A stretch of 64,000 nt of DNA, taken from the NCBI GenBank assembly GCA_013821425.1, contig JACDGV010000014.1:1-64000 (forward strand), given 5' to 3'. Every line of letters begins with the position of its first letter. The stretch's first letter is position 1. A program made the position numbers and the translations under genes. This stretch comes from Nitrosospira sp. (GTDB lineage: Bacteria > Pseudomonadota > Gammaproteobacteria > Burkholderiales > Nitrosomonadaceae). Under the pieces are notes generated by a model, which made no database searches, was not told the DNA's origin, and worked only from the letters and a program-made list of their open reading frames with translations. Of this stretch, positions 1 through 64,000 are shown in pieces.

Positions 1-510
1 TGCAGACTCCTGACAAAAGTCAGAAGTTTGGCGCAAGTTGAAATCGGTTACAGCGAAATATGCCATTTAATGAAATATACTCAATGAGTTACTGTGCGTT
101 TAAACTCAAATCTCCGGACAGTAGTGAGGAAGAACGATGATTTACATCGTCTAAAGAAGTGTTTGCTTAGCAAAGAAAGGAGATTTTATGGAAGATGAGG
201 CAAAAGCCGGCAAGAATGTTGGCCTCGCAAAAGCCGAGATCGCGGAGTGCGATGCCCCAGTTTCACTATGGCGTTCGCCATCTAGGGGTTGAAGGAATCA
301 TGGCGAAGGCTCCCTACCACTACACCAACTGGGGGAATCACTCCTATCAGTCTCTTTATGATATTGCAAAATAATACAGGCTCAGCTGGCTTCGATAAGC
401 TTGACAATTCGAGTGGCTGAAGGCAGCTGGTCATGCGGCAGGTGCGGATAGCGCTTGCCAGTCACACTTTTAATCGCAGACGAAAACGCGTGAGTTTCGC
501 GGAAAGCAGC

Positions 511-756
511 CTAATGCTTGCGTTGCTTCATCTCAAGGCAGGAATCCACAAGTAACAGAAAAAGTAACGAAATAAAAATCACTGGCCAAATACGCCCTGT
601 TGAAAGAAAGGACTGCAACGATTCATACAACATGAAACCAAATGTTGCGAAAAGGAACAGCCACAGCAAGGGCACGCCCGACTGCTCTTCGGATCTGATC
701 AAATCCGGAGTTGCTCCAATCTCCCCGTTTGCAGGAAAGTTTTTTGGTGCGTTCAT
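511..756 (-). CDS. small predicted membrane protein, unknown function
   Basis: 81 aa ORF with hydrophobic segments (VPLLWLFLFATFGFMLY, IWPVIFISLLFLLLV); no strong SD seen. Confidence 0.35.
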   Translation of the reverse strand: MNAPKNFPANGEIGATPDLIRSEEQSGVPLLWLFLFATFGFMLYESLQSFLSTGRIWPVIFISLLFLLLVDSCLEMKQRKH

Positions 757-1424
757 AATTTCATGTCACTCTCAGATAAAGTTTGTTTTTGAGCTTACAG
801 CCTGAATGGCCTGAATCGTCTGGTCAAGAATCCAAGAGGATAAGGTAGCCTCACCCTAGCTCAGTCGATGCCTCTGAAACCCTGGTTGTGTATTAACTTA
901 AAACTATTAGCTATAGAAATGGATACCGCTCCCCTGCCCGATCAACTGTTCAGTTGTAGTGAAGAAGGTTATCGAGGAGCACATACTTTGTCAATACTTT
1001 TATGTCTAAAGTTAAAGTATAGGGTAAGCCTTATAGCATTAAGGGGAAGCAGTGGTTATCAAGGAAAGCGTATGATGGGCTTGCAATATTTGGGCTGCCT
1101 CGCTCTGAAAAACTTGCTCGGAGTTAATGTGCCCATATGAAAGCAAAAATGGAAAAGCTAAATTACCCCTAGATGCCGGAATGCCAAGCGTCCTTAATTC
1201 ATAAGATGCGGCAGGAGTTTAAGTTGTGGGGAGTATGGCGGCAGGAGTGTAGCTCACAGAACGCACGGACGCACTTATTGACCGTGGGCAGTTTTGCCGC
1301 CGAGCCGCATACAGTACGTCCGTCCGCAAATCTTGGGGCTTGCCCTGAACGATCTTTTCGCAAATAGGACGTACCACCATTGACGCGAATGACCTTGGGG
1401 AATTGTAAGCACTTGTCGCGGGCA

Positions 1425-1448
1425 ATAAAAAACCCGCCGAAGCGGGTT
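1425..1448 (-). terminator. rho-independent terminator
   Basis: minus-strand ACCCGC-TTCG-GCGGGT followed by TTTTTATT. Confidence 0.8.
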
Positions 1449-1538
1449 GATTAGAGCAGGCCGTAGCAGCTGCCTTCCTTCTGCCAAGGGGTGCAGGCAG
1501 TGGAGATCGCTATGTCGGCCTCCTGGCTATTCCTTCCC

Positions 1539-1670
1539 TCAGGAGGCCAACCCCATCAACCCGGCTAATACGCCGAGCAAAGTCAAGGCAATAACATTAC
1601 CGTCGTTGTTATTTTCATTTTTAGTGCTTTCATCCTTACTGTTTTCCGGTTTCATGTTTTCAGTTTTCAT
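1539..1670 (-). CDS. small 43 aa protein with C-terminal hydrophobic helix, unknown function
   Basis: Below ORF-track cutoff; reads MKTENMKPENSKDESTKNENNNDGNVIALTLLGVLAGLMGLAS*; purine-rich SD-like GGAGAGGGAAG upstream; terminator about 90 bp downstream. Confidence 0.55.
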   Translation of the reverse strand: MKTENMKPENSKDESTKNENNNDGNVIALTLLGVLAGLMGLAS

Positions 1671-1742
1671 CTTCCCTCTCCATGTTCGATTAATTGCAAA
1701 GCTTTCGCTATTTCGCATCTCTACTGTTAAGAATTTGTGAAC

Positions 1743-1775
1743 GATATGTGAAGGATATGTGAAGGATATGTGAAG
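1743..1775. repeat. three perfect 11-bp direct repeats (gatatgtgaag) plus a degenerate upstream copy
   Basis: read directly: gatatgtgaag x3, preceded by gaatttgtgaac. Confidence 0.9.
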
Positions 1776-2396
1776 GCCACACTTTTGTCAAGGGATAAAG
1801 GGCTCTGTAGCTACGAAACTCCGCAGAAGTCCAAGCAGACGTCCCCGCAGCGGAAGCAGTCGGGCGGGAAGCTGTTATTGCATGGGTGATTGAAACGGCT
1901 GGAATCCCTCTGGCCTGGTTTCAAATACGTTCAGCATGGAATGGACAAAGGCATCTGGCGAATCCGGGGCGATTCAGTATGAGAAGCTCACGGGAGGGTT
2001 TTTACGAGAGCTGGGCTGCTCACTGAACTCCGTTGCTGCGCTAATCTCCGAGGAGGGCTAGGTTATAGCCCATGCTCCGCCCATCCAGAGAGATCGAGTA
2101 TTTCCAGTTCCCCTCCAGACACAAGCGTGTCACTTCAACTAACTCGTTGTTGGACTGCAAAAACTTGTCCCCTTTTTCAGCCGCATACGCGGCGGAAGGA
2201 GCCATCTTATAGCTCTTCAATGGAAAGCCTTACTGGGAGCGGAATAGTTCTATCGTGTCATAGGCAGTTGGACTATTACAAATATGTTTCTTCTGAGGGA
2301 TGATGAGCTAATCGGTATTTAGAGGACGTTCCTCCATGTGAAGGATTGCTCGGCATACCGATATTTTCGAGTTATACATTACCTGAGGAGAAACCA

Positions 2397-3017
2397 ATGA
2401 ACGCACCATTAAAAACACTCATAGTTGCTTTAGCTTTTGGAGGATCTATTACCACTGCATCCGCTGCCGGCGTTATTACCGGCGTGACGGTAACCGGTGG
2501 TGGAGGAGGAACGTTTGATGTAATCAACCTTACTAATAATCCCAATGTACTGGATCTTACCAAGAGCTTTAACAGTCTGGATCCTATCGCTCTGACGTTT
2601 ACTGTGGGTCACACTCAGGGCGGCGCGGGCAATCCCTACGTCGTGACCGAGACGATTACCAACAACACAGGCCAGACCTGGATCGACTATCACTTCACGA
2701 TCACCGAACCGACGACCGGAGGACAGGGGGTGGTGTTTACAAGTTTCAACAATTCGGAACTTACAGGCTTTACGTTGGATTCACCTCCCTCTAGCGGTCC
2801 TCGTAATCTTAATTTTACGGGTGAACTCGCGCATCTCGGCGTCGCCACTGCAAGCTTTTCACTGAGCCCATTCGATCCGGGCGCCGGGAATACCACCACC
2901 TTCACCCTGACGCAGGTTCCTACTATCCCCGAACCGGAAACGTATGCCATGTTGCTGGCGGGACTTGGTCTGATGGGAGCAATGGCTAAACGCAGAAGCC
3001 GCAAGGAAGAAGACTGA
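2397..3017 (+). CDS. PEP-CTERM sorting domain-containing protein
   Basis: signal peptide MNAPLKTLIVALAFGGSITTASA and C-terminal IPEPETYAMLLAGLGLMGAMAKRRSRK; SD gaggag. Confidence 0.9.
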   Translation: MNAPLKTLIVALAFGGSITTASAAGVITGVTVTGGGGGTFDVINLTNNPNVLDLTKSFNSLDPIALTFTVGHTQGGAGNPYVVTETITNNTGQTWIDYHFTITEPTTGGQGVVFTSFNNSELTGFTLDSPPSSGPRNLNFTGELAHLGVATASFSLSPFDPGAGNTTTFTLTQVPTIPEPETYAMLLAGLGLMGAMAKRRSRKEED

Positions 3018-3150
3018 TCTCATCGCGACAATTCCGGCAACCCCGCTGTACTTGGGGGTTGCCGCTGCTACAACTGCGGAAGTGAGCCGAAGCCAATTGC
3101 AAGTGGATGACAGGTAAAACTGCTAAACGTTGGGAGAGAGCAATTGAACT

Positions 3151-3954
3151 TCAACTGCCTTGTTTGAGGCCCTGCGCTACCTTTGCAGCGGCCTGCATTC
3201 GGTTGGAAACATCGAGTGTCTTGAATATATTTCGCAGATGATTCTTTACCGTAAACGTGCTGATGGCTAGTATGTCGGCGATCTCCGGATTTGTCTTGCC
3301 CATCCTGACCCAATGCATGACCTCCATCTCGCGCTTGCTCAAGCCCCAGTTTTCTCCGTCCGGCGACTGGTCTTCTACAAAAGGATCATTGGATTGGGGA
3401 TGAATGAGGGGCGTAACTCGTCGAAATGCCGTGTCAAGATAAGGTAGCAGGATTTGCATTTCGCCCAGCGATTCGTGGAGCTTCCTTTCGGGACTGAAGA
3501 TTACGTAAAGGCAGTCATGGTTTGACCGCTCGTCGGTAAGGCCATGTGCGAGTAATGACCTCATGCCCTGCAATGCGCTACCGAGGGAACATTGAAGACC
3601 TCCCCCTTCCAGCAGGAAACCGGACTCGCCGACACCTAATGTATAAGGTATTTTTCCCAATTCTACCCAGCGATTAAATAATCCCTGGAGTAGCGGCACG
3701 AGCGTTTGCGGGTTGGAGTGATCCGTCCGCACGCCGGCCAATGCCGACACAATGTCGTAAGAAATCCGGTTTTCGGGGAAGTCGCCCCACGCGGCAACAA
3801 GAATTTCGTGAGGCAAGTAGTGTTGCAATTCTCCCTGCAACCACGCCAGCAGCTCGTTGTGCCGCTGTATGCTATTCCCTTCCGTAATAATCCGGTAGTA
3901 ACGGTCTAGATGTTCATCAGACAGGGTAGTGAGTGCATTCATGGCATAGCTCAT
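3151..3954 (-). CDS. epsA: LuxR-type regulator, EpsA-like (PEP-CTERM-associated)
   Basis: C-terminal LuxR HTH (LSKREMEVMHWVRMGKTNPEIADILAISTFTVKNHLRNIFKTLDVSNRMQAAAK); adjacent PEP-CTERM gene. Confidence 0.8.
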   Translation of the reverse strand: MSYAMNALTTLSDEHLDRYYRIITEGNSIQRHNELLAWLQGELQHYLPHEILVAAWGDFPENRISYDIVSALAGVRTDHSNPQTLVPLLQGLFNRWVELGKIPYTLGVGESGFLLEGGGLQCSLGSALQGMRSLLAHGLTDERSNHDCLYVIFSPERKLHESLGEMQILLPYLDTAFRRVTPLIHPQSNDPFVEDQSPDGENWGLSKREMEVMHWVRMGKTNPEIADILAISTFTVKNHLRNIFKTLDVSNRMQAAAKVAQGLKQGS

Positions 3955-4471
3955 GTTTTACGTCTGGTTTCCGGCAATATACCCGGACAGGACTATGAGA
4001 CCTTTTCCCGGACACGGACGCCGATGCTGCTAGCACAGCCGCCGTGGATTTTTGCAAGGGCCGGCTAGGACGAACCTGGCGAGCCGTGTCTACCCTCGTT
4101 TTACATAAGCAAATTTTGTGCCTAAATCTGAACACTAAATAAACCAATGGCTTGGGAGATTAACCCAATGTAGAGCTGGAAGAAACTGTCAATAACGGCG
4201 ACACTGCAAACGCGTAACGGCTTTGGCTTTTAGACTGTAATGGAACGGAGGCGCTTACGCAAAACGTCAGACATTCGCCATTCCACTTCGATCCAAGGTT
4301 TTTAAGAGAGGACGACCCGGAGAACAGCTTTTCCATAATCGAAGGATGGCGGGAGGGAGTTATCGAAAAAGCTCGTATTTTTCTTCAAACCAGAAACTCT
4401 TCCAATGGATGGCATTCAAAAGCTTGTAATACTATAATCAGCGAATTTTTAATTTCTTCATCGGTTGCTTA

Positions 4472-5734
4472 ATGTCTTCCATGCAGTTATTTGCCTTCGG
4501 CATTAACCACCAGACCGCGCCCCTGGGTGTACGCGAGCAGGTGTCATTTCCGGAAGATGCCATGGAGCACGCGTTGCGCGATCTTGTCGGCCATCGTCCA
4601 GTGAAGGAGGCGGCGATCGTTTCGACCTGCAACCGCACGGAGATTTACTGCAGTACCGAGAAGCCGGAGGAGGCAACGCATTGGCTTGCGGATTTTCACC
4701 ACCTGCAGACGCGAGAGCTGGAGCCATATCTCTACAAATTGCCGCGTGAGAAGGCTGTGAAGCATGCGTTCCGGGTTGCCAGCGGGCTGGATTCCATGGT
4801 GTTGGGAGAGCCGCAGATTCTGGGCCAGCTAAAGAGCGCGGTTAAATCCGCGGAAGACGCCGGCACGCTCGGTATGTTGTTGCACAAGCTGTTCCAGCGC
4901 ACTTTCTTTGTGGCCAAGGAAGTCCGCAGCTCCACCGAGATCGGCGCCAATTCCGTATCCATGGCGGCAGCCGCCGCGCGGCTCGCGGAACGGATTTTTG
5001 GTGATATTGCCGAGCAGCGCGTATTATTCATCGGGGCGGGCGAGATGATCGAATTATGTGCGAGCCATTTCGCCGCACGTCATCCGAAACGCATCACTGT
5101 CGCCAACCGCACCGCCGAGCGGGCGCAGGTTTTGGCCCATCGCTTCAGCGGGCAGGTCATCACACTGAATGAGTTGCCGGAACAGCTGGCATTGCACGAT
5201 ATCGTGGTGACCTGCACCGCAAGTACGCTTCCCATACTGGGAAAAGGCATGCTGGAGCGCGCGATCAAGGCGCGCAAGCACCGTCCCATTTTCATGGTTG
5301 ATCTGGCTGTGCCGCGAGACGTCGAGCCGGAAGTGGCGGAGCTGGATGACGTGTTTCTCTATTCCGTGGATGATCTTGCCGATATTGTCAGGGAAGGGCT
5401 GGATTCACGCCTGGGAGCGGTGGCCCAGGCCGAGGCGATAATCGATACCAACGTTGTCAATTTCATGCACTGGCTGGAGTCGCGCGCAGTCGTCCCCACC
5501 ATCCGCGCGCTGCGCGACCAGGCCGAACGCTATCGCCGTCATGAACTGGAACGAGCCAGGAAGCTTCTGTCCAAAGGAGAAGACCCGCAAAAAATTCTTG
5601 AATCCCTCAGTAACGGGCTGACTAACAAGTTTCTTCATATACCTTCCTATGCGCTTAACCACGCCATGACGGATGAGCGCGACGATCTGGTTGAGCTGAT
5701 AAACCGCCTGTACCATCTCCACCGCCCAGAATGA
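4472..5734 (+). CDS. hemA: glutamyl-tRNA reductase
   Basis: [41 protein letters not shown] motifs. Confidence 0.97.
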
Positions 5735-6807
5735 ACAAAAGTATCTCTGCCAAGCTCACGCAGCTCAGCGTGCGCCTGGAGGAATTGAATCGTCTGCTGA
5801 GTAGCGAAAGCATCACCGCCAATCTGGATAATTATCGCAGACTCACGCGTGAGCGCGCAGAGATCGCGCCGGTCGTCGAGCTTTACGATGCCTATCTGCA
5901 AAGTGAGCGTGACATCCATACCGCGCAGGAGATGAGCGCGGATGTAGAAATGCGCGAGTTCGCCGATTCCGAAATACGCGATGCCAAGGAAAAACTGGCG
6001 CGGTTTGGAGCGGAATTGAGGAAGCAGTTGTTGCCCAGGGACCCCAACGATGAGCGCAGCATTTTCCTGGAAATTCGCGCCGGCACGGGTGGAGATGAGT
6101 CCGCCTTGTTTGCGGGCGATCTATTCCGCATGTATGCGCGTTTTGCCGAACGCCAACGCTGGCAGGTCGAAATCATCTCGCAAAGTCCGTCCGATGCGGG
6201 CGGCTATAAGGAAATCATTGCCAAGATCATCGGAAACGGGGCGTATTCCAAGCTCAAGTTCGAGTCGGGAGCGCATCGGGTCCAGCGCGTACCCGCCACT
6301 GAGACCCAAGGCCGCATTCATACTTCCGCCTGTACCGTGGCGGTAATGCCCGAGGCAGACGAGATTATGGATGTAGCGCTGAATCCGGCAGAGCTAAGGA
6401 TTGATACGTTTCGCGCTTCCGGGGCGGGCGGCCAGCACATCAACAAGACTGACTCAGCGGTACGCATCACGCATCTTCCCACTGGCATGGTGGTCGAATG
6501 CCAGGATGGACGTTCGCAGCACAAAAACAAGGCGCAGGCAATGAGCGTGCTGGCAGCGCGGATCCGCGACAAGCAGATGCAGGAGCAGCAGAGCCAACAG
6601 GCAGCTACCCGTAAATCCCTGGTAGGCAGCGGAGACCGTTCAGGACGCATCCGCACCTATAATTTCCCGCAGGGCCGCATAACCGACCATCGTATTAATC
6701 TTACCCTATATAAGATCGAGCAGATCATGGATGGAGATTTGAGCGAGCTTTGCTCCGCGCTATTATCCGAACATCAGGCCGAGCAGTTGGCATTGATCGG
6801 CGAGTAG
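5731..6807 (+). CDS. prfA: peptide chain release factor 1
   Basis: [28 protein letters not shown] motif; overlaps hemA stop. Confidence 0.97.
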
Positions 6808-6967
6808 ATGCGTCTTTCCAGGTCACTTCTCCTGTCTCTTCCGGGTCTCTCCTGTGTGCATGGTCCCTATCAACAACGGTAACAACTGATCTGGTTCGGC
6901 TCCCATGCGTACGAACCATTAGCTGGATATTTACCGACACAGTGGTTAGTCTGAGGTGCGACCTGCG

Positions 6968-7801
6968 ATGCTGCCAATCACTATTCTCGAAGCGCTTCAT
7001 CAGGCTCGCCAGGACATTGACGATATCGATGCGCGAATGCTGCTGCAGGACGTGCTCAGCGTAAACGGGGCGTATCTCATTGCCCATTCCGGGCAAGAAC
7101 TCACGCCCGGACAAGTGAAAAGCTTTCGCCTTCTGGCCATGCGCCGCGCGCAGGGCGAGCCGGTTGCCTATCTCATTGGCAAGCGCGAGTTTTACAGCCT
7201 GGATTTTACCGTTACGCCGGAGGTACTCATTCCCCGCCCGGAAACGGAATTGCTCGTGGACCTCGCGCTGGCGCAATTTCCCCTCGACCTTGCGTGCAAG
7301 GTTCTTGACCTCGGAACAGGCAGCGGTGCCATTGCCCTGACCATAGCAAGACATCGCCCGCTGGCGCACATCACCGCGGTGGATGTTTCCGCTGAGGCCG
7401 TAGCCGTCGCACGATTGAACGCCGCACAGCTTAATGTAGCCAATGTGCGTATCATTGAGGCCGACTGGTTCGAGGCGCTAGGCGGAGAACGATTTGATCT
7501 CATCGTTTCCAATCCGCCTTACGTTGCAGAAGGCACTGCTTATCTCAGCCGGGGAGACCTGCGTTTTGAGCCCAGGATAGCGCTTTGCGCCGGAGGCGAT
7601 GGTCTTGACTGTATTCGATCAATCATCGCTTCCGTTCCGGGCTACCTGAACGACGGCGGAGCGCTATTGCTTGAACATGGCTACGATCAGGCGCAGACTT
7701 GCCGGGACCTGTTAAGCGAAGCGGGGTTCGGCGGGATATTTTCCTGCCCCGATCTGGCAGGCATAATGCGGGTCAGCGGCGGCCGGTTAGGTGTTTCGTG
7801 A
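6968..7801 (+). CDS. prmC: peptide chain release factor N5-glutamine methyltransferase
   Basis: PVAYLIGKREFYSL, VLIPRPETELLVD, NPPYV motifs. Confidence 0.95.
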   Translation: MLPITILEALHQARQDIDDIDARMLLQDVLSVNGAYLIAHSGQELTPGQVKSFRLLAMRRAQGEPVAYLIGKREFYSLDFTVTPEVLIPRPETELLVDLALAQFPLDLACKVLDLGTGSGAIALTIARHRPLAHITAVDVSAEAVAVARLNAAQLNVANVRIIEADWFEALGGERFDLIVSNPPYVAEGTAYLSRGDLRFEPRIALCAGGDGLDCIRSIIASVPGYLNDGGALLLEHGYDQAQTCRDLLSEAGFGGIFSCPDLAGIMRVSGGRLGVS

Positions 7802-7939
7802 TGTTTGACGAAAGAAACTGTTAAAATGCAAATGCAAGCTAATCGGGCAGGATCAGATCAGGTGTCACTGGTGGCGACTTAATTCTCGTTTAAGCCGATT
7901 AGCAGATTCCGGATTTCATAAAGAGAAGAAGGAGCAGAC

Positions 7940-8248
7940 ATGGATACGCAAGAAAGGATCAAGCAGCAGGTTACCACTCATCCGGTAGTGCTCTACATGA
8001 AGGGTACGCCGCAGGCGCCTCAATGCGGTTTCTCGGCCCATGCCGTCAAGGTGCTCAACGCATGCGGAGCGGATGATATTTACGCCGTGGATGTACTCGC
8101 CGAACCTGAAATCCGGCAAGGCATCAAGGAATACTCCAATTGGCCGACCATCCCGCAACTCTACGTCAATGGCGAGTTTGTCGGCGGGTCTGACATTGTC
8201 AGCGAGATGTATCAGAGCGGAGAGCTGCAGAAGCTGATCAAGAAATAG
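7940..8248 (+). CDS. grxD: monothiol glutaredoxin, Grx4 family
   Basis: MKGTPQAPQCGFSA CGFS motif; WPTIPQLYVNGEFVGGSDI. Confidence 0.95.
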   Translation: MDTQERIKQQVTTHPVVLYMKGTPQAPQCGFSAHAVKVLNACGADDIYAVDVLAEPEIRQGIKEYSNWPTIPQLYVNGEFVGGSDIVSEMYQSGELQKLIKK

Positions 8249-8283
8249 ATGAGATACAGGCTCTGCAAGGGGCTTCCTTAAGG

Positions 8284-8325
8284 ACCCGGCCGGCGGGGTC
8301 CGGCAGCGGCCGGGTTGTTTTTTTG
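8284..8325 (+). terminator. rho-independent terminator downstream of grxD
   Basis: acccggcc/ggccgggt 8-bp stem followed by tgttttttt. Confidence 0.8.
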
Positions 8326-8366
8326 GAATATGTACGGTCGGACAGTCGCCGGGCTAACTGGTGACC

Positions 8367-8789
8367 CTATAAGCTGATCGCGGCCGCGATCGCCCAGTAT
8401 CGCAGGAATTTCCCTGCGCCCATGAACAGCATGGCGGATACCCAGTTGATTCGGAGCCATCCCGCCGCAACACACAACAGATCGCCGATGAGCGGAACCC
8501 AGGAGAGCAGCAGTACCGGGCTGCCGTGATTTCGCAGCCACCTCAGGCCTCGCAGATTTCCTCCGGATTTTTTAATAAGTGCTTTCTCATCGGGCAAAAA
8601 ACGGCCAATAGCGTACGAACTCATGCCGCCCAGGGTGTTGCCGACCGAGGCAAGGGCCAGCGCGGGCCAATAAAGCTGGGGATACGCTGTCAGTACGCCG
8701 AATAGTACTACTTCCGAGCCACCAGGGAGCAAGGTGGCGGCGAGGAAGCTGCTGGTAAATAGCGCCAGCAGGCTCGATTGCTCATCCAT
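8367..8789 (-). CDS. YqaA/DedA-like membrane protein
   Basis: LLPGGSEVVLFGVLTAYPQLYWPALALASVGNTLGGMSSYAIGRFLP typical of YqaA family. Confidence 0.85.
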   Translation of the reverse strand: MDEQSSLLALFTSSFLAATLLPGGSEVVLFGVLTAYPQLYWPALALASVGNTLGGMSSYAIGRFLPDEKALIKKSGGNLRGLRWLRNHGSPVLLLSWVPLIGDLLCVAAGWLRINWVSAMLFMGAGKFLRYWAIAAAISL

Positions 8790-8961
8790 AATCGCTTTCC
8801 GCGAGCAAATACCAGAGTGTAGCTGCTAATGGACGGGAAGTGGACGAGGGCAATGGAGGTCTTTGCCCGATAACCGGTAAAAAACACCAAAATTTGACTT
8901 AACGAATTTATTTCGCGATGATATGCTGTCCGATTACCCATCTCTGTTCAAGAGGAAAACC

Positions 8962-9705
8962 ATGACAACCACCACATCTCTTAAGCAAAAGATCGATTCC
9001 ATCATTAACGCAAGGCATCTGCTCAAGCATCCCTTCTACGTAGCCTGGACAGAAGGCAAGCTCACCAAGGAGCAATTACGCGGCTACGCGGAACAGTATT
9101 TTCACAACGTGCTGGCCGAGCCGACATACCTGAGCGCGGTACACTTCAACACTCCTCATTTTCACAGCGAAGCAAACAGCGGCGACATCAGCGTGCGTCA
9201 GGAAGTGCTCAAAAACCTAATCAGTGAAGAACACGGCGAAAAGAACCATCCTGCCTTATGGAAAAACTTTGCGCTGGCGCTTGGTTCCAGCAACAAGGAT
9301 CTGGCGAACGCCACGGCCTTGCCGGGCACAGCCCGGCTGGTAGCAACATTTCGCGATATCTGCCTGAACGAGCCGTTTTACGCGGGCCTTGCAGCGTTGC
9401 ACGCATTTGAATCCCAGGTGCCCGCTATTGCCGCCGTTAAAATCGACGGACTGGCGAAGTTTTATGGAATGGACGACCCGGCCAGTTATGAGTTCTTCTC
9501 GGTACACGAGGAAGCGGATGTGTATCACGCGCAAGCGGAGTGGACATTGATTGAGCGGTTCGCCGATACCAAGGAGAAACAGGCCGAGGTGCTGGCGGCG
9601 ACCACCCGGGCATGCGATGCGCTATGGGGTTTTCTCGACGGGGTATACGCAAATTATTGCTCGGACCTTGCATGCCAGGACGAGGCTCCAGTTACGCTGC
9701 ACTGA
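8962..9705 (+). CDS. CADD/TenA/PqqC-like oxygenase-fold protein (putative folate/pABA pathway)
   Basis: HPFYVAWTEGKLTKEQLRGYAEQYFHNV, LISEEHGEKNHPALW, HAFESQVPAIAAVKIDGLAKFYG, HEEADVYHAQAE. Confidence 0.85.
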   Translation: MTTTTSLKQKIDSIINARHLLKHPFYVAWTEGKLTKEQLRGYAEQYFHNVLAEPTYLSAVHFNTPHFHSEANSGDISVRQEVLKNLISEEHGEKNHPALWKNFALALGSSNKDLANATALPGTARLVATFRDICLNEPFYAGLAALHAFESQVPAIAAVKIDGLAKFYGMDDPASYEFFSVHEEADVYHAQAEWTLIERFADTKEKQAEVLAATTRACDALWGFLDGVYANYCSDLACQDEAPVTLH

Positions 9706-9908
9706 GCCCTGAACAAGTCCCGGCGGGTAGACGGCTACGGCCGTTTTCATGCGGCCGGGACCATGGAGCATAGGCGGGGGAGGCTGCAAGGCAGACCTCT
9801 GTGCTACAGGGTTGCTGCTACGCCACCCCCTTACGTTGCCGTATATGGAAAAGGGGTGGGGCTTTACGTGTGACTTGTGCCTCGGGCCTTGTGATCTTCC
9901 GATTCTGC

Positions 9909-9933
9909 CCAACCCCGCTCTGGGGGTTTTTTT
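9909..9933 (+). terminator. rho-independent terminator
   Basis: aacccc-gctct-ggggg-ttttttt. Confidence 0.7.
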
Positions 9934-9962
9934 GTCCGTTTCTCAGTACCTTCCCCCGGTCT

Positions 9963-10892
9963 TTACCCTGTCTGTTTCTCTTCCAACGGGATGACGCCAT
10001 CAAGCGTGGCAAAACAGGTATTCCTTGCCGTGGCCAGGAAGTCGCGTAAATAGGGACGAGATGCTGTCTCGGCAAGTGTCGATGCGTAAAGGTTGCTCCA
10101 TAGCCCATGTGTGCCAATGCGGCGGGCAATAACATAGTCGTGATCGACGTAATTCTTGATACCCCAGCTCGGTAACGCTGCAATTCCGCGGCGACTGGCG
10201 ACGAGTTGCAGGATGGCAACAGTCAGCTCCGCCGTGCGCCGGTGGGGATGAATGCCGGCAGGTTTCAGAACGTTGAGAATCAGGTCGATGCGATCTTCCG
10301 GCACCGGATAGGTGATCAGCGTGACATCCGCAAAGTCAGCCGCGCGCAGTAGCCGTTTTCCACGCAAGGGATGATCTGGCGCCAATACTGCGAGAATCTC
10401 GAAACGAAATAGCGGGTGGTGGACAATGCCGCGGCGCTGCTGACTTTGCGATCCGATCACCACGTCCGCTCCTCCTTCCTCCAGGAGCTTCACGGGGTCG
10501 CTGTGAAATCCTGGCACCAGATCGAGTTCCACGTCCGCCCAATTCCGGCGAAACGCGTCCATAAGCGGCATCAGCCAGTCGAAACAGGTGTGGCATTCCA
10601 ACGCTATCCGCAAACTCCCGGATACTCGTTCGGACATTTTTGCCAGGTTCCTTTCCGTTGCCTGGATTTCTTCCAGTACCTTGCCGGCAAGTGCAACCAG
10701 ATGTCTCCCGGCGTCGGTGAGTTCGACGGTTTGCCCTCTGGGCCGTATGATCGCCAAACCATAGTGGTCCTGTAGTGCCTTGATCTGATGGGATAACGCC
10801 GACTGGGTCAAATGTATCCGCTTGGCCGCGCGCGACACACTACCCGTTTCCTGCAATGCTGCAAGCGTACGAAGATGGCGCAGTTCAAGCAC
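9963..10892 (-). CDS. metR: LysR-family transcriptional regulator MetR
   Basis: N-terminal LysR HTH (MLELRHLRTLAALQETGSVSRAAKRIHLTQSALSHQIKALQ); divergent from metE. Confidence 0.9.
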   Translation of the reverse strand: MLELRHLRTLAALQETGSVSRAAKRIHLTQSALSHQIKALQDHYGLAIIRPRGQTVELTDAGRHLVALAGKVLEEIQATERNLAKMSERVSGSLRIALECHTCFDWLMPLMDAFRRNWADVELDLVPGFHSDPVKLLEEGGADVVIGSQSQQRRGIVHHPLFRFEILAVLAPDHPLRGKRLLRAADFADVTLITYPVPEDRIDLILNVLKPAGIHPHRRTAELTVAILQLVASRRGIAALPSWGIKNYVDHDYVIARRIGTHGLWSNLYASTLAETASRPYLRDFLATARNTCFATLDGVIPLEEKQTG

Positions 10893-10911
10893 GGATGCAG
10901 CGGATAGATAT

Positions 10912-10926
10912 ATGAATGATATTCAT
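10912..10926. promoter_or_regulatory. candidate MetR binding site
   Basis: ATGAATGATATTCAT palindrome contains TGAA-N5-TTCA. Confidence 0.6.
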
Positions 10927-11037
10927 GGATTTTTTATTATATTTCATTTGATTCATAGATAAGTCTGCCACACAATCGTTACCTCTTGCAACTATGCTGT
11001 AATTTGCCTGCCACTGAGATATTAAGGAGAGCGCTAG

Positions 11038-13359
11038 ATGGCACTGACACACAACCTTGGTTTCCCTCGGATCGGCCCCCGCCGGGAATTGAAACGGGCG
11101 CTTGAGGCATACTGGCGCGGCGACTTGAACGATGATCAACTGCAGGCCACTGCGGCAGAGTTGCGGAAGAGCCACTGGATGCTGCAGCGCGACCTTGGCC
11201 TCGATCTGGTTCCGTGCGGCGATTTTGCGCTGTACGATCAAATGTTGAACATGACAGCGCTGCTCGGCGCAATTCCGGGGCGGTTTAACGCGGGAAGCAG
11301 CGGGACCGGGCTGGATTTATATTTTGCAATGGCGCGTGGAACATCGACTCAGCCAGCGATGGAGATGACCAAGTGGTTCGACACCAACTATCACTACATA
11401 GTACCGGAGTTCGACGCGCAAACTTCATTTCACATTGCTTCGGAACAACTGTTCAGGGAAGTTATGGAGGCAAAGGTGCTCGGAATTCCCCTGAAGGTAG
11501 TGTTGATTGGGCCGCTAACCTATTTATATCTCGGCAAGGAGACCGCGCCCGGCTTCAACCGCCTCGATTTGTTACCGCATCTGCTGCCTGTTTATTGCGA
11601 TATTCTTGCCCGGCTGGCATCTCTCGGCGTGGAATGGGTGCAAATGGACGAGCCGTTGCTGGCGCTGGACCTGGACGAAGACTGGCTGCATGGCCTGAGC
11701 CGGGCATATGCTGTCTTGCGGGAAGGCGGGACGAGCCCGCTGAAGTTGCCGAAATTGTTACTGGCGACCTATTTTGAAGCGGTGGATAATCACGTGGCGC
11801 GGTTAAAGGAGTTGCCGGTCGATGGCTTGCATATCGACCTTTGCCGCGCGCCGGCCCAGCTTGATACTTTTCTTGACGGCTATCCTGACAACAAAGTGCT
11901 ATCTCTGGGTGTCATTGATGGACGCAATGTATGGCGCGCGGATCTTGCCCATTCCTTCTCGGTTCTGTCCCGCGCACAATCCATCCTTGGAGAGAGATTA
12001 TGGATCGCGCCCAGTTGTTCCCTTCAGCACTGTCCCGTCGATCTCGAGCTGGAAACCCGTCTTGATGGGGAAATCAGAACCTGGCTGGCATTCTCGGTGC
12101 AGAAGCTAAGCGAGATAGCATCCCTTGGACGGGGTTTGAACCAGGGAGAAAGCGTAATACGTGACATACTGGCTGCTTCTACCCAGGCAAGAAAGTCGCG
12201 TACCCGGTCGCCACGCATTCACAACCCGGGAGTTCAGGAACGTTTGAAACTGCTGACCCGAAATGAAAGTGAACGCGCCCGCCCGTTCCCTGTGCGCCGA
12301 GTCCTCCAGCAACAGCGTTTTCAGCTTCCCCTTTTGCCCACTACAACCATTGGATCGTTTCCTCAGACCCAGGAGATCCGTCAGGCCAGGGCCGCATTCA
12401 AAAAAGGCGAACTCGGCAATTTGCAGTATCTCGAAGCGATGCGCGCCGAGATATGCCTGGCAATAAACAAACAGGAGAAAATCGGCCTGGATGTACTCGT
12501 CCATGGAGAGGCGGAGCGCAACGACATGGTGGAGTATTTTGGGGAGCAGCTGTGGGGCTATGCTTTTACCGAGTACGGATGGGTGCAAAGCTACGGATCA
12601 CGCTGCGTAAAGCCCCCCGTTCTCTATGGCGACATCTACCGGCCCGAGCCGATGACAGTAGACTGGACACAATATGCGCAAAGCCAGACCGTGAAGCCGG
12701 TCAAAGCCATGTTGACCGGCCCTGTGACCATGCTGATGTGGTCGTTCGTACGTGACGACCAACCGCGTTCCGTCACAGCCCTCCAGCTCGCACTCGCCAT
12801 CCGCGACGAAGTAGTCGACCTGGAACGGGCAGGTACCGGCATGATCCAGATTGACGAGCCGGCCTTTCGCGAGGGGTTGCCATTAAAAAAATACGACTGG
12901 AACGGATACCTGCAGTGGGCCGTGGAAGCATTCCGCGTTGCCAGTTCGGGTGTGAGGGACGACACCCAGATACATACGCATATGTGCTACTCGGAATTCC
13001 ACGATATTCTGCCCGCCATTGCCGCCATGGACGCGGATGTGATTACGATCGAGACGTCGCGCTCGCGGATGGAGTTGCTGAACGCGTTCGGAGAATTCAA
13101 GTACCCCAACGAGATAGGGCCTGGGGTATATGACATTCACTCCCCGCGGATTCCTCGCACGGGAGAAATCGTGGAATTGCTGGAGAAGGCGTGCCGGGTG
13201 ATAGATCCCGAGCAGCTATGGGTAAACCCTGACTGCGGCCTGAAAACGCGAAACTGGCCCGAGACCGTCACTGCGCTGAAGCGAATGGTTGAGGCTGCGC
13301 ATGTGTTGCGCGTCCGGGTGGGTGTTCGGGAAACTGAACGAGCCGGCGCACCAGCATGA
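11038..13359 (+). CDS. metE: 5-methyltetrahydropteroyltriglutamate--homocysteine methyltransferase (cobalamin-independent)
   Basis: [52 protein letters not shown]. Confidence 0.97.
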
Positions 13360-13452
13360 GCGAATCGTGGAGGTGAGATTCGATACATGCCAGGGAAGAA
13401 GGAGGGGCGACACCGGCGCTATGGCATATATGGCGCCTCCCGGCAGGGTTCC

Positions 13453-16089
13453 TCAGCTGTTTTCGAATGAGGTCTGTAGCACCTTTATCAGTTCTGTTTC
13501 CAGATGGATCAGTGTTCTAGACTTGTTCAATATGTTTCCCGTAACCAGAAACGTGTCTTCGGCGCGTTCGCCCAGGGTGTTGACCCTTGCGCTATGCACA
13601 TCTACGCCGAAGCGCACCAGCACTTGCGCGATACGCGACAGCAGGCCCGGCTGATCGCCCGCAACAATCGACAGGATATGGTATTCGCCTTTTTCATCGG
13701 GCTCGATATCGACCTCGGGCATAATGGGAAAATGCCTGAGATGGCGGCTCACACGTCCTTTCAGGGGCGGCTGCAATGGAGCCTGCTGCGCTAATTGCTG
13801 CGTCAGCTCATGCTCTATAAAGCCGAGGACGTTGGTGTCACCCTGCGCCACATCGAAAGGATCGAGCACGAGGAAGGTATCGAGAGCGTAGCCGTGTCGC
13901 GTGGTATGGACCTTGGCCTGGACGATATTGTAATCGATGTTATCGAAGAAACCGCAAATGCGGGCAAACAGGTCCGTCTGGCCGCCAGCGTAAACAAGTA
14001 CTTCAATTCCGGCTTTCGCTGGCGCAATGCGCGCCTTTACCACAGGTGCTGGCGGGCTCATTTGGTCAAGGAGGTGGCGCGTATGCCAGGCGATTTGCGT
14101 GGCATCATGCAGCAGCAGATAATCGGGGTCGAGCACAGACCAGAGCTGCTCAAACTCACTGGCGGGAATATTATCGGGCTGGAGCAGTTCCATGGCCTCG
14201 TTTTTGCGGCAAGTCAGAGTGCTGTCGGAATGAGCGACTTCGCCGCACAGATGACGCTGCGCCGCCCGGAACAAATCCTCGAGCAGCTTGTTTTTCCATG
14301 CGTTCCATACTTTCGGACTGGTGCCTCGTATATCCGCGACGGTGAGCAGGTAAAGCGCAATTAGTGCCCGTTCGCTGCGCATATGCGCAGCGAAGCCCGC
14401 GAGCACTTCCGGGTCTGATATATCTTTTTTTTGCGCCGTACTCGACATGACGAGATGATTCTCCACGAGCCATGCAACCAGATCCGTGTCTTCCGGCAAC
14501 ATTTTGTGATGCTGGCAGAAACGCCTCGCGTCCTTCTTCCCAAGCACCGAGTGGTTTCCCTGTCGCCCCTTGGCAATGTCGTGGAATAGCGCGGCGAGAT
14601 AGAGCACCTCCGGTCTTTTGAATTGCCTGATGAGCCGGCTGCATAGTGGATATTCGTGAGTGAACTCCGGCGCCATGAACCGGCGCAGATTTCTCACGAC
14701 CATCAGAATATGCTCATCCACGGTATAGACGTGAAACAGATCATGTTGCATCTGGCCGACAATACGTCCGAATGCCGGAATGTAGCGTCCAAGAATGCCA
14801 TAACGATTCATCAGGCGAAGCTCACGGGTTAGCCCGCGCGGCTGGCGCAGGATTTCCATGAAGAGGGCACGATTGAGCGGGTGCCGTCGGAATGCCGCAT
14901 TAATGAGCGGGGCCGCGCGCCACATTGCCCGCAGCGTGGCTGCACTGCGAGCCTTAAGGCCGGGGCGTTGTTGCAGCAACAAAACGCTTTCAAGGATGGC
15001 AATCGGATGCTGGCGGAAAACATTCTCGTGGCAGATTTCCAGCAATTCCCCTCGCTGACGAAAACGTTCGTTGATAATCACCGGAACCGCATCCGGGTCA
15101 GGAAAAATCTCGGCGCGCAAAGTGTGCAACAGAATAGTATTGATCTGTGTTACGCCCTTGGCAGCCCGGTAATACCGCTGCATCAGCATTTCGCTTGGGC
15201 GGCGCGGCGGTTTACCGGATATGTCGAGTTCGTCGGCGAGAGGAGTCTGATAATCGAACAGCAACCTGTCTTCGCGCCTCCCGGAGAGGTAATGCAGGCG
15301 GATGCGGAGATCCTGAAGAACGGCGCGATGGCGTTGCGCGAGACGGGCTTCCTGATGGGTAATGAAGCCGCCATCGGAAAGATTGGCCCAGGATTTTCCC
15401 ATCCCCGCAGCGCGGCTTACCCAGAGGATATTTTGTAAATCCCGAAGCCCGCCGGGGCTTTCCTTTATATTCGGCTCAAGATTGGAGGTTGCGTCCTGAT
15501 ACCGCCCATGGCGTTGCTCCTGCTCAAGCTGCTTGGCTATGAAAAACGGAACGGGTTCAAGCATCGCCTGCATGGAATAAAAAAATTCGTCAAACAGCCG
15601 ACGACGCCCTGCAAGTTGCCGGGCCTCCAGCAAGCTGGTCTGTACCGTGATATCTTTGACGGCCTCTTCAGCGCATTCAGCTATCGTGCGTATGCTGTGC
15701 CCGATATCCAGCCCGATATCCCACAACAATCTGACCCATTGTTCCAGCCGCATTTTAGTAGGGCCATCTAAACCGGTGGTCCCCCTTTCCGTCGACAGCA
15801 ACACAAGCAAGTCTATGTCGGAGTGGGGGAAAAGCTCTCGCCTGCCATAACCCCCCACTGCCAGCAGGGCAATGGAATCCGGCATCGCCATTCCCTGCCA
15901 GACCTGCCGCAGGATACCGTCGACCAACCGGCTGTGGCAGTGCAGCAGCCCAGCGCCGTTGCCGTTATCGCTATAGCGATGGCGTAAAATCTCGCGCCCC
16001 TGAAGCAATGACTTTTTGATTGACTCGGCATCGAGAGGGCTCGGCAGCAGCCTTGTATGTCTTATATCAAGCGCTCCGTGGAAAATCAT
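13453..16089 (-). CDS. glnD: bifunctional [protein-PII] uridylyltransferase/uridylyl-removing enzyme
   Basis: AVGGYGRRELFPHSDIDLL nucleotidyltransferase, HDIAKGRQGNHS HD domain, two C-terminal ACT domains. Confidence 0.96.
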   Translation of the reverse strand: MIFHGALDIRHTRLLPSPLDAESIKKSLLQGREILRHRYSDNGNGAGLLHCHSRLVDGILRQVWQGMAMPDSIALLAVGGYGRRELFPHSDIDLLVLLSTERGTTGLDGPTKMRLEQWVRLLWDIGLDIGHSIRTIAECAEEAVKDITVQTSLLEARQLAGRRRLFDEFFYSMQAMLEPVPFFIAKQLEQEQRHGRYQDATSNLEPNIKESPGGLRDLQNILWVSRAAGMGKSWANLSDGGFITHQEARLAQRHRAVLQDLRIRLHYLSGRREDRLLFDYQTPLADELDISGKPPRRPSEMLMQRYYRAAKGVTQINTILLHTLRAEIFPDPDAVPVIINERFRQRGELLEICHENVFRQHPIAILESVLLLQQRPGLKARSAATLRAMWRAAPLINAAFRRHPLNRALFMEILRQPRGLTRELRLMNRYGILGRYIPAFGRIVGQMQHDLFHVYTVDEHILMVVRNLRRFMAPEFTHEYPLCSRLIRQFKRPEVLYLAALFHDIAKGRQGNHSVLGKKDARRFCQHHKMLPEDTDLVAWLVENHLVMSSTAQKKDISDPEVLAGFAAHMRSERALIALYLLTVADIRGTSPKVWNAWKNKLLEDLFRAAQRHLCGEVAHSDSTLTCRKNEAMELLQPDNIPASEFEQLWSVLDPDYLLLHDATQIAWHTRHLLDQMSPPAPVVKARIAPAKAGIEVLVYAGGQTDLFARICGFFDNIDYNIVQAKVHTTRHGYALDTFLVLDPFDVAQGDTNVLGFIEHELTQQLAQQAPLQPPLKGRVSRHLRHFPIMPEVDIEPDEKGEYHILSIVAGDQPGLLSRIAQVLVRFGVDVHSARVNTLGERAEDTFLVTGNILNKSRTLIHLETELIKVLQTSFENS

Positions 16090-16886
16090 GAATGGAATGA
16101 TGGCTTCGGTGGCGCACCGGCGGACAGGGTCAGCACTTCATATCCGGTTTCGGTAACCAGCACGGTATGCTCCCACTGCGCTGACAGGCTATGATCCTTG
16201 GTAACGATGGTCCAGCCGTCGGCCATTTGGCGTATGGAAGCTTTCCCCGCATTGATCATCGGCTCCACGGTAAAAATCATTCCTGCTTTTAGTCGCAGCC
16301 CAGTACTGAGCTGGCCATAGTGCAGCACCTGCGGCTCCTCGTGGAACTTCGCGCCAATACCATGGCCGCAAAATTCCCTCACTATGCTGTATCCGTGCCT
16401 TTCCGCGAAGCGCTGGATAGCGTGGCCGATGTCGCCCAAATGTTTTCCCGCTTTGATTTCCTCAATTCCGCGCCACATGGATTCATAGGTGACCTCACAT
16501 AGGCGCCTTGCCTGAATCCCCGGGTCACTAACGTAGAACATGCGGCTGGTATCGCCGTGATACTCATCTTTTATCACGGTTACGTCAATGTTGACGATAT
16601 CGCCGGACTTGAGCCTTTTCGGTCCGGGCACTCCATGGCAAACCTGATGATTGACCGAGGTGCAAATGGATTTCGGATACGGGGAATATCCGGGCGGAGC
16701 ATAATCAAGCGGGGCGGGGATAACGCCCTGAACGTTTACCATATAGTCATGACAAAGCGCGTCGAGTTCATCAGTCGTGACTCCGGGCTTAACGAAAGGC
16801 GTGATGTAATCCAGCACCTCGGATGCAAGTTTACCCGCGACTCGCATTTTTTCTATTTCCGGGGGTGTCTTAATGGACACAGTCAT
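16086..16886 (-). CDS. map: type I methionine aminopeptidase
   Basis: MTVSIKTPPEIEKMRVAGKLASEVLDYI, VNHQVCHGVPGPKRLKSGDIVNIDVTV, GHGIGAKFHEEPQV. Confidence 0.96.
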   Translation of the reverse strand: MTVSIKTPPEIEKMRVAGKLASEVLDYITPFVKPGVTTDELDALCHDYMVNVQGVIPAPLDYAPPGYSPYPKSICTSVNHQVCHGVPGPKRLKSGDIVNIDVTVIKDEYHGDTSRMFYVSDPGIQARRLCEVTYESMWRGIEEIKAGKHLGDIGHAIQRFAERHGYSIVREFCGHGIGAKFHEEPQVLHYGQLSTGLRLKAGMIFTVEPMINAGKASIRQMADGWTIVTKDHSLSAQWEHTVLVTETGYEVLTLSAGAPPKPSFHS

Positions 16887-17212
16887 AATGTCGGCTTCCA
16901 GACGAAATAAACGAGAACGTATAATTGGGGATGAAGCATCGCATTGCAAGAGCCCGCCTTGCTCGCGGAATCTGACTACGAAAGGGGTAAATTGTTTTTG
17001 CCGTTAGAGAACCATCGTCAAGTTCCCCGGCCTGGCTCACTCCGAGGGTTAATGGCCAGCGGATGGCCCGCCCCTGTGAGAGCTTTATCGCAGCGCGCGC
17101 CCTGGGTTGCAAGAGGAATCAGGAGCGATCCGCGCCAAATTATTCACAAGGCCGGCGCGTAAGCTATTCACCCCGCCGCTTCCTTGTTATGCCCGCATCC
17201 AGGTCTTCAAGG

Positions 17213-17818
17213 TCACCTCTCCCGTGATTCGCACCGGGTTGTCTCAACCTCGCTCCCTGGAAACTCCTCTTTTAGCTCACTGATCTGTCTGACAACGTTT
17301 TCCGGTGGATCGCGCAAGACCAGTTTCGTTTGTTCCAGGCTATGCTCTCCGATGATTGCCGACCTGACCCTTTTGTTTCTGAGCGCGGCCAGGAAATTGC
17401 TCGCCTCATCCATGCTGGCAAAAAAGCCGAAGGAGATCGCATTGTTCCACTCGCTATTGTCCTGGACATGGGAGTAAGCGTTGATTCCCAATCCCCTGAG
17501 CTCCCCCATTTTTATTTGTGCGTGCTGCTTGTCCCTGAGGGGAGGCATGTACACCCAGTAGCCTGCAACTTTTCCCACTGTTTTTCGTTTTATCCATTCG
17601 TCCAGTTGCCGCTCAGCAATCGCCGCATCCACGCGCTCCAGGTCCGCATCAATAAAGTTTCCCCATTTCAGACAGGTGGCGGGAACCGCTAATGTCCTGA
17701 TTTTTTCAGGTTGAAGCTCCGGCGCAAGTTGCATTTGCACAAATGTGCCGGGTCCCCAAAGAATATAACCCGCGACGACCAGGTTGATAAACAACAATAA
17801 GAAAAATAATGTTTTCAT
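17213..17818 (-). CDS. SPOR-domain-like membrane-anchored protein
   Basis: N-terminal TM; WVYMPPLRDKQHAQIKMGELRGLGINAYSHVQ SPOR-like repeat region. Confidence 0.7.
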   Translation of the reverse strand: MKTLFFLLLFINLVVAGYILWGPGTFVQMQLAPELQPEKIRTLAVPATCLKWGNFIDADLERVDAAIAERQLDEWIKRKTVGKVAGYWVYMPPLRDKQHAQIKMGELRGLGINAYSHVQDNSEWNNAISFGFFASMDEASNFLAALRNKRVRSAIIGEHSLEQTKLVLRDPPENVVRQISELKEEFPGSEVETTRCESRER

Positions 17819-17880
17819 CTGCCCATGAGTTATGGTTGTGAACCAGCCGGCACCTTGTTAAAATGCAATGTTAATAGCAT

Positions 17881-18568
17881 GGTTATGATTTTTCCAGGAG
17901 CGTCAGAAATGCGTGGCATGAAATTAGCTTCGAACGTCATGATATTGGCCGCACTAATGCTATCCAATCAGGTCTTCGCCGACACGGCTCCCGGCGCGGA
18001 TAAGTCCCAGGGGGACGCAGCTAAAGGCGAGCAAATTGCGACGCAGGTTTGCGCCGCATGTCACGGCGCCGACGGCAACAGCGTTATGCCCGCAAATCCA
18101 AGCCTGGCTGGGCAGTATGCGGAGTATATCACCAAGCAGCTGAATAATTTCAAATCACAGGACGGTCAGCGCCCCGAGCGCGAAAACGCGGTCATGAGTG
18201 CCATGGTCGCAGGATTATCACCTGATGACATGAAGGATCTCGGCGCTTACTATGCCCAGCAGACGCCCAGGCCGGGAGTGGCGAGGGACAAATCGCTGGC
18301 GGAGCAGGGTGAACGGATATATCGCGGCGGCAACCTCGATACGGGCGTGCCAGCCTGTGCCGGATGCCATTCTCCTAACGGCGTGGGAATTCCGCCCAGG
18401 TATCCGCGCCTTGCCGGGCAACATTCGGAATATACACGCGCGCAATTAAAAGCGTTTAGGACCGAAGAGCGTACCAGGGATGTCTCCAACGAGATGCACA
18501 TGATCGCCACGCGCATGAGCGTGAGAGAAATGCATGCGGTATCGGAATTTATCTCCGGCTTGCGATAA
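17881..18568 (+). CDS. di-heme cytochrome c4-type protein
   Basis: two CXXCH motifs (CAACH, CAGCH), signal peptide; exact start uncertain within ORF 17825..18568. Confidence 0.88.
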
Positions 18569-18595
18569 ATCGCGAAACGAATCTCCAAGCCGTGC

Positions 18596-18626
18596 AAAGG
18601 CACCCCGGATAATCGGTTGCCTTTTT
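18596..18626. terminator. bidirectional terminator between convergent cytochrome c4 and hemL
   Basis: aaaggca...tgccttttta hairpin. Confidence 0.6.
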
Positions 18627-19905
18627 ATTTCCAGCTGGCGAATATCTGTTCAGCGGCCAGTAATGTTTTGCCGATTTCAGCATTTCCGTGCGTGGCCGAG
18701 ACAAATCCCGCTTCAAATGCCGACGGGGCGAAATAAATGCCTTCCCGAAGCATGGAATGGAAAAAGCGATTAAATGCTTCTCTATCGCAACTCATTACAT
18801 CAGCATAACTTGCCGGCAGGTTTTCCCGGAAATAGAGACCGAACATGCCGCCGATCGCCTGGGCGCAAAAAACAATGCCATGTTTTTTAGCAATTGCCGC
18901 GAGGCCTTGGGTGAGCTCGCGCGTGATACCGGAAAGTCTTTCATAGAAACCCGGCATTTGCACCAGTCTCAACGTGGCAAGCCCGGCGGCTACCGCGACG
19001 GGATTGCCCGAAAGCGTGCCGGCCTGGTATACGGCACCCAATGGTGCCAGGGACTGCATAATGTCCCTTCGCCCTCCGAACGCCGCCATTGGCATGCCCC
19101 CGCCGATTACCTTGCCGAGCGTGGTCAGATCGGGTGTGATGCCGTAAAGCCCTTGGGCACACCCCAATCCAACGCGGAAGCCCGTCATTACTTCGTCAAA
19201 GATCAGCACGCTGCCGTGCTGGGTGCATAGCTGGCGCAAGCCCGGCAGGAAGCCGAAGTCTGGCGCTACCAGGTTCATATTGCCTGCCACGGGCTCGACG
19301 ATCACGGCGGCGATCTCGTCGCCGAATTGTCCGAATGCCTGTTCTACCCCGGCGAGATCGTTGTAATCCAGTACCATTGTGCTGGAAACGGTCTCTGCCG
19401 GAACGCCGGCGGAACTTGGGTGACCGAATGTCAATGCCCCCGAACCCGCCTTCACGAGTAGGGCGTCGTCATGGCCATGGTAGCAACCCTCGAATTTGAT
19501 GATGCGGCTTCGGCCGGTATAGCCCCGCGCCAGGCGAATCGCGCTCATCGTCGCTTCAGTTCCGGAACTCACCAGCCGTACTTGCTCGATTGAAGACACG
19601 AGTCTGCACAGCAGCTTTGCTATCTCCAACTCGGCCTCGGTGGGCGCACCAAAAGTCAATCCTTTCTGTGCTGCTGTCTGCACCGCCTCGATCACTTCGG
19701 GATGGGCATGGCCAAGGATTAGCGGACCCCAGGAGCCGACGTAGTCTATGTAGACCTTCCCGTCCGCATCCCACACAAGGGGCCCCTGCCCCCGCTGGAA
19801 AAAAACAGGCGTCCCGCCCACTGACTTGAAAGCGCGAACCGGTGAGTTAACGCCGCCGGGGATATATTCCTGAGACTGTTCAAATAACTGCTGATTACGT
19901 GACAT
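18625..19905 (-). CDS. hemL: glutamate-1-semialdehyde 2,1-aminomutase
   Basis: [52 protein letters not shown]. Confidence 0.97.
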
Positions 19906-20566
19906 TGGTGGATAACCTCTGATGAGCAATGGAGTACTCGTTTTGCCTGAATAACCGGGAAATTTTCTCTGCTGCAGACTGGATGTCCTGCGCCGTGAAT
20001 AAAGCGCTGCTGACAGCCACCGCGTTGGCGCCCCGCCGTTGCAGCTCAACGGCGTTAGACGAGTCAATTCCTCCTATGGCGACAATGGGGACCAGTAGTT
20101 GCTGCTTGGCGTGATGCAGCAGTTCCATGGGCGCGCCCACGGCGTGAGGCTTGGTTACCGAAGCAAAAAAAGCACCGAAGGCCACATAATCCGCGCCGCA
20201 ACCCTCGGCCTCCACGGCATGCTCCAGTCGATCATAACAGGAAACTCCTATAATCCTGGTGCATCCAAGGCGCCTGCGCGCTGCAGTGACGGAGGTATCC
20301 TGCCGCCCTAAATGCACCCCATCGGCGTCTGCGGCAATCGCAAGATCAATGTAATCGTTGACAATGAAGGGTACGTGAAATTTGCGGCAAAGACGAGCAA
20401 GTAAACGGGCCTGCTCCCAACGCAGCGTGGCCTCGTTTGTCTTGCTACGGTACTGGACCAGGCTGGCGCCACCCTCCAGGACCTGCTGCGTGATCGCGGC
20501 CAGTCTGGCAGTGTCGGCCATATCCGGCGTGATCGCATATAAACCGTCAATCTCCATCCGGGCCAT
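19895..20566 (-). CDS. thiE: thiamine phosphate synthase
   Basis: [38 protein letters not shown]. Confidence 0.95.
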
Positions 20567-21401
20567 CCTGCTTTTTCCCCTCTTCGGGATCGGCCTCGTC
20601 GCGGGCCCAGAATAGCCGGTCTGGGAGATACTGTCCCATCCCCGGACGAAACCCGGCTTTAAGCGTGTGCCATGTATATTCCTGGGCTTCATACACCCCT
20701 TCGGCAATGGACAAGCCGTTCGCAAGACCGGCGGCGATTGCGGAGGCAAGGGTGCAGCCCGATCCATGGTAAGAGCCTGCAAGCCGCTCCCAGGAGTCCG
20801 TGCGGAGGAGGCCGTCGGTTCCGTACAAATTGTTAACCACCTGTGACGTATTTTCGTGCGTTCCCGTAATTAATACGTATTCACAACCCATGCGCAAAAG
20901 CCGGATCGCGCACTGACTTAAATCCGGCATGTCCTCGTCATCTTCATCATCCTGGGCAAGCCGTCTTGCTTCCAGGCTATTGGGAGTAATAATGGTTGCC
21001 TGGGGGAGCAGCAGTTCGCGCATCGCCAGTATCATTTCCTCGCTGGCGAGTTCATCGCCGCGACCGGAGGCGAGCACGGGGTCCAGTACCAGAGGAATGT
21101 TGGGATAGTCGGAAATGACTTCGGCAATGGCCGCGATAATTTCAACGCTGCCCAGCAACCCGATCTTGAAAACATTAACGGGCATGTCTTCCAGGATCGC
21201 TCGCGCCTGATCTGCCACCCAGTCCGCATCCAGTGCCATTATGTCATCGACCCCCGCGGTATCCTGCACGGTTATGGCCGTTATCACCGACAAGGGGTGG
21301 CACCCCATGCTGGCAAGAGCGAGAACATCGGCCTGTATGCCGGCACCACCGGTAGAGTCGCTGGCAGCGAAAGAAAGTACTGTGGGGGGTGGCTGAGACA
21401 T
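20547..21401 (-). CDS. thiD: hydroxymethylpyrimidine/phosphomethylpyrimidine kinase
   Basis: VLSFAASDSTGGAGIQADVLALASMGCHPLSVITAITVQDT; GSGCTLASAIAAGLA. Confidence 0.95.
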   Translation of the reverse strand: MSQPPPTVLSFAASDSTGGAGIQADVLALASMGCHPLSVITAITVQDTAGVDDIMALDADWVADQARAILEDMPVNVFKIGLLGSVEIIAAIAEVISDYPNIPLVLDPVLASGRGDELASEEMILAMRELLLPQATIITPNSLEARRLAQDDEDDEDMPDLSQCAIRLLRMGCEYVLITGTHENTSQVVNNLYGTDGLLRTDSWERLAGSYHGSGCTLASAIAAGLANGLSIAEGVYEAQEYTWHTLKAGFRPGMGQYLPDRLFWARDEADPEEGKKQDGPDGD

Positions 21402-21449
21402 GAGCTAATACCGTAAAATAACATTTTAACCTAATTACTCTCACTCATC

Positions 21450-21638
21450 ATGCCCACTACCGAAACTCGCGTTTACCGTTGTTTCATGTGCCTCATTTGC
21501 GGCTTCGTTTATGACGAAGCCGAAGGGTCGCCACAAGAAGGCATTCCTCCTGGTACTCTGTGGGAAGACGTTCCGATGAACTGGACCTGCCCCGAATGTG
21601 CCGCGCGCAAGGAGGATTTCGAGATGGTGGAAATCTAG
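21450..21638 (+). CDS. rubredoxin
   Basis: CLICGFVYDEAEG...WTCPECAARKEDFEMVEI. Confidence 0.95.
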   Translation: MPTTETRVYRCFMCLICGFVYDEAEGSPQEGIPPGTLWEDVPMNWTCPECAARKEDFEMVEI

Positions 21639-22028
21639 ATGCGCCTCCTTCATGTCATGCTGCGTGTCGGCGATCTCGAAAAGTCACTTGCTTTCTATAC
21701 CGACGTGCTGGGGATGAAAGTGCTGCGCCGGAAAGATTACCCCGAGGGAAAATTCACCCTCGCGTTTGTTGGTTACCAGGATGAGGAGGACGGCGCGGTA
21801 TTGGAACTGACCCACAATTGGGACACTAAACAATACGATCTGGGAAATGGCTATGGACATATCGCTGTCGAAGTGGACAACGCCTACCATGCCTGCGAGG
21901 AAGTGAAGAAGCGCGGCGGCAAGGTTACCCGGGAGGCGGGGCCCATGAAGCATGGTGCCACTATCATTGCGTTCGTGGAAGATCCGGACGGTTACAAGAT
22001 CGAGTTCATACAGAAAAAAACAGTGTAG
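21639..22028 (+). CDS. gloA: lactoylglutathione lyase (glyoxalase I)
   Basis: [46 protein letters not shown]. Confidence 0.95.
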
Positions 22029-22205
22029 GAATCGCTGAACACGTTGCGTCTGCAACGGGGAGCGTCGCCCACGGTTCGCCGTGATGTGAATCTCACCACA
22101 TCTTCGTACGGTCAAAATATCGCAAGCAGTGACATCGACGACCCGTCGAATCGCGAGAGATGCGGATTCCGCGGAAGGACGGCAGAGAGTGAGTGGGAGG
22201 TCAAT

Positions 22206-22562
22206 ATGCTGTACATATTATTGATTATTGAACCGGATGGGCAAAGGCTGACCCGGTCCGCAGAGGAAGGGCGTCAACTCTACGAGCGTATGTGCCGCTT
22301 TGCCGAGGATCTGAAGGCCCGCGGTTTACTGGTGGCCAGCGAGTCGCTGCGGTCCAACGCCGAGGGCGCCCGCATTCAGGTGCGCGGTGGCAAGCGCACG
22401 CTTATCGATGGCCCGTTCTCGGAATCTAAGGAGATGGTGGGTGGCTTTTTTCTTCTTGATTGCCAGAGCAAGGAGGAGGCGATCGCCATCGGCAGCGAGT
22501 GTCCCGCGGCCGAATGGGCAACAGTGGAGGTGCGGGAGGTCGGCCCTTGCCATGGAGGGTGA
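22206..22562 (+). CDS. YCII/DGPF-domain protein
   Basis: MLYILLIIEPDGQRLT...TLIDGPFSESKEMVGGFFLLDCQSKEEAIAI DGPF-type motif. Confidence 0.88.
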   Translation: MLYILLIIEPDGQRLTRSAEEGRQLYERMCRFAEDLKARGLLVASESLRSNAEGARIQVRGGKRTLIDGPFSESKEMVGGFFLLDCQSKEEAIAIGSECPAAEWATVEVREVGPCHGG

Positions 22563-22574
22563 GGCAAAAAAAAT

Positions 22575-22876
22575 TAGGGAAGCCCTGAACAGGTCCCACG
22601 AGGGCGCGACGGGGTTTTGCGGGATGAGATGCCCGAAAGGCGACAACGCGAATGGTTGTGACCTCGCAGCGGTGTGCGGGCGCCCAAGGAGACGTAAACG
22701 CGGTCAGGCATCCCTGATCCCGCTTGGCGGGGGCCCCTCGGGCAACGCTTGGGGGCGCACTTCGTTGCACTCCTTGGCATCGTAGATTAAGCTAAGACCT
22801 GCGTCGTGCAGCCTTGTGATCATCCCGATTTTACCGCAACGCGCTCCACGGAGGACTGGTTCAGGGCTTCCTTAGA
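22575..22876. repeat. about 300-bp segment with imperfect terminal inverted repeats (MITE-like)
   Basis: left end TAGGGAAGCCCTGAACAGGTCCCACGAGG; right end reverse complement TAAGGAAGCCCTGAACCAGTCCTCCGTGG. Confidence 0.55.
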
Positions 22877-22977
22877 GCCGTGTGTCGATTTCGCGGCGCG
22901 CCATTCGACGTATAGGTAGAGTAAGGGCTCAAACCGTCGCCCGGCTGTTTGCCCTGCTCCAACAGAAGGAACTATGC

Positions 22978-23394
22978 ATGCAAGTCCAACCTTACCTGTT
23001 CTACGACGGCCGCTGTGAAGAGGCGGTCGAATTCTACCGCGGTGCGCTCGGTGCCGAGGTGACAATGCTCATGCGTTTTCGGGACAGTCCCGAATCCGCG
23101 CACGGCTGCAAGATTCCATCGGGTTCCGAGGACAAGATCATGCACAGCAGCTTTCGCGTCGGCGACACGACCGTGATGGCCTCGGACGGCATGTGCTCGG
23201 GGCAACCCAGTTTTCAGGGTTTTTCGCTATCTCTTACCGTGGTTGATGTCGCTGAAGCTGATCGGCTGTTTGCTGCCCTTGCCGACGGTGGGCAGGTGCA
23301 GATGCCATTGGCGGAAACGTTTTGGTCGCCACGCTTTGGCATGGTCGCGGACCGCTTCGGCGTATCATGGATGATTATGGTCGCGCCGTCTTGA
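22978..23394 (+). CDS. VOC (PhnB/glyoxalase-like) protein
   Basis: MQVQPYLFYDGRCEEAVEFYRGALGAEVTMLMRF...FGVSWMIMV. Confidence 0.9.
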   Translation: MQVQPYLFYDGRCEEAVEFYRGALGAEVTMLMRFRDSPESAHGCKIPSGSEDKIMHSSFRVGDTTVMASDGMCSGQPSFQGFSLSLTVVDVAEADRLFAALADGGQVQMPLAETFWSPRFGMVADRFGVSWMIMVAPS

Positions 23395-23467
23395 AGAGTC
23401 GTTCGCTTACCCAAAATCAGTGCAACAGGTCGCGCGCGCTCGATCCCGACTAAAAAAGGAGAAACCA

Positions 23468-23950
23468 ATGATGACCGAACCGCGGGAGGAACACCACTGG
23501 CTGCAGCAGCTCGTGGGTGAATGGACGTACGAGATAGAGGGAACATGCGAGCCCGGCAAGCCCCCTGAAAAATCCCAAGGGTCTGAAAGCGTGCGCTCGC
23601 TGGGTGGTCTTTGGGTACTGTGCGAAGGCCGAGGCGACATGCCCGGAGGCGGGGTCGCATCCACTTTAATGACGTTAGGCTATGACCCCGGGAAAGAGCG
23701 GTACGTTGGGACCTGGATAGGATCGATGATGGACCATTTGTGGATATATGATGGAACGCTCGACACCGCGCGTAAGGCATTGACGCTGAACTCGGAGGGA
23801 CCGAGCTTCTCCGCCGAGGGCAAGCTAGCGCAGTATAGGGACGTGATCGAGTTCAAGAGCGACGATCATCGCGTGTTGACATCGCATGTCCTCGGGGAAG
23901 ATGGGACATGGCACGGGTTCATGACAGCGCACTACCGGCGAAAGAAGTAG
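23468..23950 (+). CDS. DUF1579-like protein
   Basis: HHWLQQLVGEWTYEIEG...GGLWVLCEGRGDMPGG...TLGYDPGKERYVGTWIGSMMDHLWIYDG. Confidence 0.85.
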   Translation: MMTEPREEHHWLQQLVGEWTYEIEGTCEPGKPPEKSQGSESVRSLGGLWVLCEGRGDMPGGGVASTLMTLGYDPGKERYVGTWIGSMMDHLWIYDGTLDTARKALTLNSEGPSFSAEGKLAQYRDVIEFKSDDHRVLTSHVLGEDGTWHGFMTAHYRRKK

Positions 23951-23980
23951 GTCCAGCCCTATCCAGAAGGAGAAATGATT

Positions 23981-24398
23981 ATGCGATTCATGATTATCGT
24001 GAAGGCGACCAGGGACAGCGAAGCTGGCGTCATGCCGGAGGAGGCGCTTGTGGCCGAGATGGCGGACTATCACGAGGAACTCGCAAAAGCCGGGTGTGCT
24101 GCTTGACGCATCCGGAGTGCATCCCAGCTCGAAAGGGTGGCGCATTAAGTATGCTGGAGGAAATCGCAACGTGATTGATGGACCCTTTGCCGAGACCAAG
24201 GAACTGATTGCCGGCTACACGCTGATCCAGGTAAAGTCCAGGGCGGAAGCAATGGAATGGACCCGGCGTTTCCCCAATCCGGCTGCAAATGGCAACGAGG
24301 GTGAGATCGAGGTGCGCTAGCTGTTCGAATTGGAGGATTTTGGCACCAGCAATGCCGTTGAGCGCTTTCGAGAAATGGGGATCGAGGCAAACCAGTAA
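23981..24398 (+). pseudogene. YCII/DGPF-domain protein, frameshift plus nonsense
   Basis: MRFMIIVKATRDSEAG...YHEELAKAG runs out at TGA, continues +1 as VLLDASGVHPSSKGWRIKYAGG...DGPFAETKELIAGY...EIEVR*LFELEDFGTSNAVERFREM (TAG where CAG expected). Confidence 0.85.
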
Positions 24399-24550
24399 GT
24401 CGCCCGTGCGAAACATTCAATCAGGCGTCGGGCGTCATTCATGTGCCATGCGAGCGAAATGGAGCCGTGCCGTGAGCAGGCATCGGTAAGGGATTTCGGG
24501 TGGGTTGGAACAATCTGAGATCAGCATGAAAGGGAAGCTTAGAGCGTGCC

Positions 24551-25687
24551 TTGGCAACGCAAGTCCGGTTTTCGATGAAGACAAACGCCGAACATACGGT
24601 CGAGGCTATCTGGCGAATCGAGTCTGCGAAGATCATCGCGGGGCTCGCACGAATGCTTCGCAATGTCGGGCTGGCGGAAGAACTCGCCCAGGATGCTTTC
24701 GTCGCGGCGCTTGAGCAGTGGCCCGAGAAGGGTGTCCCGCATGGCTCATGGCTGCCGCCAAGCATCGGGCGATCGATCTGGTTCGGCGCAAGTCGCTTCA
24801 TGAACGCAACGAAGAGGATTTGACGCGCTCGATCGAGGCCCAGTTGCACGAGGCCGCACCTATGGAACCCGGTGCCGCGCTCGATGATCCAGTGAGAGAC
24901 GATCTGCTGCGCCTCATATTCATCGCCTGCCATCCGGTACTCTCCACCCAGGCACGCGTCGCGCTCACATTGCGCCTGCTAGGCGGTCTGACAACCGACG
25001 AGATCGCTCGGGCGTTCCTCGTCCCCGCACCAACCATAGCCCAGCGCGTCGTGCGGGCAAAGCGCACGCTTGCCGAGTCACGGGTGCCATTCGAAGTCCC
25101 ATGCGCACAAGAACTCGCCGAACGCCTGTCTTCGGTGCTCGAAGTCATTTACCTGGTCTTTAACGAAGGCTACTCTGCGACAGCTGGAGACCACTGGATG
25201 CGGCCCGAGCTGTGCGACGAGGCGCTGCGTCTCGGCCGCATTCTGGCAGAGCTCGTGCCGGCGGAGCCGGAAGTACACGGCCTGGTGGCGCTGATGGAAA
25301 TCCAGGCTTCGCGCACGCGCTCGCAACGGAGCACAGACGGATTGGATCCGCGTCGCGGCACTTTATGATGCACTTGCCCAGCTCTCACCATCTCTGGTCG
25401 TGGAACTCAACCGGGCGGTCTCCCTCGCGATGGCGTTTGGCCCCAAGGCAGGATTGGAGATTGTTGATGCGCTGACTTCCGAACCTTCATTCAAGAGGTA
25501 TCATCTCCTGCCGAGCGTGCGCGGCGACCCCCTCTCCAAACTCGGGCGTTTCGACGAGGCCTGTGCGGAGTTTAAGCGCGCCGCATCGCTCACGTGCAAC
25601 GCGCGGGAGCGTAATCTGCTCCTGAACCGCGCCCAGGCCTGCATCGGCGGCTCAGCCCCGCTCCCATCCCGCGAGAAGCGCGGGTAA
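24551..25687 (+). pseudogene. ECF sigma factor with C-terminal extension (ECF42-like), disrupted
   Basis: sigma regions in three frames: 24551..24823 (VEAIWRIESAKIIAGLARMLRNVGLAEELAQDAFVAALEQWPEKG), 24718..25368 (AWLMAAAKHRAIDLVRRK...NEGYSATAGD), 25330..25687 (TDWIRVAALYDALAQLSPSLVVELNRAVSLAMAFGPKAGL). Confidence 0.85.
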
Positions 25688-25832
25688 CATTACTTTCCGG
25701 TCCTCATCGGATTTATTTCCAGAATAAAGTAACGGCTACTTATTTTCCTGAATGGGCGGCCCGCCCCTTCAGAACGCTATTGTACTGATCAGTGGCCCCG
25801 GATTTTGCGTTCAGCTTCGTTCTCAGAATACG

Positions 25833-26129
25833 CTACCGCGTATTGTTATTCCTGTTTTTCTGCCACGCGAGAAATAAAACGGCAATTACGATAATTGTGA
25901 CGGGCAGGATTACGTACAGGCCGAGTGCATAGCCTGCCCCATCCCCGTGATCTGGGGGCGGGGTAGTGCTGAGGATTTTATAGGCGTGGGACATGCTGAC
26001 CATGAGTACGAGAACAAGGCCCGCCACGCGGCGGTTTCTTATTAGCACCCGGCCAACTGCCTCATTAAGCAGGTGTGCCGCGTAGTAACCAAGGAAATAG
26101 ACCGTCGTATAGAAGATCAAGGCACCCAC
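25833..26129 (-). CDS. small membrane protein, unknown function
   Basis: 98 aa with three hydrophobic segments. Confidence 0.55.
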   Translation of the reverse strand: MGALIFYTTVYFLGYYAAHLLNEAVGRVLIRNRRVAGLVLVLMVSMSHAYKILSTTPPPDHGDGAGYALGLYVILPVTIIVIAVLFLAWQKNRNNNTR

Positions 26130-26191
26130 AAAGAGTCCTTGTTTTTTTCGAACTCGATTCTGGGCTTGAAGTTAGATGTCAAAGCCTATCT

Positions 26192-26416
26192 CTATTTGCT
26201 CTTCTTGTTTTCCGTCTCAATCTTCTTCTCGGGCTTCCTGATATCGCGTTCAAGCTGCTGCGGGTCTGTCTTTTTTGGCTTTGGAGCAACAGATTTTTCC
26301 TCTTCCGCATCTATTATCTTTGCGGCTTTGCTCCAGGGGAATTCCTGGGTCTCTTTTTGTGCGAGAAGCTGCGAAGAGCCTAGCGCGAAAAACAGGGCGA
26401 GTAGTATTGTCTTCAT
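26192..26416 (-). CDS. small secreted Lys/Glu-rich protein, unknown function
   Basis: signal peptide MKTILLALFFALGSSQLLAQ then charged tail. Confidence 0.55.
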   Translation of the reverse strand: MKTILLALFFALGSSQLLAQKETQEFPWSKAAKIIDAEEEKSVAPKPKKTDPQQLERDIRKPEKKIETENKKSK

Positions 26417-26798
26417 GATTGTTTTTAAGCGTTCAGGAGTTCAAGTCCAGAATGGACACCGGCTTCTTGCAGCGCGGCCAATGTGCTTTATATTGCATTG
26501 CAAGAACCGGTCTGCCCAATCAGTTGACGTAGCAGATTTGACGTAGCGGTAACGTAACGGCACATGCACAAGTAACGTGAACACGTTATCTTATCGCAAC
26601 GCCTGAAACCATATCAAGAACAGCCGAACCGGGATAAGGCCCGGTAGGAGCTTCTTAGTTGGCGCTGATTCCCCTATTTTACGGGCCGGAATGACCTGCT
26701 TACTCGCCCACCTCCTGGCCCATTTCCCGTCCCCGGTTTCCCCCGCATGAACGCAATCCCCACAACTGATCAGTTTCCTGGAGAGGTGGTTGCAGGCC

Positions 26799-27401
26799 CT
26801 ACTGGAAAGGCAGCGAGTGTTCGTAGTGGCGCCGCCAGTTTTCCAGGTAGAGATCGATGAGCGCAGCATTCCCCCGTATTACCAGCACATTTTCCGCATT
26901 CTTGTACTGTGCCGCGTGCGTAAAGTTATAACTGCCGGTAATTACCGCCGCCCCTGGGCTACCCGCATCGATCACCATGACTTTGTTATGAGCGCTGTTG
27001 TGATCGGAGTCGGTAAAAACCGGTACGCCCTCGCTTGCGAGCCTTGATACCAAACTGGTGCGTATTCGGTGGATCTGGTCCTTATCCGCGATCACTTTTA
27101 CGTCCACGCCACGGCGTTGGGCGGCGATCAATGCGTCAGCTATTTTGCGATGGGTAAAACTGAAGGCCTGTACAAGGATCTGGCGATGCGCACTTTCAAT
27201 AGCATCCGTAATGAGTTTGCCCGCATCGTCTCCTGGCGTAAAGGCCGCTTGGACCGTGCCTGTTCCAGGAAGAACGCGAGGAGTCTCGCCGTCACGACCG
27301 GAGGATGGCTGGAAGGCTGCCGCGGATGCGGCGAAAAAGATGGCGAGGCCCCAGCCCGTCAAATATCTTGCAACAAGAGTGTTATCGTTTCGCCGCATCA
27401 T
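26799..27401 (-). CDS. phospholipase D-like (Nuc/endonuclease) family protein
   Basis: single HKD motif HNKVMVIDAGSPGAAVITGSYNFTHAAQ. Confidence 0.9.
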   Translation of the reverse strand: MMRRNDNTLVARYLTGWGLAIFFAASAAAFQPSSGRDGETPRVLPGTGTVQAAFTPGDDAGKLITDAIESAHRQILVQAFSFTHRKIADALIAAQRRGVDVKVIADKDQIHRIRTSLVSRLASEGVPVFTDSDHNSAHNKVMVIDAGSPGAAVITGSYNFTHAAQYKNAENVLVIRGNAALIDLYLENWRRHYEHSLPFQ

Positions 27402-27404
27402 GTT

Positions 27405-28664
27405 TCACTCTTTCACGTATTCCAGCGCGGCCGCAAAAAAACCATCAGTATGGTGGATACGGGGGGACAATTGCATGAATACACCGGTGTCGAGCGGAAT
27501 TTTCTGTTGCATCAATAGCGCGGCGCAGTTCAGGCGCCTGAAGCGGGGGTTACCGGACAGGAAGCCACCCACGATTTCCTGGTTCTCCTCCGGCAAAAAA
27601 CTGCAAGTGGCATAGACCAGCCTCCCGCCGGGCTTTAGCAGGTTTGCCGCGGATGAGAGGATGGCCGCTTGCTTGCGCTTGAGCTCTTCTATGGTATGGG
27701 GCGACTGCCGCCATTTCAGATCCGGATTGCGGCGTAGCGTTCCCAGGCCGCTGCATGGCGCATCCACCAGCACGCGGTCGATTTTACCGGTGAGGCGTTT
27801 CACCTTGAGGTCATTTTCGTTGATGATAAGCTGCGGATGGAGATTGGACAACCCGGAACGCTTGAGGCGCGGCCTAAGGTTATTCAGCCGCTTTTCGGAG
27901 GTATCGAAAGCATAGAGACGTCCCTGCGAATGCATCAGCGCGCCCAGCATCAGGGTTTTTCCCCCTGCTCCCGCGCAAAAATCGACGACCATGTCGCGGC
28001 GCCTCGGTGAGACCAGGTAGCCCAGCAGCTGGCTGCCTTCGTCCTGGACCTCTACCTTTCCCGTAAGGAAAAGCTCATGCCGATTGATGGCGGGCTTGCC
28101 GGCAAGACGGATGCCGATGGGAGAATAGCGGGTGGCGCTACCCTCGATCCCATCTTTTTTTAGTGACGCAAGTACTTCCTGGCGATCCGCAAGCAGCGTA
28201 TTCACGCGTAAATCGAGCGGCGCTGGCTCTTGCAACGAGTGGCCCAAGTCGAGAATGGTACCGTTGTCCATGAAACCACGCAGCTTCTCCAGCAACCAGC
28301 CCGGGAACTCCGCCTGGATATCGAGCGGCTGCGATTCCAGCCTTACCGCTTTCAGTTGTGCAATCCATTTTGCCTCAGCCTCGCTGGTGAGCGGCGTTAG
28401 CTCACGTAAATTCATCCCCTGGAATCTGGCCAGATAGCCGAGCAGCAATGCGCGCGGCGTAGCAAGGCCTGCGGCCCCCTCAAGGAAAAACCGGTGGCGT
28501 AGAGTTCCAAATACGGTTTCGGCAATAAACGCTCGGTCGTATGCGCCCAGCTTTGGATTGTCCCGAAAAAAATGCCGGAGAATTGAGTCAGCAGGGTGTT
28601 CCAGCGGAAGCACGGCACGGAGCGCGGCGGTAGCCGAGTCCAGGTGAGCAGGAGTGAGGCGCAT
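27405..28664 (-). CDS. RsmB/NOP-family 16S rRNA m5C methyltransferase-like
   Basis: QDEGSQLLGYLVSPRRRDMVVDFCAGAGGKTLMLGALM; VDAPCSGLGTLRRNPDLKWR; YATCSFLPEENQ. Confidence 0.93.
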   Translation of the reverse strand: MRLTPAHLDSATAALRAVLPLEHPADSILRHFFRDNPKLGAYDRAFIAETVFGTLRHRFFLEGAAGLATPRALLLGYLARFQGMNLRELTPLTSEAEAKWIAQLKAVRLESQPLDIQAEFPGWLLEKLRGFMDNGTILDLGHSLQEPAPLDLRVNTLLADRQEVLASLKKDGIEGSATRYSPIGIRLAGKPAINRHELFLTGKVEVQDEGSQLLGYLVSPRRRDMVVDFCAGAGGKTLMLGALMHSQGRLYAFDTSEKRLNNLRPRLKRSGLSNLHPQLIINENDLKVKRLTGKIDRVLVDAPCSGLGTLRRNPDLKWRQSPHTIEELKRKQAAILSSAANLLKPGGRLVYATCSFLPEENQEIVGGFLSGNPRFRRLNCAALLMQQKIPLDTGVFMQLSPRIHHTDGFFAAALEYVKE

Positions 28665-28755
28665 CTATTTCGGGTGCCGCGGAAGGGGAGGCGAAATAGC
28701 GCGGTTCGAATGCCACAGATACCGTAACCAAAGGGGGAGGCTGATATAGTCCAAC

Positions 28756-29529
28756 TTAATGCAGCCGCCCTTGCCGCTCGCCGTTGAGCGATTTTTCCGC
28801 GTAGCTTATGCTTTTGACCATCTGGTCCGTCACGATACCCAATTTCTCCGCCGTCATTATTCGAACCGGTAACAGGTGGTGGTCAACGGCAAGCCAGATT
28901 CTCTTGTCGCGATCGCCCTCGTTTTCAAGCTGTTTCGTCAGCACGATGGTTTCCAGTTTACCCATCGGTGTATCCAGGGTTTCCTTGCCTACGACATATC
29001 GGACCGCTTCTAGGCGCCGGCCGTCGGTTTCATGCACGTTTACCACCTTGCCTGGCAAGGGGGAAAACATGAAGCTGTAGAGCAGGCTGAGCCTGTCCAC
29101 CGCGTCGGCGGGCAAGGGCTTTTGCTCTTCCCCGCGTTTATGCTGAAGAGTTAGCAGCTTCTTGTCCCAATCAAAAATTGCTACTTTAGGCACTTTTTTG
29201 CCGTGTTGATCTGAAAAACGGCTTGGGCGCAGGCCCTCCGGGGTTATCGTCCCCTCGCTGCCGCGCACCACGTTGTCCGGTTGTGTCAGGGCCAGTAGCC
29301 CCTTGGCGCGGCTCTCGCTGTAAATGGCATAGCTCGCTGGGCCATCTTCCTGTCTGATTTCCAGGGTTTCGTTCACGTCCGCTTCGAGATTGCCGGATCT
29401 GATCGAATAACTGATATCGATGCGGGGAGGGACGCCAGCGGGGCAAGCGTTGCACGCAGCGAAGGCGGGAAAGGCAACAAAGGCGGAAAAACTTAAACCG
29501 CATAGCAACGCAAGAAATGATAATTTCAT
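28756..29529 (-). CDS. DUF3108-like secreted protein
   Basis: signal peptide; ISYSIRSGNLEADVNETLEIRQEDG..., downstream of purN. Confidence 0.75.
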   Translation of the reverse strand: MKLSFLALLCGLSFSAFVAFPAFAACNACPAGVPPRIDISYSIRSGNLEADVNETLEIRQEDGPASYAIYSESRAKGLLALTQPDNVVRGSEGTITPEGLRPSRFSDQHGKKVPKVAIFDWDKKLLTLQHKRGEEQKPLPADAVDRLSLLYSFMFSPLPGKVVNVHETDGRRLEAVRYVVGKETLDTPMGKLETIVLTKQLENEGDRDKRIWLAVDHHLLPVRIMTAEKLGIVTDQMVKSISYAEKSLNGERQGRLH

Positions 29530-30167
29530 TTACATAGTCCTGGTGAATATAAAACCGAGCCATCGAATCCCGCATTGCCCACGTCTATGCCACCGGTGCT
29601 TGCCAGCCTCAACCGGCCCTCCGTAAACCAGCGCACAGCTTCGGGATAGATACGGTGCTCCTCCTGCAATACCCGTGCCGCCAGCGTCTGCTCGGTATCG
29701 TCCGGCAGCACCTGGATCGCCGCCTGGATAATGATCGGCCCGCGATCCATCTGGGCGGTGACAAAATGCACCGTACAGCCGTGTATCTTTACCCCTTCCT
29801 GCAACGCCCGCCTGTGGGTATTCAAGCCGGGAAAGGCCGGCAGCAATGAAGGATGGACATTTATCAGTTTACCTTGATAACGGTTAACGAAATCCTCCCC
29901 GAGGATACGCATGAACCCCGCCAGCGCGATCAGATCCGGGTCATACGCGTCGATTGCGTCCGTCAGCGCGGCATCAAATGCCTCGCGACGGGGATAAGAC
30001 AACTGGTTCACTACTCTGGTTTCAATGCCATGCCGTTTTGCGGCCTCCAATCCCTCGGCATCAGCCCTGTTGCTGATGATAGCGGCAATCCTGGCGGAGA
30101 GCTTTGCCTCAACCAGCGCTTGCATGTTGCTGCCGCGCCCTGAGATAAGGATGACAAGGGATTTCAT
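29526..30167 (-). CDS. purN: phosphoribosylglycinamide formyltransferase
   Basis: MKSLVILISGRGSNMQALVEA; LINVHPSLLPAFPGLNTHRRAL. Confidence 0.97.
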   Translation of the reverse strand: MKSLVILISGRGSNMQALVEAKLSARIAAIISNRADAEGLEAAKRHGIETRVVNQLSYPRREAFDAALTDAIDAYDPDLIALAGFMRILGEDFVNRYQGKLINVHPSLLPAFPGLNTHRRALQEGVKIHGCTVHFVTAQMDRGPIIIQAAIQVLPDDTEQTLAARVLQEEHRIYPEAVRWFTEGRLRLASTGGIDVGNAGFDGSVLYSPGLCK

Positions 30168-30209
30168 AATATCAGCAGCGGAGGGGTCTGATGCCGAGCG
30201 CTCTGCCGA

Positions 30210-31268
30210 TCACTCAATGAGCGTCCGCGCTTCATTGGCAGCGCTTTGTCGAATCGTGCCGATCTGCCACACCGTCTCACCCCCGGACCGCAACAATTCC
30301 ACTGCGCTATCAGCTTTTTCCGCTGCTACGACCAAGACCATGCCGACGCCGCAATTGAATACGCGGTGCATTTCACCGTCATCCACATTTCCTTGCCGTT
30401 GCAGCCAGTGAAAAAGCGGAGGCATATCCCATGTCTCTTTTTTCAACACCGCCGTGACGCCATCAGGAAGGATGCGCGGAATATTTTCCACTAATCCGCC
30501 GCCTGTGATATGCGCAATGGCCTTTACCGGTAAATGCTTTAACAGGCCGAGCACCGGTTTAACATAAATACGGGTGGGCGCCATAATGACTTCGATTAAC
30601 GCTTTACCGTCGAAATCGGCCGACAGGTCGGTGTTGTGTTTTTCAATGATCTTACGGATCAGCGAATATCCATTGGAATGGGCCCCGCTGGAGGCCAGGC
30701 CCAGGACCGCATCACCTTCCCGGATGGTCAGGCCGTTGATGATGGCGTCTTTCTCCACCACGCCAACAGCAAACCCGGCCAGATCGTATTCACCCTCCAC
30801 GTACATACCTGGCATTTCGGCAGTTTCCCCGCCTATCAGAGCGCATCCGGCCTGTTTGCAACCTGCGGCAATACCCTTCACGACCCGCGTCGCGATATCC
30901 ACGTCTAGTCTGCCGCATGCAAAATAGTCAAGAAAGAACAATGGTTCCGCGCCCTGCACCAGAATATCATTGACGCTCATCGCTACCAGGTCTATACCAA
31001 TGCTGTCGTGCCGGCCGGAACGGAATGCCAGCTTCAGCTTGGTACCGACGCCATCGGTACCTGACACGAGCACCGGGTTGCGGTATTTCCTCGAAATTTC
31101 AAACAGTGCGCCGAAACCGCCTATACCCCCCAGCACTTCAGGACGCATGGTACTCTTGGCATAAGGCTTGATGTTTTCTACCAGCCGGGCACCGGCGTCT
31201 ATGTCCACGCCAGCCGCGCGGTACGAGAGAGGAACAGGGCTGGAATTTTCTCCCTTGGATGAAGTCAA
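30210..31268 (-). CDS. purM: phosphoribosylformylglycinamidine cyclo-ligase
   Basis: [50 protein letters not shown]. Confidence 0.97.
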
Positions 31269-31377
31269 GTTGAGTTCTCGTCTTGTTGCGGTTAAAGTGC
31301 CTTTTTTTTAAAACGACGCAATTTTACCGTAAATGTCACTGTGTCATGCGCGAGCAATTCAAGGGGCAAGGATTTAA

Positions 31378-32055
31378 ATGAAGCAACTGCTGCTCGACAT
31401 CTCCCCGTCTGCTCTCCCCATCCTGGCTAATTTCGTACCGGGACGCAACACTGAACTGTTACAAACCCTGGGCAATATGCTAACCGGACGGGAGCGAGAG
31501 CGGTTCGTGTATCTATGGGGCGCGCAGGGATGCGGCAGAACCCATTTGCTCCAGGGGATAGCGGGAATGTGCGTGCGCAACAAAATGGCTGCAGCATATT
31601 TTGCGTGCGCGGAAAAAATCCATTTGGACGACAAGGAAGAAGCGGATTATGTGCTGGTGGATGACGTGGATCGTCTTGGCGCCGAGGCACAAATTGGCTT
31701 GTTTAATCTCTATAATCGTATTCGCGACGCGGGCCAGGCGGTTCTTCTGGTAACCGGTTCTGCTGCTCCGGCCCAGTTGAAATTGAGGGATGACCTCGTA
31801 ACCCGCCTGGGATGGGGCCTGGTATACCAGGTTCATGAATTGACCGACGAGGAAAAAATCAAAGCCATGAAAAGCCACGCAGCCAGCCGGGGACTTGATC
31901 TGTCGCAGGAGGTGTGCGACTACCTGCTCCGCCATAAGCGGCGCGACTTGCCCACCTTGATCGCTACGGTCGATGCTGTGGACACCTACTCGTTAGCCAA
32001 CCGGCGGAAAGTGACTGTTCCGTTGGTGCGTGAATTATTGCAGGCTGAATCATGA
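31378..32055 (+). CDS. hda: DnaA-like regulatory inactivator Hda
   Basis: MKQLLLDISPSALPILANFVPGRNTELLQTL; YLWGAQGCGRTHLLQ. Confidence 0.93.
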   Translation: MKQLLLDISPSALPILANFVPGRNTELLQTLGNMLTGRERERFVYLWGAQGCGRTHLLQGIAGMCVRNKMAAAYFACAEKIHLDDKEEADYVLVDDVDRLGAEAQIGLFNLYNRIRDAGQAVLLVTGSAAPAQLKLRDDLVTRLGWGLVYQVHELTDEEKIKAMKSHAASRGLDLSQEVCDYLLRHKRRDLPTLIATVDAVDTYSLANRRKVTVPLVRELLQAES

Positions 32056-32714
32056 ATCTGGCTCTGTTCGATCTCGACAATACATTGCTGGCGGGTGACA
32101 GCGACTTTCAGTGGGCGCAATTCCTGATCGAGCAGCGCGTGCTCGACCGTGAAGTATACGAAGCGCGCAACGTGGAATTCTATGAGCAGTACAAGGCCGG
32201 AACACTGGATATACACGAGTTTCTGGACTTTCAGTTGAAACCGTTGTCGCGCCATTCCCGTAGCCAGCTTGATGCATGGCACAGTCAGTTCATGCAGGAC
32301 CGAATGCTCCCGTTGATAGCACCGGGCGCCCGGAAACTGCTGAACAAACATATGCTCGGCGGTGATCTGTGCGTCATCATTACTGCCACTAACAGCTTTG
32401 TAACCGCGCCCATTGCCCGGGTATTGGGTATACATCATCTCATCGCCACCGAACCGGAACAGAAGGATGGCGAATTCACGGGCCGGGTTTCAGGTGCGCC
32501 CTGTTTCAGGGAGGGCAAGATCGCCCGCCTGGAAGGCTGGATGGATGAGCATAATCTGACCTGGATGTCGTTTCTTGAAAGCTGGTTTTACAGCGATTCC
32601 CTGAATGACTTGCCGTTGCTCAACAAGGTTACCCATCCGGTGGCGGTTGACCCCGACGCGACACTCAAGGCCCATGCCGAAAAAAACGAATGGTCCATCA
32701 TCAGCCTGCGATGA
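32052..32714 (+). CDS. HAD-IB family hydrolase (SerB-like)
   Basis: MNLALFDLDNTLLAGDSDFQW; SDSLNDLPLL. Confidence 0.92.
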   Translation: MNLALFDLDNTLLAGDSDFQWAQFLIEQRVLDREVYEARNVEFYEQYKAGTLDIHEFLDFQLKPLSRHSRSQLDAWHSQFMQDRMLPLIAPGARKLLNKHMLGGDLCVIITATNSFVTAPIARVLGIHHLIATEPEQKDGEFTGRVSGAPCFREGKIARLEGWMDEHNLTWMSFLESWFYSDSLNDLPLLNKVTHPVAVDPDATLKAHAEKNEWSIISLR

Positions 32715-32847
32715 TTCCGGCGTAACTTGGCCGGGCTGTCCACGCCGTGCGGGACGATTAAAGCAGAGGCGCTATTTCGCTACCGAATTATCATTGGGGA
32801 GAAGTCGACATGGTCAAAAACGGGTTCCTGCCTCTGCGACTTCGCCC

Positions 32848-33000
32848 CACCCATTTTTTTACCCACAGGCAATAGCGGTCGTGGGTGCTTTCCGGAATCC
32901 TCGAAGTGTCGGTTACCGGATGGTTCAGCCCTTATCCAGGACCGGCTTCCATGGCGACATCTACCCGGTGAATCCGCACGCGGCAGCGATTGCCGGTTTT
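32848..33000 (+). pseudogene. remnant of CoA-binding domain of an NDP-forming acyl-CoA synthetase
   Basis: frame +1 HPFFYPQAIAVVGAFRNPRSVGYRMVQPLSRTGFHGDIYPVNPHAAAIAGF then homology stops. Confidence 0.65.
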
Positions 33001-33101
33001 GCCGAAGGGGAGTTGGACCTGAACCCGATTTTTGCCTTGCCGCCGGGACAGGGTCGCCGTATCGCGGACGCAAGGATTCGCGTGGAATCGAATGTGTCGC
33101 G

Positions 33102-34097
33102 ATGATCATTGCGCGGAGTGCGGGAAGAGGGCCAAAGCTTCTCATCATCTTCCTGCTTTTTGCCGCAGGCAGCACGTTCGCCGGGCTGCTATCCGGCAGC
33201 GTGTACATTCCGGTTTCCGAAGTTGCCAAAACGCTGCTGTCCGCTGCCGGCGAACAGCCGGGTGTCGCGCATCAGATTATCTGGCAACTTCGCTTGCCGC
33301 GGGTATCGGCTGCGTTCGCCTGCGGCGGGTTGTTGGCCCTCGCGGGCGTGCTGTTGCAGGTTCTATTGCGTAATCCGCTCGCCGATCCCTATATTCTTGG
33401 CGTGTCCGGCGGAGCGGCCGTAGGCGCGCTCCTTGCGATGTTGCTGGGCTGGAGCCTCCTGTTGACTAATCTCACATCGCTTGCGGGTGCTTTGACGGCA
33501 ATCGCTATTGTGTTTGGATTGAGTTTTCGCGCGGGAGGCTGGAATCTGTACCGGCTCTTGCTTACAGGCGTGGTGCTGTCTGCCGGCTTTAGCGCCCTGA
33601 CGGCCCTGATCCTTACTCTCGCGCCGGCCAGCGACGTAAAAGGCATGCTGTTCTGGCTGATGGGCGACGTTTCCCGGGCGGAGGAGCTGCTTCCCGGTTG
33701 GACCGTGCTGATTATTGTCACCGCTGTGAGCATGCTCTTTTCTGGTAGCCTCAACGTCCTGAGCCTGGGGCGTATGAAAGCGCAGACCCTTGGCGTTGCG
33801 GTGCTGCCGTTGCAGGCCGGTATTTATTTTTGCGCTTCGCTGGCCACCGTGGCCGCGCTGATGCTGGCAGGCGCCGTCGGGTTCGTCGGCCTGATCGTGC
33901 CGCACGCTGTCCGTTTGCTGGGGGTGAACGATTTTCGCTGGCTGCTGCCTTTGTCGATCCTGTTGGGAGGGAGCTTCCTTACTCTGGCTGACACCCTCGC
34001 CCGCACGTTATGGGCGCCGCAGCAATTGCCCGTCGGAGTACTGACAGCATTGCTGGGGGTGCCGGTGCTGTTGCTGCTGTTATCGAGAAGACCCTGA
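33102..34097 (+). CDS. FecCD/BtuC-family ABC transporter permease
   Basis: LRLPRVSAAFACGGLLALAGVLLQVLLRNPLADPYILGVSGGAAVGA; GAVGFVGLIVPHAVRLLGVNDFRWLLPLS. Confidence 0.92.
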   Translation: MIIARSAGRGPKLLIIFLLFAAGSTFAGLLSGSVYIPVSEVAKTLLSAAGEQPGVAHQIIWQLRLPRVSAAFACGGLLALAGVLLQVLLRNPLADPYILGVSGGAAVGALLAMLLGWSLLLTNLTSLAGALTAIAIVFGLSFRAGGWNLYRLLLTGVVLSAGFSALTALILTLAPASDVKGMLFWLMGDVSRAEELLPGWTVLIIVTAVSMLFSGSLNVLSLGRMKAQTLGVAVLPLQAGIYFCASLATVAALMLAGAVGFVGLIVPHAVRLLGVNDFRWLLPLSILLGGSFLTLADTLARTLWAPQQLPVGVLTALLGVPVLLLLLSRRP

Positions 34098-34260
34098 CAG
34101 TGCCGCGGCATATCCCGCTGTTTGCTGGCCTTGATGCAGTGTTTGAGAAAGTAATAATCCCCCAAACCCTGAATGATTCCCGAACAGTCGTCCTTGAGGA
34201 TAAAGGATTCAGCCGTGCGGGAATATGCGGCATAATTCACCCTTTTTCAGTCCGGTTGTG

Positions 34261-34803
34261 ATGAGCGTTCCCCAGTTATCCAGATGGTATCCTGCGCCAT
34301 CTTCCATATCTCCACGCGCTCGCGGCTGGTTGCAGAACCGGGGTTCGCTTACCGAGCTCATTCAGCAGCGTTGCAACGAGTTTCGCGTCAGGCAAATGTT
34401 CCAGTCTCTCTCGCGTGCGTGCGGCGATGAACTTGCCGTGATGAACCTGCGGCGGAACGAGTTGGCGCTGGTGAGGGAAGTGTATTTGTACTGTGGAAAT
34501 ACCCCCGTGGTATTTGCCCATTCGGTAGTGGCAAGGAAGGACCTTCGCGGTGCCTGGCGCGGCTTGAGTGGTCTGGGCAACAGGTCACTTGGAACCGTAC
34601 TGTTCACCAACCCCATTATCAAACGCACTCCGCTTCGATTCAAAAAGTTGAATCCAGCCCATCCGCTTTTTCGCCGCGCATGCCAGAACTTGGAGACAAA
34701 ACCGAGTGGACTGTGGGCGCGCCGCTCCCGGTTCAGCTTGCGCGGGCAATCCATACTGGTTACCGAAGTGTTCCTTCCCCCCATTCTGGAGCTGGCGCTG
34801 TGA
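34261..34803 (+). CDS. ubiC: chorismate lyase
   Basis: [26 protein letters not shown]; precedes ubiA with GTGA overlap. Confidence 0.88.
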
Positions 34804-35672
34804 CGCTTACGCAACGCCTCGGCCATTACGAAAAGCTGATGCGGCTGGATAAGCCCATCGGTATTTTCCTGCTGCTGTGGCCTACGCTCTGGGGCTTGTG
34901 GTTCGCGGCACGCGGTATTCCCGGAATCATGATATTGACGATATTCGTGCTGGGGACGGTTCTGATGCGCTCAGCTGGTTGCGTGGTGAATGACTATGCC
35001 GACCGTAATTTCGATCCGCACGTCGAACGCACCAGGAAGCGTCCGCTGGCCGCGGGCCTGGTAAGCACGAAGGAAGCACTGCTGCTTGCAGCTGGATTGA
35101 GTTTGTGCGCCTTTATACTGATCCTGCCACTGAACCGGCTCACGATCGAGCTCTCGTTCGTCGCGTTGTTTCTTGCCGCGAGTTATCCTTTCACCAAGCG
35201 CTTCTTCGCGATGCCGCAGGCATACCTCGGAATCACGTTCAGTTTTGGCATTCCGATGGCTTTTGCCGCGCAGACTGGCGAGGTGCCGTCCATGGCATGG
35301 TTGCTGATGGCGGCGAACCTGCTGTGGGTAATCGCCTACGATACGGAGTACGCCATGGTGGATAAGATGGATGATCTCAAGATCGGCATTAAGACTTCCG
35401 CCATTACTTTCGGCCGTTTCGATGTGGCAGGCGTAATGGCATGCCACGCCGCCTTCCTGGGCCTTATGGTCGTCATCGGACTGATCCACGAAATGGGCAT
35501 TGTGTATTACGCCGCGCTCATGGTGGCCGTGGGGCTGATACTCTTCCAGTACCGGCTGATACAGGATCGCGACCGCACGCGCTGCTTCAAAGCCTTTCTG
35601 CACAATAATTGGGTGGGCGCCGCAATATTTGCCGGCATTGCGCTTGATTACCTTCTGAACGCGGCTCCATAG
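34800..35672 (+). CDS. ubiA: 4-hydroxybenzoate octaprenyltransferase
   Basis: [56 protein letters not shown]. Confidence 0.96.
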
Positions 35673-35711
35673 ACACGACTCGCGAGCTCAACCTCATAAG
35701 AGACCCCTCCA

Positions 35712-37175
35712 ATGAAATACAAGGACCTGCGCGATTTCATCGCCCAACTGGAACACCAGGGCGAACTGAAACGCATCACGACCGAAATCGATCCCCTCCT
35801 GGAAATGACGGAAATCTGCGAGCGGGTTCTGAAAGCGGGTGGGCCCGCCATTCTGTTTGAAAAACCCAGAGGACATACCATTCCCGTGCTGGGAAACCTT
35901 TTCGGTACCCCCCGGCGCGTGGCAATGGGCATGGGGCAGGAATCGGTCGAAGCGCTGCGGGAAGTGGGAAAGCTCCTTGCCTACCTCAAGGAACCTGATC
36001 CGCCCAGGGGTTTGAGGGATGCGTGGGAAAAATTCCCGGTGCTGAAGCAGGTACTCAACATGGCGCCGAAGGAGTTATCAAAAGCTCCCTGCCAGGACAT
36101 CGTATGGGAAGGCAAAGACGTGGACCTGGGCAGGCTGCCCATCCAGACCTGCTGGCCGGGAGACGTGGGCCCGCTGATTACCTGGGGGTTGACCGTCACC
36201 AAGGGACCCCACAAGACCCGGCAGAATCTGGGCATTTACCGCCAGCAGGTGATCGGGCCGAATAAACTCATCATGCGCTGGCTGGCCCATCGGGGGGGCG
36301 CGCTCGATTTTCGCGACTTTTGTCTCGCCAATCCGGGCCAGCCTTATCCCATAGCAGTAGCACTAGGGGCGGACCCCGCTACCATACTCGGCGCCGTCAC
36401 CCCCCTGCCGGATACCTTGAGCGAATACCAGTTCGCCGGACTGCTACGCGGCGCGAAAACCGAAATCGTCAAATGCCTGAGCCATAGCTTGCAGGTTCCG
36501 GCCAGCGCCGAAATCGTTCTCGAAGGGTACATCTATCCTGATGAGACCGCTATCGAAGGCCCGTTTGGCGACCACACCGGCTATTACAACGAGCAGGAGA
36601 CTTTCCCCGTATTCACGGTTGAGTGCGTCACCATGCGGCGCGACCCCATTTATCACTCCACCTACACCGGCAAGCCGCCTGACGAGCCGGCGATTCTGGG
36701 CGTCGCGCTCAATGAAGTGTTCGTGCCGCTGTTGCAAAAACAGTTTACCGAAATCGTCGATTTCTACCTGCCGCCAGAGGGTTGCTCCTACCGCATGGCG
36801 GTGGTGAGCATGAAAAAGCAGTATGCTGGCCACGCCAAACGCGTCATGTTCGGCGTGTGGAGCTTCCTGCGGCAGTTCATGTACACCAAATTTATTATTG
36901 TGACCGATGATGACGTTAATATCCGGGACTGGAAGGAAGTCATCTGGGCCATAACCACGCGCGTCGATCCAGCCCGCGATACGCTGATTGTGGAAAACAC
37001 GCCAATCGACTATCTCGACTTTGCCAGTCCTGTATCTGGTCTGGGCGGAAAAATGGGGCTGGACGCCACCAATAAATGGCCGGGAGAAACGAGCCGGGAA
37101 TGGGGTAAGCCTATCGTGATGGATGCGTCGGTGAAAGCAAGGGTAGATGAGATTTGGAAGGATTTGGGGTTGTGA
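35712..37175 (+). CDS. ubiD: UbiD-family 3-octaprenyl-4-hydroxybenzoate decarboxylase
   Basis: [54 protein letters not shown]. Confidence 0.96.
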
Positions 37176-37307
37176 CCAGTTCTGATTTTTTCACCCCTTA
37201 CGCTTGTGTCGAGGTGGTGTAAAGTAGCGCACATAGCACGAGCGAAATTTAGCTGAAAGAAAGAGGGCAAACTCCCCTGCATGAGCGCGAACCCGATTGA
37301 CGAGTAA

Positions 37308-38640
37308 CAATGGGGTCAGACTCGGTTGATATGAGCGCTCTAATCCCCATTTTATCTTACGTTTATTTATTTCATCAATCAGTCTGTCATCAGCTTCCGG
37401 ATTCCGTCGATACCCCCTTATGCCAACGCCTAAGCTTTGAGGCAGGTAGCAGGCGCAGCTGCACGCCAATGCTATCCAGCATATGCGCGCTTTAGTTCGT
37501 CAATGTCGATTTTCTTCATCTGAAGCATTGTTTCCATGACCCTTCCAGACTTCTCCGAATCGGAGTCGTTTAGCATCTCGACCAGAAGGCCGGGAACGAT
37601 TTGCCAGGAAACGCCATATTTATCCTTGAGCCAACCGCACTGCTGTGCTTCTTCAGGTCCGCCCTCGGATAGCTTTTTCCAGTAATAATCCACTTCTTCC
37701 TGCGTTTCACAATCGACTTGAAACGAGATGGCCTCATTGAATTTGAACATCGGGCCGCCGTTAAGCGCCGTGAACGCCTGTCCCTCGAGTTCAAAGGCAA
37801 TAGTCATTACTGTTCCTGCTCTTTTTCGGTGCGTCTCATGTCCTGCTTCGCCGTAGCGGGAGATGGTGGCGATCTTTGAATTTCGAAAAGTACCGGTATA
37901 AAACTCAACCGCCTCTTCGGCCTGGTCATCGAACCACAAACAGGGGGTAATCTTAAGGCATCAATGGGGTCAGACTCGATTGATGATCGCTCTAATCCTC
38001 ATTGTTTTTATCTATTTTATCAACCAGTCTGTCATCAGCCTCCAGCTGCCACCAGCCTCCGATCTGCATCAGCTTCCGGATTCCGTCGATACCCCCCTTA
38101 TGCCAACGCCTAAGCTCTGAGGCAGGCAGCAGGCACAGCTGCACGCCAATGCTACCCAGCATATGCGCGCTTTAGTTCGTCAATATCGATTTTCTTCATC
38201 TGAAGCATTGCTTCCATGACCCTTCCAGACTTCTCCGAATCGGGATCGTTTAGCATCTCAACCAGAAGGCCGGGAACAATTTGCCAGGAAACGCCATATT
38301 TATCCTTGAGCCAACCGCACTGCTGTGCTTCTTCAGGTCCGCCCTCGGATAGCTTTTCCCAGTAATAATCCACTTCTTCCTGCGTTTCACAATCGACTTG
38401 AAACGAGATGGCCTCATTGAACTTGAACATCGGGCCGCCGTTAAGCGCCGTGAACGCCTGTCCCTCGAGTTCAAAGGCAATAGTCATTACTGTCCCTGCT
38501 CTTTTTCGGTGCATCTCATGTCCTGCTTCGCCGTAGCGGGAGACGGTGGCGAGCTTTGAATTTCGAAAAGTACCGGTATAAAACTCAACCGCCTCTTCGG
38601 CCTGGTCATCGAACCACAAACAGGGGGTAATCTTATGAAT
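37308..38640. repeat. tandem duplication of about 0.66-kb unit carrying a VOC gene
   Basis: unit starts aatggggtcagactcg(g/a)ttgat at about 37308 and about 37966; both followed by near-identical sequence through caaacagggggtaatctta. Confidence 0.9.
37472..37950 (-). pseudogene. VOC (PhnB-like) protein, 5'-truncated duplicate
   Basis: about 95% identical to downstream copy but lacks the MKSIH start; stop codon (TGA) lies in-frame just upstream of KITPCLW. Confidence 0.75.
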
Positions 38641-38649
38641 GCTTTTCAT
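38152..38649 (-). CDS. VOC (PhnB-like) protein
   Basis: MKSIHKITPCLWFDDQAEEAVEFYTGTFRNSKLATVSRYGEAG... Confidence 0.92.
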   Translation of the reverse strand: MKSIHKITPCLWFDDQAEEAVEFYTGTFRNSKLATVSRYGEAGHEMHRKRAGTVMTIAFELEGQAFTALNGGPMFKFNEAISFQVDCETQEEVDYYWEKLSEGGPEEAQQCGWLKDKYGVSWQIVPGLLVEMLNDPDSEKSGRVMEAMLQMKKIDIDELKRAYAG

Positions 38650-38842
38650 GATGTTTCTCCAGGTTGGGGGACTAGTAATGGGCAAACATGCCCGTGGTAC
38701 CAGCGAGGGTTGGCAGAATCGTGAAGAGCATGTATTTTTGCGTCTTCCCACGCGATTGAAGTCATTATTAGCACTAGTCTTTGAACATTTCAATTCGATA
38801 ATAGCTTCGGGGAGCTTTCAAAAGATGGGCGAGGTTTTTATT

Positions 38843-38965
38843 GAAAATCCCTTTTTCCCATCCCTTCATTGTCCCAGTAAATGGCTATGCTCCACCCGTC
38901 GCTCGGCAATCACATGTTGGACAGCGCTTTCGCATTGCCATACGCCACCATACGCTATCCACCTC
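38843..38965 (-). pseudogene. relic of dnaE2 3' end
   Basis: YGGVWQCESAVQHVIAERRVEHSHLLGQ matches C-terminus YGVWQCESEVKHVIAKHLVDHSHLLGN of dnaE2 at 39793; nucleotide similarity runs past the stop to ggattttca. Confidence 0.85.
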
Positions 38966-39011
38966 CCAAGAAGAATATTCTGGGATATTACATTAAGGAA
39001 CTCCCGCAACG

Positions 39012-39046
39012 CTGCGTGGAGGACTTGTTCAGGGGCTTCCTTAAGC
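39012..39046. repeat. second copy of the GGAGGACTTGTTCAGGGGCTTCCTTAAG repeat end
   Basis: matches right terminal repeat of element at 22575..22876. Confidence 0.65.
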
Positions 39047-39425
39047 TTCGAATGCCGCTTTGCGACCTCGCCACAGGCAGAAACGTGCCAAAGGAAACAG
39101 CCGAGCTTCATTTCCAAACCCGATTCGCGCCTATCGACGGATCAAGGACAGGTCAAGTCGTGTCTGTCAAAAACCTTTCCGCCGGATGTTAATGGCGGAG
39201 GCGCCGCCCGTTCAGCCACCCCTCATTTTGATGTCCTCCTTGACGCCTCCGTTAGATGGAGCGTGAATCATCTCCCTTTTGTTTGCCAGCGAACAGAGAA
39301 AGGGTGGGGAAAGGACAATAATTAAATCAATTGGTGTGGTGCCCCCAACCAGGCAGGTAAATTGTCACTCCGCCAAATTACCAATGATCAGCTTCTTGAG
39401 TGAAATCCAAACGAGGAGAAGCAAA

Positions 39426-39584
39426 ATGAGTATCGGGACGATTCTTTTAATTTTGCTGGTGCTTGCGCTTGTGGGTGCAATCCCGACTTGGGGATACAGC
39501 AGCAACTGGGGTTATGGCCCCACCGGGGGTATCGGACTAGTGCTGGTGATAGTTTTGATTCTGGTGCTGACAGGCACGATATAG
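39426..39584 (+). CDS. DUF3309-like small membrane protein
   Basis: MSIGTILLILLVLALVGAIPTWGYSSNWGYGPTGGIGLVLVIVLILVLTGTI. Confidence 0.85.
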   Translation: MSIGTILLILLVLALVGAIPTWGYSSNWGYGPTGGIGLVLVIVLILVLTGTI

Positions 39585-39792
39585 CTTACTGAGTCGACAT
39601 GGCGCTGAGGGTGCATCGCCAAAACCGACCGGCCGGACTGATCAATCCGGTCGGTGGCCAGTGCCAAAGTCACTTTCTTCAATTCCCCCTCGAGCCTCGG
39701 GATTAACAGGCTGTTAGAGTTGTGTTTCTTGTGGCTTGGGCTGCGTCACGTTGTCGGCGTTACCGATGCATCTGCCAATTTGGCGCATCTGC

Positions 39793-42700
39793 CTAATGAA
39801 AATCCCGGCTTTCCACCCTGAGATTACCCAGCAAATGACTATGGTCCACCAGGTGCTTGGCAATCACGTGTTTGACTTCACTTTCACATTGCCATACGCC
39901 GTATACCGTTAAAAGCCTTGAGCTCAATATTTCATGGCGTTGTTTCCGGACAAGTTGATTCCACACCACAACATTTATTGTTCCAGTCTCATCTTCGAGT
40001 GTCACAAATACTACGCCGCTGGCAGTTCCAGGACGTTGCCGACATGTCACAATACCGGTCGTTCGAACCAGCCGTCCGGTCGGATAATTATTCAGCTCCC
40101 GTGCCGAATGCAGATTCATCCGGGCCAGCTTTGGCCGCAACAGGGCAAGGGGGTGTCTGCGCAGGGTGAGCTCCATGCTTGCGTAATCAGCGATAATTTC
40201 CTCTCCTTCCGATGCTCCGGTAATGGCTGGCAATGGCTCTCTTACCGGAGCATCTCGCATCAGATCCGATTGTTTTATATGGGACGCTACCGCCCATATG
40301 GCCTGACGCCGATGGCTTGATAAAGTGTGTAACGCATCCGAGTTGGCGAGAGCACGCATTTCTAAAGTATTCAGATATGCGCGGTTTGCCAGATCGGCCG
40401 GATTCTCAAAAGATGAAATCTTTCTTGCCTCAACAATGCGTTTGGCCGCTTTCAAGCCTACCCCTTTTACTCTATTCAAGCCTAGCCGGACATTGGGTTG
40501 TGCGGGTGGTTCGAATTGAGAAGAGCTACCTGCCTGCTCTTCTTCAAGCATGCAATCCCAATCGCTTACTGTGACGTCCACCGGCCTGACTTGAACACCA
40601 TGTCGTGTGGCGTCCTGAATCAGTTGCGAGGCGCTATAAAAACCCATGGGCAGGCTGTTCAGCATGGCGCATAAAAAGGCAGCGGGTTCGTGGCATTTAA
40701 GCCAGGCCGATACATAAACCAGCAGCGCAAAGCTTGCGGCATGAGATTCCGGAAATCCATATTCGCCAAAACCTTGGATTTGCCGAAAAATTCGTTCAGC
40801 AAATTCCCGGGAGTAACCTCGGCTTGTCATCCCATCGATTAATTTCTTATGGAAGGAGCCGAGCCCTCCTTTTCTCTTCCAGGCTGCCATGGAACGCCGC
40901 AACTCGTCTGCCTCGCCGGGGGTAAAGCCGGCGGCCAGCATTGCCAATTGCATCACCTGTTCCTGGAAGATCGGCACGCCATAAGTTCGCTCAAGAGCAA
41001 TTTCAACCCCTTTGTCAGTTCCTTCGCCTGGATAATCCGCAGTCTCCAGTCCTTGTCTGCGGCGCAGGTAAGGATGGATCATGTCTCCCTGAATCGGCCC
41101 CGGACGGACGATGGCAACTTCTACGACCAGATCGTAGAAGGTGCGAGGCCTTAATCGCGGCAGCATAGACATCTGTGCTCGGGATTCAATCTGGAAGACG
41201 CCGATAGTGTCGGCCTTGCAAATCATGTCGAATGTCGCTTTATCCTGTGGCGGAATGTCCTGCATCCGAATTGGCATTCCACGACGGGCAGAAACCAGAT
41301 CGAGCGTGCGGTGGATTGCCGATAGCATGCCCAGCGCGAGCACATCAATTTTCATCAGCCCTACCGCTGCAAGGTCGTCCTTATCCCATTGGATGATGCA
41401 GCGATCCGGCATGGCGGCGTTTTCGATGGGAACGATACGGCACAGCTTGTCACGCGAGATGACGAAGCCACCTACATGCTGGGACAAATGACGCGGAAAC
41501 CCATATAAGGCCGGGATCAGTTGAATCAGCTTCTGGATGATGGGGCTATCGGGATCGAAGCCATTTTCAATCAGCCGCGTACGAATATCCGAGGTCTTGT
41601 CCCACCAGGCAAAAGAACTGGATAACCGTTTGGTACGTTCAATATCGAGTCCCAGAGCTTTGCCGATATCCTGGACCGCCGAGCGTGTGCGATAGGTTAT
41701 TACTGTCGCCGCTATGGCGGCACGATCCCGGCCATATTTCTGATAGATATACTGAATAACCTCTTCCCGCCGCTGATGCTCGAAATCCACATCAATATCG
41801 GGAGGTTCGTTGCGCTCCCTGGAAATAAACCGCTCAAACAGCAAGCTGCTACGCTCCGGATCAATCTCGGTAATGCCCAGGCAATAGCATACTGCCGAAT
41901 TGGCCGCCGATCCGCGTCCCTGGCAAAGAATGCCTTGTGACCGGGCGAATCTTACAATATCAAATACCGTCAGGAAATAGGGCTCATAGCTCAGCTCGGC
42001 GATCAGATCCAGCTCATGTTCGATCTGTTCCCTGACCTTGGCTGAAACACCCTTTGGAAAACGCCTCGCCATTCCCTCTTCGACCATGCGCCGCAGATAG
42101 GCCGCATAGGTCTCGACTCTCCCGGATGAGCTGGCCAATTCATCCGGGTATTCATAGCGCAGCTCATCCAGCGAAAAAGTGCAGCGGGCCGCAACCGCAA
42201 CCGTCTCCCGCAGGAGTTGCGGCGGATAGATCTGCCTCAACTGCAATCTTGTACGCAAGTGCTGTTCCGCATTCGGCTGGAGCGCATAACCGCATTCGGA
42301 TAGCGGCTTGCCGAGGCGGATGGCAGTCATCGTATCGTGCAGTGGTTTATTCGAAGCATCATGCATGCTGACGTCCCCCGCGGCTAGGAGTGGCATACCT
42401 GTGATATCCGCAGCCGCGCGTATGTTCTCGAAAAGCAGGTCTTCGCCGGCATGAAGCAACAGTTCAACAGCAGTTCGGCAACGGCCGGGAAATAGCGCCA
42501 GCATCCAGCGCATGTCGTCTATCAATGAATCCTCCGCTTGGTTGGAACGGGGGATCAACAGGACCAGGCAATCCGGTAACAGCGTGAGATGAGGCGCCTT
42601 GGGACAGCTTTCAAAATCGGCGCGGCTGATACGATAAGCCCCTTTCTCGGCGCGCTGCCTCGCCAGCGTGATCAGTTCGCATAAGTTGCCGTAGCCATTC

Positions 42701-42960
42701 CGGTTCATGGCCAGGCAGACCAGCCTTAATCCATCCTCCAGGATGAACTCGCTGCCGATCAGAAGATGCAGCCCTGCTTTCTTCGCTTCCGAATGGGCCC
42801 TTACAACCCCTGCCATGGAACACTCATCGGTGATGGCCAGTGCGGCATAGTCCAGGCTTGCAGCACGTTCAACCAGCTCTTCCGGCAGGGAGGCTCCCTT
42901 GAGGAAGCTGAAGCTGGAGCGGCAATGAAGTTCAGCGTAGGCGGGAATGGAAGAATGCAT
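39793..42960 (-). CDS. dnaE2: error-prone DNA polymerase III alpha subunit homolog
   Basis: PHP domain YAELHCRSSFSFLKGASLPEELVERAASLDY; CQGRGSAANSAVCYCLGITEIDP; downstream of imuB. Confidence 0.96.
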   Translation of the reverse strand: MHSSIPAYAELHCRSSFSFLKGASLPEELVERAASLDYAALAITDECSMAGVVRAHSEAKKAGLHLLIGSEFILEDGLRLVCLAMNRNGYGNLCELITLARQRAEKGAYRISRADFESCPKAPHLTLLPDCLVLLIPRSNQAEDSLIDDMRWMLALFPGRCRTAVELLLHAGEDLLFENIRAAADITGMPLLAAGDVSMHDASNKPLHDTMTAIRLGKPLSECGYALQPNAEQHLRTRLQLRQIYPPQLLRETVAVAARCTFSLDELRYEYPDELASSSGRVETYAAYLRRMVEEGMARRFPKGVSAKVREQIEHELDLIAELSYEPYFLTVFDIVRFARSQGILCQGRGSAANSAVCYCLGITEIDPERSSLLFERFISRERNEPPDIDVDFEHQRREEVIQYIYQKYGRDRAAIAATVITYRTRSAVQDIGKALGLDIERTKRLSSSFAWWDKTSDIRTRLIENGFDPDSPIIQKLIQLIPALYGFPRHLSQHVGGFVISRDKLCRIVPIENAAMPDRCIIQWDKDDLAAVGLMKIDVLALGMLSAIHRTLDLVSARRGMPIRMQDIPPQDKATFDMICKADTIGVFQIESRAQMSMLPRLRPRTFYDLVVEVAIVRPGPIQGDMIHPYLRRRQGLETADYPGEGTDKGVEIALERTYGVPIFQEQVMQLAMLAAGFTPGEADELRRSMAAWKRKGGLGSFHKKLIDGMTSRGYSREFAERIFRQIQGFGEYGFPESHAASFALLVYVSAWLKCHEPAAFLCAMLNSLPMGFYSASQLIQDATRHGVQVRPVDVTVSDWDCMLEEEQAGSSSQFEPPAQPNVRLGLNRVKGVGLKAAKRIVEARKISSFENPADLANRAYLNTLEMRALANSDALHTLSSHRRQAIWAVASHIKQSDLMRDAPVREPLPAITGASEGEEIIADYASMELTLRRHPLALLRPKLARMNLHSARELNNYPTGRLVRTTGIVTCRQRPGTASGVVFVTLEDETGTINVVVWNQLVRKQRHEILSSRLLTVYGVWQCESEVKHVIAKHLVDHSHLLGNLRVESRDFH

Positions 42961-42968
42961 GAGGCAAG

Positions 42969-44501
42969 TTATCCAAACAGTCCTTGCAAGTACCATCTGT
43001 GGTTTTTTGCCGTGGGGTTATGTTCACGGTAGATCCATAACAATTGGCCGAGACCATTCTCCGCAATGAAATAATCGCGCGCAATCGGGGCGTCATCCCA
43101 CCAACCCGCCTCGATCCGCTCCGGTCCCGCAATCAGTTTCAATGGCGTGCCATAGACCGGTTGCACCTGCTGCTGGCGTTGCAGTTTCAGCTCTAGCGGG
43201 GTTTCGATTAACCAGGCGGGGCGGGTCAATTCCCTGGGAATGGTTTTCCATGGTGTTTCTCGGCGCGAAGCATTCTTCACCCCGCTCATTTCGCCTGTTC
43301 CTGGCGCCTCGAATCTCTGGCTGCATTCAGGACGATGGTCCGGGATAATCCTTAAACTTGTGACGGCCTGCGGACCCAGCCGGGAGGAAAGTTTCTCGAT
43401 AAACCGGTTCAGCGAAGTAGCCTCCGATTGCGCGGTCGGGAAGAGTTCCATATTGGCGTTTGCACCTGCTGTTATTTCATCCGCTATCAACGCCAATTCA
43501 CAAACCGGAGCCACCAGTTTTGTTCGCCCCAGACGTTCGCGCAGCAAAATCTTTAAATGGCCCGGATCGCAGCTTTGTTCTGAAAGCCGTACACTTATAG
43601 ACGTAGACTGGCACGGCTGCCGCAGGGAATATTCGTGGTGCAGAATGAATGAGAACGTCGAAACCTCAGCATGACGTGAAGTTAGCCAGCCGCACATCTG
43701 GTCGATCATTCGCTGCGCCGGCACCAGCAGCAGTTCCACGCTTTCAACCAGCGCCATCAACCTCATCTTTTGTTCAAAGGATTCTGGTGTTTCAAACCAT
43801 CTTTGCGGATCGGGCGAATCTCCGTAGGCACGATCCATTTCTATCAGCAGGTCCGGGCCAAACCGCCGTGCTATTCCATCGCGGGGCAACCGCTGCAAAT
43901 CAGCCAAGGTTCTGCAGCCTATGCCGCCAATGACTTCAAGATGAGGCTGGGCCGATTCCAATAAACTGACGGGCAAGGAGTCGAGCAATGAGCGGAATTT
44001 GGCGCCTGTTCCATTGATGACGGTTCGCGATGGCGCGGACCGCGCGAGGAGCCATGCCCCTTTTGCAGTGGGAGCAACCCCTACGCAGAGTTGCAGGCCT
44101 TGCGCAGACACCGCCCGATTGAGTAACTGGCATAGCTTCTTCAGGCCGCCAAATAACTTCAGGCTTGCGGAAACCTCGGCAATCAGACCGCTGCATTGCA
44201 ACACAATATTGGGCGTGAAATGCAATGCGGCATACGCAGCTTCATGCAGCGCTTTCATTTCTTCGTTGGGATCATGCTCCACCACTACCAGGTCGGGTAA
44301 CAGAGCCAAGGCACTGGCCAATGGCTGATGAGCTGTAACTCCCCGTTTCCGCGCCGGCTTGTTGGCCTGCCGGATATACACCTGATTACCCCTGCGGACA
44401 GTTACCGCCATCGCAGGAGCGAGAGCCGCAGGAAAGCGGCGTTCTATCCAGTCAAGCGATAATGCCGGGCAATGGAGAGCGATCCACAGCATAGGAGTCA
44501 A
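42969..44501 (-). CDS. imuB: ImuB, Y-family polymerase-like protein
   Basis: MLWIALHCPALSLDWIERRFP; context imuA-imuB-dnaE2. Confidence 0.93.
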   Translation of the reverse strand: MTPMLWIALHCPALSLDWIERRFPAALAPAMAVTVRRGNQVYIRQANKPARKRGVTAHQPLASALALLPDLVVVEHDPNEEMKALHEAAYAALHFTPNIVLQCSGLIAEVSASLKLFGGLKKLCQLLNRAVSAQGLQLCVGVAPTAKGAWLLARSAPSRTVINGTGAKFRSLLDSLPVSLLESAQPHLEVIGGIGCRTLADLQRLPRDGIARRFGPDLLIEMDRAYGDSPDPQRWFETPESFEQKMRLMALVESVELLLVPAQRMIDQMCGWLTSRHAEVSTFSFILHHEYSLRQPCQSTSISVRLSEQSCDPGHLKILLRERLGRTKLVAPVCELALIADEITAGANANMELFPTAQSEATSLNRFIEKLSSRLGPQAVTSLRIIPDHRPECSQRFEAPGTGEMSGVKNASRRETPWKTIPRELTRPAWLIETPLELKLQRQQQVQPVYGTPLKLIAGPERIEAGWWDDAPIARDYFIAENGLGQLLWIYREHNPTAKNHRWYLQGLFG

Positions 44502-45226
44502 CAGTAGGCTAAAGTGGGGCGGGATGCGACCGGGCTGGAGAAGGAGCCTATTTGGGGGAGTTCAATGTAGATCGGCAAAGCAGTCGGGGCACCGCGGCGT
44601 TTCAGCAGGCACAAGGAGAGGGTGTTAGCAAAAGTATGCCGCCGAGCTGAACCGAGCAATATTCTTAGCGGGGCTGCGGAGGGCTCGAATTGCGCCCTTG
44701 CCGGCCTGAACAGGAAAGCCAGGCCAGCGGCAGATCGCGCAATGATCTGCAACTTGCGCGTCATTTGCTGGCTTGCCTCGGGTAGCCAGCAAATGACGGC
44801 TCCAAAGGCGGCGCTCCTGATGCCTTGCTCAAGTACCCACAATCGCTCGCCAGGTTTGTGAACCCTGACAATCACAATCCGGCGGCTATCGATGTTCAGG
44901 CCTTCCCACGCATGTATGTAAGGAATATAAGGAGGGGCCACCAACAGAATATTCCCTTCCTTCCGGGTGATCTGCTCCAGCGGTCGGCTCAATAAACTTA
45001 TTTCCCCCAGTCCTTCCACCGGCAGCAACAACTCGGTGAGATTGCGGGTAGGCCATCCCCCGCCGGGCAACTCGTTATCCAGTTCATCAAAGCCACTGCG
45101 AACCACCGGATCGGTGGAGAATTCCAATGCATTGCCTCGCCATAGCTTGCCCTTGAACCGCGCTTCGATCTGCGAAAGCGAAAGCGGCCCAGAGGATACT
45201 GAGGGTAAGGAAACAGGCATCGGCAT
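44498..45226 (-). CDS. imuA: ImuA, translesion synthesis-associated RecA/SulA-like protein
   Basis: FDELDNELPGGGWPTRNLTELLLPVEGLGEISLL; context. Confidence 0.9.
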   Translation of the reverse strand: MPMPVSLPSVSSGPLSLSQIEARFKGKLWRGNALEFSTDPVVRSGFDELDNELPGGGWPTRNLTELLLPVEGLGEISLLSRPLEQITRKEGNILLVAPPYIPYIHAWEGLNIDSRRIVIVRVHKPGERLWVLEQGIRSAAFGAVICWLPEASQQMTRKLQIIARSAAGLAFLFRPARAQFEPSAAPLRILLGSARRHTFANTLSLCLLKRRGAPTALPIYIELPQIGSFSSPVASRPTLAYC

Positions 45227-45242
45227 GGCGAAAATCTCATCA

Positions 45243-45866
45243 TTACCGGTTAGGGTTGAGGCGATATCCGGAAGTAGGGGCTTTTCGAAACAGGCCAACA
45301 TAAAGCCCGTAGATTTCCAGCTTCTGCTCGGGCCGGATGGACGGATAATCCCTGCTTTGTCTCTCGTTGCGCGCCTCGAGGTAATAGCCTTCCTTATCCC
45401 TGGCGAGGACTTTCAGGGTAAATTCATTATCCACGATTGCCAGGACGACCTGACCGGGCAAGGCTGAATTACTGCGCTCGATAATCACCATATCGCCCTC
45501 CAGAATTCCCAGATCCATCATTGAGTCGCCTTTGACGGGGAACAGAATGGTCCGGGAGGGCTTCTCAATCAGATAATCATCAATTCGCAGCAATTCAGGC
45601 TGAACATCGGAAGCCTGTTGGGGCAATCCCGCCCGGATCACATGCCCGACCGTTCGTTCGAAGAAGCGGGGCCCGGGACGCAGCCGATTGCCTGGCCCGG
45701 TTTCTAGAAAGTCTTCTTCCTTTAAACGCTGCACGATCTGATGCGTCCAGGAACGCGCCTTCACGTTCCACAGCGCGGACAATTGGGTGGTTGAGGGGAT
45801 GATTCTTTCCCGGGCGTAGTAATCCTGAAGTTTGCCCAAGTAAGAAAAAATGTCGAGCTGTTGCAT
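45243..45866 (-). CDS. lexA2: LexA/S24-family repressor
   Basis: C-terminal FPVKGDSMMDLGILEGDMVIIERS...GQVVLAIVDNEFTLKVLARD autoprotease signature; heads imuAB-dnaE2. Confidence 0.9.
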   Translation of the reverse strand: MQQLDIFSYLGKLQDYYARERIIPSTTQLSALWNVKARSWTHQIVQRLKEEDFLETGPGNRLRPGPRFFERTVGHVIRAGLPQQASDVQPELLRIDDYLIEKPSRTILFPVKGDSMMDLGILEGDMVIIERSNSALPGQVVLAIVDNEFTLKVLARDKEGYYLEARNERQSRDYPSIRPEQKLEIYGLYVGLFRKAPTSGYRLNPNR

Positions 45867-45869
45867 GAG

Positions 45870-45927
45870 AGATTGAATTAAGAACAGTTGTTCTCATTAT
45901 AGAGAACAACTGTTCTTAATTCAATCT
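45870..45927. promoter_or_regulatory. perfect inverted repeat: candidate double operator of the LexA2-type repressor
   Basis: agattgaattaagaacagttgttctc-attata-gagaacaactgttcttaattcaatct; each arm holds GAACA-NN-TGTTC. Confidence 0.75.
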
Positions 45928-45949
45928 GGCGAACTGACTTGCCAGAGGC

Positions 45950-45981
45950 AAAAAAAACGGCCATCAGTTATCGATGGCCGT
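45950..45981 (-). terminator. rho-independent terminator of the multicopper oxidase genes
   Basis: minus strand acggccatc-gataact-gatggccgt-tttttttt. Confidence 0.85.
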
Positions 45982-46013
45982 ATCTTGCAGTGGCGCCTTT
46001 CAGGAGTTGCCGA

Positions 46014-48839
46014 TTAGTGAAGTGCGTAAGGGTTTTGCTGCTTCGTCGTCAGTTGCGTTTTCCATTCGTCAGGTAGATTCTGAACCCAGCCGTTATAGAT
46101 ATTGGGAATAGCAAGAATGCCCTGGCCGCCATATCCCGCCAAGCCGCTGACGACATCATCGGTTTGCGTATTTCCATTGCTTACCAGGGAAACCCGTCCC
46201 GCGACCATGGCGTCCGAAAGGTTTCCATCGTTGTTGGGATCGACGTCAACCACGATGAGCTCATTGGAGAACTTGCTCGTGACATAGGCATAGTACCCTC
46301 CTCCTTTCTTGGCTCCGAAATTAGCCCCATGGCACCCCGGATCGCAAGGCAGCATCTTTACTACGGTATCCTCGGTGATACTGCCTTTTGCCGCATCAAT
46401 GATGAGTATCGATCCGCCCGTATTTGCAAGCACCACGGCTTTCCCGTCGGGGGAAACGGGTATCTGGATGGGAAGTATGCCGACGGTGGCTTGTCCGTCT
46501 CCGTCACGGTCCACAATGGTCCCGTCGATGGGGTTATAGTCCGCAATGAGGTTGATGGTCTTTTTCAAGGTTCCATCCTTATTGATCACGCTCACGGTGT
46601 GATGCAACAGGTTGGCGGCATAGAATTTGCTGGAATCCGGCATCATGCCGATGGCAATGGGGTGAGCGCCCGGGGCAGAGCCTCCCGTGGGAACCCTTTC
46701 CAGGATGGCGCCACTGTCGGTGTCATAAAACCCCACGTCATTGGTAAAGATGTTTGGCGTGATGATCTTGCTCCCATCCGTGCTGACCCAGTGACCGTGC
46801 GGGTTGGTGGAGAGTTGGCCCCGCTGCTGTGTTGGCATCATCTGGCTGATCTCGGTTGTTCCGGCCAGGATGATGGACATGCCATCTTCGCCATTATTGC
46901 TGACCGAGAGATCGTCGTTATCCGGACGAGTCATGACATGAGCGGGAGCCTCGCCTACCTGGATGTTTTTGATCAACGCGCCTGTTCTCTGGTTAATCAT
47001 GGCCAGCTTGTTATCAAACCACTGGGTCTGGTAAACAATCGACTGATCCCGGTTGGTCCACATATTGTGGGGATTATTCATATTGATCTGCGGCAGGGCG
47101 ATCTTGCGTGCCACTTTCCAGGTGGCTGCGTCAATTACCGTAATCGTCCCGGGCTTAGTCTTTCCGGCGGTTTTTTCAAACTGGGTATCGATCCAGACCT
47201 CGCCCACACCGGCAATAGCTGGGGGGGTAGGCGGTGTCAAGGCCACGTCGTTGCCGTATCGGGCGATCAGGACGTCCGACAGGTTTGCGACTGCCCCGCC
47301 AGTGATACGGACATCAACAGCGGGATAGGTTACCTTCCAGGGCGTGGCAGAGGTGTAATCCTGCCAGTTGTTGGGGGCGGTGGCGACGAAGAACGTTCTC
47401 AGCAAGCGTGTGGCAAGGTCGCTGCTCGTGGGAAGATTTACAATGCCCGTGGCCAGATCGATGGTTTCGCCAAGGTCAAGGCCGTCGGTTTCCGGGTCAT
47501 CCACAATGACTGCGCCGAACATGTAGGGATGCACCTTGCATGTGAACACGTACAAGCCGGGTGTAGTCAGCTTGACGATACCGCCGCCTTTGTAGGCCCT
47601 GGTCTGGTCAAAGGGCATGGACGCATGTTCTATGGCTGCGGTTCCCCGACCTCTGCTTTTACCTTTACCCTGGTTGGAAGGGTGCCCATTGGAGGGATCG
47701 CCCGCCCCGCTGGGCCACAGCAGGCCGGTGATAGTGTGCACTGTGTTCGTTTCGGACATGATGAAGTTCACGCTGCTGCCCGGCGGAATCACTTCCAGCG
47801 ACCGTGTGCCGCCAGTAATGCTGAATATGGTGTCGCCCCGGGCGCTCCTGAACCAACTTCCCGGTTCGTCCGAGATCACGAAAGTGACAAGGCCGGGGTC
47901 ATCGCTCGCATTGCCGAAAATGGCGCCATAGGGAGAAGCGCCCGCGACGCTGTTGCCCATTCCTTTATTCGGGCCGTTCGTGGCGTCGACTCTAAAACTG
48001 CCATGCATGCCCGCTTCCATGTGGGAAAACAGGTGACAGTGGTACTGCCAGTTGCCGGGACCCACGCCGGTCCCTGCTCTGATGGTGAAGGTATGACTAT
48101 CGGAAATGTCTTCCAGTAACTTGGTGTCGATAACGCTATTTGTTCCAGGTTCCAGCCACCGATGCGCGTGCAGGTGGAAAGTATGACCCGGCCCTACCGA
48201 CAGGACATGAAATCTGACGATGTCATTCTCGACAGCGCCGAGAACCGGGTTTGTCCACAGCGGGGTTTCCGTTCCGGCTTTGGATATTTCTGTTGCCCAG
48301 AAGGTCGAACCGACCATGAACAGCACATACTGCTTGTCTAGTTCAGACGCATCGACTGATTTGAGAGCGCCGTCGCCGTCGACGAAGCGCTCTACCTTTC
48401 CGTCCGCCCTGTCAACCACGATAGCGCCAAACAGGCCAAGCAGTTCCTGTCCCTCGCCGTAGTATGGGTAGGCGCCAGTTTTGGTCGCGGTGAACGTGTA
48501 GCTCAACGTTCCTCCATTCGGGGCCGCCTTTTCGGCGATTTTGTCCGACAGGCCGGGGACCCTGAAACCCGCCGGTTTATCCGTATTGTTGGTGACCGTC
48601 ACACTAACGGTATCGCCCTGTTTTACGAAAAGAGTAGGCCCCGGGATAACCGCCTCGGCGTCATCTCCCCTTGTGTAGCCATACTGGCCGTTGGGTAATA
48701 CCACGGCCGACAGCGCGAGGTTATGATTAGTTGCTGATTGCGCCAGGGGTGGAGCCATTAGCAGCATGGCTCCAAGCAGCAGCGCGAACGCCGTAGCTGT
48801 TGTGATAGCGGGTGTTTGCAGTCTAAAAATATTGCTCAT
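46014..48839 (-). CDS. multicopper oxidase-like protein with domain-2 ligands only, extra cupredoxin and C-terminal beta-propeller-like region
   Basis: signal peptide; HTFHLHAH and HCHLFSHMEAGM; cupredoxin HTI...CKVHPYM; YVTN-like repeats in C-terminal half. Confidence 0.85.
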   Translation of the reverse strand: MSNIFRLQTPAITTATAFALLLGAMLLMAPPLAQSATNHNLALSAVVLPNGQYGYTRGDDAEAVIPGPTLFVKQGDTVSVTVTNNTDKPAGFRVPGLSDKIAEKAAPNGGTLSYTFTATKTGAYPYYGEGQELLGLFGAIVVDRADGKVERFVDGDGALKSVDASELDKQYVLFMVGSTFWATEISKAGTETPLWTNPVLGAVENDIVRFHVLSVGPGHTFHLHAHRWLEPGTNSVIDTKLLEDISDSHTFTIRAGTGVGPGNWQYHCHLFSHMEAGMHGSFRVDATNGPNKGMGNSVAGASPYGAIFGNASDDPGLVTFVISDEPGSWFRSARGDTIFSITGGTRSLEVIPPGSSVNFIMSETNTVHTITGLLWPSGAGDPSNGHPSNQGKGKSRGRGTAAIEHASMPFDQTRAYKGGGIVKLTTPGLYVFTCKVHPYMFGAVIVDDPETDGLDLGETIDLATGIVNLPTSSDLATRLLRTFFVATAPNNWQDYTSATPWKVTYPAVDVRITGGAVANLSDVLIARYGNDVALTPPTPPAIAGVGEVWIDTQFEKTAGKTKPGTITVIDAATWKVARKIALPQINMNNPHNMWTNRDQSIVYQTQWFDNKLAMINQRTGALIKNIQVGEAPAHVMTRPDNDDLSVSNNGEDGMSIILAGTTEISQMMPTQQRGQLSTNPHGHWVSTDGSKIITPNIFTNDVGFYDTDSGAILERVPTGGSAPGAHPIAIGMMPDSSKFYAANLLHHTVSVINKDGTLKKTINLIADYNPIDGTIVDRDGDGQATVGILPIQIPVSPDGKAVVLANTGGSILIIDAAKGSITEDTVVKMLPCDPGCHGANFGAKKGGGYYAYVTSKFSNELIVVDVDPNNDGNLSDAMVAGRVSLVSNGNTQTDDVVSGLAGYGGQGILAIPNIYNGWVQNLPDEWKTQLTTKQQNPYALH

Positions 48840-48877
48840 TTATATTTAACCTCTCGATGATTTATTTTCAATGTTCA

Positions 48878-49900
48878 TTAAGGAGCGCCGCCGGTGACGT
48901 TGAAGCTGCCCCTCATGCCCATTAATTTGCGTGAAAAATTCGCGGTCATATAGTTCGTGCTGGCTAAGGCCTTTATGGTAAAAGCATGATTCTCAAGAGG
49001 GCCGATATCTTTTGCGATAATCATTTGCTTCGTTCCGGGATCGACCCACTGATAGCCCTCGAGTTGAAATCGATTCAAATAGGTGCCCATGGCGATAAGA
49101 TGGAACCTGACGTTGTCACCGCCATTCGCGGTCAGTGCCGGGTTGGCTCCGAGCGGGGTCTGTTGCTTGCTCGCGCCGTCTATTTCCATTCCCCAGAAAG
49201 CATCGTCAGCCAGGTAAAGCACGTAATCTTTTTTAATACTGTTAACTGGCACGCTTGCGATACTGCTACCGTTACTTCCAGTCACTGCGCCTGATGCCGG
49301 ATTGACGATGACGGCGCCAAAAAGGCCCCTGTCTTCCGAGCCGTTGTGAGTTTCAAAATTGTGATCATGGTACGGCCAGGACCCCGCCGTGCCCGGAGCC
49401 ACGTCCCAGAGGTAGGTGTAGAAGCGTCCTCCATGATCGGGATAGGCGCCCTCATCTTCGATTTTATTGATAATCTTGAGAGAGCCGTCGCTCAGTATGT
49501 TGTAATGGATACCATGCACATGGACGCTGACTTGCTGATCGGGGCTCATGGTAATGCCGTTCCGAATGGTGAGCCTGACCTTGTCGCCTTCCGTAAGAAT
49601 AATCGTCGGTCCTGGAATCGTGGCCTGTGTACTGTAGCGGGAAGTAATGTTAACGCCATCGACCTGGTGTTCAATCATGCGATACGCGAGCAGGCCGGCT
49701 TCGGTTTCTTCCGCTGTCATTTCAATCCGGTGGTTAGCAGCGACGCCATGCCCCGAAGGCAGAAAAAACATTGCCAGAAACAGCGTGGATGGAATCGTAA
49801 GTCCTATCCAAAAGCGGCTGAATCTGTCTGCAGTTGAAGAGGTTTGAAGATCGCCAGAAGCAAAAAACTCCCCCACAGCATGGGTATGTTGATACTTCAT
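48878..49900 (-). CDS. two-domain multicopper oxidase-like protein with domain-1 ligands only
   Basis: signal/TM segment; VHVHGIHY and WPYHDHNFETH retained; domain-2 motifs absent; SD aaggag upstream of 49900. Confidence 0.85.
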   Translation of the reverse strand: MKYQHTHAVGEFFASGDLQTSSTADRFSRFWIGLTIPSTLFLAMFFLPSGHGVAANHRIEMTAEETEAGLLAYRMIEHQVDGVNITSRYSTQATIPGPTIILTEGDKVRLTIRNGITMSPDQQVSVHVHGIHYNILSDGSLKIINKIEDEGAYPDHGGRFYTYLWDVAPGTAGSWPYHDHNFETHNGSEDRGLFGAVIVNPASGAVTGSNGSSIASVPVNSIKKDYVLYLADDAFWGMEIDGASKQQTPLGANPALTANGGDNVRFHLIAMGTYLNRFQLEGYQWVDPGTKQMIIAKDIGPLENHAFTIKALASTNYMTANFSRKLMGMRGSFNVTGGAP

Positions 49901-50350
49901 TTTTAGAAGGCTCCTTAGGTTATGAGTTTGTTTAGGTAATACAGAGCCGGGGCTTATATCAATTTTCCCCGGTTTGGGCATTCACGTTTGAATTCTTCAG
50001 ATCCGATCGGAACGTCGCCACAGCTCGATACAAGTGTGACTGCGGCATCCGGGGAAGAGGGCAGGGTACTTGCCTCTATCCTGCTGCCATGGCGCCACCG
50101 CTTTTCGGCCGCTGATTATGGGTTAACGGCGCCTGCATACCATGTGAAGGTTGTCCTTTTTTTGCCGGATAAGATGTACCTGGTTTTTCAGGCTAATAGC
50201 AGTACATCTGCACCGAGACAATGTGGTGAGTGTCGATTGCTTGGCTGATTTTTTTGCGGCAGTCGTATTTCGGCGAGAGTCCAGGGTTGGGGCCCTGATA
50301 CAGGAGGCTTGCAAGCGGGAAACCGGGCTTGCCCGGGAACATAGGGGCAG

Positions 50351-51055
50351 CTAGCTATAAATTTGCGCAGGAGGTGCAGATGTAGAGTTTGTCCCACCCA
50401 CCCGGTGGTGGTGGAGCTTGGCAAACATGAAAAGATCAAAGCGGTTCGTGATCTCCAGCTTGCTGAAAATGGACGTCAGGTGGTTGCGCAGGGTCTGTTC
50501 GCTAATGCACAGATTTTGAGCAATCTTCTTGTTTGAACCGCCCGCGTCAGTTGCGAACGCACTGATGATGGCGCGTTCTTTTCGCGTAAGGGTGGTAATT
50601 TTTTTCGTGATCGAATCGGTGGGCTTTTGCCTCGCGTCTACAAACTTGACGAAGATGCGTCCAGTCGTGCCCCGGCCTAGCCAGAGTTCGCCAGCATGAA
50701 CCTTCTCGATGGCTTTGATAATATTCTGCGTGGGGTCCTCTTTATAGACCACGCCACGCGCTCCATTGAGTACCGTTCCGTCAATGGCGGCCTGATCGCG
50801 GGTTTCGGTAAAGATGATGACATGGGTGTTCCCTTCGCTCAGCAAATCCGGGATAAGTTCGGTGACCTTTTCAATGCCGAGATAAAGGTCGAGTAAAATA
50901 ACTTCGGGCTTCTTCTCCCTGACTAGCCGGGACGCCTCCGCGCCATTGATTGCCTTGCCGACGACCTTCATTCGCGGCGACTCGTTGTTTATGAGCTTTT
51001 CCAGTCCCCAAAGAACAATCTGGTGGCTGTTGACGAGCAGGACGGGGATGGACAT
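50351..51055 (-). CDS. NarL/LuxR-family response regulator
   Basis: receiver VILLDLYLG; HTH LTRKERAIISAFATDAGGSNKKIAQNLCISEQTLRNHLTSIFSKLEITNR. Confidence 0.88.
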   Translation of the reverse strand: MSIPVLLVNSHQIVLWGLEKLINNESPRMKVVGKAINGAEASRLVREKKPEVILLDLYLGIEKVTELIPDLLSEGNTHVIIFTETRDQAAIDGTVLNGARGVVYKEDPTQNIIKAIEKVHAGELWLGRGTTGRIFVKFVDARQKPTDSITKKITTLTRKERAIISAFATDAGGSNKKIAQNLCISEQTLRNHLTSIFSKLEITNRFDLFMFAKLHHHRVGGTNSTSAPPAQIYS

Positions 51056-51669
51056 GGAAGAAGGTGGAGATATAAAGTGTTTCCCGCCAGCTTTGCGTGC
51101 GTGGGTAAGGAAAGCATAGTATAAATCTTTACAGTCTGCAAAATAGTTGTCCGTCTGTTTAGCGGAAAACGGACGTAATTTCCGGAGGTTGCGTAAGATA
51201 TTTTTGCGTTTGAGGGTATGATGAGCTCCCTGGGCCACAGTCAACGGCTCTTCAGGGCAATAATTCAGATGGAAAAGTAGGGTCCGCCGAAACGCGCGCG
51301 GCGAGTATGGCCTGGCGTGCAGGCTTGTTCAGGCGTTATCGGAACTCCAGCGGGAGTCTGTGGCGAGTTTGGTATTGTGGGGAACTTTATCCTCTTCGCG
51401 CATTCTCAAGGGCCTTGCTCGTGCTTGGAGAATCAGGCTTTGAGAACAAAACATGTATCCGGTTTTGGGACAGGGAGACCCTGAATTGTTCGTGGCAGAC
51501 ATTGCGATCGGATTTTCATTCCCGATATTGCTTGCGGCATCGTTTTGAAGCTACTATCATCAGCCGGATTTTCGGGATTCAATCTCCTATCTGGTTATTT
51601 TTCGTAATCGGTTATTTTTCTTAATCGTATTGTCACGCAACACTCCTATACTCTGCGTTGTGAACATCC

Positions 51670-52128
51670 ATGGTTAGGTTCCGGAATACAGAAACGAGGC
51701 AGCGGCGAGTCCGGGTGCGTTCCCGGGCGGCGTATGGATTTACCCTGCTCGAACTGCTGGTCGTCATGGTCATCATCGGATTGCTCGCGGGCTATGTGGC
51801 ACCGAGGTATTTCTCGCAGGTGGGAAAATCGGAGGTGAAAGCGGCACAAGCGCAGATCGATGCTCTCGAAAAGGCACTGGACCAATACCGCCTGGACACA
51901 GGGAACTACCCGCCTACCGAGCAGGGGCTGGCGGCCCTGATGACACGGCCTGCCAATGAGCCGAGATGGCAGGGGCCATACCTCAGGAAGACAGCGCCGC
52001 CTGATCCGTGGGGGCGGCCGTATGTCTATAAGTACCCCGGAGAGCGCACAGAGTACGATTTATATTCCTACGGCAAGGACGGCCAGCCCGGCGGTACGGG
52101 CGAAGCAGCGGATATCACGAACTGGTAG
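51670..52128 (+). CDS. gspG: type II secretion major pseudopilin GspG
   Basis: GFTLLELLVVMVIIGLLAGYVAPRYF; NYPPTEQGLAALMTRP; WGRPYVYKYPG. Confidence 0.95.
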   Translation: MVRFRNTETRQRRVRVRSRAAYGFTLLELLVVMVIIGLLAGYVAPRYFSQVGKSEVKAAQAQIDALEKALDQYRLDTGNYPPTEQGLAALMTRPANEPRWQGPYLRKTAPPDPWGRPYVYKYPGERTEYDLYSYGKDGQPGGTGEAADITNW

Positions 52129-52134
52129 GTTGCT

Positions 52135-53319
52135 ATGCGCTATGAAGTGAAAGCTATGCTTTCCGGACAGGGCACGGTATTTCTGCAACTCGATGCCGAT
52201 AGTGCGGAGGATGCCCGTCTCCAGGTCGTAGCCCAGGGAGGGATGGTTCTAGAGGTCCGGCGACGATTTTACGGCTGGATGCCAAAGCCACGCCTGCGCT
52301 TTCCGCTGGCACACTTCAGTCAGGAATTGCTTTCCCTGCTGACGGCAGGACTCAGCCTGGTCGAGAGCATCGAGACGCTGGCCGACAAGGAGCAGGACGC
52401 CGGCGTGCGGAAAATTATCGAGGAGCTGCGAGCGCGGCTATATGAGGGTGTTACTTTTTCCCGCGCGCTGGAGTTTTTTCCGCAAGCATTCCCCCCACTC
52501 TATGTGGCGACCGCAAGGGCGAGCGAGCGCACGGGCGACCTGCCTGAAGCGTTGACACGTTTTATAACCTACCAGACGCAGATGGATCTGGTGCGCAAGA
52601 AATTAATCGGCGCGTCCATTTATCCTGTTCTCCTGCTGGTGATTGGACTGCTGGTGGGGTTATTCCTCCTGGTTTTCGTGGTACCCAGGTTCAGCGCAAT
52701 CTACGAGGATGCCGGGACCGATTTACCCTGGCTTTCCATGCTTCTGATTCGTTGGGGGCATCTCGTGCATGATCACGGATGGCACCTGGCGGGGATCGCG
52801 GCAGCTGCACTGGGTCTCTTTATTTATGGCATAAACCGACCCTTATTCAGATCATGGGTGGCACAGCGGCTATGGCATATTCCCGCCATCGGCGAGCGTA
52901 TGCGAGTTTATCAGCTCGCGCGGTTTTACCGGACACTGGGCATGTTATTACGAGGAGGCATCCCGGTGGTAAAAGCTCTGGAAATGGTTAGTGGCCTCCT
53001 GCAGCCGCACTTCCGGCCCAGGGTCCACGCGGCTGCCACCCTCATTCGCGAAGGGAGAACCATCTCCAGTGCCATGGAGGCGGAAGGGCTGACCACTGCT
53101 GTCGGGAGCCGCATGTTGCGCGTTGGCGAACGAACCGGCCTCATGGGGGAAATGATGGAACGCATCGGTAATTTTCACGATGAAGAAATCGCGCGCTGGG
53201 TCGAGTGGATGACCAAACTGATAGAGCCATTGCTGATGGCGGTAATCGGCGGCGTGATCGGAGGAATCATTATTCTCATGTATATGCCAATATTCCAGTT
53301 GGCGGGAAGCGTCGGTTGA
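52135..53319 (+). CDS. gspF: type II secretion inner membrane protein GspF
   Basis: FSQELLSLLTAGLSLVESIETLADKE; ARASERTGDLPEAL; GERTGLMGEMMERI. Confidence 0.95.
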   Translation: MRYEVKAMLSGQGTVFLQLDADSAEDARLQVVAQGGMVLEVRRRFYGWMPKPRLRFPLAHFSQELLSLLTAGLSLVESIETLADKEQDAGVRKIIEELRARLYEGVTFSRALEFFPQAFPPLYVATARASERTGDLPEALTRFITYQTQMDLVRKKLIGASIYPVLLLVIGLLVGLFLLVFVVPRFSAIYEDAGTDLPWLSMLLIRWGHLVHDHGWHLAGIAAAALGLFIYGINRPLFRSWVAQRLWHIPAIGERMRVYQLARFYRTLGMLLRGGIPVVKALEMVSGLLQPHFRPRVHAAATLIREGRTISSAMEAEGLTTAVGSRMLRVGERTGLMGEMMERIGNFHDEEIARWVEWMTKLIEPLLMAVIGGVIGGIIILMYMPIFQLAGSVG

Positions 53320-55016
53320 GCCAGGTGATAGAGGCTGCTTCGGTATCGCCCGCTCCCGTAAGCATTGATGCGTATCTGCTTGCCACGGCGCGCGCAGAGG
53401 CATCCAGCCAGGGTATTCCAGTAATCAGCTATCTGGAGGAAAGATACGGCTGCCTGCCAGATCAACTGATGGCGGAGCTCGGTCGGCTGCTGCGCATGCC
53501 CGTGCTCGCGATGGAGGATTTGCGCACAACCAGCCCGGTATATGAGGTGCTGCCGTTTAATGAAGCCGTTGGTCGGGAATGTGCGTTATTACGCAATGGG
53601 GAGAAATTTGTTCTTGCCGTGGCTAACCCGTTCTCGCCAAACCTGAGGGCCTGGGCCGGCAACCGTATCGATGTCGCCGCGCAATGGCATCTGGTCCATC
53701 CAGCTGATTTGAAAGCATTTTTCGCTCAGCAGGAGCAGACAATGCGGGCGATGGACACCTTGCTTCCAGCGGCGCAGCATGGTCCTAAGCAAGCGGGCGA
53801 GGAAGATCTCTCCCTGAAGACAATCAATGAAGGAACCAGCCCGGTAGTGCGGCTGGTGCATTCGACCCTGTACGATGCGCATAAATCGCAGGCAAGCGAT
53901 ATTCACCTCGAGATGGTAACCGGCGCATTATCGATCAAATACCGGATCGACGGCGTTCTGAGCATGATCGGCGTAGTGCAGGGCGCAGATCTGGCGGAAC
54001 AGGTCATTTCGCGTATCAAGGTAATGTCTGATCTGGATATCGCGGAGCGGCGGGTGCCGCAGGACGGCCGTTTCAAGGTTTCCATCCAGGGGCGGGAAAT
54101 CGATTTTCGCGTGTCCATCATGCCGAGTATCTTCGGAGAAGATGCCGTGTTGCGTATTCTCGACCGTCAGGCGCTCGCCGATCACGTAGAGGGGCTGACA
54201 CTGAATCATCTCGGCTTCGACCAGGTTACCATGGCCAGTTTCCGGCGTCTCAGTTCAGAGCCGTACGGAATGTTGCTGGTGACGGGCCCTACCGGCAGCG
54301 GTAAAACCACGACGCTCTATGCGGCCATCTCCGAAGTGAATACGGGTCATGACAAAATTATCACGATTGAGGATCCGATCGAGTATCAGCTGCCTGGCGT
54401 CCTGCAGATACCCGTCAACGAGAAAAAGGGACTCACCTTTGTACGCGGGTTGCGCTCGATTCTGCGCCACGATCCAGACAAAATCATGGTTGGTGAAATT
54501 CGTGATCCCGAGACCGCGCAGATCGCTATCCAGGCGGCATTGACGGGACACCTGGTGTTTACCACGGTCCATGCCAATAACGTGTTCGACGTCATCGGCC
54601 GTTTTTCCCATATGGGAGTGGACCCCTACAGTTTTGTTTCAGCCTTGAACGGAATCGCCGCCCAGAGGCTGGTTCGCCTGCTATGTACACACTGCGCAGT
54701 GGAAGAGCGTCCTGAAGAGCAGCTGATTGCGGACTCCGGAATCGATCCCGAATCTGCCGGCACGTTCCGGTTCCGTACGAGCAAAGGGTGCGGCCAGTGC
54801 CGGGGAAGTGGTTATCGGGGACGGAACGCGATAGCTGAAATGCTGGTGTTGAACGATGAGATTCGTGAGCTCATTGTGGCCCGCGAGCCCATACGGCGAA
54901 TAAAGGAGGCGGCGAAGGGCAATGGCACCCGTTTCCTGCGCGACGCAGCGCTGGACATGGTAAGGAGTGGGCAAACGAGTTTACAGGAGGCCAATCGTGT
55001 CACCATTGTGGCGTGA
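53316..55016 (+). CDS. gspE: type II secretion ATPase GspE
   Basis: GMLLVTGPTGSGKTTTLYAAI Walker A; ILRHDPDKIMVGEIRDPETAQIAIQAALTGHLVFTTVHAN; probable TTG start overlapping gspF stop. Confidence 0.95.
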   Translation: MSQVIEAASVSPAPVSIDAYLLATARAEASSQGIPVISYLEERYGCLPDQLMAELGRLLRMPVLAMEDLRTTSPVYEVLPFNEAVGRECALLRNGEKFVLAVANPFSPNLRAWAGNRIDVAAQWHLVHPADLKAFFAQQEQTMRAMDTLLPAAQHGPKQAGEEDLSLKTINEGTSPVVRLVHSTLYDAHKSQASDIHLEMVTGALSIKYRIDGVLSMIGVVQGADLAEQVISRIKVMSDLDIAERRVPQDGRFKVSIQGREIDFRVSIMPSIFGEDAVLRILDRQALADHVEGLTLNHLGFDQVTMASFRRLSSEPYGMLLVTGPTGSGKTTTLYAAISEVNTGHDKIITIEDPIEYQLPGVLQIPVNEKKGLTFVRGLRSILRHDPDKIMVGEIRDPETAQIAIQAALTGHLVFTTVHANNVFDVIGRFSHMGVDPYSFVSALNGIAAQRLVRLLCTHCAVEERPEEQLIADSGIDPESAGTFRFRTSKGCGQCRGSGYRGRNAIAEMLVLNDEIRELIVAREPIRRIKEAAKGNGTRFLRDAALDMVRSGQTSLQEANRVTIVA

Positions 55017-55827
55017 TCGGATCCAGATTTTTTTTGCTCCTGACCGTGTGGATCTGGTGCGTGTGCACAGAGGGATAAAACCCGAGCCTCCCGTCCGGCT
55101 TTCCGTGGAATGCGAGCACAAGCCGGGCGCTCCTGCATGGGCAGCGCCGCTCGAGCAACTGGACCAGATGAGCGGTACCGGTGGCGGTCACGGCGCGGAG
55201 GTCAGTATTACTATTTCCAACTGTTTCGTACGATATGTCGTTTTAGCTGCACAGCAAAATATCGCAAACCCTGCCGAGTTGCACGTGCTGGCCGATTTTC
55301 ACACGCGCGAGGTTTATGGAGAACAGGCAGCCGATTGGGTAACAAGCGTGAGTGCCTGGGATCCGTCGGGAGGAGGGGTTTGTGCAGCGATGGAGCGCGC
55401 TCTGCTCGAAGGGCTGGAAGAAGTTGTCACCCGCCGCAAGATGAGATTGAAATACGTGGAGCCCTATCTTGCTGGTGCGTTCGACCACTGGCACAAACGC
55501 TTCGATGACCGGCGCGCATGGTTCGCCTTGGTCGAAAGCGGCCGTCTTTGCCTTGCTTCGCTGGAGAATGGGGCCTGGAAGCGCATAAGCAACCAGAGGA
55601 TATTACAGAACGTGGAAGACGAGCTCCTTGCCGCGCTTGACCAGGAGGTGATGCTTTTTGCGGGGCGCAAGGAAAACGTTGAAACTGTCTACTTGTTTGC
55701 GCCCGAGCATCCGGAACTGGTGTTGCCAGAGGATTGCGGCTGGCGCGTTGCATTGTTGTCCACAGAAAGTCTGCCTGCGCCCGCGCATTATCCATCCGCG
55801 GCCATAACCTTGGAAAGATTGAGCTGA
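54997..55827 (+). CDS. GspL/PilM-like assembly platform protein
   Basis: position after gspE; ASKHA-like composition, GTG start. Confidence 0.5.
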   Translation: MSPLWRDRIQIFFAPDRVDLVRVHRGIKPEPPVRLSVECEHKPGAPAWAAPLEQLDQMSGTGGGHGAEVSITISNCFVRYVVLAAQQNIANPAELHVLADFHTREVYGEQAADWVTSVSAWDPSGGGVCAAMERALLEGLEEVVTRRKMRLKYVEPYLAGAFDHWHKRFDDRRAWFALVESGRLCLASLENGAWKRISNQRILQNVEDELLAALDQEVMLFAGRKENVETVYLFAPEHPELVLPEDCGWRVALLSTESLPAPAHYPSAAITLERLS

Positions 55828-56402
55828 TGCACAGGCTCAGGCTGAGATTTCCCGACAGTGGCGGAGAAGCGCGGCAAGCCGGCGCTGCTTTGATATTGCT
55901 GGGCGTAGCTGCCCTCGCCGGGGTGCTGTATGAGTTTAATGCGGCGATGAACGAGGTGGCCTACTGGGATATGCGCATTGCCAGCATGGATCGACGGATG
56001 CAGCGCACGATTACGCCGCAGAGCCCTTCAAGGCATGTCAGCCCCGTAGTAAGGCAGGAGGTGAGGCAGGAGGTGAGGCAGGAGGTGAGGCAGGAGGTGA
56101 GACAGGAGATAAAAAAAGCTAACGGGGTAATGAACGAGATCGATTTGCCCTGGGGTGCGCTTTTCGATTCCGTCGAATACGCATCCAGTCACGACGTGGC
56201 TCTGTTATCGCTTCAGCCGGATCCGTCCGGCCGTACGATGCGAATTGGCGGAGAGGCAAAGAACATTCCGGCGATGCTTGATTTCGTCGGCGCCCTGGAA
56301 CGTGAGCCTGTACTCAGGGACGCTCATCTGCTCAAATATGAAATCAAGCGGGACGATCCCTATCGGCCCGTCATTTTTTCTCTTGTCGCATCATGGACCT
56401 GA
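55827..56402 (+). CDS. PilN-like assembly protein with VRQE repeats
   Basis: single TM followed by repeat region; positional. Confidence 0.5.
   Translation: MHRLRLRFPDSGGEARQAGAALILLGVAALAGVLYEFNAAMNEVAYWDMRIASMDRRMQRTITPQSPSRHVSPVVRQEVRQEVRQEVRQEVRQEIKKANGVMNEIDLPWGALFDSVEYASSHDVALLSLQPDPSGRTMRIGGEAKNIPAMLDFVGALEREPVLRDAHLLKYEIKRDDPYRPVIFSLVASWT
56049..56108 (+). repeat. five 12-bp in-frame tandem repeats encoding VRQE
   Basis: GTRAGGCAGGAG x4 plus GTGAGACAGGAG. Confidence 0.95.
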
Positions 56403-56971
56403 CCTTTTTGAAAAACATCTTGCTGCGTATGCGGTGGCAAGCCGAACGGTTGGGTACTGCCGGAAAAATCGGCTTCGGACTGTGCATCTTTTCCTTCGTA
56501 TTTTTTATTGCAGCCGTGCTGCCGCGCCAGGCGGAGTCGACTGCGCTCATGGTCCAGGCGGAAGCAATGCAGGCGCAATTGCGAGCGGAACCCGCATCGG
56601 AAAGCGGCGGGGCTCCCCGAAAGCTGCAAGGCTATCCCGCCTTGCAGGCTTTTTACGCTTTTTTTCCCAACATGGACTCCACGCCGTTCTGGATCCAGGA
56701 AGTGGTGCAGGTCGCGACCCAGCACGGCGTGGAGATCGCCGGCACTGATTATCGCATGGTGCGAGAGAAGGATGTGAATCTGGCGCGCTACGAAATGCTG
56801 GTGCCGGTCCGGGGGAAATATCCGCAACTGCGAGGGTTTATTGCTGATGCCTTGCGCGCGGTGCCGGCGATGGCACTGGTCGATGTCGCGATCAAACGGG
56901 AGGGCGTCGAATCCGAATTGCTGGATGCGAGCCTCAAATTCAATCTCTATCTGAGCGAAGGAAAGAGATGA
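56393..56971 (+). CDS. PilO/GspM-like assembly protein
   Basis: single N-terminal TM; positional. Confidence 0.5.
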   Translation: MDLTFLKNILLRMRWQAERLGTAGKIGFGLCIFSFVFFIAAVLPRQAESTALMVQAEAMQAQLRAEPASESGGAPRKLQGYPALQAFYAFFPNMDSTPFWIQEVVQVATQHGVEIAGTDYRMVREKDVNLARYEMLVPVRGKYPQLRGFIADALRAVPAMALVDVAIKREGVESELLDASLKFNLYLSEGKR

Positions 56972-57531
56972 AAGGGGTGGCTGCGCAAGGGCGAAGCCGG
57001 ACATTATGGCTGGGGGCTGCATTGCTGGCGACTCTCCTTGCTGCCCAATGGGTGAGCGGAGAAGACGGTCGCGCGGATACGGTGCAACCGGATGAAGAAA
57101 CTGGTCCGCGAAAAGAAACGCGCGCACCGGAAACGCGCGCACCGGAAACTGAAATGACGAATGCTGCAGAGCAATTGGAGTTAGAGCTGGAGCTGGAGCG
57201 TTTGGAGCGGAGAAAATTCAGCGCGCAGGCAGGCGACATTTTCCGTCAGCAATCGTGGGCGCCGCCTCCACCTTCCCCATCTTCCCTGAAACCCCCGCCG
57301 CCGCCCCCGCCGCCCCCGCTGCAGTTCAAATATCTTGGCAAGGTGACTGCGGGCGACGAAACTCAGGTGTTCCTTGCCCTGGCTGAACGCAATTACATCG
57401 TCAAGCCCGGAGACACGGTCAACAGCCAGTACCGTATGGATGAGGTGAATGACCACTCTATTACATTTACTTACCTCCCGCTGAACGCGACGCAAACGCT
57501 GGCAACGGCACAAGCAGGGGATATTCCATGA
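56968..57531 (+). CDS. GspC/PilP-like protein with polyproline linker
   Basis: KYLGKVTAGDETQVFLALAERNYIVKPGDTVNSQYRMDEVNDHSITFTYLPL; PPPPPPPPLQ linker. Confidence 0.6.
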   Translation: MKGVAAQGRSRTLWLGAALLATLLAAQWVSGEDGRADTVQPDEETGPRKETRAPETRAPETEMTNAAEQLELELELERLERRKFSAQAGDIFRQQSWAPPPPSPSSLKPPPPPPPPPLQFKYLGKVTAGDETQVFLALAERNYIVKPGDTVNSQYRMDEVNDHSITFTYLPLNATQTLATAQAGDIP

Positions 57532-59789
57532 GAATGGCAAAATTCATTCTGATTGCCTTGATCCTGGCCGTGTCCGCCGGATGCGCGACAAAAAACACGG
57601 CTTTTGTCGAAGGCAAGCGGCTTATCGCCGAGGGCAAAATGGAAACCGGTCTTGCCAGTCTGGAAAACGCGGCACGCAAGGAGCCGGACAACATCGAAAT
57701 TCGCGCGATGCTTGCGCGTCAGCGCGAGGCAGCAGCCGGACGCTTGTTGTTGGAAGCCGAGAACGCCCGGTCGTCCGGTGACTTGGCCGCCGCTGAACAG
57801 GCGTATCGCCGCGTACTCGAGATGAACTCCCGCCACGAACGTGCCCAGGCGGGCCTGGCCGTGCTTGAGATGGACCGCCACCACATGGCATCGGTGAAGC
57901 ATGCGGAAGAACTATTCGGCCGCGAAGAGTATGCCGCCGCGGAATCGGAAGTCCGGTCGGTCCTGCAGGAAAATCCGCTGAATCGGGATGCCCGCCGACT
58001 GATGCAGCGGATCGCAGAAATGGAATCGCAGCAGGGAAAGATGGGGCCGGTGCTGAAAACCGCATTTACGCAACCCGTTACTCTTGAGTTTCGCGACGCT
58101 GGTCTGAAATCGGTCTTCGAAATCATGGCGCGCACCGCCGGGATAAACTTCGTCTTCGACAAGGACGTCAGGCAAGACACGAAAGTCACCATTTTCGTGC
58201 GCGATACCAATATCGAGGACGTGTTCAAGCTCTTGCTCATGACAAATCAACTCGCGCACAAGGTATTGAACGAAAATTCAGTGCTGATCTACCCGAATAC
58301 TCCAGTCAAGCAGAAGGAATATCAGGAACTGATGGTGCGCAGTTTTTATGTCGCCAACACGGATGTAAAACAGATGGTGGCTATGGTCAGGGGGCTGGTC
58401 AAAACCAGGGATATGCACGTCGATGAGAGGCTGAACCTTTTCGTGATGAAAGATACTCCGGCTGCGATCCGCCTGGTTGAACGGCTGGTTGCGCTGAACG
58501 ATCTGGCCGACCCTGAGGTCATGCTGGAAGTGGAGGTACTCGAAATCCGGCGTGATCGCCTCCTCACTCTTGGCATACAGTATCCTGATCAAATCCGGGT
58601 GAACATGCTGAACGCAGCAGCAGCCACCGCCGGTATTCCGGCGGCTTTCGAGATTAGCAGCTCCGGTATCAACGGCAGCGGGTCCAACCTGGACAGATTG
58701 ACAGGCTTCATTACCAATCCTGCTATGATAATCAATCTCAGGCAACAGGACGGGATTATCAACGTACTGGCCAACCCGCGCATCCGCGTCAAAAATCGCG
58801 AAAAGGCCAAAGTTCTCATTGGCGACAAGGTCCCGGTGGTAACCACCACCGCAACCGCCAACGTGGGTATTGCATCCTCGGTAAGTTATCTGGACGTCGG
58901 ACTCAAGCTGGATGTCGAGTCGACGATCTCGCTTCAGGATGAGGTGTCGATGAAGGTCAGCCTCGAAGTCAGCAATATCGTCAGGGAAGTGGCAATAGCA
59001 AACGGGGGACTTGCCTATCAGGTGGGCACCCGGAGCGCAGCCACCACGCTAGCGCTGAGAGATGGCGAAACGCAGGTACTGGCGGGGCTAATCAGTGACG
59101 ATGAACGCATTACCCTCTCGAAAATCCCCGGTCTGGGGGAATTGCCATGGGTTGGAAAACTTTTCACTAATCAGAATTTTACCCGTAATAAAACGGAAAT
59201 AGCCCTGCTGATAACACCCCGCATCGTGCGAAATATCGCGCGGCCGACAAATGCGCTCAGCGAATTGCATTTCGGCACCGAGAACGCGGTGGGCGTGTCC
59301 CCGCTTGCAATTGGCAAGGTCGCGGCACGCTCGCTCGCAATGTCATCTTCCTCTTCGGCCGGTGGCGCAGTTGCTGGGGGTGTCGGCGAATTCGGTGTTT
59401 CACCGGATGAGCCCCGGGCACCTGCGGCGACTCCAGAGGTTAGCGATGGCTCGCCGGTGGTGATGCTGACGGCCCCGGAACAAGTGCTGGCAGGCGGCGA
59501 ATTTGCCGTTAATGTGAGCCTTGCGGGTGGGGAAGCTGCGCCTGCTGCCGAGCTGGAGCTCAGTTACGACACCAGCGCGCTCGAAGCACTTGATGAAGGC
59601 GAGAATTCCGGCACCCGCGTGTTAAAGCTCGGTAAGGGGGGAGGGTCTGCGGACGTGCGATTCAGAGCTATTGCGCAAAAACCGGTCACAACCCAGATCG
59701 GGGTCAGCAATCTCACATTCCCGGGTGAGAGTGACAGTCTTTCCGCTCAGGTTCCGTTGCCGCCCGCCGCCAACATTGATATTCGTTGA
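57528..59789 (+). CDS. gspD: secretin GspD with lipobox, TPR-like N-terminus and C-terminal cohesin-like domain
   Basis: LAVSAGC lipobox; secretin VPVVTTTATANVG...LRDGETQVLAGLISDDERITLSKIPGLGELPWVGKLFTNQNFTRNKTEIALLITPRIV. Confidence 0.93.
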   Translation: MRMAKFILIALILAVSAGCATKNTAFVEGKRLIAEGKMETGLASLENAARKEPDNIEIRAMLARQREAAAGRLLLEAENARSSGDLAAAEQAYRRVLEMNSRHERAQAGLAVLEMDRHHMASVKHAEELFGREEYAAAESEVRSVLQENPLNRDARRLMQRIAEMESQQGKMGPVLKTAFTQPVTLEFRDAGLKSVFEIMARTAGINFVFDKDVRQDTKVTIFVRDTNIEDVFKLLLMTNQLAHKVLNENSVLIYPNTPVKQKEYQELMVRSFYVANTDVKQMVAMVRGLVKTRDMHVDERLNLFVMKDTPAAIRLVERLVALNDLADPEVMLEVEVLEIRRDRLLTLGIQYPDQIRVNMLNAAAATAGIPAAFEISSSGINGSGSNLDRLTGFITNPAMIINLRQQDGIINVLANPRIRVKNREKAKVLIGDKVPVVTTTATANVGIASSVSYLDVGLKLDVESTISLQDEVSMKVSLEVSNIVREVAIANGGLAYQVGTRSAATTLALRDGETQVLAGLISDDERITLSKIPGLGELPWVGKLFTNQNFTRNKTEIALLITPRIVRNIARPTNALSELHFGTENAVGVSPLAIGKVAARSLAMSSSSSAGGAVAGGVGEFGVSPDEPRAPAATPEVSDGSPVVMLTAPEQVLAGGEFAVNVSLAGGEAAPAAELELSYDTSALEALDEGENSGTRVLKLGKGGGSADVRFRAIAQKPVTTQIGVSNLTFPGESDSLSAQVPLPPAANIDIR

Positions 59790-59794
59790 GCCGC

Positions 59795-60295
59795 ATGAGT
59801 AAAAAAGTCTTCGCAGCAGGTGCGAAACTCCGCCGCGGCTTTACCCTGGTCGAACTGACCGTTGTCGTGGCCATCATGGCGGTGCTGGCTTCAGCGGCGG
59901 TTCCCTTGTATGAACTGACGGCAAGGCGCGAGAAAGAACAGGAACTGCGCGTTGGGTTGCGGCAGATCCGCGACGCGCTCGATGCATACAGGACCGCCGT
60001 CAATGATGGAAAGATAACCAAAAAAGCGGATGAGTCCGATTATCCCCGTAAACTGGAGGATCTGGTTGCAGGCGTGCCGGACGCAAAAGATCCGGAAAAA
60101 CGCAAGATCTATTTTTTGCGGCGGCTGCCGCGCGATCCAATGTCCGAGGATTCTTCATTGGCAGATGCCGAAACATGGGGGAAACGCGCTTACGAAAGTC
60201 CGCCCGACAACCCGCAGGAAGGCGACGACGTTTTTGATGTGTACTCACGGTCGCAACAGATCGGTCTGAATGGCATTGCTTACGATAAATGGTAG
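59795..60295 (+). CDS. pseudopilin
   Basis: RRGFTLVELTVVVAIMAVLASAAVPLYE prepilin signal. Confidence 0.9.
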   Translation: MSKKVFAAGAKLRRGFTLVELTVVVAIMAVLASAAVPLYELTARREKEQELRVGLRQIRDALDAYRTAVNDGKITKKADESDYPRKLEDLVAGVPDAKDPEKRKIYFLRRLPRDPMSEDSSLADAETWGKRAYESPPDNPQEGDDVFDVYSRSQQIGLNGIAYDKW

Positions 60296-60302
60296 ACACG
60301 CA

Positions 60303-60731
60303 ATGCTTGACTCCGGATTTTTCATGATGAGCAATCAGGAAGGCGGCGCACCGTTGAACGATCGGGGTCATGGGGGTTTCACCCTGGTTGAACTGTTGGT
60401 CGTGATGGCAATCATAGGCACTCTTCTCAGCATTGTGGCTCCCAGATATTTCAGTTCTCTCGAAAGATCCCGGGAGACGGTGCTGCGGCAGAACTTGAAT
60501 GTAATGCGCGACGCGATTGATAAATTTCATGGCGACACCGGAAAATATCCGGGCGATCTGACCGAATTGGTGGAAAAGCGTTATTTACGGGCCGTTCCGG
60601 TCGATCCGCTGACCGAAAGCGCGGAAACTTGGGTCGGGGTCCCTCCGCCGGATGGTTCGGGCGGATTCTACGACGTGCATAGCGGTTCGTCGGGACAGGC
60701 AAAGAATGGAACCTTTTATGGCGCATGGTAG
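60303..60731 (+). CDS. GspG-like pseudopilin
   Basis: GGFTLVELLVVMAIIGTLLSIVAPRYF. Confidence 0.9.
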   Translation: MLDSGFFMMSNQEGGAPLNDRGHGGFTLVELLVVMAIIGTLLSIVAPRYFSSLERSRETVLRQNLNVMRDAIDKFHGDTGKYPGDLTELVEKRYLRAVPVDPLTESAETWVGVPPPDGSGGFYDVHSGSSGQAKNGTFYGAW

Positions 60732-60759
60732 CGACTGGACAGGGGAGATATAGCGCTGC

Positions 60760-61437
60760 ATGCGCAGTGAAAAAGGCTTTACCTATCTATGGGTAATGTT
60801 CACCGTTGCGCTCACCGGCGTCGGGCTGGCCGGTGCGGGCCAGATATGGCAAACCGAATTGCGGCGGGAAAAGGAAAAAGAGCTTTTGTTTGTTGGCGAG
60901 CAGTTCAGGCGGGCAATTGAATCCTACTACGAGAGTTCGCCCGGGGCCAAACGTTATCCCGAGTCACTGGAAAAACTCCTGTCCGACGATCGTTTCCCAA
61001 CCGTAAAGCGTCACCTGCGCAAGGTTTTTATCGATCCCATGACTGGTGCCGCCGAATGGGCGTTGATCAGACGGCCCGGCATAGGAATTGTCGGCGTCCA
61101 TAGTCTTTCAGCACAACGGCCCTTTAAACGGGCAAATTTTCCTGAGCGCCATGCTTCTTTTGCCGAGGCGGAGAGTTATCGCGACTGGAAATTTATCTAT
61201 CTGCCGGGAGATACGGGTAGCACCAACCTTCCACCCCAGTCACAATCACAACCGCAGTCCGGGTTGGGACAAAACCCTCAAGCCGAGCCCCAGCCTCGGT
61301 CGGAGGCCCAGCCCGACTTGCAGCCGCAACCGGAACGGTGGCAACTGCCGCCAGCAGAACCGGAATCCTCTCCAACACCGAGTTCGCCCAGCCCCTCGAC
61401 TCAAACCGATTCCTTTTCCCAGCCGCTCGATTATTAA
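60760..61437 (+). CDS. pseudopilin-like protein with Q/P/S-rich tail
   Basis: EKGFTYLWVMFTVALTGVGLAGAGQIW; low-complexity C-terminus. Confidence 0.75.
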   Translation: MRSEKGFTYLWVMFTVALTGVGLAGAGQIWQTELRREKEKELLFVGEQFRRAIESYYESSPGAKRYPESLEKLLSDDRFPTVKRHLRKVFIDPMTGAAEWALIRRPGIGIVGVHSLSAQRPFKRANFPERHASFAEAESYRDWKFIYLPGDTGSTNLPPQSQSQPQSGLGQNPQAEPQPRSEAQPDLQPQPERWQLPPAEPESSPTPSSPSPSTQTDSFSQPLDY

Positions 61438-61713
61438 ATTCGCTGAGTAAAATTCCGGAAACCGGTGAAGTTCCATCTGGGTCGAGATGGCGTATCCGGC
61501 GGAAAATCCTGACGGATTGCCCCCCCGTTTTAGCCACGAGGCTAATCAGGGGTGACATAGGCCTTTTTACCCACGCAATGTTCATGAGATTGACACGTAA
61601 TCTTAATGAGAACGTCATGCTGAGGGGCAAAAATAGGCGGTTGGTTGAAGTTAAGAAAAAACACGCGGTTCCGATGGCCGTCGCCGGGCAGGCAAAAGAA
61701 AGCAGATTCGGGC

Positions 61714-62493
61714 ATGAGAAATACGGAGAGGTTCATTGCTCTGACAGAACGAGAAATGGAGTACCTATTCCGGATTATCGATTCATCCACCTCCATAACC
61801 CAGAGGCATCAATTTTTCCTCTGGGCACAGGGCGAGGTGCAAAGTCTTTTGCCTCATGGCATGCTGGTATGCTTATTGGACGATGGATCCGGACAACCTA
61901 TCAGCATTGAGAAGTTTAGCCGAACCAATGTAAGTGAAATAGCATTTTCCGGGCTTTGCCGGCCCGACGGTGGAATCATATTCCGCATCATGTCCGCGTG
62001 GAGCGCGTACAAAAACCAGCCACTCCTCCTATACCCGGCTGATCCGGGTTGCGTCGCGCACAAGCATTTCGCGAAGGACCTCAAGTGTGACAATCTGGAT
62101 CGCGTTGCAGCACATGGAATGTTCGATGCCAACGGTCGCACAACGAGTTTCTTCATCTTTACGCAATTCGCCGTCGCCTTGACCGAGCGCCATTCCTATT
62201 TCCTTGAATTGTTATTGCCTCATCTGCACATGGCGTTGTTGCGCATGCTGTTCCATGAGCGGCATCACAAGAATGGACCCATAGGGGAGAAAAGCAGAAA
62301 ACTGATCACAGTCCGTGAAATCGAAATCCTGCGCTATGTTCAGTCGGGCAAAAGCAACCATGAAATCGGGCTGTTGCTCGATATCAGCCCGTTTACGGTA
62401 AAAAATCACATTCAAAAGATTTTGCGCAAGCTGAACGTCAATAATCGTGCTCACGCCGCGGCCAAAGCGATGGCGTTAAAGATCACCCTTTAA
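61714..62493 (+). CDS. epsA: LuxR-type regulator, EpsA-like
   Basis: ITVREIEILRYVQSGKSNHEIGLLLDISPFTVKNHIQKILRKLNVNNRAHAAAKAMAL. Confidence 0.82.
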   Translation: MRNTERFIALTEREMEYLFRIIDSSTSITQRHQFFLWAQGEVQSLLPHGMLVCLLDDGSGQPISIEKFSRTNVSEIAFSGLCRPDGGIIFRIMSAWSAYKNQPLLLYPADPGCVAHKHFAKDLKCDNLDRVAAHGMFDANGRTTSFFIFTQFAVALTERHSYFLELLLPHLHMALLRMLFHERHHKNGPIGEKSRKLITVREIEILRYVQSGKSNHEIGLLLDISPFTVKNHIQKILRKLNVNNRAHAAAKAMALKITL

Positions 62494-63047
62494 GGATTTC
62501 CGGGTAAACCAAGCCCCCATGGACGCCGGCCACCCGGAGCCTACATACGGCGTGTCGCTGGGGCAGTCTGACCGGGAGATTCGGATAGGCGTGTGCGCGC
62601 GGACACGGCGTCCCGGAATTACGATTCTTCGAGTTCCTTTCGATTCTTCCTGGGCATAGTCCGAACGTCTCATGAAACGCCCGCCGGGCTATCCACTTGC
62701 CGTCACATAAGATCGTTAGCATGTAGAACCGACTGGAACAGGATTGATGCTGGCCCAAGCGTGGAGGTGGTTCGAATATAGGCAGGAAGTACTACGAAAA
62801 GCAAGGTGGCTCTTCACAAGGGCTTAACGGTAGCTTCATACACTGTGAGCGGGCCGGCAGGAAGTGCAGGCAAGTCAAGGACAAAGCCATACCCGTTGCG
62901 AAACGGGGACGGAAAGCTGCGGGTCTCCCTGCAAGTGGAGGCAGTCGGGCTGCTCCAGGATGGTGACCGGGTGGCAAGTGCTGCCTCCTGGTTAGCCGGT
63001 CTGATTCAAATCTCGGGCAACTCATCTATATACTGGGAGTATTAGCA

Positions 63048-63965
63048 ATGAAAATGAATTTTAGACTCAAGGCGCTGGCAGCTGCCACGATCATGGCAAC
63101 CTCGATGCCGCTCTCTGCTGCCATGGACGGCGCTGATTCAGGCAATGGCAGCCTGTTGGTTAACTTTCGTTCCTACGTCGGTTCTCCCACCTCGGGAAAT
63201 AATGATATCTCTGCCGTGTTCGATCTCGGCGTCAATATGAACGACGTAATCGGCTGGAATGGGACTGCCGGCTTTAATCGCACCTGGGATTTGAGCACAG
63301 GCCTGATGAGCGGCACCGGCATTTCCGGTAGCCAAGCGATCGGGAGCTATGGCGGTACCTGGAACGATCTGTTCAACGGCGTCGCCGCGGCAGACCAGCC
63401 GAAAATCGAGTACAGCGTCATGGCGCTGGATAACACCGACAAGACGATTCAAGGCGGCGGATCGCGTTATCTGACAACCGCGAACGTAACCAATTTTCCC
63501 TCGTTGCCCAACGCCAATCTGAATGGTTTTGACAACATGAACCTGTACGTTAACGCCAACAACTCCCGCGGCACCCACGCTACTGAAGCCAATGGCGCCA
63601 GCATCGCCACGCCGACGGATGATCCCAACAGCTACTTTGCGGCGATCAATGGTTTTGGGCAAGGCGATAACTGGCTGACCAAAACAACCGCTGACACCAC
63701 CAAGACGCTGGATACCGAGCAGAGCTTCTGGTATTTGGCCACCAGTTCGCTTACTTCTCATCATCAGGCGATCAAGACTCCCTTTGGTGTTGATCTGAAT
63801 GGCGACGGCATCATGGATGCGAACGAGTTCAGTAAATGGTCCGTGAATGCCGACGCAGGCACGATAAGTTTTGCAGCGCCGATTCCCGAGGCTCAGACCT
63901 GGGCCATGATGCTGGCCGGGCTGGGGATGATCGGCATGATGGTCCGCCGCCGCGTCAACGTCTGA
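63048..63965 (+). CDS. PEP-CTERM-like sorted protein with EF-hand-like loop
   Basis: signal peptide; DLNGDGIMDANE; C-terminal IPEAQTWAMMLAGLGMIGMMVRRRVNV. Confidence 0.88.
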   Translation: MKMNFRLKALAAATIMATSMPLSAAMDGADSGNGSLLVNFRSYVGSPTSGNNDISAVFDLGVNMNDVIGWNGTAGFNRTWDLSTGLMSGTGISGSQAIGSYGGTWNDLFNGVAAADQPKIEYSVMALDNTDKTIQGGGSRYLTTANVTNFPSLPNANLNGFDNMNLYVNANNSRGTHATEANGASIATPTDDPNSYFAAINGFGQGDNWLTKTTADTTKTLDTEQSFWYLATSSLTSHHQAIKTPFGVDLNGDGIMDANEFSKWSVNADAGTISFAAPIPEAQTWAMMLAGLGMIGMMVRRRVNV

Positions 63966-64000
63966 GATTGCTATTGGTCTGAGATTGCTGTTGTCCTACG

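Follow-up and report, generated by a model that had tools for sequence, protein, structure and literature searches.

Two adjacent genes in ammonia-oxidising bacteria probably encode the obligate subunits of one divided multicopper oxidase

Two adjacent genes of Nitrosospira sp., which we call A and B, encode exported proteins in which the oxygen-reducing copper site of a multicopper oxidase is only half preserved, a different half in each, so a working enzyme very probably requires both proteins to assemble with each other. Both genes lie in the window, the 64,000-nucleotide stretch of contig JACDGV010000014.1 that was analysed (Table 1). We hold with good confidence that they are obligate subunits of a single exported oxidase with a shared trinuclear centre, and that this enzyme arose from a homotrimeric type-B ancestor by duplication, loss and fusion. 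A first-pass annotation of this DNA had proposed that neither protein builds the centre alone and that the pair is probably an obligate hetero-oligomer; of the checks set by that annotation, three were carried out here, and none overturned the proposal. The ligand split and the strict pairing of the genes give this proposal strong comparative support without structural demonstration: the AF2 models are of single chains, and no complex has been predicted or measured. The chemistry expected is ordinary multicopper-oxidase chemistry, and the novelty is that the site is divided between two gene products.

Table 1. Features of the A-B locus, numbered along the window
Feature	Position	Strand	Remarks
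Gene A: exported protein of two cupredoxin domains, the first live and the second dead	48878..49900	minus	340 aa
Gene B: exported protein joining a dead cupredoxin domain 1 to a live domain 2, a type-1 cupredoxin and a beta-propeller	46014..48839	minus	941 aa
A-B intergenic gap with GAGAGG ribosome-binding site	48840..48877	minus	38 bp
Intrinsic-terminator-like hairpin after B, 10 bp stem, T7	45957..45981	minus	consensus match only
A domain 1 HVHG, supplying the first trinuclear His pair (SLAC H102/H104)	49511..49522	minus	residues 154-157 of the long reading frame
A domain 1 HDH (SLAC H156/H158)	49361..49369	minus	residues 205-207 of the long reading frame
A domain 2 degenerate site LNRFQLEGYQW	49046..49078	minus	
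A domain 2 degenerate site YMTANFSRKLMGM, without HCH and without type-1 Cys	48914..48952	minus	
B domain 1 degenerate site AGFRVPGL	48549..48572	minus	
B domain 1 degenerate site GAYPYYG (within GAYPYYGEG)	48456..48476	minus	
B domain 2 HTFHLHAHRW: type-1 H219, trinuclear H222 and H224	48156..48185	minus	
B domain 2 HCHLFSHMEAGM: trinuclear H267/H269, type-1 C268, H273 and M278	48006..48041	minus	
B third cupredoxin, own type-1 ligands H368, C434, H437, M440	47490..47903	minus	invariant in 87/87 relatives
B beta-propeller, YVTN/lactonase-like, with H591, H634, H681, H683, H837	46080..47222	minus	His invariant in 87 relatives
LuxR-type response regulator, possible regulator of A-B	50351..51244	minus	family beside A in many loci

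Gene A precedes gene B on the minus strand. Both reading frames and every motif previously quoted from them are present in the window; the strand had not been named. The longest reading frame of A spans 48878-49981, and its likeliest start is M28 at 49900, behind AAGGAG, which agrees with the coordinate first given for A. The arrangement is bicistronic: no terminator was found in the gap between A and B (48840..48877), and the hairpin lies solely 3' of B, where, judged by consensus match only, it may mark the end of an A-B operon. The N-termini of both proteins are hydrophobic and were read by eye as Sec signal peptides.

The motifs first quoted from B are there, but the extent of its oxidase part needs correction: it covers only about residues 35-300 of a four-part fusion, whose extra type-1 cupredoxin and His-rich propeller had been missed. 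A and residues 35-300 of B each match multicopper-oxidase domains, and the best PDB matches of A and B by sequence are two-domain laccases, which are also the best fold matches of their AF2 models (mean pLDDT 77 for A and 89 for B). In the fold search with the B model, a YVTN propeller and a three-cupredoxin NirK rank beside the two-domain laccases. With two cupredoxins in A and three in B, the six-domain single-chain criterion (ceruloplasmin) is not met.

Type-B two-domain oxidases, or small laccases (SLAC, Ssl1, SgfSL, CjMCO), share with A-B the fold, the order of motifs, the type-1 site in domain 2 and the recruitment of trinuclear ligands from domain 1 and domain 2. In these enzymes the trinuclear centre is built at a subunit interface, where domain 1 of one chain faces domain 2 of the next (PMC6650940; PMC13151041). 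The known enzymes are homotrimers with all ligands in each chain and three centres per trimer, whereas A-B divides the ligand halves over two gene products, one of which, B, also carries a fused cupredoxin and propeller. One criterion of type B, a pair of cupredoxin domains like those of multicopper oxidases, is fulfilled by A and by residues 35-300 of B, and type-1 ligands are found in domain 2 and not in domain 1 (H219, C268, H273 and M278 in B; A lacks the Cys). A further criterion, all eight trinuclear His in one polypeptide, is met in 18/18 intact relatives and not here, where four are in A and four in B. Homomers of A or of B cannot supply eight His. SLAC has ten copper-binding His, and mutating any single one of them dramatically reduced activity (PMC3918160, also the source of our SLAC numbering).

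The ligands were tabulated from one joint alignment of about 80 A and about 75 B orthologues. In the A orthologues the four trinuclear positions of domain 1 are all His; the four of domain 2 have no conserved His, and Asp, Asn or Thr stands where the type-1 Cys belongs. The B orthologues keep all eight domain-2 ligands (four trinuclear His and the type-1 Cys, His, His and Met), save one frameshifted and one incomplete copy; both His of HxHG are absent and the last His of HxH is never present, the first still being found in 42 sequences. Because every complete sequence of A and B shows the complementary split and none of the 18 intact relatives does, all 18 having every ligand in one chain, it is more than chance, and the original claim that the ligands are divided by domain is borne out. 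A search for alternative His ligands in the empty domains left that claim standing, as the dead halves have lost surrounding loops as well as ligands. The core of B domain 1 is down to about 65 residues, where intact relatives have 90 and A has 89-108, which makes this dead domain about 25 residues shorter, and A domain 2 has lost about 5 residues ahead of the HCH position. In 77-78 of 80 A sequences the two second-sphere residues found after HxHG in SLAC, a Tyr and an Asp, are still present.

The two genes are also observed together. With A as query, 85,462 species genomes yielded 72 loci, nearly all in Nitrosomonas, Nitrosospira and Nitrosovibrio; co-conserved pairs, for which the first-pass annotation had suggested looking, occur throughout these genera, including in N. 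europaea (L088). B directly follows A wherever the contig leaves room, damaged or gapped assemblies aside, and flanking genes vary among lineages while A-B stays together. Relatives with one gene and not the other would have counted against obligate subunits. Among the 126 genomes of the family, A occurs in 74 and B in 73, adjacent and in the same genomes, and the sole genome with A and no normal B is a MAG (N. communis mag.23, L082). There, at 9800-12970, A is intact and B is without most of its oxidase part, having lost domain 1 and part of domain 2, and is out of frame past the signal peptide; this is a deletion or a misassembly, and assembly error is not excluded. Apparent A-only and B-only loci are explained by contig ends, by a scaffold join filled with N (L102), by a frameshift (L045) and by this damaged MAG copy. 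Several Nitrosomonas have two or three A-B pairs, with up to three per genome (G142), and tandem A-B-A-B arrays were seen at two loci (L074, L076). A-B contigs were also seen in MAGs labelled Nitrospirae, Chromatiales, Pseudomonadales and Saprospiraceae (L087, L093, L100, L108), by either horizontal transfer or mis-binning. No relatives were found in viral contigs, and a viral or mobile origin was rejected on that ground.

Both genes are under purifying selection. Across seven genome pairs, dN/dS is about 0.10-0.18 for A and about 0.05-0.12 for the oxidase part of B, and it is low in all four halves, the dead ones included. Duplicated genes often decay, and the MAG with the damaged B could be taken to suggest that one of the two genes is a pseudogene in decay and that the product of the other functions with a partner encoded at another locus. 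We find this highly improbable: the frames are open, dN/dS is well below 1 in both genes, the pairing is kept across the family, and the other two-domain oxidase detected in the same genome (L003) is distant, with only about 30% identity and a complete site of its own. L003 may be of the same sort as the Nitrosomonas blue copper oxidase (NcgA type, type-C), a two-domain oxidase of the same bacteria. Type-C two-domain oxidases carry their type-1 copper in domain 1.

Nor do we think it likely that the pair has ceased to be an oxidase and keeps its half sites for copper storage or delivery, with A as a His-rich cupredoxin, B as a type-1 electron carrier and no trinuclear centre. No activity is known for A-B, and Nitrosomonadales have many copper-handling proteins (PMC6769254), both of which leave room for such a role. 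What has been retained, however, is exactly the trinuclear set, divided by domain, in strictly paired genes; B keeps two type-3 His flanking the type-1 Cys and A keeps the second-sphere Tyr and Asp, none of which a storage protein or carrier needs.

The C-terminal half of B was compared with 87 relatives, comprising B, C paralogues and methanotroph-type relatives. With four more type-1 ligands and five propeller His that never vary, this half could in principle make B complete alone, with His of its own third cupredoxin or propeller replacing the missing domain-1 ligands and A serving as an accessory chaperone. Yet the same residues are equally invariant in relatives, among them those at loci L122 and L031, that stand beside an intact oxidase or have no oxidase domain (the C paralogues) and have no such need, which indicates that the extra His of B are not recruited to complete its half site. 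There is also no HxHG/HxH pair among them. We rejected this explanation and give it hardly any credence. Since the propeller His sit at the starts of inner strands in the secondary structure, a metal site in the propeller channel is a possible inference, and a cupredoxin-propeller family with such a possible copper site may be undescribed. B resembles NosZ and the clade III lactonase-type N2O reductase in combining a propeller and a cupredoxin with several His. A NosZ-like reading of the propeller was discarded: the match (about 27 bits against a cut-off of 700) is non-specific, and E. coli and other controls match too. The CuA criterion of two Cys is not met, there being a single Cys (C434 in FTCKVHPYM, 87/87 relatives), and neither is that of Cu nitrite reductase (NirK; 16-24 bits against the TIGR02376 equivalog cut-off of 296).

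If A and B are obligate subunits of one oxidase, the trinuclear O2-reducing centre would form only where domain 1 of A (HxHG and HxH) meets domain 2 of B (HxH and HCH). Copper binding and the electron path are inferred: electrons would be taken up by the type-1 copper in domain 2 of B and would then cross the Cys-His bridge to the trinuclear centre. B domain 1 and A domain 2, the dead halves, would persist as structural ring members, and the tethered type-1 cupredoxin and His-rich propeller of B would probably bind and deliver the electron donor. The stoichiometry is an inference from ring geometry. Contact between domain 1 of A and domain 2 of B would occur exactly once in an A2B or AB2 ring, giving one complete centre per trimer, which means that a 3:3 complex would have to consist of a pair of trimers, or form some other ring, and would not be one trimer with three sites. 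Ceruloplasmin and other six-domain multicopper blue proteins likewise have six cupredoxin domains and one trinuclear centre, the other two interdomain sites having been lost (PMC3600357); the A/B trimer would show the same economy, with separate subunits where ceruloplasmin is a single polypeptide. On the fuller picture, a hetero-oligomeric oxidase of ammonia oxidisers with half sites on paralogous subunits after duplication and complementary loss, and with the fused cupredoxin and His-lined, possibly metal-bearing propeller as its electron-input module, our confidence is evenly balanced. Oxidation or handling of copper(I) is a reasonable first guess for the substrate, but a weak one, resting on the copper-dependent ammonia or methane oxidation of the carriers and on the position of one intact locus (L123) near a gene that resembles, by eye, a heavy-metal RND efflux adaptor.

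The unsplit state persists in relatives. A class-wide sample of 369 genomes contained two from outside the order that encode one two-domain oxidase and, in a gene of its own, a cupredoxin-propeller protein, and further intact loci were found in relatives of one of those two genomes and on Methylocystis rosea plasmids. The order, oxidase and then cupredoxin-propeller gene, is that of the corresponding parts of A-B, and all intact oxidases checked (18/18) carry every ligand. The PmoA/AmoA family is present in 11/14 intact-oxidase genomes tested, so most are methanotroph-like. The same family search gave no match in the source draft genome (G000), which its relatives mark as that of an ammonia oxidiser, or in another ammonia-oxidiser draft, presumably, we infer, because multicopy amo operons were left unassembled. 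The intact pair (on Methylocystis plasmids and in pmoA-bearing gammaproteobacterial genomes) includes the closest relatives of A, at 38-43% identity; its oxidase is likewise the closest relative of the oxidase part of B (41-44% identity) and its cupredoxin-propeller that of the C-terminal part of B (48-49%). It differs from A-B in being unfused and unsplit, with one oxidase gene that has all ligands. From this arrangement in the closest relatives we infer that the gene for an intact homomeric type-B two-domain oxidase was duplicated, that each copy lost the ligand half kept by the other, and that one copy became fused to the downstream cupredoxin-propeller gene. A maximum-likelihood tree recovers A, B and the intact family as three monophyletic groups, each at 100, and places A with the intact family at 95/80; A and B as one clade is not rejected (p-AU 0.387). 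The branching order is unresolved, with long branches, and a rooted gene tree could not tell which of the two, A or B, is the closer to the intact form.

No description of a hetero-oligomeric two-domain multicopper oxidase or of the A-B gene pair was found in the open-access full-text literature, subscription papers being outside our scope, and no described oxidase was found with a four-part copper relay like the one proposed here. In phage-infected N. europaea two multicopper-oxidase genes rise together, with log2 fold changes of 6.16 and 6.14 (PMC13356812); their identity with A and B is unproved, as that text gives no locus tags. If our reading is true, A-B is a new quaternary type among multicopper oxidases, a subunit-based parallel to the one-centre economy of ceruloplasmin and a natural case in which an active site at a homotrimer interface became that of an obligate heteromer through reciprocal ligand loss. 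Because the unsplit state still exists in relatives, the evolutionary steps are open to reconstruction and assay one by one. The reading would also mean that methane oxidisers and ammonia oxidisers, N. europaea among the latter, have in common an uncharacterised exported copper oxidase; both groups depend on copper for their key step. Labelling A or B alone as a multicopper oxidase in annotation is misleading.

The genes around the pair do not settle its function, as none of the shared neighbours is decisive. The family of the LuxR-type response regulator has a member close to A in 47 loci, in most cases immediately upstream; it is common at ammonia-oxidiser A-B loci, where the neighbours otherwise differ. 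Intact loci have an ECF-sigma gene and folE (L123, L142) or, at about five loci, a winged-helix regulator. In the window the A-B pair also adjoins type II secretion genes (51670-59789), and a cupredoxin-propeller paralogue without oxidase domains lies within a type II secretion cluster in Nitrosospira genomes that have neither A nor B (L031, L033, L034, L035). Directly downstream of B, genes at 39793-45866 read by eye as a LexA-like regulator, ImuA, ImuB and DnaE2, an SOS mutagenesis cassette, and 63048-63965 encodes a protein with a PEP-CTERM sorting signal.
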